In this document: in pieces, positions 1 to 49,842 of the stretch
How the letters are laid out: every line of letters starts with the position of its first letter
How positions within the stretch are numbered: position 1 is the stretch's first letter
From: Anaerolineae bacterium
GTDB taxonomy: Bacteria > Chloroflexota > Anaerolineae > Aggregatilineales > Phototrophicaceae
Length of the DNA stretch: 49,842 bases
Assembly (NCBI GenBank): GCA_013360465.1
Contig: JABWBO010000021.1
Span: 1 to 49,842 of the forward strand
Direction of reading: 5' to 3'
Translations under genes and position numbers: made by a program
The notes under the pieces: generated by a model
Database searches by the model: none
Seen by the model: the letters and a program-made list of their open reading frames with translations, nothing else
What the model was told of the DNA's origin: nothing

Positions 1-75
1 TGGCGCTTTACAACCATCGATGCGCGCAGCAAACTCGCTCGGCTCTATCCCAAGCTAATCTCGGATACTCTCTAA
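1..75 (+). CDS. Partial IS630-like transposase, C-terminal end
   Basis: The first frame is open from the window edge to a TAA at 73-75 and gives 24 residues containing WRFTTIDARSKLARLYPKL. From memory, this resembles the WxFTTxDARxKLKxLYP ending of IS630-family DDE transposases of cyanobacteria and Chloroflexota. The rest of the gene lies left of the window. No terminal inverted repeat can be defined because only one end of the element is present. The call rests on one short motif and should be treated as tentative. Confidence 0.45.
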   Translation, partial: WRFTTIDARSKLARLYPKLISDTL

Positions 76-305
76 ATGCTATCCGATCTGACCACTAGTG
101 GAGAAACGCCTTAGGGACAAACCGAAAGGTCTGTCCACGCTGGGCGTGCATAGGGCTTCGTCTCGGCAATGACGCTATTCTATTCCGACTCTCCCTAAGC
201 CTCCCTATCAGCGGTGGGCTGTCAGCCGGGTTTGCAGACTGGCAGCTCACCTGCTTGGATCAGGCGGCGCGATATCGCGTCCGACAAGTGACGCACGAGG
301 TCTAC
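76..305. other. Intergenic stretch without a recognisable gene
   Basis: These 230 bases lie between the transposase tail and the membrane protein gene. No coding frame resembles a known protein. They should contain the right end of the insertion element and the promoter of the cytochrome pair, but I cannot place either with confidence. Confidence 0.4.
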
Positions 306-872
306 ATGAGTGCTGACACCCCTATCCCCTCTGCTGCGATCTCCCGATCTCAAGGGCATGCTGCGCGATACCGACGACCGGCTAGATTTCTGACAGCCTC
401 TATCGTGCTGTTCGGAACCGCGTCGAGCAGTGGTTTGTACTATTACCTGGTCCCGCACGATCTGAACTGGAATGTCTCGCGCGTGATGCTGATATTACAC
501 ATCTTCAGCGGAACGCTGACCTTTCTGGCGCTCACCCCCTTTGTCGTATTCCATCAAAAGGATCAAGAGGGGCGCTCGTTGTTTCTGCTCATGCCCTGGC
601 TGACTTTCCGGCGTCGGAAGGATGAACACCCTCGAAAATATCGCCAGCGCCTGTTGGGTCATGCTCTGAATGGAAGTTTTCTCGCCCTGACTCTGAGCGG
701 CTTTTTTGTCGCCCTGCCCGGTATCTTGTGGTACGCCGGCGTTGTCTGGATGCCGGAATTCCTGGCATATCAGATCGCCAACAGCATTCATCTGGGATTT
801 ACGTTCATCGTTGTGGGGCTGCTGGCGCTCCATCTGCGAGCGCGCCGCAGCGCCAATGGGAGAAGTAGGTGA
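306..872 (+). CDS. Four-helix, His-rich membrane protein, possible b-type cytochrome subunit
   Basis: This is an integral membrane protein of 188 residues with four predicted helices: around FLTASIVLFGTASSSGLYYY, VMLILHIFSGTLTFLALTP, LNGSFLALTLSGFFVALPG and IHLGFTFIVVGLLALHL. Histidines sit in or at the ends of helices 2, 3 and 4 (LHIFSG, LLGHALNG, SIHLGF, LHLRAR), as expected of a haem b-binding cytochrome b561-type bundle. The ATG at 306 was chosen over an upstream TTG at 255 because GAGG lies just before it. Its stop overlaps the start of the pentaheme cytochrome gene (TGATG), so the two are probably co-translated and form one redox module passing electrons between the quinone pool and the periplasm. 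Haem binding is inferred from histidine placement only. A haem-free anchor is the main alternative. Confidence 0.5.
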   Translation: MSADTPIPSAAISRSQGHAARYRRPARFLTASIVLFGTASSSGLYYYLVPHDLNWNVSRVMLILHIFSGTLTFLALTPFVVFHQKDQEGRSLFLLMPWLTFRRRKDEHPRKYRQRLLGHALNGSFLALTLSGFFVALPGILWYAGVVWMPEFLAYQIANSIHLGFTFIVVGLLALHLRARRSANGRSR

Positions 873-2389
873 TGCCCCGCCTGATACGTCTCATGCTGTT
901 CAGTGGGTTGGCATGTCTCGCGCTCGCTGGCGTTTTGTTTCTGACTGTGCCCAGGAACGAGAGCGCTGGGCTGGCACTGGGCGAAGATGTCCCATTCTAC
1001 TCCCTGCCCTGGAACGATAATCCGTTTTATCCCGGCGAGATCACCACCGCTGACGGCTTGCTGGCAAACTGGGAGACCGTGCCCTCTTCTGAATTCTGCG
1101 CGCAGTGTCACTATGAGGAGTACGAACAGTGGTCCGTCTCTATCCACGCCGTCTCCGGTCCCGATATCCTCTACGAAACAGCGATCAGCGCGAATGAACA
1201 TGCACATGACAACCGCCAGGGGACCGAGAAAATCCGCTGGTGTGAAAGCTGTCATGAGCCGCTCTTCAACCTGATCGGCGAAGTAAACCCCCTGCCCGTC
1301 GTCGGACCCAATGATGCCGCCGCCGAAGGGACCAGCTGTATTGTTTGCCACACCGCTGTCGATTCCGAACCGCTGGCTGGCAATGGCGCGCTGACACTGG
1401 CGATCAATACCATCAACGACTACGAGCCGGCATTGATACTGGCTGCGCCTGCCGAACACGCCAGGGCGATGCAGGCAAAGACCTATAACCCGTTGATGGG
1501 GCAGTCCGAATTCTGCGGAGCCTGCCATACTGAGATTCGCCTGCCCGCCATCAATGGCGACGAGCCGATGCATTTGCAGGATACCTTTGACGAGTGGCGG
1601 CGCAGTGAATACGCCGATAGGAACATCCAATGCCAGGACTGCCATATGAATGCCAACCCCGCCGAGTACATCGCTGCGCTCAGCCGGGGGGAACAGCCGG
1701 AACGCTCCATCTCACACCGGTTCGTCGGAATCAATTATCTGCTGACCGCTGCCGACCTGCCGGATAACCTGGTCGTCTTTCTGCGAGGTGGATATCCGCC
1801 TGGCGATATACCCGTCGATACATGGCGCGCATCGCTGCTCGAACAGCAGCGCCTCGTTACGGCGCTCCTGCAAGAGGCAGCCGAATTAACGCTGCAATCG
1901 TCGGGAAATGCTGCGCCTGGCGAAGCGCTTGCTTTCGATGTGACCATCACCAACAGCGGCGCCGGACATGATCTGCCGACGGGTCCGCGCGATCAACGCT
2001 ACATGTGGTTGGAAGTTCAGGTGACCGACGCCGATGGGGATGTGCTGTATCACAGCGGTTGGTTCAATGAGCAGACCGGAGAAGTGGACCCGGAAGCCGT
2101 CATGTATCTTAAGCTCCTGTATGACGAACACGGCGAGCGGATCACCGAGCATATCCTTTTCGATGTCGAACACCTCGAATACACACGCACTCCTATCCCG
2201 GCACGGAGCAGCGACACCATCCCCTACAGCCTCACTGTACCTGCTGATAGTCAGGGTTCGCTGAGGGTCGAAGTGCGGCTCTGGTACAAGCTGGCGTTGC
2301 AGGAATTGCTGACCTATCTGCTCAGGCTTGATCTTGTGGTGCCGCCGGTCCTGATGGCGGAGACCATCCTTGAGATCCCGCTGCAATGA
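872..2389 (+). CDS. Pentaheme c-type cytochrome (cytochrome c554-like)
   Basis: This 505-residue protein has an N-terminal hydrophobic signal or anchor (LIRLMLFSGLACLALAGVLF) and five CxxCH haem-attachment motifs: CAQCH, CESCH, CIVCH, CGACH and CQDCH. They lie in the first half, an arrangement seen in cytochrome c554 and hydroxylamine-oxidoreductase-like proteins. The C-terminal half looks like a beta-sandwich and carries GHDLPTG, a motif often found at the end of such multihaem proteins. The ATG at 872 overlaps the stop of the membrane protein gene and follows a GGGAGAAG ribosome site. It probably acts outside the membrane with that partner. The electron donor or acceptor cannot be read from the sequence. 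Its end overlaps the convergent GH115 gene by 68 bases. It has no obvious link to the sugar genes. Confidence 0.8.
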   Translation: MPRLIRLMLFSGLACLALAGVLFLTVPRNESAGLALGEDVPFYSLPWNDNPFYPGEITTADGLLANWETVPSSEFCAQCHYEEYEQWSVSIHAVSGPDILYETAISANEHAHDNRQGTEKIRWCESCHEPLFNLIGEVNPLPVVGPNDAAAEGTSCIVCHTAVDSEPLAGNGALTLAINTINDYEPALILAAPAEHARAMQAKTYNPLMGQSEFCGACHTEIRLPAINGDEPMHLQDTFDEWRRSEYADRNIQCQDCHMNANPAEYIAALSRGEQPERSISHRFVGINYLLTAADLPDNLVVFLRGGYPPGDIPVDTWRASLLEQQRLVTALLQEAAELTLQSSGNAAPGEALAFDVTITNSGAGHDLPTGPRDQRYMWLEVQVTDADGDVLYHSGWFNEQTGEVDPEAVMYLKLLYDEHGERITEHILFDVEHLEYTRTPIPARSSDTIPYSLTVPADSQGSLRVEVRLWYKLALQELLTYLLRLDLVVPPVLMAETILEIPLQ

Positions 2390-4505
2390 CGGGAGGCTGG
2401 TGTGCCGGCTGCGATAGAAGCTCAACGGTTATCTTGCGAGGGTCCTGATCATCTTTCAGCAGCACTGCGGCGAGGGCGTCGTAATCGGCGACAGCCTGGA
2501 TGATGGTGTGAATCCCTGAACGCCCATCGAACCCCAGCGCTTCACGAATCCAGGCGGGGAAGCCATCTTTCAGGGCGACATCGGCTTGAATCTTACAGAC
2601 TCCCTGCAGGGTTTCCAGACGCCGAATCGTCTCGCGCGTGCCGGTGAGCCAGTCGCCTCGAAAGAAATGCTTCCATTTGTCGTGTTCGGTCGCCGCCAGG
2701 GCGTGCCAGGCGCGCTTCATCAGCCATTTGCTCCGGCTTACCCAGCAGAAAGCCGACTTGTAGTCGCCTCCGAGATAGGCGATCAGCCCCTTCAAGCCGG
2801 CGACGAACCCCTGGTACGAGTATGCCATGTAGTCGATCTGCATCCCGATAGAGTCGGTGAAATACCGCGCAGGGTATCCCTCAAGCCTGGCGAACAAAGC
2901 CGCCGCATCGGTTTGCAGCGCGCCCCAGACGGGCAGCGTGGCTTCCGCGCGTTCCAGCAGCCATTGAAAACAGTCGAGATTGCCGGCGACTGGGTCAGCG
3001 ATATAGTGAAACGAATGGTCCCAGTCCAGCACGTTTTCGCCGGCGATAATCGCATTGATCGCATTCCGCAGCCCGTGATGACAGACCTGCTCCCCTGCCA
3101 GATCATCCACGTAGGGACCATAGCGGAACGGCGCACGGTGATACCGCGCGATCAGATCGGCGGCTTCCGCTTCGAAACCGGGAAAATAGGTGTGAGTCCA
3201 GGCGGCGTAGTGCGCCTCGACCGGCTGATCCGTGTCTGAGAAATGCTCGCCTGGAAAGCGCGTGAGCTTACGGATCAGATCGATATTGAACACGTGCGGG
3301 CGGATGTTGCTGACATTCAGCATGAGGAACTGGATGCTGCCGGACGCGAACAACTGCCGGAACTGATCGCCGATCAGCTCCGGCGAGACAATCGGCGTCA
3401 GCTTGCTGGACAGTTGAAGGTCGTGAAAGCTCACGTGATAGTACACCCCGCTCAGCCTGCCCCGGTCGACCGGCAGCGGAAGCGAGGGGATATGCGGATC
3501 GGTCCCCCATTCGCGCCGGGCGCGCATGGCTCCAAAACCGTTGTCCGACCACACCCGGATGATATCGTCGTCCAGTTCGAGAAAGCCCTCCCGATACAGT
3601 TGTGCGCTCTCCGAATAGACATTGTGCATGAAATAGTGGGGACCGGCGGCGTGTTCCATCACCAGCTTCTTTTGAAGCCGGATGATGTCCGAGATGACCC
3701 TGCCGATCGCCTGGGGCGCGCTGTAGCGGAGATCGCTCTTGAAGAAAGGGATGTCGCCCTGTCCTCTGAAACCCAGCGCCCAGATCACTTTACGCCCCGT
3801 CTGAAGCTGGACCGCCTCGCGGTAAAGGGCGGTGAACCGCTCCATCTCTTCTGGGATACGCGGTTCGATTCCGGGATAGGCGTCGCTGAAAAGGCGCGCC
3901 CCCAATGGCTCGGCGTGATGCTGGGTGAGCCAGAGTCCCATATCCGCCGCCAGGCTGAGCTGCGGCGCATCCGCGCTGGAACCGGTGCCGGGGATGACCA
4001 GGTTGAAGCCAGCACGGAGCATCGTTTCGAAGATCTGCTGCCAGGTCGCCGGCGAGATGATCATGTCATCGTGCCAAGCCATCAGGCAGTCTTCGTCGTT
4101 GATGAACCATCCTCTAAAGCGAACTTCAGGCTCCGGCGAGACGTACTCCATCAGCGGCACGTCGATCTCGTCTCGCGGCTGATAAGGATGGTCCGTCCAG
4201 AACTGGAACGGATCGACGCACAGCCAGCGTTCGCAAAAGGCGTAGATGCCGAAGACCGCCCCCAGATCGTCACTGCCTTCGATAGTGATGCACTGGCTGT
4301 CGTCGTCACAGCGAATCGTGAAGGCTTCTGCGCGGTTCCCCGGCGTGATCGCAATTCTGATCTGATCAGGCGACGGCGCAGTCGCCAGGACCGGCTGATG
4401 ACCGAAAACACCGGCGAGGTCCCTGCTTAATCCCTGCAAGGCATAGGTCACGGCGGTGGGTGCGATTCCCGCGAAGAAAAGCGTCGTCTTGTTCGTCAGC
4501 TTCAT
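2322..4505 (-). CDS. GH115-like alpha-glucuronidase
   Basis: The 727-residue product resembles glycoside hydrolase family 115, which removes (4-O-methyl)glucuronate side groups from xylan. Recognisable blocks in order are an N-terminal alpha/beta region, RGWFINDEDCLMAWHDD, GFNLVIPGT, ALGFRGQGDIPFF, IRVWSDNGFGAMR and GVYYHVSFHD. They match the family pattern of FINDE, RGxGD, DDNxGxxR and YYHxS. There is no signal peptide, so it should act in the cytoplasm. Characterised members are often longer, so the C-terminal accessory domain may be reduced or missing. It follows aguA on the minus strand after 131 bases and is probably co-transcribed with it. Its last 68 bases overlap the convergent cytochrome gene. 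Family assignment is fairly sure, but the substrate is inferred. Confidence 0.72.
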   Translation of the reverse strand: MKLTNKTTLFFAGIAPTAVTYALQGLSRDLAGVFGHQPVLATAPSPDQIRIAITPGNRAEAFTIRCDDDSQCITIEGSDDLGAVFGIYAFCERWLCVDPFQFWTDHPYQPRDEIDVPLMEYVSPEPEVRFRGWFINDEDCLMAWHDDMIISPATWQQIFETMLRAGFNLVIPGTGSSADAPQLSLAADMGLWLTQHHAEPLGARLFSDAYPGIEPRIPEEMERFTALYREAVQLQTGRKVIWALGFRGQGDIPFFKSDLRYSAPQAIGRVISDIIRLQKKLVMEHAAGPHYFMHNVYSESAQLYREGFLELDDDIIRVWSDNGFGAMRARREWGTDPHIPSLPLPVDRGRLSGVYYHVSFHDLQLSSKLTPIVSPELIGDQFRQLFASGSIQFLMLNVSNIRPHVFNIDLIRKLTRFPGEHFSDTDQPVEAHYAAWTHTYFPGFEAEAADLIARYHRAPFRYGPYVDDLAGEQVCHHGLRNAINAIIAGENVLDWDHSFHYIADPVAGNLDCFQWLLERAEATLPVWGALQTDAAALFARLEGYPARYFTDSIGMQIDYMAYSYQGFVAGLKGLIAYLGGDYKSAFCWVSRSKWLMKRAWHALAATEHDKWKHFFRGDWLTGTRETIRRLETLQGVCKIQADVALKDGFPAWIREALGFDGRSGIHTIIQAVADYDALAAVLLKDDQDPRKITVELLSQPAHQPPVIAAGSQGWSPPSGPAAPQDQA

Positions 4506-4520
4506 GATGTGGTCCGTTCT

Positions 4521-4582
4521 ACCCGTGTCCTACGCGCCCGTCCGCCGGGCAGCGCCCCCACGCGCCGGGCGAACACATGGGT
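4521..4582 (-). promoter_or_regulatory. Imperfect hairpin between aguA and the GH115 gene
   Basis: Three paired blocks fold this spacer: ACCC (4521-4524) with GGGT (4579-4582), GTGT (4525-4528) with ACAC (4573-4576), and CGCCCG (4535-4540) with CGGGCG (4566-4571). There is no T-tract. It may act as an mRNA processing or stability element, or as a weak terminator that lowers expression of the downstream gene. Confidence 0.4.
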
Positions 4583-4636
4583 TCGCCGCTGCGGATGACG
4601 CCGTCTCTGTTGCGGTTCTCGATCAGCAGCGGCGCG

Positions 4637-6760
4637 CTATCCAAAACGCCGCTCGCGAATGCCCGGCACGTAGTAGTGCCGAATGCCGCGATAATACTCC
4701 AGCGTGTGTTCAGGCTGCTCGTACGCCGCTGGGATCGGCTTCCCGCTGAAACTTTGAAAATACAGCAGGCAGGCATCGCGCCACCAGCGCGCCTCGCGCT
4801 CCTGCACCCGCAGCAGCGCCCGCACCTGTTCGAACCGCGCTAAATCAATCGGGTCAGCCAGCGAATCCCAGTCCGTCTGCATCTGCCGCACCCGTTCTAC
4901 ACCCCGGTTGTACATGAAACACAGTTCATCCCACAGCGTGCGTCCCGATTTCATCCGGCGATCCCACCGCACGTGGTGAAACCAGAGCAGCAGGTTTTCA
5001 GGACACGTCTCGACGTTCTCCAGCAGTTCGCGGTAGGGCGAATGATACAGGCTGACGGCGCTGCTGCCGGTTCGGGTGCGGTCGAAGCCGATACCTTCGC
5101 TGTCCGCCTGGTGATAATACACGGATGACCAGTCGGCGCGACCGACTCGTGCGGCATCCACCCAGGGACCAGGACCATAGTGGTGATCCGCTTCGAAGAG
5201 GTGGTGCAAACCGAGGGGCATCATGTATTCGACGACAGCTTCGCGTGACTGCATCATGATGTCGAGGGCTTTTTCCAGAAAGGCGGGCTGGTTGCTGAAG
5301 GTCATCCGCAGCCATTCGTCGGCGATCTGTTCGGCAGAAAGCGTGTGATCCCACGCCAACCGCCCGAAGGCATACCAGTTGGCGGCGGCAAAGGGATGTC
5401 CACACCAGTTACGATCAGTGCCGATATTGCTCACCCCCGCCATCCCTGAGAGCCTGTGTCCGTCGAGGCTGCCATCGACGATTCGGGCGACGGTTGAGCC
5501 TTCCCCCTGGCAGTACGTATCCGCGTCCAGGACTTCCTTGAACAGCGGCGCAAGGTATGCCAGATGTGTGGCGCAGCCTAGGTATTCCTGAGTGATCTGA
5601 AATTCCATCGTCAGCACGGTCTTTGGCATCGCGCCGAACAGCGAGTGAAATGGCTCGCGCGGCTGATAGTCGAGCGGACCATTCTTCACCTGAAGCAGGA
5701 CATTGCTGCGAAACTGCCCATCGAGGGGGGCAAGCTGCGAATTCGCCTGCATCACGCGGTCCTGCGGCACGTTGGGATCGTAGACAAACGCCCGCCAGTG
5801 GACGAGACCGCCGTGCGCCGCCAGGGCATCCGCCAGCATGTTGGCGCCATCGGCATGGCTGCGTCCGTAGTCATGGGGTCCCGGCTCGCCTTCGGAATTG
5901 GCTTTAACCACGAAACCGCCGAAGTCTGGCAGGATCGTGTAGATCTCATCAACTTTCCGACGCCACCACGCCGCAACCTGCGGGTTGAGCGGGTCCGCCG
6001 TCGTCAGTCCGCCCAGAGTCATCGGGGCGTTGAAGCGCGCAGTCAGGAATATGCGAATACCGTAGGGGCGAAACACGTCGGCAATCGCCGCCAGCTTGTG
6101 GAGATAGGTCTCTTGGAGGATCAGCGCGCTGGCGTTGACGTTTGTCAGCGAGGCGGCGTTGATGCCCAGCGAGGCATTCGCCCGTGCGTAGTCGCGGCAG
6201 CGCGGATCGACGTAGTGCGGCAGCTTGTGCCAGTCCCAGAGCGAGAAACCGGCGTAGCCGCGTTCGATGGTGCGGTCAATATTGTCCCAATGGTTGAGCA
6301 TTCGCAGGCGGGTTCGCGGTGCGGCTGTCACGTTGAGTGAATCGAGAGGCTGATGTGTCTGCAAAAGGCGCAGCAGATGGAATACGCCGTACAGGACGCC
6401 GATGTCGCGCCGCGCCAGAAGGACAGCGCCCTGCTCATCAGTTTTCAACAGGAGGAACCCCTCGTCGTCGAGGTCAGCATCCGCCGCCAGCGCAGCGAAT
6501 GCCGGCGGCGACTGGTCCAGCCGTCCACAGAACAGCGCCCCCGGTCCCGCCTCACCGCCAAGCGACGCCGCCTGTCCGAGCAGCTGGGGCAGCGCCAGCA
6601 TCAGTTCATCGCGCGCTGCTTCCAGGGTCGCAGAATCGACCCTCATGACGAGGCGCTGCAAAGCAGAACGATAGTCGGTGAGCAGTATTGGATCATCCAT
6701 GAGACGGTAACGCAGCCAAAGTTCATAACCATCTTCACTGCTGAGGGTTTGGAGCGGCAT
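4637..6760 (-). CDS. aguA: GH67 alpha-glucuronidase
   Basis: This 707-residue enzyme belongs to glycoside hydrolase family 67, which releases 4-O-methylglucuronate from the non-reducing end of xylo-oligosaccharides. An N-terminal alpha/beta domain (about 1-145) precedes the (beta/alpha)8 barrel, which opens with RLRMLNHWDNIDRTIERGYAG. The catalytic residues are visible: general acid E290 in VKANSEGEPGP, and D364 (NGPLDYQPREP) and E392 (FQITQEYLG), matching the D364/E392 pair known from the Geobacillus enzyme. The all-helical C-terminal domain is present and the length is normal. There is no signal peptide, in keeping with the intracellular role of the family. It is divergent from the PL22 gene at 6879 and heads a two-gene unit with GH115. 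The ATG at 6760 is the only start that keeps the N-terminal domain. Confidence 0.93.
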   Translation of the reverse strand: MPLQTLSSEDGYELWLRYRLMDDPILLTDYRSALQRLVMRVDSATLEAARDELMLALPQLLGQAASLGGEAGPGALFCGRLDQSPPAFAALAADADLDDEGFLLLKTDEQGAVLLARRDIGVLYGVFHLLRLLQTHQPLDSLNVTAAPRTRLRMLNHWDNIDRTIERGYAGFSLWDWHKLPHYVDPRCRDYARANASLGINAASLTNVNASALILQETYLHKLAAIADVFRPYGIRIFLTARFNAPMTLGGLTTADPLNPQVAAWWRRKVDEIYTILPDFGGFVVKANSEGEPGPHDYGRSHADGANMLADALAAHGGLVHWRAFVYDPNVPQDRVMQANSQLAPLDGQFRSNVLLQVKNGPLDYQPREPFHSLFGAMPKTVLTMEFQITQEYLGCATHLAYLAPLFKEVLDADTYCQGEGSTVARIVDGSLDGHRLSGMAGVSNIGTDRNWCGHPFAAANWYAFGRLAWDHTLSAEQIADEWLRMTFSNQPAFLEKALDIMMQSREAVVEYMMPLGLHHLFEADHHYGPGPWVDAARVGRADWSSVYYHQADSEGIGFDRTRTGSSAVSLYHSPYRELLENVETCPENLLLWFHHVRWDRRMKSGRTLWDELCFMYNRGVERVRQMQTDWDSLADPIDLARFEQVRALLRVQEREARWWRDACLLYFQSFSGKPIPAAYEQPEHTLEYYRGIRHYYVPGIRERRFG

Positions 6761-6823
6761 AGCTGACTCCGCGAGGTGACAATCGGCAAAGGCTGTAATT
6801 CGTTTTCGTCAGAGAAGCGACAT

Positions 6824-6837
6824 TAGGATAGATTATA
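6824..6837 (-). promoter_or_regulatory. Possible aguA promoter -10 with a GntR half-site
   Basis: On the minus strand the spacer shared by aguA and the divergent PL22 gene reads TATAAT (6837-6832), then C, then TATCCTA (6830-6824). TATAAT is a perfect -10 box, but no good -35 sits at the right distance. TATCCTA is exactly half of the palindrome at 8759-8772, so the same regulator may touch this site. Weak evidence, because only a half-site is present. Confidence 0.3.
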
Positions 6838-6878
6838 GTCAGCAGACTCTGAATTCCGCACATCCCAGAGAGGTTCAT

Positions 6879-8069
6879 ATGGCTAAAGGTCAGACCTATC
6901 ACGATCCGCAGTTCGCCTATATTGACGCCTACAGCGGTCGTGAGGTGATCCAACTGACGGATTTTCTCGGTCATTCCAATCACCCGTATTTCACCGATCC
7001 CTGCTGGATCAACGCCCGATCGTTCTTCTTCATGTCCGACCGCGAGAACCAGAGCAATCTTTTCCGCTATGACCTGGACAGCGGGTTGATCACCCAACTG
7101 ACCGACTTCACTACGCGGGGCAGGTCTTATGGGTGCTGGAGCGTCCCCAATCAGCGGGTGTACTACTGGCGTGACGCGAAGATCATGGAACTCGACCCGG
7201 AGACCTTCGAGGAGCGCGAAATCTACCGCGCGCCGGAAGGGATGGAACCTGAATCGCGCGCCAACCCGACCGCCGACGGCAGGTACGTGATCAGCCGCCT
7301 GCAAGAAGCCGTCCCGCAGGACAGACCCTCGGTCGCCTATGCCTACTCCCGCTTTCATGAGCTGTTCCATCGCAAGCCGCTGACCCAGATCATCCGGGTT
7401 GAGGTCGCCACCGGCAGGATGGATATTCTGCACGAAGATAAGTGCTATATCACCCACATCAACACCTCGCCCGCGCTGCCCGACATCATGACCTTCTGCC
7501 ATGAAGGTCCCTGGCATCTGGTCGAACAGCGCATCTGGGGGCTGAACATCCAGACCGGAGAGACCTGGAAGATTCGCCCGCAGGATGACGGGCTGGATTT
7601 CGCCGTCGGTCATGAATACTGGTTTGCCGACGGCAGGCGAATCGGCTATCACGGCTTCCCGCGCGATCAGAAGGGGGAACACGTCTTCGGACATCTGAAC
7701 TGGGACAACAGCGGTCATACCGAAGTCCGCTTTCCCTACCGTTCCACCCATTTTTGCAGTCTTGACGAAACCCTCATCGCCGGTGACGGTTCTCCGGCGG
7801 CAGTCTTCTCCCATCAGGGGGTCGCACAGCCGTTCATCCAGCTCTTCAAGTGGGATGGCGAAGCCTATACCGGTCCGCGCATCCTGGCTTACCATCGCAG
7901 CACCTTCAACGATCAGCATGCCCACCCTCACCCCCGCTTCAGTCCGGACGGCAGATACGTCCTGTATTCGTCTGACCTGACCGGATATGCCAATATGTAT
8001 CTGGTGGAAGTGGGCGCTTTCGATGAACTGCCGGTCCTTAACGACTCGGTTCGTCCGCAGCATACCTGA
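6879..8069 (+). CDS. Oligogalacturonate-lyase-like protein (PL22), copy 1
   Basis: This 396-residue protein is a seven-bladed propeller of the oligogalacturonate lyase family (PL22). Members cut short (unsaturated) galacturonides by Mn-dependent beta-elimination to 4-deoxy-5-keto-uronate products. Residues that appear equivalent to those of the Yersinia enzyme are R218 (EQRIW), H245 (GHEYW), H291 (THFCS) and the metal triad Q346, H349 and H351 in DQHAHPHPRFS. WD40-like blade motifs (SPDGRYVLYSS) recur. There is no signal peptide. The start follows AGAGAGG with good spacing. It opens the plus-strand unit that continues with importer system 1 and is divergent from aguA. It differs clearly from the second copy at 26478, so substrate preference may differ, for example glucuronate-containing oligomers. 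Confidence 0.8.
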   Translation: MAKGQTYHDPQFAYIDAYSGREVIQLTDFLGHSNHPYFTDPCWINARSFFFMSDRENQSNLFRYDLDSGLITQLTDFTTRGRSYGCWSVPNQRVYYWRDAKIMELDPETFEEREIYRAPEGMEPESRANPTADGRYVISRLQEAVPQDRPSVAYAYSRFHELFHRKPLTQIIRVEVATGRMDILHEDKCYITHINTSPALPDIMTFCHEGPWHLVEQRIWGLNIQTGETWKIRPQDDGLDFAVGHEYWFADGRRIGYHGFPRDQKGEHVFGHLNWDNSGHTEVRFPYRSTHFCSLDETLIAGDGSPAAVFSHQGVAQPFIQLFKWDGEAYTGPRILAYHRSTFNDQHAHPHPRFSPDGRYVLYSSDLTGYANMYLVEVGAFDELPVLNDSVRPQHT

Positions 8070-8108
8070 GGCGCGTCACCTATTCATCTATCATAAAGAA
8101 TGTGACCT

Positions 8109-8618
8109 ATGAGCAGCGATGCAGGAACTTCAAAGCCCGTTTTCAAGGGTCTGGCATGGTGTCATGAGCAGTATTTCTCGTTTTTCGTGCCGATTGACTG
8201 GCAGTGCATCGACCGTCCTGATGGAAAACAGGGGGTCATTTATCTGCCGGATGGGCGGGATGAACACACCTATTTGGCGGTTCAGGTCGATGACCTCGGC
8301 ACTCAGGTGACTTCAGAGGACATGCCCGATTTAGTGGCAGGGCTGTTGGAGGGTATTGGGCAAAGAACAGAGAGTCTGGTCGATTCGCACACCAGTGCTG
8401 CAACCGGATCGCTGGTCCAGATGGAGGCGAAGTACACATTTCTGGAAGGCAGCGAGCGGCGCAGGCGGTGGGTGCGAGTGCTGTATCACGAAACCCGGCA
8501 GATCACCTTCCTCGCCCAGGGCAGCGCGGAACAGATTTATCGCTACTGGCTGCCCATGTTCAACGAAGCGATGATGACGCTGAAGGTCCACAGCACGAAA
8601 CCCACAGTGCCCGGTTAG
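8109..8618 (+). CDS. Conserved hypothetical protein, possible PsbP/Mog1-like fold
   Basis: I do not recognise this 169-residue protein. It is soluble and lacks a signal peptide. The pattern FSFFVPIDW, then TYLAVQVDDLG, TYTFLEG-like, ITFLAQG and finally a helix before MMTLKV is reminiscent of the small PsbP/Mog1-type beta-alpha-beta fold found in many uncharacterised bacterial proteins. It sits 39 bases after the PL22 gene and is followed by a strong hairpin and a new promoter, so it probably ends the first transcript. No function can be assigned. Confidence 0.55.
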   Translation: MSSDAGTSKPVFKGLAWCHEQYFSFFVPIDWQCIDRPDGKQGVIYLPDGRDEHTYLAVQVDDLGTQVTSEDMPDLVAGLLEGIGQRTESLVDSHTSAATGSLVQMEAKYTFLEGSERRRRWVRVLYHETRQITFLAQGSAEQIYRYWLPMFNEAMMTLKVHSTKPTVPG

Positions 8619-8630
8619 GCGGAGCAGACG

Positions 8631-8676
8631 CCTGCTGTCGGCTCCTGTGTGCAGCGCTGAAGCCGCCGACAGCAGG
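8631..8676 (+). terminator. Terminator-like hairpin
   Basis: A perfect 12-bp stem, CCTGCTGTCGGC at 8631-8642 with its complement at 8665-8676, follows the small hypothetical gene by 13 bases. The loop is 22 bases. There is no T-tract, so termination would have to be Rho-assisted or partial. It separates the PL22 unit from the importer promoter. Confidence 0.5.
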
Positions 8677-8722
8677 TCTGTCAGCCAGAGCAGATCAGGA
8701 AGATTCCAGATTCTGGATACGG

Positions 8723-8772
8723 TTGCAGAAATCGTTTGTGCCGACTATAGTATACATGTATCCTATAGGATA
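8723..8772 (+). promoter_or_regulatory. Promoter and palindromic operator of importer system 1
   Basis: TTGCAG (8723-8728), a 17-base spacer and TATAGT (8746-8751) form a plausible sigma-70 promoter. Overlapping the expected start site are two perfect palindromes: ATACATGTAT (8752-8761) and TATCCTATAGGATA (8759-8772). The core TCCTATA/TATAGGA also occurs upstream of the gntR gene, so the GntR regulator is the likely ligand and would block initiation. The local A+T richness stands out from the surrounding DNA. Confidence 0.6.
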
Positions 8773-8881
8773 TTTTCTATAGCTCTTCACCCAGATTATC
8801 TATCGATCTACAACCAGGAGGAAGGCATCAGCAAAGGGCAAATCCAAGCTTGGCTATCGTCAGCTTCTAAAGGAGATTGTT

Positions 8882-10849
8882 ATGGAAACAAAAGGCATTT
8901 CTCGCCGTCGTTTCTTGCAGATGATGGCGAGCGGTACAGCAGCGGCGGTTGCTGTCGCTGTATCCCCCTGGACGATTGCGGCACAGGAAACGCCAGCCTT
9001 GAAGGAAGCTCCAATGCTGGCTGACCTGGTTGCCAGCGGCGCGCTGCCTCCGGTCAACGAGCGTCTCCCGATCAACCCGCGTGTCATCACCCCGCTGGAC
9101 GAAGTGGGGCAGTACGGCGGCACGCTCCGCCGCGCCTTCAAGGGCATTTCGGACCGCTGGGGTCCCACGAAGCTCAACGAAGAAATGGCGATTGAGTGGG
9201 ATATCCCCGACGCCGAGACCGTCAACCTCGTCCCCAACTACATCTCCGGATGGGTTCAAAACGACGACGCTACCGAGTTCACCTTCACCCTGCGCGAGGG
9301 TTTGCACTGGTCGGATGGACACCCGTTCACCACCGAAGATGTGAAGTTCTGGTACGACGAGTACTACATGAACGGGCTGCAGGCGCGAGAAGTCACCCTC
9401 ACGATCGGCGGCGAACCGATGGTGATTGAAATTGTCGATGCGCTGACCTGGAAGTCGGTTTTCCCCAAGCCGAACCCGCTGCTGCCGCTGGCGATTGCCA
9501 AGCTGACGCTCGGTTCCTGGGCGGGTCCCACGATGGCTGTGCCGAAGCACTACCTCAGCCAGTATCTTGCCCACCTGACGACCGATCAGAGCTTGATCGA
9601 TGCGGCGATGGAACGAACCGGCGTCGAGACGTGGCAGCAGCTTCACGGCGACGGAAGCACGGCGCTTCAGGGTCCTATCGCCGGATGGTGGACCAACCCC
9701 GAACGTCCGGTCATCAACGCCTGGATGTCCGTCAACGAACCAACGTCGGACCCCTGGCTCGCCACCCGCAATCCTTACTACCATGCCGTCGATACCGAGG
9801 GCAATCAGCTGCCTTACATCGACGGATGGTCTCATGCCTGGTTCGAAGACAACGCCGTCTTCGATCTGTGGGTTGCCCAGGGCTTGATCGACGCCCAGAT
9901 TCGCCATGTCAGCACCGCCAATTTCACCTTCTACAAGGAAAATGAGGCGGCGGGAGGGTACGGAGTCAAGATTTGGCGAAACGCCAGTACCAATGCCTTT
10001 TTCCCGAACATCTCCCATAAAGACCCGGTGGTGCGCGCCCTCTTTGATGATGCGCGCTTCCGCGAAGCGCTCTCCATCGCCATCAACCGCGAAGAGATCA
10101 ATGACCTGATCTACAACGGGCTGTACACGCCCCGACAGGCTTCACCGGTGACCGGTTCGCCGAACTTCGATGCCGAGTTCGCCGCCCGCTGGGCGGAATT
10201 TGACCCGGATCGCGCCAATCAACTGCTGGACGAGATCGGTCTGACCGCGCGCGATGCCGACGGTTTCCGCCTGCGCCCCGACGGATCGTCGCTCGTCATC
10301 ACCATCCTGTTCCAGACGGGTTTCAGCAGTCTGGAAGACGAGGTGAACCTGGTCGAGCAGTACTGGGAAGCGGTCGGGTTGAACATCAATCAGGAACTCG
10401 TGGAACGTTCGCTGTATCAGGAACGCACCACCGCCGGCGATGTCGATATTGGCGTGTGGACTGCCGACCGCAACATCATCGTCATGGCAGATCCTTCTCG
10501 CTATACGGGTGAACAGGCGGACGGTCCCTGGGCGCCGCTCTTCGGTGCATGGTGGTCGAAGCAGCCGCGCGCTTCGGAAGAACCTCCGGCAGATCACCCC
10601 ATTCGGGAGATCTGGCGGCTGTGGGAAGCCGCGCAGTCCGAACCGGACGAAGCGACGCGCAGCGCCCTGTTCAAGCAGATGCTCGACATCCATAAGGAAC
10701 ACCCGTACATGATCGGTACGGTAGGTGAAAGCCCACAGCTGTTCATCGTGAAGAACAATGTTGGCAATATCCAGGCTGGGCATGTCTGGGATGACACGCT
10801 GCGCTCCCCCGGCGGTGTGAACCCTGTTACCTGGTACTTCAAGTCCTAG
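8882..10849 (+). CDS. ABC importer system 1, Tat-exported solute-binding protein (SBP_bac_5)
   Basis: This 655-residue protein is the extracellular receptor of importer system 1. A twin-arginine signal (SRRRFLQ, then AAAVAVAVSPW, then an AQE processing region) replaces a lipobox, so it is exported folded. The mature part is a family 5 oligopeptide/oligosaccharide-binding protein (FTLREGLHWSDGHPFTTEDV, FREALSIAINREEIN). After the signal comes a leader-like stretch, APMLADLVASGALPPVNERL, shared almost exactly with the binding protein at 33818. An AAAGGAG ribosome site precedes the ATG. Family 5 proteins bind peptides or sugars. The neighbours point to uronate oligomers, which is inference. A hairpin follows the gene. 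Confidence 0.85.
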   Translation: METKGISRRRFLQMMASGTAAAVAVAVSPWTIAAQETPALKEAPMLADLVASGALPPVNERLPINPRVITPLDEVGQYGGTLRRAFKGISDRWGPTKLNEEMAIEWDIPDAETVNLVPNYISGWVQNDDATEFTFTLREGLHWSDGHPFTTEDVKFWYDEYYMNGLQAREVTLTIGGEPMVIEIVDALTWKSVFPKPNPLLPLAIAKLTLGSWAGPTMAVPKHYLSQYLAHLTTDQSLIDAAMERTGVETWQQLHGDGSTALQGPIAGWWTNPERPVINAWMSVNEPTSDPWLATRNPYYHAVDTEGNQLPYIDGWSHAWFEDNAVFDLWVAQGLIDAQIRHVSTANFTFYKENEAAGGYGVKIWRNASTNAFFPNISHKDPVVRALFDDARFREALSIAINREEINDLIYNGLYTPRQASPVTGSPNFDAEFAARWAEFDPDRANQLLDEIGLTARDADGFRLRPDGSSLVITILFQTGFSSLEDEVNLVEQYWEAVGLNINQELVERSLYQERTTAGDVDIGVWTADRNIIVMADPSRYTGEQADGPWAPLFGAWWSKQPRASEEPPADHPIREIWRLWEAAQSEPDEATRSALFKQMLDIHKEHPYMIGTVGESPQLFIVKNNVGNIQAGHVWDDTLRSPGGVNPVTWYFKS

Positions 10850-10877
10850 CTCCAGCAAGCCGTTCCGAAGACAGCAG

Positions 10878-10914
10878 GATGAAGGTGGGATGAAGGTTTG
10901 ATCCCACCTTCATC
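10878..10914 (+). promoter_or_regulatory. Intercistronic hairpin after the binding-protein gene (system 1)
   Basis: A perfect 14-bp stem, GATGAAGGTGGGAT at 10878-10891 with its complement at 10901-10914, encloses a 9-base loop. No T-tract follows. The placement between a binding-protein gene and its permease genes is typical of elements that protect the upstream message or thin out read-through, giving more receptor than membrane complex. Confidence 0.6.
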
Positions 10915-10943
10915 GCTCAAAGCCTAAAGTACTCGAGGGAATA

Positions 10944-11927
10944 ATGCTTCAGTTTATCATGCGCCGTTTGGCATATGCACTTATAACCATCTGGGTGATC
11001 TCGGTGATGAGCTTCATCATCATCCAGCTCCCGCCCGGCGACTTTCTCTCTTCCTACGTCGCCAGACTGGCGGAAATGGGGACCTCCGTCTCCGCCGAGC
11101 AGACCCAGATCATGCGCGAAACTTACGGCTTAGATCAGCCTATCCATATGCAGTACATCAAATGGATGAGCGGCGTGGTGCAGGGCGATTTCGGCAGATC
11201 GCTGGAGTGGGAGGTCCCTGTCGCTGATCTGATCTGGGATCGCATGGCGATGAGCGTCCTCCTCGGCGCTTCCTCGATCCTCTTCGTGTGGTCTGTCGCC
11301 ATCCCCATCGGAGTTTTTTCGGCAACGCACCAGTACTCCCCGATGGACTATATCTCGACATTTCTCGGTTTCCTGGGCTTGGCAATCCCCGATTTCCTGC
11401 TGGCGCTCATCCTGATGTGGATCGCTTTCTCCTCTTTTGGTCAGGATGTGGGCGGTTTGTTTTCACCGGAATTCAAGGATGCGCCCTGGGACTTCGCAAA
11501 ATTCATCGATCTGCTCAAACACATCTGGCTGCCGATGATCGTGGTGGGGACTTCTGGGACCGCCGGGTTGATTCGCACCATGCGGGCGAACATGCTCGAC
11601 GAGATCAATCAGCCTTATGTAGAAACTGCCCGCGCCAAAGGGCTGAGCGAGCGCCGGCTCATCTGGAAGTACCCGGTTCGCGTGGCGCTCAATCCCTTCA
11701 TCAGCACGGTTGGCTACGCGCTGCCTTCGCTGATCGGCGGAGTGGTCATCACGGCGGTCGTCCTGAATCTGCCGACTATCGGACCCCTGCTGCTGCGCGC
11801 TCTGCTGTCTCAGGACATGTTTCTCGCCGGTGCGATTATCCTCCTGCTGAGTTCACTGACGGTCATCGGCACGCTGCTGTCGGATATCCTCCTCGCGCTT
11901 CTGGATCCTCGGATCAGGCTGGACTAA
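10944..11927 (+). CDS. ABC importer system 1, permease B (DppB-like)
   Basis: The 327-residue membrane protein starts with the usual DppB opening (MLQFIMRRLAYALITIWVIS, then IIQLPPGDF) and has about six helices. The EAA coupling motif is visible as ETARAKGLSERRL. It pairs with the DppC-like permease 10 bases downstream to form the translocation channel. GAGGGA precedes the ATG. Length and topology are normal for the family. It is clearly more similar to the permease at 32747 than to that at 46836, especially in the QLPPGDF region and the extracellular loop. Confidence 0.9.
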   Translation: MLQFIMRRLAYALITIWVISVMSFIIIQLPPGDFLSSYVARLAEMGTSVSAEQTQIMRETYGLDQPIHMQYIKWMSGVVQGDFGRSLEWEVPVADLIWDRMAMSVLLGASSILFVWSVAIPIGVFSATHQYSPMDYISTFLGFLGLAIPDFLLALILMWIAFSSFGQDVGGLFSPEFKDAPWDFAKFIDLLKHIWLPMIVVGTSGTAGLIRTMRANMLDEINQPYVETARAKGLSERRLIWKYPVRVALNPFISTVGYALPSLIGGVVITAVVLNLPTIGPLLLRALLSQDMFLAGAIILLLSSLTVIGTLLSDILLALLDPRIRLD

Positions 11928-11937
11928 AGGCATATCG

Positions 11938-13098
11938 ATGACGACTACCGCAGCCCCCCCCGATCTGGAACCGCTGGACTCTTTCGAAGCCGCTGAAGAG
12001 GAGAAAGCAATCGCCATCGCGACGCCTCGTCAGTTGATGGTTCGGAAGTTCATGAAACATCGCATCGCTGTCGTCAGCCTGGTGGTTCTGATCATCCTGT
12101 ATCTGATGGCGCTGTTTGCGGGATTCCTCAGCCCTTACGACCCGAATACGTACAATTCCAGCTTCAAATTCGTCCCTCCTATGACGATCACCTTTCTGGA
12201 CGGTGAAGGCAACTTCACCTTCCGCCCTGGCGTCAACAATCTCGTCGAAGAGCGCGACCCGGAGACGCTGCGCATCACCTACAGGACGGATTACACGACC
12301 TGGTTTCCGATCCGCTTCTTCGTCAAAGGCAAACCCTACAGGCTGTTCAATCTGATCGACACCGATCTTCACCTGCTTGGACTGGGCGAAGAAGCCGGCG
12401 CCCTGCCTATCGCGATTCTGGGCACAGATCGACTGGGGCGCGACATGTTCTCGCGCGTGCTGTATGGATCACAGGTCTCGCTGTCGATAGGTCTCGTCAG
12501 CGTGTTTTTGAGCGTGATGTTCGGCATCGTCCTGGGCGGCATTTCCGGCTACTACGGCGGAGTCATCGATACCGTCATCCAGCGCGTGATCGAGTTCATC
12601 CGCTCGCTGCCGTCGCTGCCCTTGTGGATGGCGCTCAGCGCCGCTCTGCCGCCAGAGATGCCGCAGGAGAGCCGCTATTTCGGCATCACGATCATCCTAT
12701 CGGTGATCGGCTGGACCTCGTTAGGGCGGCAGGTGCGCGGGCGCTTCCTGGCGCTGCGCACCGAAGACTTCGTGCTGGCGGCGCGGCTTTCTGGCGCGAA
12801 GGACCGGCGGGTGATCTTCCGGCACATGGTTCCTTCTTTCACCAGCCACATCATCGCCTCGCTCACCCTGTCCATACCGGGCATCATCCTGGCGGAAACC
12901 TCGCTCAGCTTCCTGGGGCTGGGGCTGCGTCAGCCTGCCATCAGCTGGGGAATACTCCTACAGGAGGCGCAGAATATCCGCACTGTCGCCCTGTCGCCCT
13001 GGCTGCTGCTGCCCGGCGCTGCCATCATCATCACCGTACTCGCCTTCAACTTCCTGGGCGATGGCTTGCGCGACGCCGCCGACCCGTTCAATCGTTAG
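11938..13098 (+). CDS. ABC importer system 1, permease C (DppC-like) with an enlarged outer loop
   Basis: The 386-residue permease has an N-terminal cytoplasmic extension, a first helix (VVSLVVLIILYLMALFAGF) and then about 90 residues before the conserved LGTDRLGRDMFSR. Ordinary DppC proteins have about 20 to 30 residues there. The insert is polar and beta-like (FKFVPPMTITFLDGEG, RLFNLIDTDLHLLG) and should lie outside, next to the binding protein. Five more helices follow, with the EAA motif AARLSGAKDRRVIFRHM. The same insert occurs in the permease at 31566 but not at 45944. It may form a docking or gating surface for large acidic sugars, which is inference. Confidence 0.88.
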   Translation: MTTTAAPPDLEPLDSFEAAEEEKAIAIATPRQLMVRKFMKHRIAVVSLVVLIILYLMALFAGFLSPYDPNTYNSSFKFVPPMTITFLDGEGNFTFRPGVNNLVEERDPETLRITYRTDYTTWFPIRFFVKGKPYRLFNLIDTDLHLLGLGEEAGALPIAILGTDRLGRDMFSRVLYGSQVSLSIGLVSVFLSVMFGIVLGGISGYYGGVIDTVIQRVIEFIRSLPSLPLWMALSAALPPEMPQESRYFGITIILSVIGWTSLGRQVRGRFLALRTEDFVLAARLSGAKDRRVIFRHMVPSFTSHIIASLTLSIPGIILAETSLSFLGLGLRQPAISWGILLQEAQNIRTVALSPWLLLPGAAIIITVLAFNFLGDGLRDAADPFNR

Positions 13099-13110
13099 GA
13101 CAGGGCTTTG

Positions 13111-14112
13111 ATGAACGACAACAACGTGTTGCTGGAGGTCAAGAATCTGAGGGTCTCCTTTGCGCTGACCGAAGCCACCGTTCAAGCCGTCGATGGCGTC
13201 ACCTTCACGATTGAGGCGGGCAAAACCCTCGGCATCGTGGGCGAAAGCGGCTGTGGCAAGAGCGTCACCGCGCGCGCGATCCTGGGAATGGTCCGACCGC
13301 CGGGCAGGATCACCGCCGGGGAAATCCTGTATCACGGTAAGTCCGGCGCGCCGGTTGACCTGGCTAAGCTGCCCCCCAACAGCCAGGAAATCCGCAGTGT
13401 TCGTTGGGGCGACATCGCCATGATCTTTCAGGAGCCGATGACTTCGCTCAGCCCGGTACACACCATCGGCAATCAGATGATCGAAGCCATTCAGCTCCAT
13501 AAAGCGGTCAGCAAGCGCGATGCTGAGGCGATTTCGGTGGATATGATGAAGCGGGTCGGTTTGCCGACGCCGGAACGGCTGCTGAGCCGCTATCGCCACG
13601 AACTCAGCGGCGGTATGCGCCAGCGCGTCATGATCGCTATGGCGTTGACCTGCAGCCCGCGCCTGCTCATCGCCGACGAGCCGACCACCGCGCTCGACGT
13701 GACCACCCAGGCGCAGATTCTCGATCTCATGCGCGAGCTGCAGGCTGAATTCCAGATGGCGATCATGTTCATCACCCACAACCTCGGCGTCATCGCCGAA
13801 ATGGCGGATGAAGTCATCGTGATGTATTTGGGGAAGGAGGTGGAAGTCGCTGATGTGGATACCATCTTCCACAACGCCTCTCACCCCTATACGCAGGCGC
13901 TGCTGCGCTCTATCCCCCGCCATGATGTGGTGGTAGAACAACTGGCGACCATTGAAGGGACCGTGCCGGACCCCACAGCCATCCCTTCCGGGTGCGCTTT
14001 CCACCCGCGCTGCCAGCACTATCAGCGCGGGGTATGCAAAGTGCCATCGCTGATCGAACTTTCCGACAATCACTATGTGCGCTGCGCGCGGGCGCTGGAC
14101 CTGAAGCATTAG
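13111..14112 (+). CDS. ABC importer system 1, ATPase D (DppD-like)
   Basis: This ATPase of about 333 residues has Walker [10 protein letters not shown]-loop [10 protein letters not shown], signature LSGGMRQRV, Walker [13 protein letters not shown] and the H-loop FITHN. The C-terminal oligopeptide-transporter extension carries the cysteine cluster [16 protein letters not shown], a region that binds a [4Fe-4S] cluster in some DppD proteins. The ATG at 13111 is preferred over the TTG at 13108, with AGGACAGGG upstream. It is 12 bases after the permease gene and followed by the partner ATPase after 28 bases. Confidence 0.9.
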
Positions 14113-14140
14113 CCGCTCGACAGGCAACGGAGTCTTCGTG

Positions 14141-15160
14141 ATGACAGAAAACAACGCCGACGCTTTACTGCGAGTGAATCACCTTGCCAAGCATTTCCCC
14201 ATTTACCGACAGGGGTTCCTCCGTAAGCGTGTCGTCAATCATGTGCGCGCCGTCGATGACATCAGCTTTCATATTCGTCAGGGGGAAGTCCTTGGGCTGG
14301 TGGGCGAGAGCGGCTGCGGCAAGACAACCACCGGCCGGCTCATCCTGCGGGCGCTCGATCCGACGGCGGGCGAGGTCCTTTTTCGCGACGCCAACCTGGG
14401 ACAAGTAGACCTTGCGAAACTGCCCCGCGCAGAAATGCGCACGGTCTGGCAGAACATCCAGTTGATCTTTCAAGACCCCTACTCTTCGCTGAATCCGAGG
14501 ATGACGCTGGAACAGATCGTCTCGGAGCCGATGCAAAACTATCAGAAATATGCGCCTGCGCAGCGCCGGGACAAAGTGGCGGAGATGCTTCAGCTCGTCG
14601 GGCTGCGCCCGGAATACATGAGCCGCTACCCACATGCCTTCAGCGGCGGTCAGCGCCAGCGCATCGGCATCGCTCGCGCCCTGGCGCTGCATCCCCAACT
14701 GGTCATCTGCGACGAGCCGGTTTCAGCCCTGGATGTTTCGGTCCAGGCGCAAATTCTGAACCTGCTGCAATCGCTGCGCGCTCAGCTTGGCTTGACCTAC
14801 CTGTTCATCTCCCACGATCTGAGCGTGGTGCGCCACCTCAGCAACCGCGTCGTCGTGATGTATGTCGGCAAGATCGTCGAAGTGGCGAGTACCGAAGCGC
14901 TGTTCACCGATGTGCAGCATCCTTATACAAGCGCGCTGCTGGCTTCTGCGCCGACGCCAGACCCGCGCGCCAAGCGGAACAGCAAGCCGCTGGCTGGCGA
15001 GGTTGCCGATCCCGCCAACCCGCCGCGCGGGTGTTACTTCCACCCGCGCTGTCCCTTCGCTCAGGAACGCTGCAAAGTCGAGCCGCCGCCGCTGAGGGAA
15101 GTCAAGCCGGATCACTGGGCGAGCTGTCACTTCTCCGAAAAGCTCGCGCTGCAGCACTGA
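14141..15160 (+). CDS. ABC importer system 1, ATPase F (DppF-like)
   Basis: The 339-residue ATPase is the second nucleotide-binding subunit. It contains Walker [10 protein letters not shown]-loop [13 protein letters not shown], signature [10 protein letters not shown], Walker [13 protein letters not shown] and H-loop FISHDLSVV. The C-terminal extension has the cysteine pattern GCYFHPRCPFAQERC. The FPIYRQGFLRKRVVNHVRAV insertion near the N terminus is typical of DppF/OppF. The ATG at 14141 has GGAG nearby and is preferred to the GTG at 14138. It ends the transporter set, and a long hairpin follows before the radical SAM gene. Confidence 0.9.
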   Translation: MTENNADALLRVNHLAKHFPIYRQGFLRKRVVNHVRAVDDISFHIRQGEVLGLVGESGCGKTTTGRLILRALDPTAGEVLFRDANLGQVDLAKLPRAEMRTVWQNIQLIFQDPYSSLNPRMTLEQIVSEPMQNYQKYAPAQRRDKVAEMLQLVGLRPEYMSRYPHAFSGGQRQRIGIARALALHPQLVICDEPVSALDVSVQAQILNLLQSLRAQLGLTYLFISHDLSVVRHLSNRVVVMYVGKIVEVASTEALFTDVQHPYTSALLASAPTPDPRAKRNSKPLAGEVADPANPPRGCYFHPRCPFAQERCKVEPPPLREVKPDHWASCHFSEKLALQH

Positions 15161-15191
15161 ATGATGCACCCGGCAAATGACATGGGACGGC

Positions 15192-15240
15192 GGGACGGCA
15201 TTGCTGTCAGCCATCGCGGCGGATGGCAGCATGGCGTCCC
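15192..15240 (+). promoter_or_regulatory. Long imperfect hairpin between the importer and radical SAM genes
   Basis: GGGACG, CAT, GCT and GCCATC on the left pair in order with GATGGC, AGC, ATG and CGTCCC on the right, across 15192-15240, with small bulges and a 6-base loop. No T-run follows. It lies in the 183-base gap after the DppF-like gene and may be a partial terminator or a processing site. No clear promoter was found in the rest of the gap. Confidence 0.45.
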
Positions 15241-15343
15241 TGCGACCACAGCAGACAGCCACCCCCATATGCGAACAGCCTGTGTTCTGGAATAACCTCC
15301 CCGGCAGGAGGATCGTTCAGGTAGATGAGACGGAACCCCACTT

Positions 15344-17116
15344 ATGAAGATCATGCTGCTGTTTCCGCCCAATTGGACGCCCAGTATGCCACATCTGGCG
15401 CTGCCTACGCTGACGGCATATCTACGCGGGAACGGGATCGAGGTCATTCAGCGCGATCTCAACGCCACGACTTTTGACGAAATCCTCACGTCCGGGTACA
15501 TACGGAAAAGCCTGACGCGGCTCAGAGAGTATTACGGGCAGGACGCCAGCCGTCACCCAAAAGAACGACGCGGTCTGCCCCGAAGGGAACACGTCCTGTG
15601 GGCGCTGTCGGAGGGCGAACGGCTGGCGCGCGAGGTGGAAGCCGCCAAGCAGATCATCCGCAGCGAGCAGTTCTTCGATGGCGCGACCAGCCTGCCCGCC
15701 TTTGAGACGGTCATCCAGGCGCTTGAAGTCGCGTCGATGCCGTTCTTCCCGGCTTCGCTCACCCTGCAAACCTATATCTCAGCTTACCCCACCGACAGCA
15801 GCGCGGCGCTCTTGCAGGCGGTCCGGGACGAACACCACAACATCTTCCTGGAGCTTTTCCGCGAGGGCATCCTGCGGGAAATCGCCCGCGAACACCCGGA
15901 CATCGTCGGAATCTCCATCCCGTCCATGCCGCAGATGCTTGCCGGCATGACTCTGGCATACCTGGTGAAGGATGCCGGTCTCGACTGTCACGTCACGGTC
16001 GGCGGACCGCACATCAGTATGCTGCGCGATGAACTCGTCAAGGTCCCGGCAATCTTCAGTTTGTTCGACAGCGCGGTGGTGTTCGACGGCGAAGTGCCGC
16101 TGCTCCGGCTGGCGGAAGCGCTGAGCGGCGATGGCGATCTCTCCACCGTGCCGAATCTCGTCTATCGAGATGGCGATGCGATCCGCGTGACCGAGCGTAA
16201 AGTTCCAGAGAAGATCAGCGATCTACCCATGCCTGATTTCGACGGGCTGCCGCTGGACCGCTATCTCGCGCCCTATCTCGCGCTGCCCCTGCTGACCGCG
16301 CGCGGCTGCTATTTCGGCAAGTGCGCTTTCTGCAACGTCGGCTATGGCGAAGCGGAATCCTTCAGCCAGCTGCGCGTTGAGCAGCTGGTCGAACAGATGA
16401 CGGCGCTGCGCAGTCGCTATGGCGTCCGTCATATCTTCTTTTCCGATGAAGCGATCTCGCCGAAGAACCTGCGCGCGCTGCCGCTCGCCCTGGAGACGAT
16501 CGGCGCGCCGTTCCACTGGGGTGGATGCGCCCGCTTCGAGCGGGTGATCACGCGCGATCTGCTGGAATCGATGCAGCGCGGCGGCTGTCGGATGATCCTG
16601 TATGGTCTGGAAAGCGCATCCGAAGCCATCATGGACCGGATGCTCAAAGGGACCCGCGCCGGGGACATGAGCCGCATCCTGATCGATGGCAGCGAAGCCG
16701 GAATCTGGAATCACACCTTTTTCTTCTTCGGCTTCCCTGGCGAGACCCTGGAAGATGCTCAAGCGACGGTGAACTTTCTGTACCAGCACAAACCGCACAT
16801 CCATTCTGCGGCGATGGGGACCTTCCTGATGGAACGTTACTCGCCTGCCCACCAGTTTCCTCAGCGTTTTGGCGTCTCGAAGATCGTCGAAGAGCCGGAG
16901 AAAGACCTGGCGATATACTTCGATTATGAGGTCGCCCAGGGGATGAATGCCGCGTTCGCTGAAACGATAGCCGATCGCTTCATGGAGACGCTGCCCGATA
17001 AGCCTTTTCCGCAGTTTTACGCCAACGACGTGTACCGCTTCCTGTACGCCTCTTATCTGAGCGAAAAGGGCAAGCCGATGGTCCCCTGGCTCATCCCGGA
17101 ACCCCAGCAAGCATAG
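15344..17116 (+). CDS. B12-binding-type radical SAM protein
   Basis: The 590-residue protein has the layout of class B radical SAM enzymes. The N-terminal region (about 1-280) starts MKIMLLFPPNWTPSMPHLAL and contains the Rossmann-like strands DIVGISIPSM and CHVTVGGPH of a cobalamin-binding domain. The radical SAM barrel follows at about 310-520. Its cluster motif is CYFGKCAFC (C322, C327, C330), a CX4CX2C spacing rather than the usual CX3CX2C. The GGPH motif, YGLESASEAIMDRMLKGT and FFFGFPGETLEDA are typical of the family. The DxHxxG lower-ligand motif was not seen, as is common in this class. Such enzymes methylate or rearrange unreactive carbons. Nothing links it to a known pathway. It is 12 bases upstream of the HAD-like gene, which suggests a shared task. 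Confidence 0.8.
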   Translation: MKIMLLFPPNWTPSMPHLALPTLTAYLRGNGIEVIQRDLNATTFDEILTSGYIRKSLTRLREYYGQDASRHPKERRGLPRREHVLWALSEGERLAREVEAAKQIIRSEQFFDGATSLPAFETVIQALEVASMPFFPASLTLQTYISAYPTDSSAALLQAVRDEHHNIFLELFREGILREIAREHPDIVGISIPSMPQMLAGMTLAYLVKDAGLDCHVTVGGPHISMLRDELVKVPAIFSLFDSAVVFDGEVPLLRLAEALSGDGDLSTVPNLVYRDGDAIRVTERKVPEKISDLPMPDFDGLPLDRYLAPYLALPLLTARGCYFGKCAFCNVGYGEAESFSQLRVEQLVEQMTALRSRYGVRHIFFSDEAISPKNLRALPLALETIGAPFHWGGCARFERVITRDLLESMQRGGCRMILYGLESASEAIMDRMLKGTRAGDMSRILIDGSEAGIWNHTFFFFGFPGETLEDAQATVNFLYQHKPHIHSAAMGTFLMERYSPAHQFPQRFGVSKIVEEPEKDLAIYFDYEVAQGMNAAFAETIADRFMETLPDKPFPQFYANDVYRFLYASYLSEKGKPMVPWLIPEPQQA

Positions 17117-17128
17117 TGCGGAGCCATA

Positions 17129-18382
17129 ATGATCCTCGATACTCTGACCCAGGAACTGGACTCGTACCGCGACACGACGCCGGACGGCGCGCTGGCGCAG
17201 ACCCACGCGCCCCTGATCTGCTTCGACACGCAGGAGCCGTTTCTTCCGCTGGCAGCCGGCTGCACCGTATTTCGGTCGGCGGCGAAGTCGCCTTCCTCGA
17301 AGTTCGCCATCGATCCCGCCGACGGCACTGCGATTGAGTATGCCGTCTGGTGGGACTGGGAGATTCAGCATCTCTACGAACTGGAGCATATCTGGGTCTA
17401 TCTGAACGCAGGCGGCGATATCGTCCGGGTGGAAGCGTCGGCGCATGGCGCGAAGTATTCGCTCCAGCGTCGTGACGGCGCGCTGCCCCTATCCGATGAC
17501 GGACGCCCCCTCGTGTACTCCGAACCCGGTAAACATGGTTTTGCCGCCGATGCCGAAGCGTTCAGCGGATACGTCGATCACATCATCGCCAACTGCCGCG
17601 CGAATGCCGGGGAAGAGGGCATCCACACCCGCAATCTCTTCGGCGCTGCCGCCTTTGGCGATCCGAGTCCGTTCGAGCACCGCCTCGCCAGACGCTATAT
17701 GCAGCGGCTCGCCTTCACCCCATCCTTCGCCTTCAACCGCGTCTTCGATCTGCGCAGCGTGCCGATCCTACCCTGGGCGCGGCTGAAAGCCTGGATTCCC
17801 CGACGCATTAATGCCTGGCGAGAACATCTGCCGCAGATCGTCCCGCATATCCCGCTGGTCTGCCTCGATTCTGGCGATACGCTGATGGATGAGGGGACAC
17901 AGCGCTATGTTGATGAGGTCGTCGTCGCCGCCGAATTCATCCCCGGCGCGCTGGACCTGCTGGCTGGACTGCACGCCGCCGGCTATCCGCTGGCGCTGGT
18001 GGTCGATGGTTCGGTCGCCGGGACGCGGAATTTCTACCAGCAGGTCCCCGGTTTGTGGGAAGCCTTTGCCGCCCTTGCCGTTTCCGAACAGGTCGGGGTC
18101 GATAAGCCCGACCCGCGTATGTTCCGCGCGGCGCTGGATGCCATGAACATCCCCGCTGAGGACTACCCCCGTGTGGTCATGTTCGGAAACAATCTCTCGC
18201 GCGACATCAAAGGCGCGAACGCGCTTGGGCTGATCAGCGTGTGGCTGAGCTGGTCCACGCGCCGCACCCACACCCCAGCCGACGACAGCGAAGTTCCAGC
18301 CTACCACATCGCCTTGCCCCTGGAACTCCTCGACCTGCTGGAACGAATCGAGCTGGGGCTGCCGGCTACGTCTCAAACGTGA
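17129..18382 (+). CDS. Two-domain protein: unknown N-terminal domain plus HAD-like hydrolase
   Basis: The first 200 or so residues form a domain I cannot name. It has a conserved-looking block, WWDWEIQHLYELEHIWVY, then RVEASAHGAKY and SEPGKHGF, suggesting a beta-sandwich with buried Trp, Glu and His residues. The C-terminal part (about 240-400) is HAD-like. Motif I reads LDSGDTL (D247, with G at the usual second Asp and D250 after it), motif II is in LVVDGS, the motif III Lys is in VDKPDP and motif IV is FGNNLSRDIKGA. The altered motif I may change or abolish phosphatase activity. It follows the radical SAM gene by 12 bases with a GGAG site. Its end overlaps the convergent gene at 18366 by 17 bases. 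Confidence 0.65.
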   Translation: MILDTLTQELDSYRDTTPDGALAQTHAPLICFDTQEPFLPLAAGCTVFRSAAKSPSSKFAIDPADGTAIEYAVWWDWEIQHLYELEHIWVYLNAGGDIVRVEASAHGAKYSLQRRDGALPLSDDGRPLVYSEPGKHGFAADAEAFSGYVDHIIANCRANAGEEGIHTRNLFGAAAFGDPSPFEHRLARRYMQRLAFTPSFAFNRVFDLRSVPILPWARLKAWIPRRINAWREHLPQIVPHIPLVCLDSGDTLMDEGTQRYVDEVVVAAEFIPGALDLLAGLHAAGYPLALVVDGSVAGTRNFYQQVPGLWEAFAALAVSEQVGVDKPDPRMFRAALDAMNIPAEDYPRVVMFGNNLSRDIKGANALGLISVWLSWSTRRTHTPADDSEVPAYHIALPLELLDLLERIELGLPATSQT

Positions 18383-19820
18383 GCGTCAAAGGTTCGCGCA
18401 GCTCCATCTGAACACGCAGCAGCTCGCCCGCCGGCGAGACCGCAAACGAGGTCTCGCCCCCGGCGAGATGGATCGTCACGCCCGGAAGCCGCCACTGCTC
18501 GGCGTGAAGCTGCTCCGCTGCCGCCTGTGGAGCATAGAGGTCGATGACGCAGGCGGCAGGCGAGTGACTGTACAGCCGTATCTGCCTGGGCTGCGCCACG
18601 CCCTGGATCAGGCTCTCGCTTCGGATGCGCATCCACCCTACTGCGCCGTCAGGGGTCAGCCAATGGGCGGTGGCAGGGTGAAACTGATTGGTGCGCCACG
18701 AGTTCAGGTGATCCGCCTCTGCGCCCAGCATCAGCGAGGATGACAGCCATGCCGTCGCCGTGCGCTGCGGCTCGATGGTGCGTTCCAGCAGACGCTCGCC
18801 CTGAAACTGACTCAGATGAGGCAGCACATCCTGCGGCGGGCGCGACCCCACCAGCGCGACCAGCGGCATGAAGAAGAAATCCGCCGCATGTTCAAAGGGT
18901 TGGGAAGGGTCTGGGAGTGGGGCGCTGCCAGGGAGCGTGACCGCGCCGATCCACAAGCCCAGCAGCGCGAGATACGCTGTCATGTCCATCCCGTAGCTGC
19001 GATCATACGGTCCGCACATGTTGCGCATCCCGGCGTGATAGAACTGCGCCAGGTCGCGCCAGAGTTCCGCTTCCATCGAAGCGCCATGCTCCCGGTACAG
19101 CGGGGTGGAGCCATATTCGCGCCACAGCGCCAGCGCATAGAAATCCACGCCGTAGTAGGTCGGAGAGTTGTATTCGTTGAAGGTCTTGAAGCGGCTGAAA
19201 AGTCGGTGGATTTCTTCCGCCTGGCTGAGCGCATAGGCGCGCCATGTCTCATTTGCGAAGGCGATGCCCGCGTAGTCCAGCAGGAAAGCGCTCATCAGCG
19301 AGATGTTCGTGTATTCCGCAGCCACTTTTCGCGCGAACGCCCCCTCCGCAGCCAGGAGGATCGCACGGCGCATCCGTTCCTGAAGGGCGGGCGGGATTAG
19401 GGTATCGAATTCTCTGAGGAGGATGATGAACACGCTGCCGATGAACTCGCGCCAGTTGGGATCATAATCCTGCCAGATGACCGCGTTCTGCGCCGGCGGA
19501 TGAGGTTCGCCGACATAGCGATAGAACGTGCCGTGATACACTACCCCTGGCTCGTCAAACTGGTAATGGAGTACTGCCTCCAGGGTGGAAAGGGCGCGCG
19601 CCACATCCGTTTCCTGCCGGCGCAGCAGCAGTCCGGCTGCGTACCACACCGAATCGCGGATGATGTGCGGAACCGGGCGCGTGCCGAGCTTGCTGCGGGT
19701 TTCCCGGTCGTTCGGCGCAAGCAGCAGCTGCGCGTCGCTGCTCCAATAGCCATCCGACCAGGCGATGCTCGCTTCGAACCAGGCGCGGTGAGAAGCATCC
19801 AGGTACTCTATCGTCTTCAT
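18366..19820 (-). CDS. Unknown helical-toroid-like protein, candidate glycan-active enzyme
   Basis: I do not recognise this 484-residue protein as a named family. It has no signal peptide. The first 330 residues are helix-rich with regularly spaced aromatic and acidic residues (YDPNWREFIGSVFIILL, YTNISLMSAFLLDYAG, EYNSPTYYGVDFYALALW, MCGPYDRSYGMDMTAYL), in the style of (alpha/alpha) toroid lyases and hydrolases. The last 130 residues look like beta-strands. The Tyr, Asn, Asp and Arg clusters in SPTYYGVD and GPYDRSYGMD are candidate active-site residues. Its ATG overlaps the stop of the GH106-like gene (ATGA), with GAGGAAAC upstream, so the two should be made together. A role on rhamnose- or uronate-containing oligomers is inferred from context only. 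Confidence 0.6.
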   Translation of the reverse strand: MKTIEYLDASHRAWFEASIAWSDGYWSSDAQLLLAPNDRETRSKLGTRPVPHIIRDSVWYAAGLLLRRQETDVARALSTLEAVLHYQFDEPGVVYHGTFYRYVGEPHPPAQNAVIWQDYDPNWREFIGSVFIILLREFDTLIPPALQERMRRAILLAAEGAFARKVAAEYTNISLMSAFLLDYAGIAFANETWRAYALSQAEEIHRLFSRFKTFNEYNSPTYYGVDFYALALWREYGSTPLYREHGASMEAELWRDLAQFYHAGMRNMCGPYDRSYGMDMTAYLALLGLWIGAVTLPGSAPLPDPSQPFEHAADFFFMPLVALVGSRPPQDVLPHLSQFQGERLLERTIEPQRTATAWLSSSLMLGAEADHLNSWRTNQFHPATAHWLTPDGAVGWMRIRSESLIQGVAQPRQIRLYSHSPAACVIDLYAPQAAAEQLHAEQWRLPGVTIHLAGGETSFAVSPAGELLRVQMELREPLTLTFET

Positions 19821-21727
19821 CTCGTTTCCTCAGTGACCGTCACGCGAAATGCATGAGCATCGAGCATCATCTGACCGTCGAAGCGCTGGGCGCTGCCGTC
19901 GTTCGGGTCGATCAGCCAGGTGTCTGCGAGTTCCAGCGAAAACCTGAGCGGCTGGTCCCCCTCGTTAAAGAGCATCGTCCAGGTCAAGCCGGCTTTGCGC
20001 ACCTGGCGCACGCGCAGCCCGTGCGCCTCGATGGCAGCGAAGGGCGAAGCCGGCAGCAGCGCGCGAAGCGCAGCGGCGCACGCCTGGGTATCATCAGTCC
20101 AGCGCACAACCGGGACGCCCGCCGAAAACTGGCTGAGCAGCGCCTCAGCCCAGACAGGAATCTCCCCGTCGACAATCAGCGCCGTATAGCGCTGATCGGC
20201 GATGCGCAGCGCGCCGCCGTCCACCTGGCAGCGCGACAGATCGTCGACATCCAGGTAGTTAAAGTCGATCTGGCGCTGCAAGCAGGCTTTCGCCGCCCGC
20301 CAGGGCAGCTGGTGGTGTTCGCCCAGAATGGCGACATGACAGACCAACTGGCTGTCGGTGTTCAGCCAGCAGAGGCGGCTGCAGGCGCGCGCAAATTCTG
20401 GGAATTCCCGGTCCCACCAGGGGCTGTGTGGACCCACATCAGGAGGGCGCTCATCCCGGCGCGGTCCGCGCACTGAGTAGTAGAAAGCGTGCGGGATCAG
20501 CAGGTTGCACCCGCGCACCAGCAGCCAGTTCGCCAGCCAGCGCATCTCTTCGAAAGTCATCTGGTGACCATAGGCGCCGCAGAACTCGTTGGCATTGCGC
20601 CGCCGCCCGCCGTGCAGCATCATCGACGCCGCCGCTTTCGCCTGTGTAGACTGACGCCCTTCGAGCGCTGAGGGCTTATCCATTTCGATCTGCCGCCAGA
20701 CGATGTCCTGTCCGGGGATGTGGAAGTAGCGCAGATGACGGGTCGCATCGGGTTCGGCGGGGTGTCCGGTCAGCGCGATCTGATGTCTTTCGCACCAGTC
20801 AAAGAGCTGCCGATAGTAGGTTTGCTCGAAGCGGTGTTCGACCGCGCGTTCGTAGTCCTGACGCACAGCCTGGGGGCAGTCGTCCTCCCACAGCGCCGGC
20901 AGATAGGGTGCAAAGTCGTAGCCCAGAAACGCATGGAGATGAGTCAGGATGCCGCGCGTTGCGGGCAGCGCGCCGGCTTCGCGCGGTCGCCCCAGCAGCA
21001 TCGGTTCATCAGTGAAGATGGCTCGAATCGTCGAACCGAAGAACGCGCCAAATTCCGCGTGGAACCGGTCGTAGACCAGGCGAATGAAGCAGGCGACGGC
21101 ATCCGGGTTCAGCAGGTCTGAGGCAGGCGGGCTGGTTTCCGGCGATTCGCCGCTCGCATCGCGCACCTCTTCATCCAGATAATGCAGCCCTCGAATGACC
21201 GAGTCAACCGGACGTTCCACCACCGCGTAACGTTTCCCCTTGTAGGGGGTCTCGACCAACAGGGTCTGCGAGTCGTTCAGCGCCAGTTCACCCCGATCAT
21301 CGACGGCGATACCGGAGACGCTGACGTTCGGCATCAGACTGTCCAGTTCGATACGAACCATGCCTCGGCACTGGAATGCCGGGTCGTGCGCGACGACCTG
21401 CCCGGCGGAAGACCCGCTTGGATACATGCCCTCGTCGTACAGGATCACCCACATCTGCCGACGGCGGGCTTCCTGAAGGGCAAAGGCGATCTTACTGAGA
21501 AGCATCTGGCTCATCCAACCGAGATGCGGCGGTAAGCCCAGACGGGGGTGCAGCACAAAGGACTGCACCCCATGCTGCTGGAACGCCTCCATCTGGCGCG
21601 CGATCTTGCTTTCTTCAAGATCATCGTTCCAGAACCAGAACGGCGTCAGCGAATACTCTGATGGCGGAGCCTGCCAATCGTGCGGCAGCGAAAGACCGCC
21701 GGCGGGGGAGTGCGTCGTGCTGGTCAC
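19817..21727 (-). CDS. GH106-like alpha-L-rhamnosidase
   Basis: The 636-residue protein begins like GH106-type enzymes: SLTPFWFWNDDLEESKIARQ, then HGVQSFVLHPRLGLP, the TIM-barrel start in which a long fragment lists substrate-facing residues. Further barrel motifs are LYDEGMYPSG, RAIFTDEP (a probable acidic catalytic residue) and ALTGHPAEPD. Characterised GH106 enzymes remove alpha-L-rhamnose from pectic side chains and are about 1000 residues, so this is a short form lacking the accessory beta domains. There is no signal peptide. The only in-frame start is a GTG at 21727 with poor ribosome-site spacing. It lies 39 bases after gntR and overlaps the next gene by four bases. Related barrel families with the same opening are an alternative. 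Confidence 0.6.
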   Translation of the reverse strand: MTSTTHSPAGGLSLPHDWQAPPSEYSLTPFWFWNDDLEESKIARQMEAFQQHGVQSFVLHPRLGLPPHLGWMSQMLLSKIAFALQEARRRQMWVILYDEGMYPSGSSAGQVVAHDPAFQCRGMVRIELDSLMPNVSVSGIAVDDRGELALNDSQTLLVETPYKGKRYAVVERPVDSVIRGLHYLDEEVRDASGESPETSPPASDLLNPDAVACFIRLVYDRFHAEFGAFFGSTIRAIFTDEPMLLGRPREAGALPATRGILTHLHAFLGYDFAPYLPALWEDDCPQAVRQDYERAVEHRFEQTYYRQLFDWCERHQIALTGHPAEPDATRHLRYFHIPGQDIVWRQIEMDKPSALEGRQSTQAKAAASMMLHGGRRRNANEFCGAYGHQMTFEEMRWLANWLLVRGCNLLIPHAFYYSVRGPRRDERPPDVGPHSPWWDREFPEFARACSRLCWLNTDSQLVCHVAILGEHHQLPWRAAKACLQRQIDFNYLDVDDLSRCQVDGGALRIADQRYTALIVDGEIPVWAEALLSQFSAGVPVVRWTDDTQACAAALRALLPASPFAAIEAHGLRVRQVRKAGLTWTMLFNEGDQPLRFSLELADTWLIDPNDGSAQRFDGQMMLDAHAFRVTVTEETR

Positions 21728-21766
21728 TGAGTCATGATCTCTGAGCGCACAGGGGCAGCGGCAGTA

Positions 21767-22471
21767 TCACGGGGTTTCGTCGGGAGAAGCACGGAGCAGC
21801 CCTTCGGATTCCAGGTGAGAAATATAGCTTTGCAGAGCGCTGCGGTTATGGGCGCGTATCACCGCCTCAACCCTGTCGGCGTCGCGCGTGCGCATCGCCT
21901 CTAGGAGCTGATGGTGTTCGACCTGCGCCGTGTTCTGGGTGGAGATGTCTTTCAGGTAGTGCGCTCGCAGCCGATGCCAGTGATCGAAGGTCTTCTGCAT
22001 CATCTTGTGAACCAGACGCATCCTGGCGCAGTCGCAGATGAACAGATGCAGCGCTTTGTTCTTCTCTGACCATGCTTCGAGGTCGTCGATCAGCCCATCC
22101 ATTTCATCGATCATGGCTTCCAGGGTTTTCAGATCATCCTCAGTGGCGATGACGCATGCTTTGCGGCTGGAGATCGTCTCTTGAGATTCGAGCAGCGCAA
22201 AGACCTCGAAGATCAGCGTCGCATCGATGTCCGTGATACGCGCGCCCGTATACGGCTCCGTCGTGATGAATCCGTCGGCTTCAAGCTGCTGGATGGCTTC
22301 GCGAATGGGAATCTGGCTGACGTTCAATCGTGCAGCCAGCTCATCGATGACAAAGCGTGACCCAGGGACGTACACGCCTCTGATGATCTCTCGCTTGAGG
22401 AAGTCGTAGATCATCTCTCGTTTACTGCGGTATCGAGGCAGCATAATAGGACTGCTTATTAACTTGAACAT
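21767..22471 (-). CDS. GntR-family regulator, FCD (FadR) type
   Basis: This 234-residue DNA-binding protein has an N-terminal winged helix (MIYDFLKREIIRGVYVPGSRF, ELAARLNVSQIPIREAIQQL, then EADGFI) and an all-helical FCD ligand domain (about 90-220). The His residues in LHLFICDCAR and VEHHQLLEAM and the Asp in the preceding helix are candidate metal ligands. FCD regulators such as UxuR and ExuR respond to uronates or their aldonate products, so mannonate, fructuronate or KDG are reasonable effectors. The ATG at 22471 has AGGA eight bases upstream inside the palindrome at 22479-22495. A later ATG at 22444 is possible. It heads a unit with the GH106-like and unknown genes and probably regulates itself and importer system 1. 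Confidence 0.88.
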   Translation of the reverse strand: MFKLISSPIMLPRYRSKREMIYDFLKREIIRGVYVPGSRFVIDELAARLNVSQIPIREAIQQLEADGFITTEPYTGARITDIDATLIFEVFALLESQETISSRKACVIATEDDLKTLEAMIDEMDGLIDDLEAWSEKNKALHLFICDCARMRLVHKMMQKTFDHWHRLRAHYLKDISTQNTAQVEHHQLLEAMRTRDADRVEAVIRAHNRSALQSYISHLESEGLLRASPDETP

Positions 22472-22478
22472 CACTATA

Positions 22479-22512
22479 TCCTATATAATATAGGAATTTG
22501 AGTGAAAAGCAA
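22479..22512 (-). promoter_or_regulatory. gntR promoter and operator
   Basis: On the minus strand TTGCTT (22512-22507) and TATTAT (22490-22485) with a 16-base spacer form a promoter. TCCTATAT-A-ATATAGGA (22479-22495) is a perfect 17-bp palindrome that covers the -10 and the AGGA ribosome site of gntR. It shares its arms with the palindrome at 8759-8772. Autoregulation is the simplest reading. The implied leader is very short. Confidence 0.6.
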
Positions 22513-22542
22513 ACAGTCCAGATGCGCTAGGCGGCTGCGGCT

Positions 22543-23589
22543 TCAGGAGCGCTGTTCGCGCTGCCTCTCGACGCCCTGCCACAGCCCGTAGAGATACATC
22601 ACCGCCAGGGCGCGGTCATACAGCCCGTAGCCGGTGCGTCCCGTTTCGCCCCAGATCGCCCGCCCGTGATCGGGGCGCAGGGGTCCCGTGTAGCCGATCT
22701 CGACCAGCGCGCGCATGACAGCCGGCAGGTTGACGTGCGTCGGCTGTGTGTGAGCAATCTCGCGAAAAGACTGCTCCCCGGTCAATTCGACATTGCGCAG
22801 GTGGACGAAATGAATCCGACCCGCGAACTGATGGACCATGCTCACCAGATCACAGCCCGCCAGCGTGCCGAGCGACCCCGTACAGAATGTCAAGCCGTTG
22901 TGGGGGCTTTCCACCACATCAAGGATGCGCTGAATCGTCGGCGCATCGCGTACGATGCGCGGCAAGCCGAAGATCGACCAGGGCGGATCATCGGGATGAA
23001 TCGCCAGATAGACGCCTGATTCCTCGGCGACGGGGACGACGCGCCGCAGGAAGTAAGCGAGATTCTCGAACAGCGCAGCCTCGTCAATCGCCTTGTACTC
23101 GTCAAGGACGACACGCAGCTCGTCTCCGGTGAACCCGCGCGCCCACGCCACCCGCATTTCCAGCCCGCGCCGCAGATCGTAAGCCTGCGCCGCCTGATGC
23201 TCGTAGGCGGTGACATACGATCCGTCGGCGAGTTCAGACTTCATGTCGGTACGCATCCAGTCGAAGACGGGCATGAAGTTGTAGCACAGCACGGGAATGC
23301 CGGCGCGCCCCATGTTGCGAATGCTCTCGCAGAAGATGTCGATCAGCGCGTCGCGTTCGGGCGATCCCTTCTTGATCGCTTCGCCGACGCGAATGCTCTC
23401 GATCACGTCAAGGCTGAAGCCGTGTGCATTCACCTTCTGCCGGAGCGAAGCGAAATCCGCCTCGGTCCACACATCGTATTCCGTCTTCTCCTCAATCGTG
23501 CCGACGATCCCGCGCACCACCGAAATCTGGGCGATATCCTGCAAACGCACGGCGTCGCCATCGCCAAACCAGCGCATGGTCATCTTCAT
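22543..23589 (-). CDS. uxuA: Mannonate dehydratase
   Basis: The 348-residue enzyme dehydrates D-mannonate to 2-keto-3-deoxygluconate in glucuronate catabolism. The TIM-barrel metal site is complete: the His in LAIHPDDPPW, the Cys in LTFCTGSLG, the His in HFVHLRNV and the Asp in LRPDHGR, as in the Cys-containing UxuA family (Mn or Fe). MRWFG near the N terminus is also characteristic. A longer open frame exists upstream, but the ATG at 23589 has AAAGGAA six bases before it and gives the normal length. It is the last gene of the long minus-strand catabolic unit, 28 bases after the SDR gene. The gntR promoter follows. Confidence 0.95.
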   Translation of the reverse strand: MKMTMRWFGDGDAVRLQDIAQISVVRGIVGTIEEKTEYDVWTEADFASLRQKVNAHGFSLDVIESIRVGEAIKKGSPERDALIDIFCESIRNMGRAGIPVLCYNFMPVFDWMRTDMKSELADGSYVTAYEHQAAQAYDLRRGLEMRVAWARGFTGDELRVVLDEYKAIDEAALFENLAYFLRRVVPVAEESGVYLAIHPDDPPWSIFGLPRIVRDAPTIQRILDVVESPHNGLTFCTGSLGTLAGCDLVSMVHQFAGRIHFVHLRNVELTGEQSFREIAHTQPTHVNLPAVMRALVEIGYTGPLRPDHGRAIWGETGRTGYGLYDRALAVMYLYGLWQGVERQREQRS

Positions 23590-23617
23590 GAGTGTTTCCT
23601 TTGGATGGGGAACCGGT

Positions 23618-24442
23618 CTAGACGCCGCCAAAGACGCTGAAACCGCCATCGATGGGGACGACGATGCCGGTGACGAAGCGCGCCGCGTCGCTCGCCAGCC
23701 ACACCAGCGTGCCGACGAGGTCATCCGGTTCACCGAAGCGCCGCATCGGGGTGGCGTTGATGATGGCGTTTCCGCGCGGCGTCAGTTCGCCCGTCTCCTT
23801 GTCGATCAGCAGAAAGCGGTTCTGTTCGCCCAGGTAGAAACCGGGCGCGATGGCGTTCACCCGGATGTGCGGGCTGTGTTCCTGTGCCATATGAACCGCC
23901 AGCCATCCGGTGAAGTTGTTGAGCGCGGCTTTTGCGGCGCTGTAGGCGATCACCCGCGTGAGGATTTTGTACGCCGCCATTGATGAGACGTTGATGATCG
24001 ACCCGCTCTGTGCCTGCACCATCCGCTTACCGAACACCTGCGAGGTCAGCACGGCGCTGGTATAGTTGAGGTCAAAAACGCCCTGCATCGCTTCCGGCAT
24101 TAGGTCAAAGAAGGTACGCTGCCCCGGCACGGCGGTCGCTTCCGGCTTATTGCCGCCCGCGCCGTTGACCAGGATATCCACTTTGCCGTAGGTATCGATC
24201 ACCTGCTGCGCGGCATGGTCCAGCGCCGCCTGATCCAGCACATCGGCGCTGATGCCGAGCGCCGTCGCGCCGGACTGCCGAAGCGCGGCGACGGTGTGGT
24301 CGATTTTTGCCGGATCGCGCGCGATCACGACGACCGATGCGCCGGCATCCGCCAGTCCATGACACATCGCCGCGCCGAGTACGCCGGTCCCGCCGGTGAC
24401 GACGGCGACTTTTCCACTCAAATTAAAGGTGCTGGTCGGCAT
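23618..24442 (-). CDS. uxuB: SDR-type D-mannonate oxidoreductase (fructuronate reductase)
   Basis: This 274-residue short-chain dehydrogenase has the NAD(P) loop TGGTGVLG, NGAGG in place of NNAG, a serine in INVSSMAAY and the YSAAK catalytic pair. The stretches FFDLMPEAMQGVFDLNYTS and LTPRGNAIINATPMRRFG are characteristic of the YjmF/UxuB group of Bacillus, which interconverts fructuronate and mannonate. E. coli UxuB belongs to a different family. Together with UxuA next to it this supplies the two lower steps of the glucuronate route. AGGGA precedes the ATG. It follows the cupin gene by 17 bases. A related sugar-acid specificity is possible. Confidence 0.82.
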   Translation of the reverse strand: MPTSTFNLSGKVAVVTGGTGVLGAAMCHGLADAGASVVVIARDPAKIDHTVAALRQSGATALGISADVLDQAALDHAAQQVIDTYGKVDILVNGAGGNKPEATAVPGQRTFFDLMPEAMQGVFDLNYTSAVLTSQVFGKRMVQAQSGSIINVSSMAAYKILTRVIAYSAAKAALNNFTGWLAVHMAQEHSPHIRVNAIAPGFYLGEQNRFLLIDKETGELTPRGNAIINATPMRRFGEPDDLVGTLVWLASDAARFVTGIVVPIDGGFSVFGGV

Positions 24443-24459
24443 AGATTATCCCTGTTCGC

Positions 24460-24816
24460 CTAAGAGCGTTCGCCAGATAAGAATTCCTCGCGGATCGGAT
24501 GGAAGGTATCGACCAGGCGCACATACGCGCTCAACGTCTGGATCGAATGTGGGATATTAGACGGGACGACTATCAGATCACCCGCGCTGAGGTCATAAAC
24601 GTCACCGTCCAGGAAGAAGCGCACATTCCCCGCAGCAACATACGTGATCTGCTCGTGTGGATGACTGTGCGGCGGGTCGGGTTCCGCCGCTGGACCATCC
24701 GTCAGATCAAGGACGACAGTCATCAGGTGTTCGCCATGCGCGAGATAGCGTTCGCGTCCCGGCGCAATCCCTTTGCGGTGTGGTTGCGGGTGCGGCGTCA
24801 CAGACATGAACCTCAT
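24460..24816 (-). CDS. kdgF: KdgF-like cupin, unsaturated uronate linearisation
   Basis: The 118-residue single-domain cupin has motif 1 HSHPHEQITYVAAG and motif 2 DLIVVPSNIPHSI, giving the His, His, Gln/Glu and His metal ligands. The ending VDTFHPIREEFL corresponds to the VDxFxPxREDF ending of KdgF proteins. KdgF speeds ring opening of 4,5-unsaturated uronate to 5-keto-4-deoxyuronate, the substrate of KduI. Position between kduD and the SDR gene supports this. Starts at 24816 and 24807 are both possible, and the second has GAGG immediately upstream. General sugar-binding cupins look similar, so the name depends partly on context. Confidence 0.78.
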   Translation of the reverse strand: MRFMSVTPHPQPHRKGIAPGRERYLAHGEHLMTVVLDLTDGPAAEPDPPHSHPHEQITYVAAGNVRFFLDGDVYDLSAGDLIVVPSNIPHSIQTLSAYVRLVDTFHPIREEFLSGERS

Positions 24817-24846
24817 TCATCCCAATCCGAACATTACGGACCTAGC

Positions 24847-25617
24847 TTAACGCGCCAGCCAGCCCCCGTCTACCGGGATCGTCGCCCCGTGCAGGTAATC
24901 GGAGGCAGATGAGGCGAGAAACACCGCCGCTCCCTGCAAGTCCTGTGGGGTTCCCCACCGACCCGCCGGGATGCGCGCCAGTATCGCCGCGCTCCGCTGG
25001 GCATCGGCGCGCAGCGCGGCGGTATTGTCCGTCGCCATGTAGCCGGGCGCAATCGCGTTCACGTTGATGCCGAGCGCAGCCCATTCGTTCGCCAGCGCCC
25101 GCGTGATCCCCATGATGGCGCTCTTTGCTGCCGTGTACGACGGCACGAAGACGCCGCCCTGAAAGGACAGCATCGACGCCACATTGATGATCTTGCCGGA
25201 GTGCCGCTTCACCATCGAGCGCGCCGCCGCCTGCGCCAGGAAGAATGCCGCTTTCAGGTTGATTTGCAGCACGGCATCCCAGTCCTCTTCGCTGAATTCG
25301 AGCGCAGGCGTGCGCCGGATGATCCCGGCGTTGTTGAGCAGGATATCGACCTCGCCCAGGTTCGTCTCAACCTGTGTGATGATCGCCGCCAGGTCCTGCG
25401 GTGTCGCCGTCTGAAGATCGGCAGAAACTTGCAGGAAGCGGCGTCCTGCCGCCTGCACCAGGGCGCACGTCTCGCCGCAGTCCGGCGCGCGATCCAGCCC
25501 GGCGATGTCTGCTCCGGCTTCCGCCAGACCGACCGCCATCGCCTGCCCGAGTCCGCGACTTGCCCCGGTGACGAGGGCGATCCTGCCCTCGAGTCGAAAC
25601 GCATCAAGGATCGTCAT
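24847..25617 (-). CDS. kduD: 2-deoxy-D-gluconate 3-dehydrogenase (2,5-diketo-3-deoxygluconate reductase)
   Basis: The roughly 256-residue SDR has the nucleotide loop TGASRGLG, NNAG in LLNNAGIIRR, the serine in INVASMLSFQGG and the YTAAK pair. FQGGVFVPSYTAAKSAIMG and APGYMATDNTAALRAD are hallmarks of KduD. It reduces 3-deoxy-D-glycero-2,5-hexodiulosonate to 2-keto-3-deoxygluconate, the last step before kinase. The ATG at 25617 is preferred over that at 25623 because GAGG is then eight bases away. The stop of kduI lies ten bases upstream. It is cytoplasmic and of normal length. Confidence 0.95.
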   Translation of the reverse strand: MTILDAFRLEGRIALVTGASRGLGQAMAVGLAEAGADIAGLDRAPDCGETCALVQAAGRRFLQVSADLQTATPQDLAAIITQVETNLGEVDILLNNAGIIRRTPALEFSEEDWDAVLQINLKAAFFLAQAAARSMVKRHSGKIINVASMLSFQGGVFVPSYTAAKSAIMGITRALANEWAALGINVNAIAPGYMATDNTAALRADAQRSAAILARIPAGRWGTPQDLQGAAVFLASSASDYLHGATIPVDGGWLAR

Positions 25618-25627
25618 CGTCATCGCC

Positions 25628-26461
25628 TCAGTACAGCGTCGTCATCGGCACGGCGTCCATGTCGCTGAACGTCTGATTTTCGCCTGCCATCGCCCAGATG
25701 AAGGCGTAGTTTCCCGTCCCCATCCCAGCGTGAATCGACCAGCTCGGTGAAATTGCCGCCTGCTCATTGCGAATGACCAGGTGGCGCGTCTCGCTCGGTT
25801 CGCCCATCAGGTGAAACACGACGTTGTCGCCGGTGATATTGAAGTAGAAGTACACCTCCATGCGCCGCGCATGGAGATGAGCGGGCATGGTATTCCACAG
25901 GTTGTTCGGCTCCAGCATGGTCAGCCCCATGACGAGCTGGCAGCTCTTCACGCCGTCGGGATGGATGTACTTGTTGATGGTGCGCTCGTTCGAGTTGGCG
26001 ATGCTGCCCAGATGCACAGGCGAGGCGCTGCTGATCGGGATGTGCGTCGTCGGGTAGGCGGCGTGCGCGGGCGCACTGGTGAAGTAGAAATGAGCAGGCT
26101 GGTCGGCGCTGTCGCTGGCGAACAACACCTCGCGCGCGCCCATGCCCACATACAGCCCGTCAACCCGGTTCATGGCGTAGGATGTGCCATCCACCATGAT
26201 CGTCCCCGCGCCGCCCACGTTGATGATGCCGATCTCGCGGCGTTGAAGGAAGAAATCTGCGCCCAGGTCCTTCGGCGAAGCGGTCAGCGCCAGCGGCGAT
26301 GCGGCTGGCGCGGCTCCGCCGATGATCATCCGGTCGATATGGCTGTAGGTCAGTGTGATCTCGCCGGGGACGAACAGCGTGGGAATCAGGAATTGTTCGC
26401 GCAGCTGCGCGGTGGTGAACATCCTGACTTCATCGGGGTGAAACGGATAGCGCATTTCCAT
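25628..26461 (-). CDS. kduI: 5-keto-4-deoxyuronate isomerase
   Basis: The 277-residue cupin isomerase converts 5-keto-4-deoxyuronate to 2,5-diketo-3-deoxygluconate. The zinc ligands are visible: H195, H197, E202 (MPAHLHARRMEVYFYF) and H244 (WSIHAGMG), one residue from the E. coli numbering. YVGMG, NKYIHPDGVKSCQLVMG and the C-terminal SDMD region are also conserved. The ATG at 26461 gives the family length, and a longer open frame upstream was not used. GGGGAA precedes it. The gene lies 16 bases after ogl and ten before kduD. Confidence 0.96.
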   Translation of the reverse strand: MEMRYPFHPDEVRMFTTAQLREQFLIPTLFVPGEITLTYSHIDRMIIGGAAPAASPLALTASPKDLGADFFLQRREIGIINVGGAGTIMVDGTSYAMNRVDGLYVGMGAREVLFASDSADQPAHFYFTSAPAHAAYPTTHIPISSASPVHLGSIANSNERTINKYIHPDGVKSCQLVMGLTMLEPNNLWNTMPAHLHARRMEVYFYFNITGDNVVFHLMGEPSETRHLVIRNEQAAISPSWSIHAGMGTGNYAFIWAMAGENQTFSDMDAVPMTTLY

Positions 26462-26477
26462 AATGGGTTCCCCTGTC

Positions 26478-27659
26478 CTAAAGTTCCAGCAGGTAGAGCT
26501 GAACGCGCCCCCCGTGATCGGAGGCGTAGAGAATCCGGCTGCCATCCCAATCCCAGGTCGGGTGACAATGACTGCTTTGGGTGTGCCATGACGTGCCGTG
26601 CGCGCACAGCGTTTGATGCGCCGCCTTGTCGCCGGAAATATCGATCAGCAGCAGATGATCGACATCATCGGCGACCAGCACCGTGCTGTCCGGGTTGGCA
26701 TGATAATGATTGCAGTAGTACGGCAGATCGATCTTCCGAACAAGCCTGCCGTCTCGATCCATCAAGCCGACGAAGGGGATCATCGCGTTTTCGTTGATGG
26801 CGACCTCCGTCACGACCGCCTGGGTGCGATGCGAGGTGATCGTGCCGTCGTGACCAGGTCCGCGATTATCGAAGAAAACGTGACCATCCTGCGTCCAGAA
26901 CTCGTGCCCGATCGCGTCGTGTTCCTGCTGACGGAAACAGGGACGAACTTCATGCGAGACGAAATCGAGGAACCAGATGCGCTGTGTGACCAGATTCCAG
27001 GGACCTTCGTGGCAGAACGTCCCCAAGGTCGGATCGACAGGCGAAAACTGGAAATGTCCGACCTGATGCGTATCCTTGAACACGTCGAACCAGCCGGAGC
27101 CGTCGATGTACGCCAGCGTGATGCGTCCGTCCTTGATCTCGTAGAACCGTTCCTTGAACCCCGCGTAGTTCGCTCCGTGATAATGAATTGGCGACGGCGA
27201 AGCCTCGTTGCGGCAGAAGGCGACGTAAGCCCGGTTGGGGGCAATCGATGGGACGCTCGCCATCGCATAAGCGCCGCGCTCCTCATAGACGACCGTCGTC
27301 TGCCCGGTTTCGGGGCGCAGCACCTTGACCTGACTGCCGCTGCTGTAGGCGATCAAATCCCCTTCAGGCGTCTTGGTTGCAGCATGCGGCGAACTCACCA
27401 CATCGTCGGAAAGCTGCTCGATTTCGCCCGTGTCCAGGTTCATGCGAAAGAGGTTGTAGTCAGGGTCTTCGTGCGGCGCGACATCTTTGCCGGAAGCGCG
27501 ATCCGACTGGAAGATGATCTCGTTTTTGCCGCGCACGAACGAATTTTCAGTGAAGTACATGTGTACGTTGTTGCCGGTGGAAGTCAGACGCTTGATCGTT
27601 CGCCCGGTCATTGGGTCGGTGAACGAGCTGATCTCCGACGCCCATGTCTTGCCCGCCAT
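26478..27659 (-). CDS. ogl: Oligogalacturonate lyase (PL22), copy 2
   Basis: The 393-residue seven-bladed propeller is close to characterised oligogalacturonate lyases, which convert digalacturonate and unsaturated dimers to monomers. Candidate active residues are R227 (TQRIW), H252 (GHEFW), H320 in NHYH and the Mn-binding Q361, H364 and H366 (WHTQSSHCHPTW). HEGPWNL is conserved with copy 1. The ATG at 27659 has AAAGGA eight bases upstream inside the end of the heparinase-like gene and gives the usual length. There is no signal peptide. Placed between the lyase gene and kduI, it supplies the monomer for KdgF and KduI. Confidence 0.92.
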   Translation of the reverse strand: MAGKTWASEISSFTDPMTGRTIKRLTSTGNNVHMYFTENSFVRGKNEIIFQSDRASGKDVAPHEDPDYNLFRMNLDTGEIEQLSDDVVSSPHAATKTPEGDLIAYSSGSQVKVLRPETGQTTVVYEERGAYAMASVPSIAPNRAYVAFCRNEASPSPIHYHGANYAGFKERFYEIKDGRITLAYIDGSGWFDVFKDTHQVGHFQFSPVDPTLGTFCHEGPWNLVTQRIWFLDFVSHEVRPCFRQQEHDAIGHEFWTQDGHVFFDNRGPGHDGTITSHRTQAVVTEVAINENAMIPFVGLMDRDGRLVRKIDLPYYCNHYHANPDSTVLVADDVDHLLLIDISGDKAAHQTLCAHGTSWHTQSSHCHPTWDWDGSRILYASDHGGRVQLYLLEL

Positions 27660-27663
27660 ATCG

Positions 27664-29517
27664 TCAATCCTTTGATGCAAGCGGCGTGAGGGTTAAGCTG
27701 AATTCTGTCCCTGTAACGCGCGTGATGAGCCGTTTGAGGACGCCGTCACGTTCATTTTCGCGGCATTCCCGCTCCAGCGTTTCCAGTGAGAACTGCGCCC
27801 CTACCGCCCTGAGCAGGATCGCCGAGTGTTCGCCCGTGATGGTCACTGTATCCCCGGCGATTCTGACATCGTGCCATGTCACGAAGCACTCGTCGATGGG
27901 CAAAGGTTCCCCGGCGAACACGAATGTGTCGGTCAGTTGGGCGACTCCGGTGTTCGCGTCGAGGCTGAGCGTGCGCTGTGCCCGCGTCAGTTGGGGGAGA
28001 TCATAGGCGGTGTGAAAATCGACCACGACGATCTTCCGTCCGTCGCGCTCACCATGCTCGATGATGGTCCCGAAGAACTGCCGCGTCCCGCCAAACTCGC
28101 GTCCGTGCTGCTGCAAATGCCCACCGATGCGCGGGATGTTGTGCAGCGAGGCGTTGGTGAAGGGGTTTTCGTAGCGGTGCTGGCGGAAATAATGCTTGCT
28201 GTATTTGCCGCGTCCGGCATCGGGGATCAGGCTTTCACCGTCGATGTGGTAGACGAAGCTGCCGACATCGACATGGCTGTGATGCCCGTCATTATGTCCG
28301 ACCGTGATCGCCAGCACGACGGGTTTGGTTTGCGCTTCGCCCACCAGCTTGACGACGCCCACCGTCGGCAAAAGGTAGTCGTGCAGCGGCGGCGCTTCGC
28401 AGTCCTTGCCGTCCCACCAGACGATCTGGCGCAGCATGATCGGCAGTTTGGCGATGGAATAGCTGTGTTCGTCGGGGCGGCTGCTGCCGCCGATCAAAGC
28501 GCGCAGCTCGCTCACGCCGGTGCGTTCAGCGATACGCTGCACAATGCCCGCCGGAAGCTGCACGGTATCGGGCGTGTCGCCGAAATTCAGGTACATTGGC
28601 GGTTTGAGCGCCATCCCGACCGGATAATAGGCGATGGCTTTCATGCGCTCGCTCGCCAGCAGATCGTATTCTCCGCCGCTGATCTCGCGCAGCAGTTCGG
28701 CGACGGTGACATAGTACATCAAGCCGTATGCCCAGTAGCCGACGCCCTCAATGCTGCCGCCATCCTCCTCGAATGCCGTGTTGATGTAGGTATCGAAGCC
28801 TTCCAGCACCATCGACAGCGCTTCGGTCAGCGTTTGCAGGTCTTTTTCCAGCCGCAGGAACGCCAAGCCGATGCTGCCGTTGCATACCCCATTCCAGTTG
28901 AGTTCGCCCTTGAACCACCAGTGATCCCGTCCATACGCCAGATAGGGCTGGAAGATGTGCCGTTCGACTTCCTGCCGCACCCGTTGGTAGACCTCCGGCG
29001 CGAGATCATCCGCCAGCAGGTAGACGGTTTCGGCAAGGATCGCCCCGGTTTCGGCGGCGAAGAGATCGATGCTGTCCGGCTGGCGCGTGAGCGACGTGTG
29101 CGCGCCGAGCGGTTCGGCGCGGATGATCGGCGGGGGGACATCCCAGTAATCGGGTCCCTGTTCCTCGTGCGCCGGGACGACCCACGACGTTTCCTCGCAG
29201 ATCGCCCAGAGCAAGTCTTGCACCGGATCGATCATCGAGCGGTCGCCCATGATGGTTTCGACCAGCGCGCGGGTCAGCATGGCGCGCCGGCGAAAATAGG
29301 GGTTCTGATAGCCGGGGCGTTCGCCGGTGCGCTCAAATTCGCGGTAGCTGGAATAGCTGAGCATCGGAATATCGTGAACGTCCGGCACGACCTGGCGCAT
29401 GACCGCCAGCAGATGTGGTGCCGCCGCCGCCTGACGAATTTGCTCGCGCAGGTCGGCGACGGGCGCGGGCGAACGCAGCCAGCGTTTCAGTTGTGCGGAC
29501 GATGGGCGGCTGGACAT
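27664..29517 (-). CDS. Heparinase II/III-like polysaccharide lyase
   Basis: The 617-residue protein combines an N-terminal (alpha/alpha) toroid (about 1-370) and a beta-sandwich (380-617), as in heparinase II/III-type lyases. NWNGVCNGSIGLAFL (207-221), DGGSIEGVGYWAYG with Y261, and HNDGHHSHVDVGSFVYHIDG (408-427) are the expected active-site segments. Tyr and His in these positions drive beta-elimination next to uronic acids. There is no signal peptide, unusual for the fold and consistent with attack on imported oligomers. The substrate is not readable. It might be glucuronate or galacturonate oligomers. It starts three bases after the importer ATPase and ends four before ogl, so it is part of the same transcript. 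Confidence 0.82.
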   Translation of the reverse strand: MSSRPSSAQLKRWLRSPAPVADLREQIRQAAAAPHLLAVMRQVVPDVHDIPMLSYSSYREFERTGERPGYQNPYFRRRAMLTRALVETIMGDRSMIDPVQDLLWAICEETSWVVPAHEEQGPDYWDVPPPIIRAEPLGAHTSLTRQPDSIDLFAAETGAILAETVYLLADDLAPEVYQRVRQEVERHIFQPYLAYGRDHWWFKGELNWNGVCNGSIGLAFLRLEKDLQTLTEALSMVLEGFDTYINTAFEEDGGSIEGVGYWAYGLMYYVTVAELLREISGGEYDLLASERMKAIAYYPVGMALKPPMYLNFGDTPDTVQLPAGIVQRIAERTGVSELRALIGGSSRPDEHSYSIAKLPIMLRQIVWWDGKDCEAPPLHDYLLPTVGVVKLVGEAQTKPVVLAITVGHNDGHHSHVDVGSFVYHIDGESLIPDAGRGKYSKHYFRQHRYENPFTNASLHNIPRIGGHLQQHGREFGGTRQFFGTIIEHGERDGRKIVVVDFHTAYDLPQLTRAQRTLSLDANTGVAQLTDTFVFAGEPLPIDECFVTWHDVRIAGDTVTITGEHSAILLRAVGAQFSLETLERECRENERDGVLKRLITRVTGTEFSLTLTPLASKD

Positions 29518-29520
29518 GAT

Positions 29521-30540
29521 CTAGTGAACCCCTGTAAGAGTCAGCTCATCGGCGAAGTGACAGGCTGCACCGTGCCCGTCACGCTCGCGCCACGCCGGGA
29601 CCTGCTGCCTGCAAATGTCCTGGGCATAGCGGCAGCGGGTGTGGAAAACACAGCCGGTCGGCGGCTTGGCGGGATTGGGCACATCCCCGGAAAGGACGAT
29701 TCGTTCCCGCTTGAGGTCCGGGTTGGTCGAAGGCACGGCAGAGAGCAGCGCCTCGGTATACGGGTGAAGCGGCTGGCGATAGAGCCTGCTGGATTCCGCC
29801 AGCTCCATGATTTTGCCGAGATACATCACGGCGACGCGGCTGCTGATGTGCTGGACCACCGACAGATCATGAGCGATGAACAGGTAGGTCAGCCCGAATT
29901 CCTGCTGCAGGTCTTGCAGCAGATTGACCACCTGCGCCTGAACTGACACGTCGAGCGCCGATACCGGCTCGTCGCACACGATCAGGCTCGGACGCAGCGC
30001 CAGCGCGCGGGCGATGCCGATGCGCTGGCGCTGACCGCCGCTGAAGGCATTGGGATAGCGATTCATGTGTTCGGGGCGCAAACCGACTTTTCGCAGCAGT
30101 CCCGCTACCTCTTCTTTGAACTTCGTCGGCGTTTTGCCTTCGCGGATCACGAGCGGCTCACTCACAATGTCCAACACCGTCATACGCGGGTTGAGCGACG
30201 AATAGGGGTCTTGAAAGATCATCTGGATTTCGTGGCGAAACGATCTCAGATCATGGTGACTCAACTGCGCGAAATCGACGGGCGCTCCCCCCGCAGAATC
30301 GGCATGATACAGTACTTCGCCCGAGGTCGGCTGGTAGGCGCGCACAATACAGCGTCCGGCTGTTGTCTTGCCACAGCCGCTCTCGCCGACCAGTCCGAGC
30401 GTTTCGCCGCGCCGCACCGCGAAGCTGATGCCATCGACGGCGCGCACATAACCAACCGTGCGTTTGAGTACGCCGCGCCGGATGGGGAAGTGCATTTTCA
30501 GATCATTGACTTCCAGCAGTGTCCGGGAATGTTCGGTCAT
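29521..30540 (-). CDS. ABC importer system 2, ATPase F (DppF-like)
   Basis: The 339-residue ATPase shows Walker [10 protein letters not shown]-loop [13 protein letters not shown], signature [10 protein letters not shown], Walker [13 protein letters not shown] and H-loop FIAHDLSVV. The C-terminal extension has cysteines in [15 protein letters not shown]. It is closely related to the subunit at 14141. AGGA lies five bases before the ATG. It is encoded six bases after its partner and immediately before the heparinase-like gene, an arrangement that ties uptake to cleavage. Confidence 0.9.
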
Positions 30541-30546
30541 CAGGTC

Positions 30547-31557
30547 CTAACCACCTTCCGCGTATAAAGTGCAGCGCACGCGATGCCCTGGTTCGACTTC
30601 GACCAGCGGTACGCCGGTCGGATCGCTGCATGCCTGCTTCTTCTGCTTGACTGGGCAGCGGTCGAAGAATGCGCAGCCCTTGGGGACGTTGAACGGATCG
30701 GGGATCATGCCCGGTATGGGATGCAGACGGCGCTGATGGCTGCTCATCTCTGGCACCGATTGCAGCAGCCCCACCGTATAGGGATGAGACGGCCTCTTAA
30801 AGATCATGTCACGGTCGCCGACTTCGACCACTTTGCCCAGATACATGACGGCGACGCGGTCGGCGACTTCGTTGATCACGCCGAGGTTGTGCGTGATCAT
30901 CATGATGGCGGAGTTGAACTTCTGCTGCAAATCGCGCATCAGGTCGAGGATCTGCGCCTGGATCGTTACATCGAGCGCCGTCGTCGGCTCATCGGCGATC
31001 AGGAGCTGCGGGTTGCACGACAGTGCCATCGCGATCATCACGCGCTGGCGCATTCCGCCGGAATACTGATGCGGATAGGAGCGGATGAACTCGCGCGCGT
31101 TGGCGATGCGCACCAGCTCCAGCATTTTCACGGCGCGCGCTTCGGCTTCGCTGCGGTCAACCCGCTGGTGCAGCGTGATCGCTTCCATAATCTGATCGCC
31201 GATAGTGTGCATCGGTGAAAGCGATGTCATAGGTTCCTGGAAGATCATGGCGATCTCGTTGCCACGAATATCGCGCATCAGCGTGCCGTTCGGATCAAGC
31301 TGCGCCGTATCGACCTCATCACCGCCGGGGCGACGGAACCAGATTTCACCCCGCTGGATTCTGGCGGCCCGTTTGGGCAGGAGGCGCATCACGCTGTGCG
31401 CGGTCACGCTCTTGCCACAGCCCGATTCACCCACTACGCCCAGCGTCTCGCCCTTGCGAATATCCAGCGTCACGCCGTCTATGCCGCGCACCATGCCGTC
31501 AAGGGTGCGAAACTGCACTTCCAGATCGCTCACTTCCAGAATATTTTCCGGTTTCAT
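30547..31557 (-). CDS. ABC importer system 2, ATPase D (DppD-like)
   Basis: This 336-residue ATPase has Walker [10 protein letters not shown]-loop [10 protein letters not shown], signature [10 protein letters not shown], Walker [13 protein letters not shown] and H-loop MITHNLGVI. The C-terminal cysteine region reads GCAFFDRCPVKQKKQAC. The ATG at 31557 is chosen over an earlier one at 31569 because GAGG lies seven bases before it, leaving an eight-base gap from the permease gene. Confidence 0.9.
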   Translation of the reverse strand: MKPENILEVSDLEVQFRTLDGMVRGIDGVTLDIRKGETLGVVGESGCGKSVTAHSVMRLLPKRAARIQRGEIWFRRPGGDEVDTAQLDPNGTLMRDIRGNEIAMIFQEPMTSLSPMHTIGDQIMEAITLHQRVDRSEAEARAVKMLELVRIANAREFIRSYPHQYSGGMRQRVMIAMALSCNPQLLIADEPTTALDVTIQAQILDLMRDLQQKFNSAIMMITHNLGVINEVADRVAVMYLGKVVEVGDRDMIFKRPSHPYTVGLLQSVPEMSSHQRRLHPIPGMIPDPFNVPKGCAFFDRCPVKQKKQACSDPTGVPLVEVEPGHRVRCTLYAEGG

Positions 31558-31565
31558 GGCGCACC

Positions 31566-32750
31566 TCAAATCGTGAACGGGTCGGCAGCGTCGCGCAGCC
31601 CATCGCCAAGGAAACTGAATGCCAGAATGGCGATCACGATCACGATGGCGGGCGAAAGCACCCAGGGATAGAGCGCCAGCGATTCGAAATTCTGCGCCTC
31701 TTGCAGCAGCACACCCCAGCTGGTGATCGGCGGACGCAGCCCCAAGCCGAGAAAACTGAGCGCGGTCTCCGCGATGATCATCGCGGGCAGCGCCAGCGTC
31801 GCCACGACGATGATCTGCCCGAAGGTCGCCGGAATCAGGTGCTTGAAGATGATACGGGCGTGGGATGCGCCGGCGAGCCGCGCCGCCATAACATAGTCGC
31901 TTTCACGCAGCGAGAGTACCATGCCGCGCAGCTGACGCGCCAGCCATGTCCAGCCGATCAGCGACAGGATCACCGTGATGGCGAAGTAGGTCTCTTGCTG
32001 ACTCCAGCCCGCCGGAATTGCCGCAGAGAGCGCCATCCACAGCGGGATCGTCGGAAAGGCGCGCACGATTTCGATCAAGCGCTGGATAACGTCATCCACC
32101 CATCCGCCGAAATAACCGGAAGCGATGCCGAATATGGTCCCCAGGATGAGGCTCAGCACCACGCCGACCAGACCGATGGTGAGGGAGATCTGGCTGCCAT
32201 AGATGATGCGCGAGAACATGTCGCGCCCCTGCCGATCCGTGCCGAGCAGGCTGATCAGCCCGCCCTGTTCGTTGAGAAAGAGATGGATGTCCGTCTCAAT
32301 CAAGCCAAACAACTTGTAGGCTTCGCCGCGCGCAAAGAAAGTCAAATAGAGTTTATTCTCGGTCTGTCGATACACCCGCCGCAGGTTGGAGTCGAATTCG
32401 GTGATGACTTCGTAGACGAAGGGGCGAAACTGCCCTTCGTCGATGAGGTGGATCTGCTGCGGCGGCAGGTAAACCTGCTGGACGAAGCGCGTGGTCAGAC
32501 CATAAGGGGCGACAAACGGCGCAGCAAGGGTGATTAGGTAGAAGAACAGCACGATGACTCCGCCGAACATCGCCGCCTTGTTGCGCCGAAAACGCCGACT
32601 CATGATCGCCCACTGCGAGACGGCGAAACGCGCCTCATTCGCGCTCAACTCCTGCAATTCGCCCGACTCGGTCTGCGATTTTTCGGCGAGTTCACGGTAC
32701 AGGTCCTGCAGTTCCGCTGAAATCTGCTCGACATCCTTGCGTATGATCAT
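31566..32750 (-). CDS. ABC importer system 2, permease C (DppC-like) with an enlarged outer loop
   Basis: The 394-residue permease has a charged cytoplasmic N-terminal extension (about 55 residues, predicted helical: ISAELQDLYRELAEKS), a first helix (GGVIVLFFYLITLAAPFVAPY) and then about 86 residues before LGTDRQGRDMFSR. That loop is similar in size and pattern (LIDEGQF, YKLFGLIETDIHLF) to the one in the permease at 11938. The EAA motif is AARLAGASHARIIFKHL. Its ATG overlaps the stop of the DppB-like gene (ATGA), indicating translational coupling. Confidence 0.88.
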   Translation of the reverse strand: MIIRKDVEQISAELQDLYRELAEKSQTESGELQELSANEARFAVSQWAIMSRRFRRNKAAMFGGVIVLFFYLITLAAPFVAPYGLTTRFVQQVYLPPQQIHLIDEGQFRPFVYEVITEFDSNLRRVYRQTENKLYLTFFARGEAYKLFGLIETDIHLFLNEQGGLISLLGTDRQGRDMFSRIIYGSQISLTIGLVGVVLSLILGTIFGIASGYFGGWVDDVIQRLIEIVRAFPTIPLWMALSAAIPAGWSQQETYFAITVILSLIGWTWLARQLRGMVLSLRESDYVMAARLAGASHARIIFKHLIPATFGQIIVVATLALPAMIIAETALSFLGLGLRPPITSWGVLLQEAQNFESLALYPWVLSPAIVIVIAILAFSFLGDGLRDAADPFTI

Positions 32751-33730
32751 GTGTAGACAATCCTTGGGTCTAGCCACGCCAGGACCAGATCGGAGATCAG
32801 ATTAGCGACCAGCAGCATGACGGACATGATCATCAGGAAAGTTCCGGCGACGTACATGTCTTGACTGAGGAGCGCCCGCAGAAACAGCGGACCCGTCGTC
32901 GGCACAGTCATGACTACGCCGATCAGGATGGACGACGAGATGATCTTCGGGATTTCGAGCGCCGTGACCGTGACGACGGGGTTCAGCGCGGAACGCACGA
33001 CATACTTGTTGATGACCTTGCGTTCGGTCAGTCCTTTGGCGCGTGCGGTGGTCACATACTGCTGATTCATCGCGTCCAGCATGCCGTTGCGCATGATGCG
33101 CATGAGCTGCGCCGTACTCGCCAACCCCAGGATCAGGGCGGGGGGCCAGATGTGCAGGAAGAAGTCCCACGCTTTGGCGGCGTTCAGCGGCGCGCTGATA
33201 TATTCCTGTGAGATGAAACCGACGACATCCAGGCGCAGGACAATGCCGCCGACATAGACCCAGATCAATGCCAGCAGGAAACCGGGCACGGACAAGCCGA
33301 GGAAGGCGACCACCGACAGCGCGACATCGCCCGCCGAGTACTGATGCGTCGCCGAATAGATGCCTATGGGAATTCCCAACCCGACCATGACGAACACCGA
33401 TGCCCCACCCAACAGCAGCGTGTACCATACCTGATCGTCAATCAGGGGCAGGACATCGGTACTCCACTCGAAAGAGTAGCCAAAATCTCCGCGCGCGAAA
33501 CCGCCGACCCACTTGAGATACTGGTTGATGAACGGCTCATCCAAGCCATACCGCCCACGCAGCAGATCGGCGGTCTCGTTCGACATTCCGCCGCCGCTGG
33601 ACCCCTGAACCGCCTGCAGCGTGGTGAAGAAATCACCCGGCGGAAGCTGGATGATGGTGAACGAGATGAACGAGATGATGAGCAGCATGGGGATCATCGC
33701 GAGTATACGCCTGACGACGTATGCGACCAT
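32747..33730 (-). CDS. ABC importer system 2, permease B (DppB-like)
   Basis: The 327-residue permease starts MVAYVVRRILAMIPMLLIIS and contains IIQLPPGDF, about six helices and the coupling motif TTARAKGLTERKVINKY. GGAGG lies six bases before the ATG at 33730, and the GTG six bases earlier is less likely. It is 87 bases downstream of the binding-protein gene, with a hairpin between them. It is a close relative of the permease at 10944. Confidence 0.9.
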   Translation of the reverse strand: MVAYVVRRILAMIPMLLIISFISFTIIQLPPGDFFTTLQAVQGSSGGGMSNETADLLRGRYGLDEPFINQYLKWVGGFARGDFGYSFEWSTDVLPLIDDQVWYTLLLGGASVFVMVGLGIPIGIYSATHQYSAGDVALSVVAFLGLSVPGFLLALIWVYVGGIVLRLDVVGFISQEYISAPLNAAKAWDFFLHIWPPALILGLASTAQLMRIMRNGMLDAMNQQYVTTARAKGLTERKVINKYVVRSALNPVVTVTALEIPKIISSSILIGVVMTVPTTGPLFLRALLSQDMYVAGTFLMIMSVMLLVANLISDLVLAWLDPRIVYT

Positions 33731-33770
33731 CAGCACCTCCGAAACGATATAAGTCCGATGAAAAAGAAGC

Positions 33771-33800
33771 GGATCGGAGGCAGCGTTACGCCTCCGATCC
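33771..33800 (-). promoter_or_regulatory. Intercistronic hairpin after the binding-protein gene (system 2)
   Basis: GGATCGGAGGC (33771-33781) and its exact complement (33790-33800) make an 11-bp stem with an 8-base loop. It lies in the spacer between the binding-protein gene and the DppB-like gene, the same position as the hairpins of systems 1 and 3. There is no T-tract. It probably stabilises the upstream message or limits read-through. Confidence 0.6.
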
Positions 33801-33817
33801 GGTCATCGTCTCACGGG

Positions 33818-35722
33818 CTACTGATTGGCGTCGCCATCCGTGAAGTAGAAGTGCGCGGGGTCCATCGTCCCCGGCGTCATGATGATCCAGTCCGCCGTGT
33901 GGTTTTCGGACACGTTCATGAAGTTGTTCTTGACCACAACCGGGTTCGGCACCAAGCCGACCGTGCCGAGCGTCCACAGGTTTTCGGTGGAGGTGCGCAC
34001 GATCTGCTGGCAGATTTCCGTCTGGCGCGCCGGCTCAATCGTCAGCTTGTACTCGTCGTACAGGTCCATCACCGCGCGGAGTTCTGCTGTCGGTTCTTCG
34101 CCGCTTGCGCCGCCGGACTTGTACCACGTGCCGAATGCCGGAGCCATCCAGGAGCGCTCGTCGAAGGGGAACTGGTAGACCGGATCGACCATCGGCACGA
34201 GACCGCGATCCGTCGTCCACGTCGCCACCATAACTTCGTTCGCGCCGGCACGGGGCCAGTAGACGTCACGAGTCATCGATTCGACTTCGGTGCGCACGCC
34301 GACCTCATTCCACCACTGCGAGATCAGCTCCAGCGAGTCGGCGATGGTTGCTTCGGTGTCGGACGATTCAACGATGAGCAGCAGTTCAGAACCATCCGCA
34401 AAGCTGTAGAAGCCATCCGCGCCGCGAACGAGTCCCGCCTCTGCCAGCAGTTGATGCGCGAGTTCGGGATCGTATTCCCCGTGAATGTTCTCAATTTCGG
34501 GGATGTAGCACGGCGAATCGGGCACGACGGTCTCGGTGCGCGGGACGCCTTGACCCAGGAACACCAATTGATTGAGCGTATCGCGGTCAATGGCATGGGA
34601 CATGGCGCGGCGGAAGCTGAGGTTCTGGAACAGCGCGCGATACTGAGGATCGCCATAGCTCTGATTGAACCACAGAGTCGCGTTGGAAGCCGTCGCCTGG
34701 GGCCACAGCAGCATGTGGTAATTGCCGGCTTCAGCGTTTTCCTGATAGACCGGATACTGGGTCAGGCTGATGGCGCGCGCCTGCATACTCAGATCGCCCG
34801 CGATCCCCATCGTGTTCACTCCAGAGGCGCCATCGACCAGATGGAAGTAGACTTCATCGATATAGGGGAGCTGATTGCCCGCTTCATCGACGCGCCAGTA
34901 GTACGGGTTGCGCTCCGCTACCATCAGCGTTGTGCCTTCTTCGTACTGCGCGATCTTCCAGGCGGTCATGACCGGACGATCCACGTTGTAGTCGAACGCC
35001 GCCGCCTCGAATGCTTCATAGCTGCCTGTCGTGCTGTATGCCGGGTGGAACTGCTCAAGATAGTGCTTGGGCGCATAGAAGCCGAAGCGCTCGAAGCCGA
35101 GGGGCCACTGACTGCCATGAAACGCCAGACCGACGGTTTCCGCCAGACCGTTCACCGCAGCGAACTTGAGGGTGATCGTATTATCGTCGATCTTCTCAAG
35201 CTGCATCGGTTCGCCGCCGACCCGCCATTCGCCATGAATCGAGGCGGTGATGTTGGTATCGGTTTCGATGGCTTCCCACCAGAAGATCACATCATCGACG
35301 GTGAACGGCGCACCATCCGACCAGCGCAGACCCTCACGGAAGTGGAGCGTGAGTTCAGTGCCGTCTTCATTCCAAGACCATTCGTCCGCCAGACCGGGCT
35401 GAACCGGATCGCTTGGGTTGCGGGGCCAGCGCAGCACAGGATCATAGACGATACGCCCGAAGGCATGGAAGTCGTTGACGCCGCGCCATGCGCGATGCCA
35501 GACACCGCCGTACACGCCGATGGTCTCCTCTTCGACGAGATTCACGACACCCGGAGTGACCGGCAGACGCTCGGCAACGGGGGGAAGTTCGCCCGCCGCG
35601 ACTCGTTCTGCCAGCATCGGCGCTTCGTTATAAACCGTGTCCTGCGCAAAAACCGCGCTGCTCAGCAGCGCTGTTACGGCAAGAGCGATGAGGATGAATG
35701 TAAACAAACGCTTGTGCGACAT
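33818..35722 (-). CDS. ABC importer system 2, Sec-exported solute-binding protein (SBP_bac_5)
   Basis: The 634-residue receptor starts with an ordinary Sec signal (MSHKRLFTFILIALAVTALL, cut near VFAQ) and no lipobox. The mature part opens EAPMLAERVAAGELPPVAER, nearly the same as the binding protein of system 1, and is a family 5 protein (LHFREGLRWSDGAPFTVDDV, FRRAMSHAIDRDTLNQ). It should bind a uronate oligomer, judging by the downstream lyases. The ATG at 35722 has GGAG eight bases before it and gives a proper signal, whereas an upstream frame extension does not. How an unanchored receptor stays at the cell surface is not evident. Confidence 0.88.
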   Translation of the reverse strand: MSHKRLFTFILIALAVTALLSSAVFAQDTVYNEAPMLAERVAAGELPPVAERLPVTPGVVNLVEEETIGVYGGVWHRAWRGVNDFHAFGRIVYDPVLRWPRNPSDPVQPGLADEWSWNEDGTELTLHFREGLRWSDGAPFTVDDVIFWWEAIETDTNITASIHGEWRVGGEPMQLEKIDDNTITLKFAAVNGLAETVGLAFHGSQWPLGFERFGFYAPKHYLEQFHPAYSTTGSYEAFEAAAFDYNVDRPVMTAWKIAQYEEGTTLMVAERNPYYWRVDEAGNQLPYIDEVYFHLVDGASGVNTMGIAGDLSMQARAISLTQYPVYQENAEAGNYHMLLWPQATASNATLWFNQSYGDPQYRALFQNLSFRRAMSHAIDRDTLNQLVFLGQGVPRTETVVPDSPCYIPEIENIHGEYDPELAHQLLAEAGLVRGADGFYSFADGSELLLIVESSDTEATIADSLELISQWWNEVGVRTEVESMTRDVYWPRAGANEVMVATWTTDRGLVPMVDPVYQFPFDERSWMAPAFGTWYKSGGASGEEPTAELRAVMDLYDEYKLTIEPARQTEICQQIVRTSTENLWTLGTVGLVPNPVVVKNNFMNVSENHTADWIIMTPGTMDPAHFYFTDGDANQ

Positions 35723-36065
35723 TCTAAGTCTCCACTGTCTATGAAATGAAGTGACGAAGACCTCACGGAAACCGGCAGGTTGTGCGCGTTGCCCTCCTTT
35801 TCCCACTGAACCGGCAAATATGCTTGGCGAGGCGGCAGGTGAGATCGACCATCATGTCATGACCGTTCTGCTCGTCAACGCTTTGACGCGCTGCCAGACC
35901 TACGACCCGGCGGGCGCTTGCACGCCGCCAGACATCGTGCCGCGCCGGAACCGGCGGGAAGGCACGAGTGTCATCATGAAAGTTCGCCGCCGCTTCTGGA
36001 CCGGCGGCATCCGCAGCACATATACGGACCCAGGGTCCCGCTTCGCTCCGCATCACATATTCCAT
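35723..36065 (-). other. 343-base promoter region between lacI and importer system 2
   Basis: No gene was recognised here. Besides the promoter-like elements at 35850-35888, it contains a GC-rich hairpin at 35936-35966: CGTGCC pairs with GGCACG, and GCCGG with CCGGC around an AA loop. The long gap suggests that importer system 2 has its own promoter and a structured leader of about 120 bases. Confidence 0.4.
35851..35888 (-). promoter_or_regulatory. Candidate promoter and LacI-type site of importer system 2
   Basis: On the minus strand TTGACG (35878-35873), a 16-base spacer and CATGAT (35856-35851) are promoter-like. CGTCAA-CGCT-TTGACG (35873-35888) is a 16-bp inverted repeat with a central GC that overlaps the -35. 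Its minus-strand core AAAGCGTTG resembles LacI-family operators. The match to the lacI autoregulatory sites is partial (AGCGYT core), so assignment is tentative. Confidence 0.35.
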
Positions 36066-37070
36066 CTAGGGGGCGCTTTCCCGCGTGACCAGGTGGACCG
36101 GGAACATCTGCACACTTCTTGTCTTCTCGCCCCTTAGCTGGCGCATCAACGTCTCGCCCGCCATCCGCCCCAGCGCGTACCGCTGCACATGGATGGTCGT
36201 CAGGGCAGGGGTGACGAGGGACGCCAATGGAATATCATCAAAACCGACGATGGCGATATCTGATGGCACGGAAACGCCTAACGTGCTGCACGCCTTCAGC
36301 GCGCCGACCGCCACGAGATCGTTGTAGCACGCCAGCGCCGTCAGTTCCGGGTGACGCTGAAGCAGTTCGACCGTGATGCGCTGGCTCGCGTCAACCGTCG
36401 GCGAGCAGTGCTGAATCCAATCCGGCTCGTAGGCGATCTTCGTCTCGGCAAAGGCATCGGCATAGCCCTTCAGGCGTGTTCGACTTCCGTAGGAGCGTTC
36501 TGGACCTGCCAGAATGCCGATCCGCCGATGCCCCCGCTTCAGCAGATGCGCTACGGCAAGGCGCTGCCCCTCCTCGGAGTGGGTGAGGATGATGTCTGCC
36601 GTGGTGCTGTCCAGAAGACAATTCACGAGGACCTGCGCCGAAAAGTCGCGCAGGCAGAGGCGCAAATCATCCTCGTTTAGCCGCGAACTGCACAGCACCA
36701 GCCCATCGACATACTTCTCTGCGAGCGAATGCAGCACGGCTTTTTCGCGCTGCGGGTCTTCTTCGGTGTTACACAGAAAGACACTGTAACTGTTTGCGTA
36801 AGCTGTATGTTCGATGCCGCGCGCTACCTCTGAGAAAAATGGATTCGAGTTGTCGGGCACGACCAGACCGATAGTGCCGGTGCGTTTGGTCACCAGCCCC
36901 CGCGCGATGCTGCTGGGGCGGTATCCCAGGCGCACGATGACTTCCTGAATCCGCTCGCGTGTGGCTTCGCTGATCCCCTCTTTGTCGTTCAGTGCCCGCG
37001 AGACGGTCATCAGAGAAACACCCGCTTCGCGCGCGACATCAGCCATTGTGACTCGACGGCTCATGGTCAC
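36066..37070 (-). CDS. LacI-family transcriptional regulator
   Basis: The 334-residue repressor has the classic N-terminal helix-turn-helix and hinge (TMADVAREAGVSLMTVSRAL, then RPSSIARGL) and a periplasmic-binding-like effector domain (GTIGLVVPDNSNPFFSEV, RIGILAGPE, DIAIVGFDDIPLASLVTPAL). A sugar or sugar acid is the expected effector. The open frame starts at a GTG (37070), and an ATG two codons later is equally plausible, with AGGA just upstream. It sits directly ahead of importer system 2 on the same strand, so control of that catabolic unit is likely. Two LacI-like operators lie in its own promoter. Confidence 0.92.
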   Translation of the reverse strand: MTMSRRVTMADVAREAGVSLMTVSRALNDKEGISEATRERIQEVIVRLGYRPSSIARGLVTKRTGTIGLVVPDNSNPFFSEVARGIEHTAYANSYSVFLCNTEEDPQREKAVLHSLAEKYVDGLVLCSSRLNEDDLRLCLRDFSAQVLVNCLLDSTTADIILTHSEEGQRLAVAHLLKRGHRRIGILAGPERSYGSRTRLKGYADAFAETKIAYEPDWIQHCSPTVDASQRITVELLQRHPELTALACYNDLVAVGALKACSTLGVSVPSDIAIVGFDDIPLASLVTPALTTIHVQRYALGRMAGETLMRQLRGEKTRSVQMFPVHLVTRESAP

Positions 37071-37086
37071 ATATTCCTATGCCAGA

Positions 37087-37147
37087 GCGTTAGCGCTATC
37101 GTTAGCGCTCACGATTCAGTTATGCATAGGACGCGCCTGATTGTCAA
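37087..37147 (-). promoter_or_regulatory. lacI promoter with two LacI-type operators
   Basis: On the minus strand TTGACA (37147-37142), a 17-base spacer and CATAAC (37124-37119) form a promoter. Just downstream of the expected start are two copies of GTTAGCGCT-like DNA, with cores TAGCGCTA (37091-37098) and TAGCGCTC (37103-37110) whose centres are 12 bases apart. The even core with central CG is typical of LacI-family sites. This suggests autorepression by two repressor dimers on similar faces of the helix. Confidence 0.55.
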
Positions 37148-37177
37148 GGCGATTCATGTAAATTGCATAAATCGCCT
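37147..37177. promoter_or_regulatory. 31-bp palindrome upstream of the lacI promoter
   Basis: AGGCGATT (37147-37154) pairs with AATCGCCT (37170-37177). The inner part TGTAA-A-TTGCA continues the symmetry, with two mismatches over the 15-base arms. It abuts the -35 box on the upstream side. The segment AAATTGCATAA is shared exactly with the operator at 49576-49604, so the IclR regulator or a relative may bind here. Confidence 0.45.
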
Positions 37178-37467
37178 CTTGCGGTCAGGATCGGGGGGTG
37201 GATTCACCCAGAGCGGTGGACGATCCTGATGCCCCTGCCCGCGCCAACCTGTGTGACCCTGGTCATCCTGGCGATCACGGCGCTTCAGTCCCCTTTCCTG
37301 CGCCGCCGCTGGTACAGCCCCTGCCAACCTACCTACCTTAACCACTCTATGACTATGTGCCGTTGTCAGACTGCGAGTCGCCTGCCGAGAATACCCTGCT
37401 CATCGTTCCTCAGTGGGTGCGCGACCGGCAGCAGTACGAGACCAGCTACATCTTTGTTATGGAAACC
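37178..37467. other. Decayed intergenic DNA
   Basis: No intact gene is visible. On the plus strand a short stretch near 37343-37470 reads like protein (CESPAENTLLIVPQW, then RDRQQYETSYIFVMET) but has a stop just before it and no recognisable family. It may be debris of a lost gene. The rest is featureless apart from the repeat segment beginning near 37466. Confidence 0.35.
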
Positions 37468-37515
37468 TCAGCCCCCATGTGGAGAGGGGCAGGGGGTGAG
37501 GTTGGGGCGAAGTTT
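37466..37515. repeat. Dispersed GC-rich repeat segment, copy 1
   Basis: The plus strand carries CCCCCATGTGGAGAGGGGC followed by AGGGGGTGAGGTTGGGG. The words GGAGAGGGGCAGG and CCTCACCCC (as complement) recur at the right edge of the window (49768-49842). It cuts into the end of the ATPase pseudogene, whose last frame reads NLTPCPSPHGG through it. This looks like a small non-coding dispersed element. Confidence 0.5.
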
Positions 37516-37843
37516 GAGGGAGCAACCACCAAAAACGTTAGAACCAGGAAAGTTGAATTGCAGTGCGGTGGCGATCGCGTCGGGGATTAGTTCGGGCATG
37601 CCAATAGGAGCGAGGGCAACGAAGTAGACGCCGTGTTTTACCGATGCCGCCGGGACCAACCAGCGTCAGCAGGAGGCAAGCCGGCTCAGCCAGGACTGCC
37701 GCAATCTCTGCCAGCTCTTCAGAGCGACCAACAAAGGGCGTTGACTGCTTCGGCAGCGTATCAGCTGTTGCCGTAGACCCCTTATGGCTCTTAAGCGGCG
37801 GCATTATTTCGCCTGCTCTACCTGTTCCATCCGTCCCCTCCAA
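37468..37843 (-). pseudogene. Remnant of an NB-ARC/AfsR-like regulatory ATPase
   Basis: One minus-strand frame reads LPKQSTPFVGRSEELAEIAA and LTLVGPGGIGKTR, the N-terminal block and Walker A motif of large ATPases common in Chloroflexota regulators. Immediately after GKTR the homology jumps to another frame with GVYFVALAPIGMPELIPDA and IATALQFNF, which normally lies about 15 to 20 residues further on. So a small internal deletion has both removed residues and shifted the frame. The sequence then stops at a repeat segment, and the remaining hundreds of residues are missing. It is not functional. Confidence 0.7.
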
Positions 37844-37900
37844 TCCCGCCGTGTCTATGCCGACTCTCCATCAGCCGCACCCATCTTTACAGCCTGCCGA

Positions 37901-39247
37901 TCAGCGATAATGCCGGCGCATCTCCTCATGAAAGGGCAGGTTGAGTACCTCGTCCAGCATGGCGCTGGCTTGCTCCAGCGAGGTCGTATAGGGATCCATC
38001 AGGATGAGCTGGAGCAGCAGTTCCCGGCTGCCGGATTCGTAAGCCGCCAGTTCGGTCTCAATGGTGGAAACCCGGTCGCGCAGAATATAGTCCACCAGCA
38101 CCTGCGGCAGTCCGCTGGTTTGGATGCCCTGGATACCGCGTTTGCTGGCGAGTACGGGGATCTCAACAGCGAATTGACGGGGCACACCCGGCACATAACC
38201 GCCGGCATTGGGAATGTTGGCGACCACCACGCGCGGTATATCGCAGGCGATGGCTTCAAGCAGCGGAACCATCACTTCGCCGGACATACGCGGCGGAAAG
38301 GATTCAGTCACCGGACGGCTGGCGTCGGCTCCGGCGGTCTGGATGCGTTCGACGGTGGTCGCCAGATGGTTGAAATAGTCGCTGTACCAACCGCTGGGGC
38401 TTTCGTGCCAGCGTTTCTCAACCTCGTCTGACGTGTGATACCAGTAGGGCCAGGAACCGCCGCCGGGGTTGCAGGTGTCGCCGATGGGGAACACGCCGAA
38501 ACGCCGGTACAGGTCTACGGCAACCGGACCCATAAAATCGCTGGGACGGCAGGCAGCCCAGTGCTGTTCAGCCTGAGTCTCAATCCAGCGGTCGAGCAGG
38601 GGCATAGCGTCTTGACCCTTATAATACAAGTGAGTCAGCCAGACGAAGTGATTCACGCCAGGAATTTCGTAGGTGATGAATTCGCGCTCCAGTCCCAGCA
38701 GGTCAGCCAGGTAGTAGACGGCGCTGAAGCCATGACATAAGCCGACGATCTTAGCCTGGGGGTACTTACGCCCCAGGTGCGTAATGCCGGCAAGGACCGG
38801 GTTATCCACCTTCAGATACCAGGCGTTCGGACAGATCTCCAGGATGTCTTGGATGAGCGATTCGAACAGCTGAAACTGGTAGAAGTTGATCCAGAAGGCT
38901 TCGTCGTGCATGACGTGCAGGCTGCCGCCCATCCGGTAACCGTAGCGGCGGGCGACTTCCCAGCCGGCGCGCAGGCGTTCATGGCCGGCAGCCAGAGCGG
39001 TGTTGATGACAAAATCGGCGCCCTTGAGCGCGGTGCGGCGGTCGGTGGTCTTTTCCAGGATGAGATGGTTGCCCACCTCGTCGGCGTAACGCTGGCACAG
39101 GTGATGAGCAGCGTCCAGCCGTTCTCGGTTGATGTCCATGAAGCAGATGGTGCTGCCGCTCAGGTTCGGCGTCAGGCACAGGTCACGGATGAGATTGAGC
39201 GAAAACATGGCGCTGCCGGCGCCAATGATGGCAATTTTGACGGGCAT
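37901..39247 (-). CDS. GH4 alpha-glucuronidase or alpha-galacturonidase
   Basis: This 448-residue enzyme belongs to the NAD- and metal-dependent glycoside hydrolase family 4. The Rossmann start IAIIGAGSAMFS binds NAD. DNP (148-150) and C171-H172 in GLCHGF with H200 (GVNHFVW) form the metal site. In this family a CHG motif marks uronidases rather than glucosidases or galactosidases, as in Thermotoga alpha-glucuronidase and Bacillus LplD. It hydrolyses by a redox-elimination mechanism in the cytoplasm. The gene is the last of the system 3 unit, one base after the MmgE/PrpD gene. Whether glucuronate or galacturonate is preferred cannot be decided. Confidence 0.85.
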   Translation of the reverse strand: MPVKIAIIGAGSAMFSLNLIRDLCLTPNLSGSTICFMDINRERLDAAHHLCQRYADEVGNHLILEKTTDRRTALKGADFVINTALAAGHERLRAGWEVARRYGYRMGGSLHVMHDEAFWINFYQFQLFESLIQDILEICPNAWYLKVDNPVLAGITHLGRKYPQAKIVGLCHGFSAVYYLADLLGLEREFITYEIPGVNHFVWLTHLYYKGQDAMPLLDRWIETQAEQHWAACRPSDFMGPVAVDLYRRFGVFPIGDTCNPGGGSWPYWYHTSDEVEKRWHESPSGWYSDYFNHLATTVERIQTAGADASRPVTESFPPRMSGEVMVPLLEAIACDIPRVVVANIPNAGGYVPGVPRQFAVEIPVLASKRGIQGIQTSGLPQVLVDYILRDRVSTIETELAAYESGSRELLLQLILMDPYTTSLEQASAMLDEVLNLPFHEEMRRHYR

Positions 39248-39248
39248 A

Positions 39249-40598
39249 CTATTTCTCCGATGTGGCGGCAGGACTGAGAAGCAGGTCCAGGAAAGCGGCG
39301 AAGTCGCCGGAAGTAAGGTTATTCAGACCCTTGTCAATCGCCTGCGCGCGTTCGAAGCCCAATACTGGCTCGGACAGCAGGCGGTACTTTGCCAGCAGTT
39401 CAGCGCTGGACAGCGGATTCTCCGGGTTGCCGCGCGCGATGGCGGGTTCGGATGTGTAACGGCGTCCATTGTGCAGCTGGAAGGTCACATGCGCCCAGCG
39501 TTCAGCGGGAAAGCGGGCATTGTAGCGGCTGTCCTCGATCAGGCAGACGGCGTCCGCCAGGCGCAGGATATCCGCGTCGTTCAGGCTGCCGCCCGTCACC
39601 TCGGCGGCGGACACCTGTCCGCGCACCAGCGCCGCCGCTACCGGAAAAGGCAGGCTGTACTGGGCTTCGTCGGTGGTCTTTGGGCGGCAGGTGGCAAGGC
39701 GCGTGCCCTCATGGAAGGTGGACACCTCAACCTGGGCGATGTCGGCTGCTTGAATCTGGTGCTGACGCTGCAAGCTGAGGGCTGCCTCGATGGCTGGCTG
39801 TGCCCAGCGGCAGACCGGGTAGGCTTTGAAGTACTGTTCGCGGATGCGCCAGCGCGTGCCCAGGTCTTCCCACACCGCCGCCGCATCGGCATGTTCGACC
39901 GTCAGCGCGGGCGCGCCGGTGAAACCGTCGTCTGCCAGCCAGGCGGCGCTGAGACCCGCCATCGCTCCCCAGCCGGAGCCGTCCTTGACCATTGTCGGGT
40001 AATCCACAACACGCATGATCTGGCTGCGCGGTCCGTGATATTCGGCGATGCCGAGCGCCTGACGGGTCTGGTCGGGCGACAGCCTGAGATGACGCGCCCC
40101 CAACGCCGCACATGCCAGCGCATTCCAGGCGCCAGAACTGTGATAATCGCAGGCAGTGCTGTGCAGTGCGATGCCGGCGCGGGTGGCGATTTCATAACCC
40201 AGCACGATATCGGTCAGAAAACCTTTGCCGTCGGGAACGTCATCACCAGAGTCGATGAGCGCGAGCAGAGCCGGCAGCACCGCCACACCCACGTGACCTT
40301 TGGTCAGCACATGACCATCGTGGCAGTCCAGGCTGTCAATCATCATGCCCCCGGCGAGCGCCGCGCCTGGGGCGCTGACGCGGCGTCCATCGAATAACAT
40401 GCGCGCGCCCCGTCCTGTTCCGACAGCGAACTGCCGCCGGGCATGGTTGCAGATGATACGTGCCGTATCGGTCATCGAACCGCCGGCAGCCGTGCCGATC
40501 AGGTCGATCAGACAGCGCTGCGCCTGCTGAATCACGCTGGCGGGCAAATCGTCAAACGTAAGGTCATGGATAAAGGGGATTATAGAAGCAGGGGTCAC
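39249..40598 (-). CDS. MmgE/PrpD family protein
   Basis: The 449-residue protein shows the MmgE/PrpD pattern: LIDLIGTAAGGS, SAPGAALAGGMMIDSLDCHDGH with the conserved D-x-x-D/H region, HVGVAVLPALLAL, YHSSGAWNALACAALGARHL and KAYPVCRWAQPAIEAAL. Family members include 2-methylcitrate dehydratase, cis-aconitate decarboxylase and iminodisuccinate epimerase, all acting on polycarboxylates. None of the other 2-methylcitrate cycle genes are near, so that role is unlikely here. Set among hydrolase genes, it may act on an acid released from an imported conjugate. It lies 12 bases after the DUF6282-like gene. Confidence 0.8.
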   Translation of the reverse strand: MTPASIIPFIHDLTFDDLPASVIQQAQRCLIDLIGTAAGGSMTDTARIICNHARRQFAVGTGRGARMLFDGRRVSAPGAALAGGMMIDSLDCHDGHVLTKGHVGVAVLPALLALIDSGDDVPDGKGFLTDIVLGYEIATRAGIALHSTACDYHSSGAWNALACAALGARHLRLSPDQTRQALGIAEYHGPRSQIMRVVDYPTMVKDGSGWGAMAGLSAAWLADDGFTGAPALTVEHADAAAVWEDLGTRWRIREQYFKAYPVCRWAQPAIEAALSLQRQHQIQAADIAQVEVSTFHEGTRLATCRPKTTDEAQYSLPFPVAAALVRGQVSAAEVTGGSLNDADILRLADAVCLIEDSRYNARFPAERWAHVTFQLHNGRRYTSEPAIARGNPENPLSSAELLAKYRLLSEPVLGFERAQAIDKGLNNLTSGDFAAFLDLLLSPAATSEK

Positions 40599-40610
40599 GA
40601 CTTGATGACC

Positions 40611-41507
40611 TCAATTCGGCTGTGCGCCGATCAGGCGGGCAGGAGTGTCTTCGATCAGCATACGGATATTGCCCAGGCTCAGACCCTTTTCTAGGCACAT
40701 TTGCGCCAGCAGACGCAGCCCTTCGTGAGGTATCGGATTGTGCGTCTGACCCCCGTCACTGGACAGATAGGCTTGCTCGACGCCGACGGTCTGGATCGCC
40801 GCGACGGTATCCTCAACGGTGGTGTGCCGCCACATGGGCGACAGCGCGCAGTAGGTGAACTCGAAGAATACGCCGGGCGCAACCAGTTCGGGCAGTTCTT
40901 CGGGCTGGAAACCTGGCACGCGGAACAACGGATGAGTGATGACCAGCCGCTCAAACCGCTGCCGGCGGGCGAACTGCGCGAGTGCGACAACTTCGGCTTT
41001 GCCCAGATGACCGGTTGCCAGCGCCACGCCCTGTTCCTGGCACAGGGATAGGATTGCTTTTACCTGCGGCGTGAGCGCGCCCTGCGCCAGGATGGTCAGT
41101 GGGGCGGAGCGCTGAGCGTGAAACTCCGCCCCCTGCACATCCCAACTGCCGCTGTAGCCAAAGGCATCCACATGACCCTGACTGTCCACCGTCGGCAGCC
41201 AGACCACCCGCGCGCCGGTCTTGAGGGCTGTCTCAACCGCCGCCGGGTTGATGCCGCCCAGCGCGTGATTCAGCGTGACAGAGCCGTAGGTGTTGAACGG
41301 CGTTGGGTTTTGCCGAGTCAGGGCAGCATTGACCGCTGCTGCCCGACCCACTGTCGCTTCGTGGTGACTCTTGAAGACCATGCCGCGCAATCCGGCGTCG
41401 CGGGCGGCTTCGGCGATGGTCAGATCATCAGCCAGGCGCGGATAGACGCAGGGTGCGCTGTGTACATGGAGATCGAAAGCGCCGACGACCGAGACCCGAT
41501 CCATCAT
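40611..41507 (-). CDS. DUF6282-like metal-dependent hydrolase
   Basis: The 298-residue TIM-barrel protein begins FDLHVHSAPCVYPR, a metal-binding start resembling PHP and amidohydrolase proteins and, from memory, the DUF6282 group. Other likely ligands lie in FKSHHEATVGRA, ATGHLGKAEV, ITHPLF and SSDGGQTHNP. The reaction is unknown. It may open or hydrolyse a cyclic amide, lactone or ester. It starts one base after the stop of the amidohydrolase gene, with no good ribosome site of its own, suggesting coupled translation. The two hydrolases may be successive steps. Confidence 0.65.
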   Translation of the reverse strand: MMDRVSVVGAFDLHVHSAPCVYPRLADDLTIAEAARDAGLRGMVFKSHHEATVGRAAAVNAALTRQNPTPFNTYGSVTLNHALGGINPAAVETALKTGARVVWLPTVDSQGHVDAFGYSGSWDVQGAEFHAQRSAPLTILAQGALTPQVKAILSLCQEQGVALATGHLGKAEVVALAQFARRQRFERLVITHPLFRVPGFQPEELPELVAPGVFFEFTYCALSPMWRHTTVEDTVAAIQTVGVEQAYLSSDGGQTHNPIPHEGLRLLAQMCLEKGLSLGNIRMLIEDTPARLIGAQPN

Positions 41508-41508
41508 A

Positions 41509-42366
41509 TCAGGCGACGACGAATCCGGCTTGGCGTTTCATCGAGATCATTTCGGCGGTGGGTGGATTCTGCGCCACGCGCCCGTGCAGATTGAACACCT
41601 CGATGGGCGTCTTGTAGAGCATCTGCTCCAGTTCAGCATCGGTCGCGCCAATGGCGGCGAACTTGGCAATTTCGGCGGTGATGCTGTCGCTGTCTTCTGA
41701 CGCCAGCATGATCTTTTCGGCGCCGCACTTCTCCAGCGCCAACCGCAGATAGGCGGGAATGGACAGGCTGGAGCTGAGGTAGATGTTGGGCGCGCGCATC
41801 GCCAGACTGACGGCGGTTTCGGCGATGGGATAATCCAGGTGGGCAAAAATGATCTTCAGATTGGGATATTCCAGCGCCATATCGGCGTACAGACCGGGGT
41901 TGGTGAAGGGCATACCGTGTGCGCCGACGCAGCCCATGAGCGGAACGCCCAGCCGGTTGGCGGTTTCGAAGTAGACGCGCCCCAGCGGGCTGTTGGGGCT
42001 GAAACCGTGACTGAAACCGTGCAGCTTGATGCCGACAAAACCCAGCTCCCTGACACAGGATTCCAGCTCCAGGACTGCGCGCTCTTCGCCATGTTCCTTG
42101 ATGTTCAGGCTGGCGATGCCGAAGATATGACCGGGATAACGTTTGGCGTTCTCGGCGATGTATCGGTGAACGGCGACCGGATCGCTGGCGCCGCCGAGCG
42201 GCTGAAGGATTGCCGTCACGACATGATTAGACGCCATCGCGCTGAGAACATTCTCGATGTGGTTGCCACCCCAGCCGAACGTCCGATCAGTTTTGTCGCG
42301 TTCACTGATGTGCTGGTGCGTTTCAATGATGGGTAAGTCGGTATGTACTTGAACGTCGAGACTCAT
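41509..42366 (-). CDS. Amidohydrolase-2 family protein
   Basis: The 285-residue TIM-barrel protein fits the Amidohydro_2 family of hydrolases and decarboxylases. LPIIETHQHISE replaces the common DxHxH opening with ETHQH, followed by GFVGIKLHGF, IFAHLDYP and the Asp in MLASEDSDS. The missing first Asp may be irrelevant, since H-x-H is kept. The ATG at 42366 is chosen over that at 42387 because AAGGA lies nine bases upstream, and it overlaps the end of iclR by 44 bases. Substrate unknown. Such enzymes often act on lactones, such as 2-pyrone-4,6-dicarboxylate, or decarboxylate aromatic acids. Confidence 0.7.
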   Translation of the reverse strand: MSLDVQVHTDLPIIETHQHISERDKTDRTFGWGGNHIENVLSAMASNHVVTAILQPLGGASDPVAVHRYIAENAKRYPGHIFGIASLNIKEHGEERAVLELESCVRELGFVGIKLHGFSHGFSPNSPLGRVYFETANRLGVPLMGCVGAHGMPFTNPGLYADMALEYPNLKIIFAHLDYPIAETAVSLAMRAPNIYLSSSLSIPAYLRLALEKCGAEKIMLASEDSDSITAEIAKFAAIGATDAELEQMLYKTPIEVFNLHGRVAQNPPTAEMISMKRQAGFVVA

Positions 42367-43162
42367 TTGGGTTTTTTCCTTTGCCATTGAGTGTATAGCC
42401 TAGTTCGATGCTGATGGCGCTTGCGGTGGTCACCACCTGCGAGGCGAGTTCGTTCAATCGCTCCAGCGGAAGCTGCGTTGTTGGTCCAGACAGCGCCACC
42501 ACCGCGATGTTCTTGCGCGAGCGGTCAAAAATGGGCGCCGCGACATTGCTGAAACCCAGTAAATATTCATCCTGGCTGATGGCATAACCGCGTTCGCGAA
42601 TGGCGGAAAGCTGCGCAAGGAGATGCTCTGGGGCGGTGATGGTCTGGCGGGTGGTGGATATCAGATCGCGCTCCAGATAGGCGGCGATGGCTTCATCATC
42701 CAGATGAGCCAGCAGCACTTTGCCGCCGCTCGCCGTGTGCGCCGGGATGGTGCGTCCGATCCAGCTGGTCTTGGATGCCGACTCCTCGGTATCAATCTGA
42801 TCGAGGTACAGCTCATCCCCTTCAAACAGGGTCGCCAGATAAATGACATGACCGGTCTCCTGACACAGGCGGCGCAGGTGCGGATTGGCGACGGTGCGGA
42901 TATTGAGTTCGTTGAGGACGACATGCGTCAGACGCAGCAGTCCCAGCCCCAACCGGTAGCCATCACGGCTCTGGACGACGACGTTCTGCTGCGCCAGTGT
43001 GCTGAGCAAGCGGGAGGCGGTGCTGTTGTGTACGCCGAGCTGCCCGGCGATCTGCCCGACAGTCAGCGAGGACTTGGCGTCGGCAAGCAGAAACAGAATA
43101 TCCAGTGCTCGCTCGACCGATTGGATGGAGGCGGACTCCGCGGGTAGGCGTTGGCTGGTCAT
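42323..43162 (-). CDS. IclR-family transcriptional regulator
   Basis: The 279-residue regulator has an N-terminal winged helix (SVERALDILFLLADAKSSLT, VGQIAGQLGVHNSTASRLLS) and the IclR effector domain (GHVIYLATLFEGDELYLDQ, IGRTIPAHTASGGKVLLAHL, GYAISQDEYLLGFSNVAAPI). It is embedded in the middle of the system 3 unit, 12 bases after the amidotransferase gene and overlapping the amidohydrolase gene, so it is expressed from the operon it most likely controls. The paired operators at 49576-49690 are the obvious targets. The effector is probably a pathway intermediate. Confidence 0.9.
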   Translation of the reverse strand: MTSQRLPAESASIQSVERALDILFLLADAKSSLTVGQIAGQLGVHNSTASRLLSTLAQQNVVVQSRDGYRLGLGLLRLTHVVLNELNIRTVANPHLRRLCQETGHVIYLATLFEGDELYLDQIDTEESASKTSWIGRTIPAHTASGGKVLLAHLDDEAIAAYLERDLISTTRQTITAPEHLLAQLSAIRERGYAISQDEYLLGFSNVAAPIFDRSRKNIAVVALSGPTTQLPLERLNELASQVVTTASAISIELGYTLNGKGKNPNESRRSSTYRLTHH

Positions 43163-43174
43163 GCCGATATCACA

Positions 43175-43867
43175 TCACCACTCAATCACGCCGGTGGCGG
43201 CGGCGAAGTTGCGGATGAACCGACTGCCATCGGGATACTGGGGCGTGTAGGCTTCAGGGTGTCCCTGAATGCCGAACACCGGGATATCCGTATGCTGCAT
43301 GACCTGGATACGACACCAGTGGGTCGAAGCCAGCAGACGAAACCGGTCGGGCAGCGATTTAAGTTCCCAGTAGTGACTTTCCATCACCACCGGACCGGTA
43401 TCCGGGAATCCGGCGAAGAGGGGATGTCCGGGCGCCTGAATTTGCAGCGGCAGATACCCTCTCTCCTTGCGCATTCCGGGATGGTAATCGGGCATCAGGT
43501 CGTTCTCGCCGGTTTCCAGCGGACCCAGGGCATCCGCCGGGGCGCCGAAGGTCATGCCGATAAGCTGGTGACCGCCGCAGAAGCCGAGTACCGGGTATTC
43601 GCCGCTGGTGATGGCGGCTTGCAGCGGCTTGAAGTTGTCCCAGTCATATTCTGCCCAGTCAGGCGTGTTGCCGCTGATGAAAAAGGCTTTGACGCCCTTG
43701 GCGCGCAGCCAGTCCAGGCTGAAGTTGCGGTAATGGACCGGCAGGCAGGGGACGCCGACGGCGCTCTGAATGTTCTGGGCGCGTTCCAGGAATTCCTTGT
43801 TGTGCGGCGGACCCTGTACCGGGTGCTGCGTGATCTTCTCGTGCTGGATGTCTACGAAGGCTAACAT
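43175..43867 (-). CDS. Class I glutamine amidotransferase-like protein
   Basis: The 230-residue protein is a stand-alone class I glutamine amidotransferase domain. The nucleophile elbow is VLGFCGGHQLIG, and the His-Glu part of the triad is in FGIQGHPEAYT. FFISGNTPDW earlier supplies the usual loop. No synthase partner is adjacent, so it may be a hydrolase of gamma-glutamyl or similar amides rather than an ammonia donor. The ATG at 43867 has GGAG six bases before it. It follows the fused ATPase gene by 17 bases and precedes iclR by 12. Its role in the pathway is open. Confidence 0.75.
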   Translation of the reverse strand: MLAFVDIQHEKITQHPVQGPPHNKEFLERAQNIQSAVGVPCLPVHYRNFSLDWLRAKGVKAFFISGNTPDWAEYDWDNFKPLQAAITSGEYPVLGFCGGHQLIGMTFGAPADALGPLETGENDLMPDYHPGMRKERGYLPLQIQAPGHPLFAGFPDTGPVVMESHYWELKSLPDRFRLLASTHWCRIQVMQHTDIPVFGIQGHPEAYTPQYPDGSRFIRNFAAATGVIEW

Positions 43868-43884
43868 GATTGCTCCAGGTGGCT

Positions 43885-45939
43885 TCACTGCGTATGCTGA
43901 GCTTCAGTCTGCGTCTGAAGAGCGCGTAATTCTGACAATGGAATATGACAGTAGATGATGTGGTCATCGCCCACGTCCTGCCCAAGCGGTTCCTGCTGCT
44001 CGCAGACAGAGCCGATCTTGCGCGGGCAGCGGGTATGGAACCGGCAGCCGCTCGGCGGGTTGGCAGGGCTGGGCACTGAGCCTTCCAGGCGGATAGCGTG
44101 GGGCTGTGCCCCGGCGTGGATCGCCGGAATAGCCGATACCAGCGCCTCGGTATAGGGGTGATAGGGCGGCTGGAAGATCGCTTCTGCCGGACCGATCTCG
44201 CAGATCTTGCCCAGATAGATAACGGCGACTTCATCCGACAGGTAGCGCACGACATTCAGATCGTGAGCGATAAACATGAGGGCAACGCGCCGTTCGCGCT
44301 GGAGCTGCTGCAGGAGATTGAGTACAGCGGCTTGAACCGAGACATCCAGCGAGGAGATCGGCTCATCGCACAGGATAAGCTGCGGCTCGCCGGCGAAGGC
44401 GCGGGCGATAGCGACGCGCTGCTTCTCACCGCCGCTGAGCTGCCTGGGGCGGCGGTCGAGATAGGTTTCGTCCAGGTTGACGGCTTTCAGCAGACCGATG
44501 ATATGGGCGCGTTCGTGTCCGCGCGGCACGATGTTAAAACAGCGCAGCGGTCGACGCAGGGTTTTCTCCACCGTGTGACGCGGATTCAGGGATGAGTCCG
44601 AATTCTGGAATACCATCTGCATCTGGCGCAGGGCGGCACGGCTGCGGCGGGCGATTGGGCGGGTGAAGTCGCTGTCGCCGAAATCAATGCGCCCGGATGT
44701 GACCGGCTTGAGTCCGGCTACAGCCCCGGCGATGGTACTCTTGCCACAGCCGCTTTCGCCGACGATGCCCAGCGTACGCTGCGGTTCCAGGCTGAAGCTC
44801 ACGTCGTCGATGACCCGGATGCGGCGGCTGCGCGCCAGTCCCAGCAGTCCCATCAACTGAGTGAAATACACCTTGAGGTTGCTCACAGTCAGCAGGGCTT
44901 GGCGATTGGATGTGCCCGACTTTGCCGGAGTGCTTGGCGGCTGTGGGACCGGCGCCGCAGCCGGCTGTTCGATCACTGTGCGCCAGCGGAAACAGCGGGC
45001 GGCGTGACCGGCAGCGACTGATTCAAGCTGTGGCGCGCCCTGGGTGCAGCCCGGTTCGGCGAATGCGCAGCGCGCCGCAAACGTGCAGCCGCGCGGCAGC
45101 GCCGTCAGCGGGGGAACTCGCCCCGGAATCGAGTACAGCGCGCCGCTGGTATGACGGCTGACCGCCTGCGGCACGCAGCGCAGCAGTCCGGTGGTATAGG
45201 GGTGATGAGGGCGGTCGAAGAGCTGGCGCACCGGGGCTTCTTCAATCAACTCGCCGGCATACATCACGCCGACGCGGTCGCAGATGCGGGCGATGACGCC
45301 CAGGTTGTGGCTGATGAACAGTATCGCCATTTTGAATTCGCGGCGCAGGTCGTTGAGCAGGTCGAGTACGCCGGCTTCGATGGTCACATCCAGACCGGTT
45401 GTCGGCTCATCCATGACCACCAAGTCTGGGCGCAGGAGCAGCGCCATAGCGATGACCACCCGCTGCTGCATCCCGCCGCTGAGTTGGTGCGGATAGCGCT
45501 GGAGTACATAAGCCGGATCGGGCATTCGCACCTGTTCGAGCATCTCGATCACGCGGCGGCGTGCATCTTCGCCGGTTGCGCCCTCATGGGCGGTGATGAC
45601 TTCCACAAGCTGCTTCTCGATGGTCAGTACAGGATTGAGCGACGACTGGGGGTCCTGATAGACCATCGCAATCCGGTTGCCGCGCAGCTGTCCGAGGACC
45701 GCCGGCGGGGCAGTAGCGATGTCGGCGTCCTGGAACAGGATTTGACCGTCGAGCCGCGTCCGGCGAGGCAGGTAGCGCATGATTGCCAGGGCTACGGTGG
45801 ATTTGCCGCAGCCGGATTCGCCGACCAGCCCATAGGTTTCACTGGGTTGAATGGTCAGCGACAGGTCGCGCACAGCCTGGGCGATGCCTCGCGAACTAAC
45901 ATAACTGACGTTGAGGTGTCGAATGTCGAGGACGGTCAT
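43885..45939 (-). CDS. ABC importer system 3, fused double ATPase (DppD-DppF type)
   Basis: The 684-residue protein joins both nucleotide-binding subunits in one chain. Half 1 (about 1-325) has [10 protein letters not shown]-like [31 protein letters not shown] and the C-terminal cysteines [16 protein letters not shown] Pro- and Ala-rich linker (about 326-350) follows. Half 2 has [43 protein letters not shown] and [16 protein letters not shown]. Both Walker motifs appear intact, so both sites should hydrolyse ATP. Fusions of this type are known (GsiA-like), but systems 1 and 2 here use separate genes. It is four bases after the permease gene. Confidence 0.9.
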
Positions 45940-45943
45940 GGTC

Positions 45944-46825
45944 CTAGTCCGCCTTCACCGCTTCACTCAGACCATCAGCCAGCAGGTTGAACGACACGAC
46001 CAGCGAGGCGATGGCGAGCGCAGGGAAAAGCGGCGCGCTGGGGGTGATGATCAGCGCGTTGCGCGCCTGGCTCACCATCTGCCCCCAGTCGGGATTGGGC
46101 GGCGGCACACCCAGACCCAGAAAACCGAGCGCCCCCATCGAAAAGCAGGCATAACCAATGCGCACCAGACCATCCACCAGGATCGGTCCCAGGGCATTGG
46201 GCAGAATCTCCTGGAACAGAATGTAGGCGGTGGACTCGCCGCGCATCCGGGCGGCAGCCACGAATTCGCGGTTGCGCAAATCCAACACCAAGCCGCGCAC
46301 CAAGCGGGACACCGCCGGAGTCGCGCCAATGCCCAGCGCCAGGACGACGTTCATCGCTGAGGCGCCTATAGCGACGATGATCATCAAATACAGCATCAAC
46401 ACTGGAAAAGCCATCATCACGTCCATGACGCGCATGACGATCTCATCCACCCACCCCCCTCGATAGCCGGACAGCAGCCCGATGGTCGTGCCCAGGAGGA
46501 TTGCCAGGGCGACGGACAGCGTGGGCAGGATGACCATCTGGCGGGTTCCAACCAGCAGCCGCGAGAAAATATCGCGACCCAGCTGGTCGGTGCCCATAAG
46601 GTGTTCGGCGGAGGGCGGCTTCCAGACGGCGCCGGCGGTGATCTCGTTGATGCCGTAAGGGGCGATGGCTGGACCGAGAATCGCCAGGACGATCCACATC
46701 GCCAGAATCAGCGCCCCGACAAGGGCAATGGGATTCTTCGTCAGCAGTCGCAGAATGCGAAGAAAGCGGGCGGCTGGCGATGGGCTGCTCACGGCAAGGC
46801 GGGGTTGGTCGAGCGGCGTTTCCAT
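45944..46825 (-). CDS. ABC importer system 3, permease C (DppC-like)
   Basis: The 293-residue permease is an ordinary DppC type. The stretch between the first helix (ALILAMWIVLAILGPAIAPY) and LMGTDQLGRDIFSR is only about 20 residues. Six helices and the coupling motif AARMRGESTAYILFQEI are visible. AAGG lies eight bases before the ATG. The short loop sets it apart from the permeases of systems 1 and 2, consistent with a different kind of substrate. Confidence 0.9.
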   Translation of the reverse strand: METPLDQPRLAVSSPSPAARFLRILRLLTKNPIALVGALILAMWIVLAILGPAIAPYGINEITAGAVWKPPSAEHLMGTDQLGRDIFSRLLVGTRQMVILPTLSVALAILLGTTIGLLSGYRGGWVDEIVMRVMDVMMAFPVLMLYLMIIVAIGASAMNVVLALGIGATPAVSRLVRGLVLDLRNREFVAAARMRGESTAYILFQEILPNALGPILVDGLVRIGYACFSMGALGFLGLGVPPPNPDWGQMVSQARNALIITPSAPLFPALAIASLVVSFNLLADGLSEAVKAD

Positions 46826-46835
46826 AAGGGCAGCC

Positions 46836-47783
46836 TTAACCGAAGCGGATACGTGGATTGAGCAGCGCGTAGATCACATCGGCGAGTCCCTGGGACAGCA
46901 CCACCAGCGTGATGGCAATCATGGCAGATGCCTGGATCATGGGCAGATCGTTCCTCAGCGCAGCGTCGGCGAACAGACTGCCGATGCCCGGATAGTTGAA
47001 CAGGCGCTCGATCACAATCAGCCCCCCCACCAGCCAAGCCAGTTGGGTGGTGACGACCGCAACCGGGGCGATCAGCGCGTTGCGCAGCGCGTGGCGAAGA
47101 ATCACCGTGCGCTGCGGCAGCCCTTTGAGAATCGCCGTGCGGATATAAGGCGAGTCCATCACTTCGATCATGCTGACACGGGTGACACGGGCGATATAAC
47201 CGATCAGCACGACGGAGGCGGTGATCGCGGGCAGCACCAGCTTCTGCCAGTGTTCCATCAGGTTAACCGTGTCGCCGCGCAGGCTGCTGTCACCGGGCAG
47301 GATGCGCAGCCCCCAGGAGAACAGCACGATGAGGACGAGACCAACGACAAAGTCGGGAATTGAGATCGAAATCAGGCTGCCGATGGAGATCACCCGGTCG
47401 GGCCAGCGGCTTTCATTGAGTCCGGCGATAATGCCTAGCAGCAGCGAAACCGGGACGATGATAGCTGCCGCCATCATCGCCAGCGTGAGCGAATTGGTGA
47501 AGCGGCGCTGAACCAGCGGCAGCACCTCCACGCCCATGCGATACGATTCGCCCCAGTCGCCCTGGATGAAACGGCTAATCCATGCCACGTAGCGTTCGGG
47601 CAGCGGCTTGTTGAGTCCAAGCTGTTCGGTCAGGGCGGCACGGGCTTCGGGCGTAGATTCGCGCCCCAGGATCATCAATGCCGGTTCAATCGGCATCACA
47701 TCGGATAGGATGAAGATCAGGATGGATAACACCAGCATGGTGATCAGCAGTGTCCCAAGCCGGCGCAGGATGAAACGCAGCAT
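46836..47783 (-). CDS. ABC importer system 3, permease B (DppB-like)
   Basis: The 315-residue permease starts MLRFILRRLGTLLITMLVLS and shows the family layout: ESYRMGVEVLPLV in the first loop, six helices and the motif RTAILKGLPQRTVILRHA in the coupling loop. The ATG at 47783 has AGGAAA six bases upstream and is preferred over an earlier start at 47822, which would add 13 residues with no counterpart in the family. A hairpin lies between it and the binding-protein gene. Confidence 0.9.
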   Translation of the reverse strand: MLRFILRRLGTLLITMLVLSILIFILSDVMPIEPALMILGRESTPEARAALTEQLGLNKPLPERYVAWISRFIQGDWGESYRMGVEVLPLVQRRFTNSLTLAMMAAAIIVPVSLLLGIIAGLNESRWPDRVISIGSLISISIPDFVVGLVLIVLFSWGLRILPGDSSLRGDTVNLMEHWQKLVLPAITASVVLIGYIARVTRVSMIEVMDSPYIRTAILKGLPQRTVILRHALRNALIAPVAVVTTQLAWLVGGLIVIERLFNYPGIGSLFADAALRNDLPMIQASAMIAITLVVLSQGLADVIYALLNPRIRFG

Positions 47784-47804
47784 ATTATTTCCTGTTGGGT
47801 TAGA

Positions 47805-47832
47805 GTGAGCGGCGACCACCATCGCCGCTCAC
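47805..47832 (-). promoter_or_regulatory. Intercistronic hairpin after the binding-protein gene (system 3)
   Basis: GTGAGCGGCGA (47805-47815) and its exact complement (47822-47832) form an 11-bp stem with a 6-base loop in the spacer between the binding-protein and DppB-like genes. There is no T-tract. It has the same position as the hairpins at 10878 and 33771 but an unrelated sequence. Confidence 0.6.
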
Positions 47833-47855
47833 CAAAACCTGCGGAATGGCAGAAA

Positions 47856-49520
47856 TCAGGCTTCCAGCCAGGCGTCACCCATCCAGACGAAGGACTGCGG
47901 ATGCAGCCGATAATGGAGTTTTTCGCTCATGGCGGCGGCATCCTGGCGGAACGCCGGGATCATGACCGGACCCTCATTGCGCAGAAGGTCGGTCATTTGT
48001 TTGAGCTGACCGGCGCGTTTTTCCTGGTCAAGTTCCTGGTCGAACTGCGTGAGCAGGTTGTCAAACTCCTCGTTCGACCAGTGGGTTTCGTTCCAGACGG
48101 CGCCGCTGCGGTAGGCAAGGTTGAACATCTCACTGGCGGTATTCTTCTGCGACCAGTTTGAAGCGCCCAGATGGAACGGTCCCCAGTCAGCCAGCCATTT
48201 GCCCCAGTAATCGGGGTCGGGCTGGAGCGTCACGCGGATACCGGCTGGCTCAAGCTGCGATGCCATGAACACGGCAAACGGTTCGGTGTAGCCGCCGTCG
48301 GACTGCGGGTCAATGTAGAGCAGAGTCAGGTCGAAGCCATCCGCGAAGCCGGCTTCGGACAGGAGCTGGCGCGCCTGTTCGTAGTTCTGCTGACGCGGCG
48401 ACTGATCGGCAGGGGACAGCGGATACATGCCGGGCGCAATTGGATGATCGTCCGCCGGGATGCCCAGACCCAGGAAGCGCGTATCGATATACGTCTGGCG
48501 GTCGAAGCACAGCTTAAAGGCTTCGCGGATACGCGGATCCGTCCAGGGTTCCTCGTTGTATTTCATCACGGCGATGTCGAGGTTGCCGGTCTGAACCGGG
48601 ACATAGGAGACACCGGATAGTGCCGAGTACTGCTCGCGCAGTTCCGCCGAGGCGTTGGAAAGCTGGATGGAGCCTTCAGCCATCGCGTTCAGGCGCGCCA
48701 GATCATCCTGGTAGCTGACGAACTCGACCGCATCGAGATAGGGCAGAGCCTGTCCGTCGGCGCCCAGACCCCAGTAGTCGTCGCGACGTTCGAAACGAAT
48801 GCGCTCGTCCGGCACAAAATCGGTGATTGTAAACGGTCCGGTGCCCCAGGGGTTGGCGAAGAAGTCACCCGGCCAATCCGCCGGCAGGATGGCAGCCACA
48901 TACAGGAACAGCGTGTAAACGAAGTCGGCGGCGACGCGGTTGGTGAAGATGTTGACGGTATAGTCATCCACCTTCTCGGCGCCGGTCACATACGATGCCG
49001 CGCCGGCGAATGCCGACGAGGTATCGGGATTCACCAGCCGGTTGATGGTGAAAACGACATCATCGGCGTTGAAGGTTTTACCGTGATTGAACTTGACGCC
49101 CTGGCGCAGCGTGAATGTCCACGTGAGACCGTCTTCGGAGGGAGTCCAGCTTTCAGCCAGCGAGGGGCGCAGCACCAGGTCGGCATCGAGCGTGACCAGA
49201 TAATCGCACACCTGGCGCACATTGTTGGAGGCGAACACGCTGTCCAGGCGGGCGGGGTCATCGAAACGGCTGGTGCTGAAGTAGGCGCCGCTGAAGATAG
49301 TGCCCCCGCGCACGGGGGTCATCCCCTGGGCGGCGCGGGCGCTGCGCACCTGGAGCTGCTCAAAGGGCGATAGAAGGTTGACGCCAACAGCACCAGCGCC
49401 GAGCGCTGCCGAGAAACGCAAAAACTCGCGTCGCGACAGGCGTCCCTGTGTGTACTGGGAGTGGGCTTCCTTCACACGGTCATTACGGGCACGGATCGAA
49501 CGGCGTAAATCGAATTTCAT
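47856..49520 (-). CDS. ABC importer system 3, Tat-exported solute-binding protein (SBP_bac_5)
   Basis: The 554-residue receptor has a charged N-terminal stretch and a twin-arginine signal (LSRREFLRFSAALGAGAVGV). The mature part is family 5 (LTWTFTLRQGVKFNHGKTF, then ADDVVFTINRL, and FKLCFDRQTYID). It lacks the PMLAxxVAxGxLPPVxERL leader of the other two receptors and is shorter, so it is a distinct lineage. An AGGAGAAG ribosome site precedes the ATG at 49520, and the upstream extension of the frame was rejected. It is the first gene of the system 3 unit, read from a strong promoter. Confidence 0.9.
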   Translation of the reverse strand: MKFDLRRSIRARNDRVKEAHSQYTQGRLSRREFLRFSAALGAGAVGVNLLSPFEQLQVRSARAAQGMTPVRGGTIFSGAYFSTSRFDDPARLDSVFASNNVRQVCDYLVTLDADLVLRPSLAESWTPSEDGLTWTFTLRQGVKFNHGKTFNADDVVFTINRLVNPDTSSAFAGAASYVTGAEKVDDYTVNIFTNRVAADFVYTLFLYVAAILPADWPGDFFANPWGTGPFTITDFVPDERIRFERRDDYWGLGADGQALPYLDAVEFVSYQDDLARLNAMAEGSIQLSNASAELREQYSALSGVSYVPVQTGNLDIAVMKYNEEPWTDPRIREAFKLCFDRQTYIDTRFLGLGIPADDHPIAPGMYPLSPADQSPRQQNYEQARQLLSEAGFADGFDLTLLYIDPQSDGGYTEPFAVFMASQLEPAGIRVTLQPDPDYWGKWLADWGPFHLGASNWSQKNTASEMFNLAYRSGAVWNETHWSNEEFDNLLTQFDQELDQEKRAGQLKQMTDLLRNEGPVMIPAFRQDAAAMSEKLHYRLHPQSFVWMGDAWLEA

Positions 49521-49575
49521 CTTAGCTTCTCCTAAAAACTGAACTAAACGATACCCAGTGTATCGGAGATTTTTA

Positions 49576-49604
49576 CGTATTGTGCAATTAAATTGCATAA
49601 TACG
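49576..49604 (-). promoter_or_regulatory. Operator O1 of the system 3 operon
   Basis: CGTATTGTGCAATT-A-AATTGCATAATACG is a 29-bp inverted repeat with a single mismatched pair. It covers the -10 box and the expected transcription start of the promoter at 49597-49626. A second copy lies at 49662-49690. The IclR-family protein encoded inside the operon is the most likely ligand. Confidence 0.65.
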
Positions 49605-49626
49605 CAAATTACGATGGGTCTGTCAA
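49597..49626 (-). promoter_or_regulatory. Promoter of the system 3 operon
   Basis: On the minus strand TTGACA (49626-49621), an 18-base spacer and TATTAT (49602-49597) make a near-consensus sigma-70 promoter. The start site should fall near 49590, giving a leader of about 70 bases before the binding-protein ATG. Confidence 0.7.
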
Positions 49627-49661
49627 ATTAGTGTGATAATTCACAAAAATCTTGCTTGTTG

Positions 49662-49690
49662 CGTATTGTGCAATTATCCTGCATAATCCG
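49662..49690 (-). promoter_or_regulatory. Operator O2 of the system 3 operon
   Basis: The left half CGTATTGTGCAATTA is identical to that of O1, and the right half TCCTGCATAATCCG differs at four places. The centres of O1 and O2 are 86 bases apart, close to eight helical turns, which would suit cooperative binding or a small DNA loop. Confidence 0.6.
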
Positions 49691-49767
49691 AATAATGGTG
49701 TGGTTTACGTGTACAAATGCGGATGAGCCTGGCAATCCTGAGTCTGAGAGACTGTTTGCAAACTGCT

Positions 49768-49842
49768 CACCTCACCCCGTTTCGCTGCGCTCAACCGCCC
49801 CTCTCCAATTGGAGAGGGGCAGGAAACCGTCAGGTTTCCGGG
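49768..49842. repeat. Dispersed GC-rich repeat segment, copy 2, with perfect hairpins
   Basis: The window ends in CTCACCTCACCCCG, then CCCCTCTCCAATT and its complement GGAGAGGGG (49798-49819, a perfect 22-bp palindrome), then GGAAACC-GTCA-GGTTTCC (49822-49839). The words CCTCACCCC and GGAGAGGGGCAGG are shared with 37466-37515. It is cut by the window edge. Just before it lie two small palindromes, AGTCT-GAG-AGACT (49741-49753) and GTTTGCAAAC (49754-49763). Confidence 0.5.

Follow-up and report, generated by a model that had tools for sequence, protein, structure and literature searches.

The window, by which we mean the whole 49,842-nucleotide stretch of the Anaerolineae contig JABWBO010000021.1 that was analysed, is rich in pectin and uronate genes, and on its minus strand it carries a gene for a 484-residue protein that overlaps the gene for a GH106-like enzyme. 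These two genes and the run of genes beside them are as follows:

18366..19820, minus strand: gene for the 484-residue protein, ATG start, member of an uncharacterised family; candidate toroid/beta-sandwich lyase
19817..21727, minus strand: candidate GH106-like alpha-L-rhamnosidase, 636 residues, GTG start, ATGA-coupled (PF17132, E 1.7e-6)
21767..22474, minus strand: GntR/FCD regulator
22543..23733, minus strand: UxuA mannonate dehydratase (PF03786, E 7.9e-120; NF003027), the true start probably lying inside
23618..24442, minus strand: short-chain dehydrogenase
24460..24816, minus strand: cupin
24847..25623, minus strand: short-chain dehydrogenase, KduD-like by position
25628..26545, minus strand: KduI, 5-dehydro-4-deoxy-D-glucuronate isomerase (NF002091, E 7.5e-131)
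26478..27680, minus strand: PL22-like oligogalacturonate lyase (PF14583, E 1e-14)
27664..29517, minus strand: heparinase II/III-like protein, 617 residues (PF07940, E 2.6e-6)
29521..35806, minus strand: Opp/Dpp-type oligomer importer (ATPases, permeases and an SBP_bac_5 protein)

Within the importer, the ORF at 32747-33736 is presumed by its position to encode the second permease. The 617-residue heparinase-like protein is the only PF07940 match in its own genome, where a search for RhaA gave no match and one for GH88 gave a single weak match. At the junction of the first two genes the minus strand reads gaggaaacgagATGAagacg, so that the stop TGA of one and the start ATG of the other share the letters ATGA, and the overlap noted in the initial annotation is indeed present. 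A purine-rich stretch lies just upstream of the ATG of the 484-residue ORF in the minus-strand sequence, and the N-terminus of its product, MKTIEYLDASHRAWFEASIAW, has no signal-like stretch by eye.

The description of the overlapping partner as GH106-like holds in part: there is a match to PF17132, and it is a weak one (27.3 bits, and 26.3 bits in the genome search, under the curated Pfam cut-off of 29). Relatives of this partner occur in 45 of 400 genomes of the phylum, its own genome counted, the three best being 42–43% identical over the matched part. No ORF matched it in the 80 loci that we fetched for homologs of the 484-residue protein (phmmer, E 1e-5; many flanks shorter than 10 kb); thus, as far as these 80 loci show, coupling to a GH106-like gene is not a family trait. 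Relatives of KduI, UxuA and PL22 were likewise found in none of the 80 loci, and a conserved operon tie between the family and KduI, PL22, UxuA or GH106 was therefore rejected.

An unnamed family widespread in bacteria

As a single sequence the 484-residue protein retrieved no relative from Pfam, NCBIfam or the PDB sequences, and none of the 78 family members in our alignment A2 matched any Pfam family (E ≤ 0.01). Family profiles run against the PDB chain sequences gave three matches in all, none of them a lyase, and PL35 chains were retrieved neither by the single sequence nor by the profiles at E 10. The earlier statement that the protein matches no recognised family thus stands for the known families in these collections, and no description of such a family appeared among the papers listed by literature searches. 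It has no name yet and is widespread in bacteria: among 345 candidate stretches in genome_contigs, 334 code for a relative, and the homologs examined come from Chloroflexota, Acidobacteriota, Verrucomicrobiota, Actinomycetota, Latescibacterota and other groups, aligning at 34–58% identity in 77 of the 80 fetched loci. Searches of viral contigs identified one weak relative and those of plasmids one Streptomyces relative, the latter without listed genes.

Three of the 80 loci (L083, L085 and L086) were left out of the 78-row alignment A2. For the alignment of the beta domain (A4), 2 of the 78 members had too little of the domain, and 8 of the other 76 sequences were left out as near copies or truncated. 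A quick tree was built from 79 rows, two of them distant relatives and the other 77 drawn from the 78 in A2.

Predicted fold and conserved residues

An AlphaFold2 model of the 484-residue protein (mean pLDDT 96.0, pTM 0.94) places an alpha/alpha toroid before a beta domain, which bears out the reading of a helix-rich N-terminal part and a beta C-terminal part:

18843..19820, minus strand: predicted N-terminal alpha/alpha toroid domain, approximately residues 1-326 (AlphaFold2 secondary structure; toroid matches within model residues 1-327)
18369..18842, minus strand: predicted C-terminal beta domain, approximately residues 327-484 (AlphaFold2 model; six top VIA rows are lyases)

The resemblance to toroid lyases noted from the sequence was supported by fold searches of this model with Foldseek and VIA. 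The best Foldseek matches were polysaccharide lyases built of a toroid and a beta-sheet domain, PL35 first (E 1e-6, 10% identity), and the first eight PDB matches (E 1.0e-6 to 1.2e-4) comprised seven lyases (three of PL35, then heparinase III, a PL39 alginate lyase, an exo-heparinase and a hyaluronate lyase) and a dermatan sulfate epimerase, an enzyme that acts on the same uronate carbon as the lyases. Twelve matches reached E ≤ 0.001, nine of them lyases, one the epimerase and two endoglucanases, the lyase alignments at this level being loose (TM-scores by query of 0.39–0.54 and rmsd of 9–14 over both domains). Among the VIA matches listed, only the PL35 lyases 8khw (Z 12.7, rmsd 5.0, 407 aligned residues) and 8khv (Z 12.4, rmsd 5.3, 399 aligned residues) cover residues 1-484. 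The alpha/alpha toroid alone is a common arrangement, and within residues 1-327 of the model terpene cyclases and glycosidases scored higher in VIA. For the isolated beta domain, lyases took the first six places in VIA (Z 7.7 to 6.7, thus under 8, an epimerase and GH98 being in effect level with them at less than 1 Z unit's distance), and Foldseek ranked GH63 and GH98 first with no match at E 0.001 or better. PL27 was absent among the matches listed by either program, which excludes nothing. We found no confident match to a non-carbohydrate family, though by itself the toroid is as close to terpene cyclases as to glycosidases.

The motifs SPTYYGVD and GPYDRSYGMD singled out in the initial annotation are residues 219-226 and 270-279, and both hold strongly conserved residues. 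The conserved positions, several of them candidates for the active site, are:

19305..19307, minus strand: Asn172 of a YTN motif, candidate carboxylate neutraliser (78/78)
19143..19166, minus strand: SPTYYGVD, holding Tyr222, candidate catalytic acid/base (S219, P220, T221, Y222 and G224 each 78/78)
19455..19457, minus strand: Asn122, candidate active-site residue within the invariant motif NWR (N122, W123 and R124 each 78/78)
18984..19013, minus strand: GPYDRSYGMD, holding invariant Arg274 and near-invariant Tyr276 (G270, P271 and R274 each 78/78; Y276 77/78)
18678..18680, minus strand: His381 in QFHPAT, candidate catalytic base of the beta domain (71/78)

Asn122 is also invariant in a 13-row alignment that includes nine distant relatives, which do not keep His381, and the family has no invariant histidine (H381 71/78, H262 63/78). 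Catalytic Asn/Tyr/His residues are described at positions 192/246/401 of GAGase II, 240/294/424 of heparinase III and 186/239/405 of a PL39 lyase (PMC12088678), and by numbering Asn172, Tyr222 and His381 follow the PL35 triad in order and roughly in spacing; we infer their candidate catalytic roles from this likeness. The sequence around His381 is QFHPATAHW, without an H-x-H-x-D run, the Mn2+ site of GAGase II, adjacent to its catalytic His, being formed by H403, D405, D421 and H457.

None of the 78 members matched PF07940 or PF16889 (E ≤ 0.01), the models of the heparinase II/III-like lyases (PL12, PL15 and PL21) whose two-domain architecture the family model shares. Six non-independent hhalign runs against Chloroflexota heparinase II/III proteins, accompanied by eight control clusters and a reversed control, scored 18.8–22.9 (P 0.11–0.32, no run significant), and unrelated control clusters reached 23.4 and 21.4. 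In five of these six runs, none significant, N172, E216 and Y222 paired with the N, E and Y of heparinase-like motifs; the remaining run (A1) did not give this pairing. Sequence homology of the family to the lyases is thus not established, and we rejected membership in PL35 or heparinase II/III, for which profiles, Pfam models and hhalign gave no sequence support. The PL35 lyases (GAGase II 8khv, GAGase VII 8khw and 9o3q, titled a chondroitinase, which we take to be BcPL35) have a toroid N-terminal and a beta-sheet C-terminal domain as in the family model, and the predicted order of domains agrees with the (alpha/alpha)6 toroid and subsequent two-layered beta-sheet domain by which PL35 is recognised. 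They differ from the family in sequence (~10% identity), in length (the family protein is ~100 residues shorter), in the histidine, which is not strictly conserved in the family, and in gene context, which is glycosaminoglycan for PL35 and rhamnose for the family.

Gene neighbours of the family

A link to rhamnose and uronate metabolism, proposed from the window alone, was supported by the other loci, where it recurs near the family gene in separate clades. RhaA, an FGGY kinase and GH88 together lie near the family gene in 3 of the 80 loci, two of which also have RhaM; GH88 occurs as a separate gene in five loci, GH78 in five, and heparinase-like genes in four, a further locus (L048) encoding a protein related to the heparinase-like one of the window. 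In the quick tree, the loci with L-rhamnose catabolism genes and GH88 form one clade, separate from that of the window; a second clade has GH88 neighbours, with GH78 and a heparinase-like gene as well in one of its loci; a third has GH78 neighbours, mostly together with heparinase-like genes; and the window falls in a fourth. No RhaA, GH88, GH78 or heparinase-like gene was seen in the flanks covered for 70 of the 80 loci, many of the flanks being shorter than 10 kb.

RhaA is uncommon in the phylum, with matches in 6 of 151 genomes. In the 20 loci counted as Chloroflexota by their record titles, Thermomicrobiales and Kouleothrix included, its density predicts 0.004–0.006 occurrences (mean genome sizes of 2 and 3.5 Mb being assumed) and three were observed; the probability of one or more is ~0.004–0.006 for RhaA and 0.012–0.021 for GH88. 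All three RhaA loci fall in a single clade and could therefore represent just one event. A simple gene picker did not place the family ORF in 8 of the 80 loci, so the lists of operon partners come from the remaining loci, while the neighbour-gene counts draw on picked ORFs from every one of the 80. A tally of Pfam domains in 101 of the 116 operon partners was diffuse, with GFO/IDH/MocA domains the commonest (up to 8 of 101); many of the 15 partners outside the tally are ~1,100-residue proteins of a cluster with a TonB-type outer-membrane representative.

Candidate chemistry and its alternatives

Based on the predicted fold, the conserved residues and these neighbours, we consider it fairly probable that the 484-residue protein works in the cytoplasm as a beta-eliminating lyase of the toroid and beta-sandwich type and acts on rhamnose-uronate oligomers, its chemistry, substrate and residue roles being what we infer. 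Oligomers of L-rhamnose and uronate would enter through the neighbouring oligopeptide-type importer; the uronate carboxylate would be bound by invariant polar residues, Asn172 with Asn122, Arg124 or Arg274; and Tyr222, alone or with His381, would take H5 and protonate the leaving oxygen at C4, breaking the rhamnose-1,4-uronate bond and leaving a 4,5-unsaturated uronate. The new ends could be cleared by a rhamnosidase, which is GH106-like in the window and GH78 at other loci, and outside the window also by a GH88 hydrolase, after which KduI and a dehydrogenase would process the unsaturated uronate.

The reaction would be that of PL27 and PL42, which are described as L-rhamnose-alpha-1,4-D-glucuronate lyases that release rhamnose by beta-elimination (PMC8377490). 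In the same account PL42 is a beta-propeller, whereas the family model is a toroid with a beta domain, and PL27 has its beta-sandwich first and its (alpha/alpha)6 barrel second, the reverse of the order in the model (PMC8377490). More tentatively, and with somewhat less than even confidence, we suggest that the family could be a third, unrelated solution to rhamnosyl-uronate elimination beside the PL42 propeller and the reversed-order PL27 fold, i.e., a new lyase family in the toroid/beta-sandwich fold that is intracellular in Chloroflexota and exported in some other phyla, and that distant relatives of ~600 and ~750 residues, with the Asn/Tyr core and without His381, could make up a larger superfamily using Tyr alone.

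An oligosaccharide dehydratase, with the same chemistry but water as the leaving group, lost from C4 of a terminal saturated uronate that is thereby primed for GH88/GH105, seems to us unlikely. Such enzymes are described in the 'GH154' protein BcGDH (PMC12269599) and the ulvan dehydratase P29_PDnc (PMC8511951), which remove water rather than a sugar and feed GH88/GH105 with unsaturated uronates, as the family may likewise do; GH88 near the family gene in five loci matches what those accounts report for dehydratases, and lyase and dehydratase chemistries can use a similar active site. The beta-D-glucuronate dehydratase 9o4u was indeed among the Foldseek matches (E 2.2e-2), but at 384 residues it ranked 46th, its match much weaker than those of the two-domain lyases and far below them, and the residues mutated in P29_PDnc, Asp248 and Lys303 among them, are by their description unlike the Asn/Tyr pattern of the family (PMC8511951).

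It is similarly improbable that a lyase of the same fold targets a different uronate glycan, whether alginate-, glycosaminoglycan- or glucuronan-like or a pectic oligogalacturonate, and that the rhamnose genes are incidental. By fold the protein comes closest to glycosaminoglycan and alginate lyases, the window has its pectin and uronate genes, and 70 of the 80 loci showed no rhamnose, GH88 or heparinase-like gene; against this, genes for either rhamnose isomerase, kinase and mutarotase or rhamnosidases turn up repeatedly in separate clades, and RhaA is rare against the phylum background.

We give little credence to a hydrolase or isomerase in which an alpha/alpha toroid (GH88/GH105-like, GH76-like or epimerase-like) carries an accessory beta domain: the toroid does match GH8, GH76, epimerases and an unsaturated glucuronyl hydrolase in VIA (Z 12.5–14.2), two endoglucanases appear in Foldseek, and D120 and E216, invariant in all 78 members, provide an acid pair, but these VIA matches end at about residue 327 where PL35 lyases span both domains, the members lack any Pfam match, and heparinase-like motifs contain a counterpart of E216 as well. 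Unsaturated uronyl hydrolase activity belongs to GH88/GH105. Of the two activities offered in the initial annotation, the unsaturated uronyl hydrolase is the less supported, as none of the 78 members matches the GH88 model PF07470 and GH88 is present as separate genes; with single-domain VIA matches and no Pfam match, a GH88/GH105-type hydrolase was rejected as first choice.

Relatives of this protein are encoded at no fewer than 334 sites in named genomes, and 78 of 78 members tested are without Pfam annotation. If the family does consist of rhamnose-uronate lyases, it would supply a missing step for fragments of pectin-like, ulvan-like or bacterial exopolysaccharides, the use of which would concern bacteria of soil, groundwater and the sea, and its gene would offer a target for cloning in which three residues could be mutated. 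The predicted structure and the gene neighbours suggest that enzymes of the family may cleave sugars composed of rhamnose and acidic sugars, and could thereby take part in the use of slime from plants or microbes.

An unnamed family and its setting in the window

The initial annotation had described a 484-residue protein that matched no recognised family, and this held throughout our searches: nothing was found in Pfam or NCBIfam at an E-value of 1 or among PDB sequences at an E-value of 10, and none of the 78 rows of a family alignment matched any Pfam family at an E-value of 0.01. A sequence search identified matches in 11 of 400 phylum genomes (the window's own included), three at 44–47% identity across nearly the full length and seven being distant relatives with open frames of about 620–920 residues. 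Relatives were encoded by 334 of the 345 candidate stretches drawn from named genomes; the best 80 loci were fetched, and 77 of these plus the window protein form the 78-row alignment (34–58% identity to the window protein). The family is thus real, widespread and unnamed, with a recognisable architecture. In three genomes a single contig carries two distant relatives of ~600–800 residues within a few kilobases of each other (loci L005/L012, L009/L013 and L008/L014).

Features of the window
869–2389, plus: cytochrome c7/c554-like protein, adjoining the glucuronidase genes
2322–6760, minus: adjacent GH115 and GH67 alpha-glucuronidase genes
6735–8063: 442-residue unknown protein beside these, without a Pfam match at E 1e-5
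15344–17116, plus: B12-binding radical SAM protein, near the family gene
18366–19820, minus: 484-residue family protein
19817–21727, minus: 636-residue GH106-like protein
upstream of the family gene, same strand: GntR/FCD regulator, UxuA, two short-chain dehydrogenases, cupin, KduI, PL22-like protein, oligopeptide-type importer
27664–29517, minus, upstream of the family gene: divergent heparinase II/III-like protein (relatives in 4 of 151 phylum genomes only, its own included)
39249–43888, minus, within the uronate region: run of MmgE/PrpD, DUF6282, amidohydrolase, IclR and class-I glutamine amidotransferase genes

The overlap behind the proposed coupling to a GH106-like gene can be read directly in the sequence, where the start of the family gene and the stop of the larger ORF share an ATGA; the larger ORF matches the Pfam GH106 model weakly (E 1.7e-6), scoring 27.3 bits against a cut-off of 29. 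Given the upstream gene set, and the GH67, GH115 and GH4 genes and two further SBP_bac_5 binding proteins elsewhere, the window is a catabolic region for uronate oligomers. In L016, the closest relative of the window, a B12-binding radical SAM gene (13717–15492, minus) also lies near the family gene, with a 569-residue ORF lacking a Pfam match between them.

Predicted fold and conserved residues

An AlphaFold2 model built from the 78-row alignment (pLDDT 96.0, pTM 0.94) is helical up to about residue 337 and beta-stranded after it, reproducing the two-part layout first read from the sequence. Foldseek against the PDB ranked PL35 glycosaminoglycan lyases first (8khv, 8khw and 9o3q, the last of which we take to be BcPL35; E-values about 1e-6), followed by dermatan sulfate epimerase, heparinase III, PL39 alginate lyase, exo-heparinase and hyaluronate lyase, the family numbers of PDB entries being assigned in part from general background. 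The 12 matches at E ≤ 0.001 comprise nine lyases, one epimerase and two endoglucanases, with modest TM-scores for the lyases and epimerase (0.39–0.54 by query). In VIA, matches to the toroid alone (Z 12.4–14.4) include terpene cyclases, so the helical domain by itself is not diagnostic, and the suggested likeness to toroid lyases survives in its two-domain form: among the 50 rows listed, only 8khw (Z 12.7) and 8khv (Z 12.4) span residues 1–484, and it is this predicted two-domain match that makes the case for a lyase-type architecture. Modelled separately (pLDDT 94.2), the beta domain gave no Foldseek match at E 0.001, GH63 and GH98 ranking first, while in VIA its top six matches were lyases (Z 7.7 to 6.7), tied within 1 with an epimerase (6.6) and GH98 (6.5); these comparisons are consistent with a lyase-type beta-sandwich, short of proof.

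Fourteen positions are identical in all 78 rows (D120, N122, W123, R124, N172, E216, N218, S219, P220, T221, Y222, G224, W254 and R274), and Y276 is shared by 77, H381 by 71 and H262 by 63. PMC12088678 gives the PL35 catalytic set as Asn192, Tyr246 and His401, with the same residue order in several other families of this fold; N172, Y222 and H381 fit the set by order and roughly by spacing. When distant relatives are included, in an alignment of 13 rows, N122, N172, E216, N218, P220, Y222, H262 and R274 remain invariant and H381 is not kept; because Y222 persists while H381 is lost, the tyrosine may be the main acid/base. None of six profile comparisons with heparinase II/III-like proteins by hhalign reached significance (scores 18.8–22.9; best controls 23.4 and 21.4). 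The runs share sequences and are not independent; five of them paired N172, E216 and Y222 with N, E and Y residues in the NNH/NW and SYH/HYQ motifs of those proteins, and in the sixth they were not aligned.

Gene neighbours in homologous loci

Neighbours of the family gene, by locus
L021: family gene, then two GFO/IDH/MocA oxidoreductases, TIM-barrel isomerase-like protein, GH3, FGGY kinase, GH88, RhaM, RhaA
L019, L026: also GH88, FGGY kinase, RhaA
L078: heparinase II/III-like gene, family gene, GH88 (consecutive), GH78 farther along
L071: GH88 adjoining the family gene
L072, L073, L076, L093: GH78, three of the four also with heparinase-like genes

RhaA occurs in 3 of the 80 loci, GH88 in 5, GH78 in 5 and heparinase-like genes in 4, while one further locus, L048, encodes a protein related to the heparinase-like protein of the window; at least one of the four kinds is present in 10 loci and none in 70. 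Relatives of the window's GH106-like, KduI, UxuA and PL22 proteins were found in 0 of 80. On a quick tree the loci with RhaA, GH88, GH78 or heparinase-like genes belong to three clades, one each of Chloroflexota, Acidobacteriota and Actinomycetota, with the window in a fourth. Six of 151 phylum genomes carry RhaA and 19 carry GH88 (7 of these over the cut-off). By density, assuming mean genome sizes of 2 and 3.5 Mb, about 0.004–0.006 RhaA and 0.012–0.021 GH88 genes would be expected in the 20 Chloroflexota loci (313,811 bases). Three of each were observed; since all fall in one clade, the chance of one or more (RhaA 0.0036–0.0062, GH88 0.012–0.021) is the fairer figure.

LacI genes occur in 11 of the 80 loci, as do GFO/IDH/MocA oxidoreductases (L019, L020, L021, L038, L042, L053, L059, L063, L064, L080 and L089). 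A ~607-residue protein lies beside the family gene in five (L042, L046, L072, L076 and L093), the L042 copy (4632–6452) lacking a Pfam match.

Proposed reaction

An imported oligomer would undergo elimination at a rhamnose-uronate 1,4 bond, giving a 4,5-unsaturated uronate, and its ends would be removed by the rhamnosidase, helped by GH88 in loci that have it; the unsaturated uronate would pass to KduI in the case of the window. An alternating rhamnose-uronate chain requires a lyase, a GH88 enzyme and a rhamnosidase, which makes the L078 gene set telling. The GH67 and GH115 genes would speak for glucuronate as the uronate, and PL22 for galacturonate. Cellular location varies across the family: in a rough scan, 24 of 77 homologues showed a hydrophobic stretch at or upstream of the start, a number of these hits being surely false.

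The family would resemble PL35, PL12 and PL15 lyases in its way of working; it fails the sequence tests for membership of each. According to PMC8377490, the inferred reaction has precedents in PL27 and PL42, rhamnose-glucuronate lyases whose folds differ from that predicted here. The main rival explanation is a dehydratase, removing water from a uronate in the manner of BcGDH or P29_PDnc (as described in PMC12269599 and PMC8511951). We consider lyase chemistry likely and rhamnose-uronate as the substrate moderately likely, the two taken jointly being still somewhat favoured, and the family offers a reaction open to testing.
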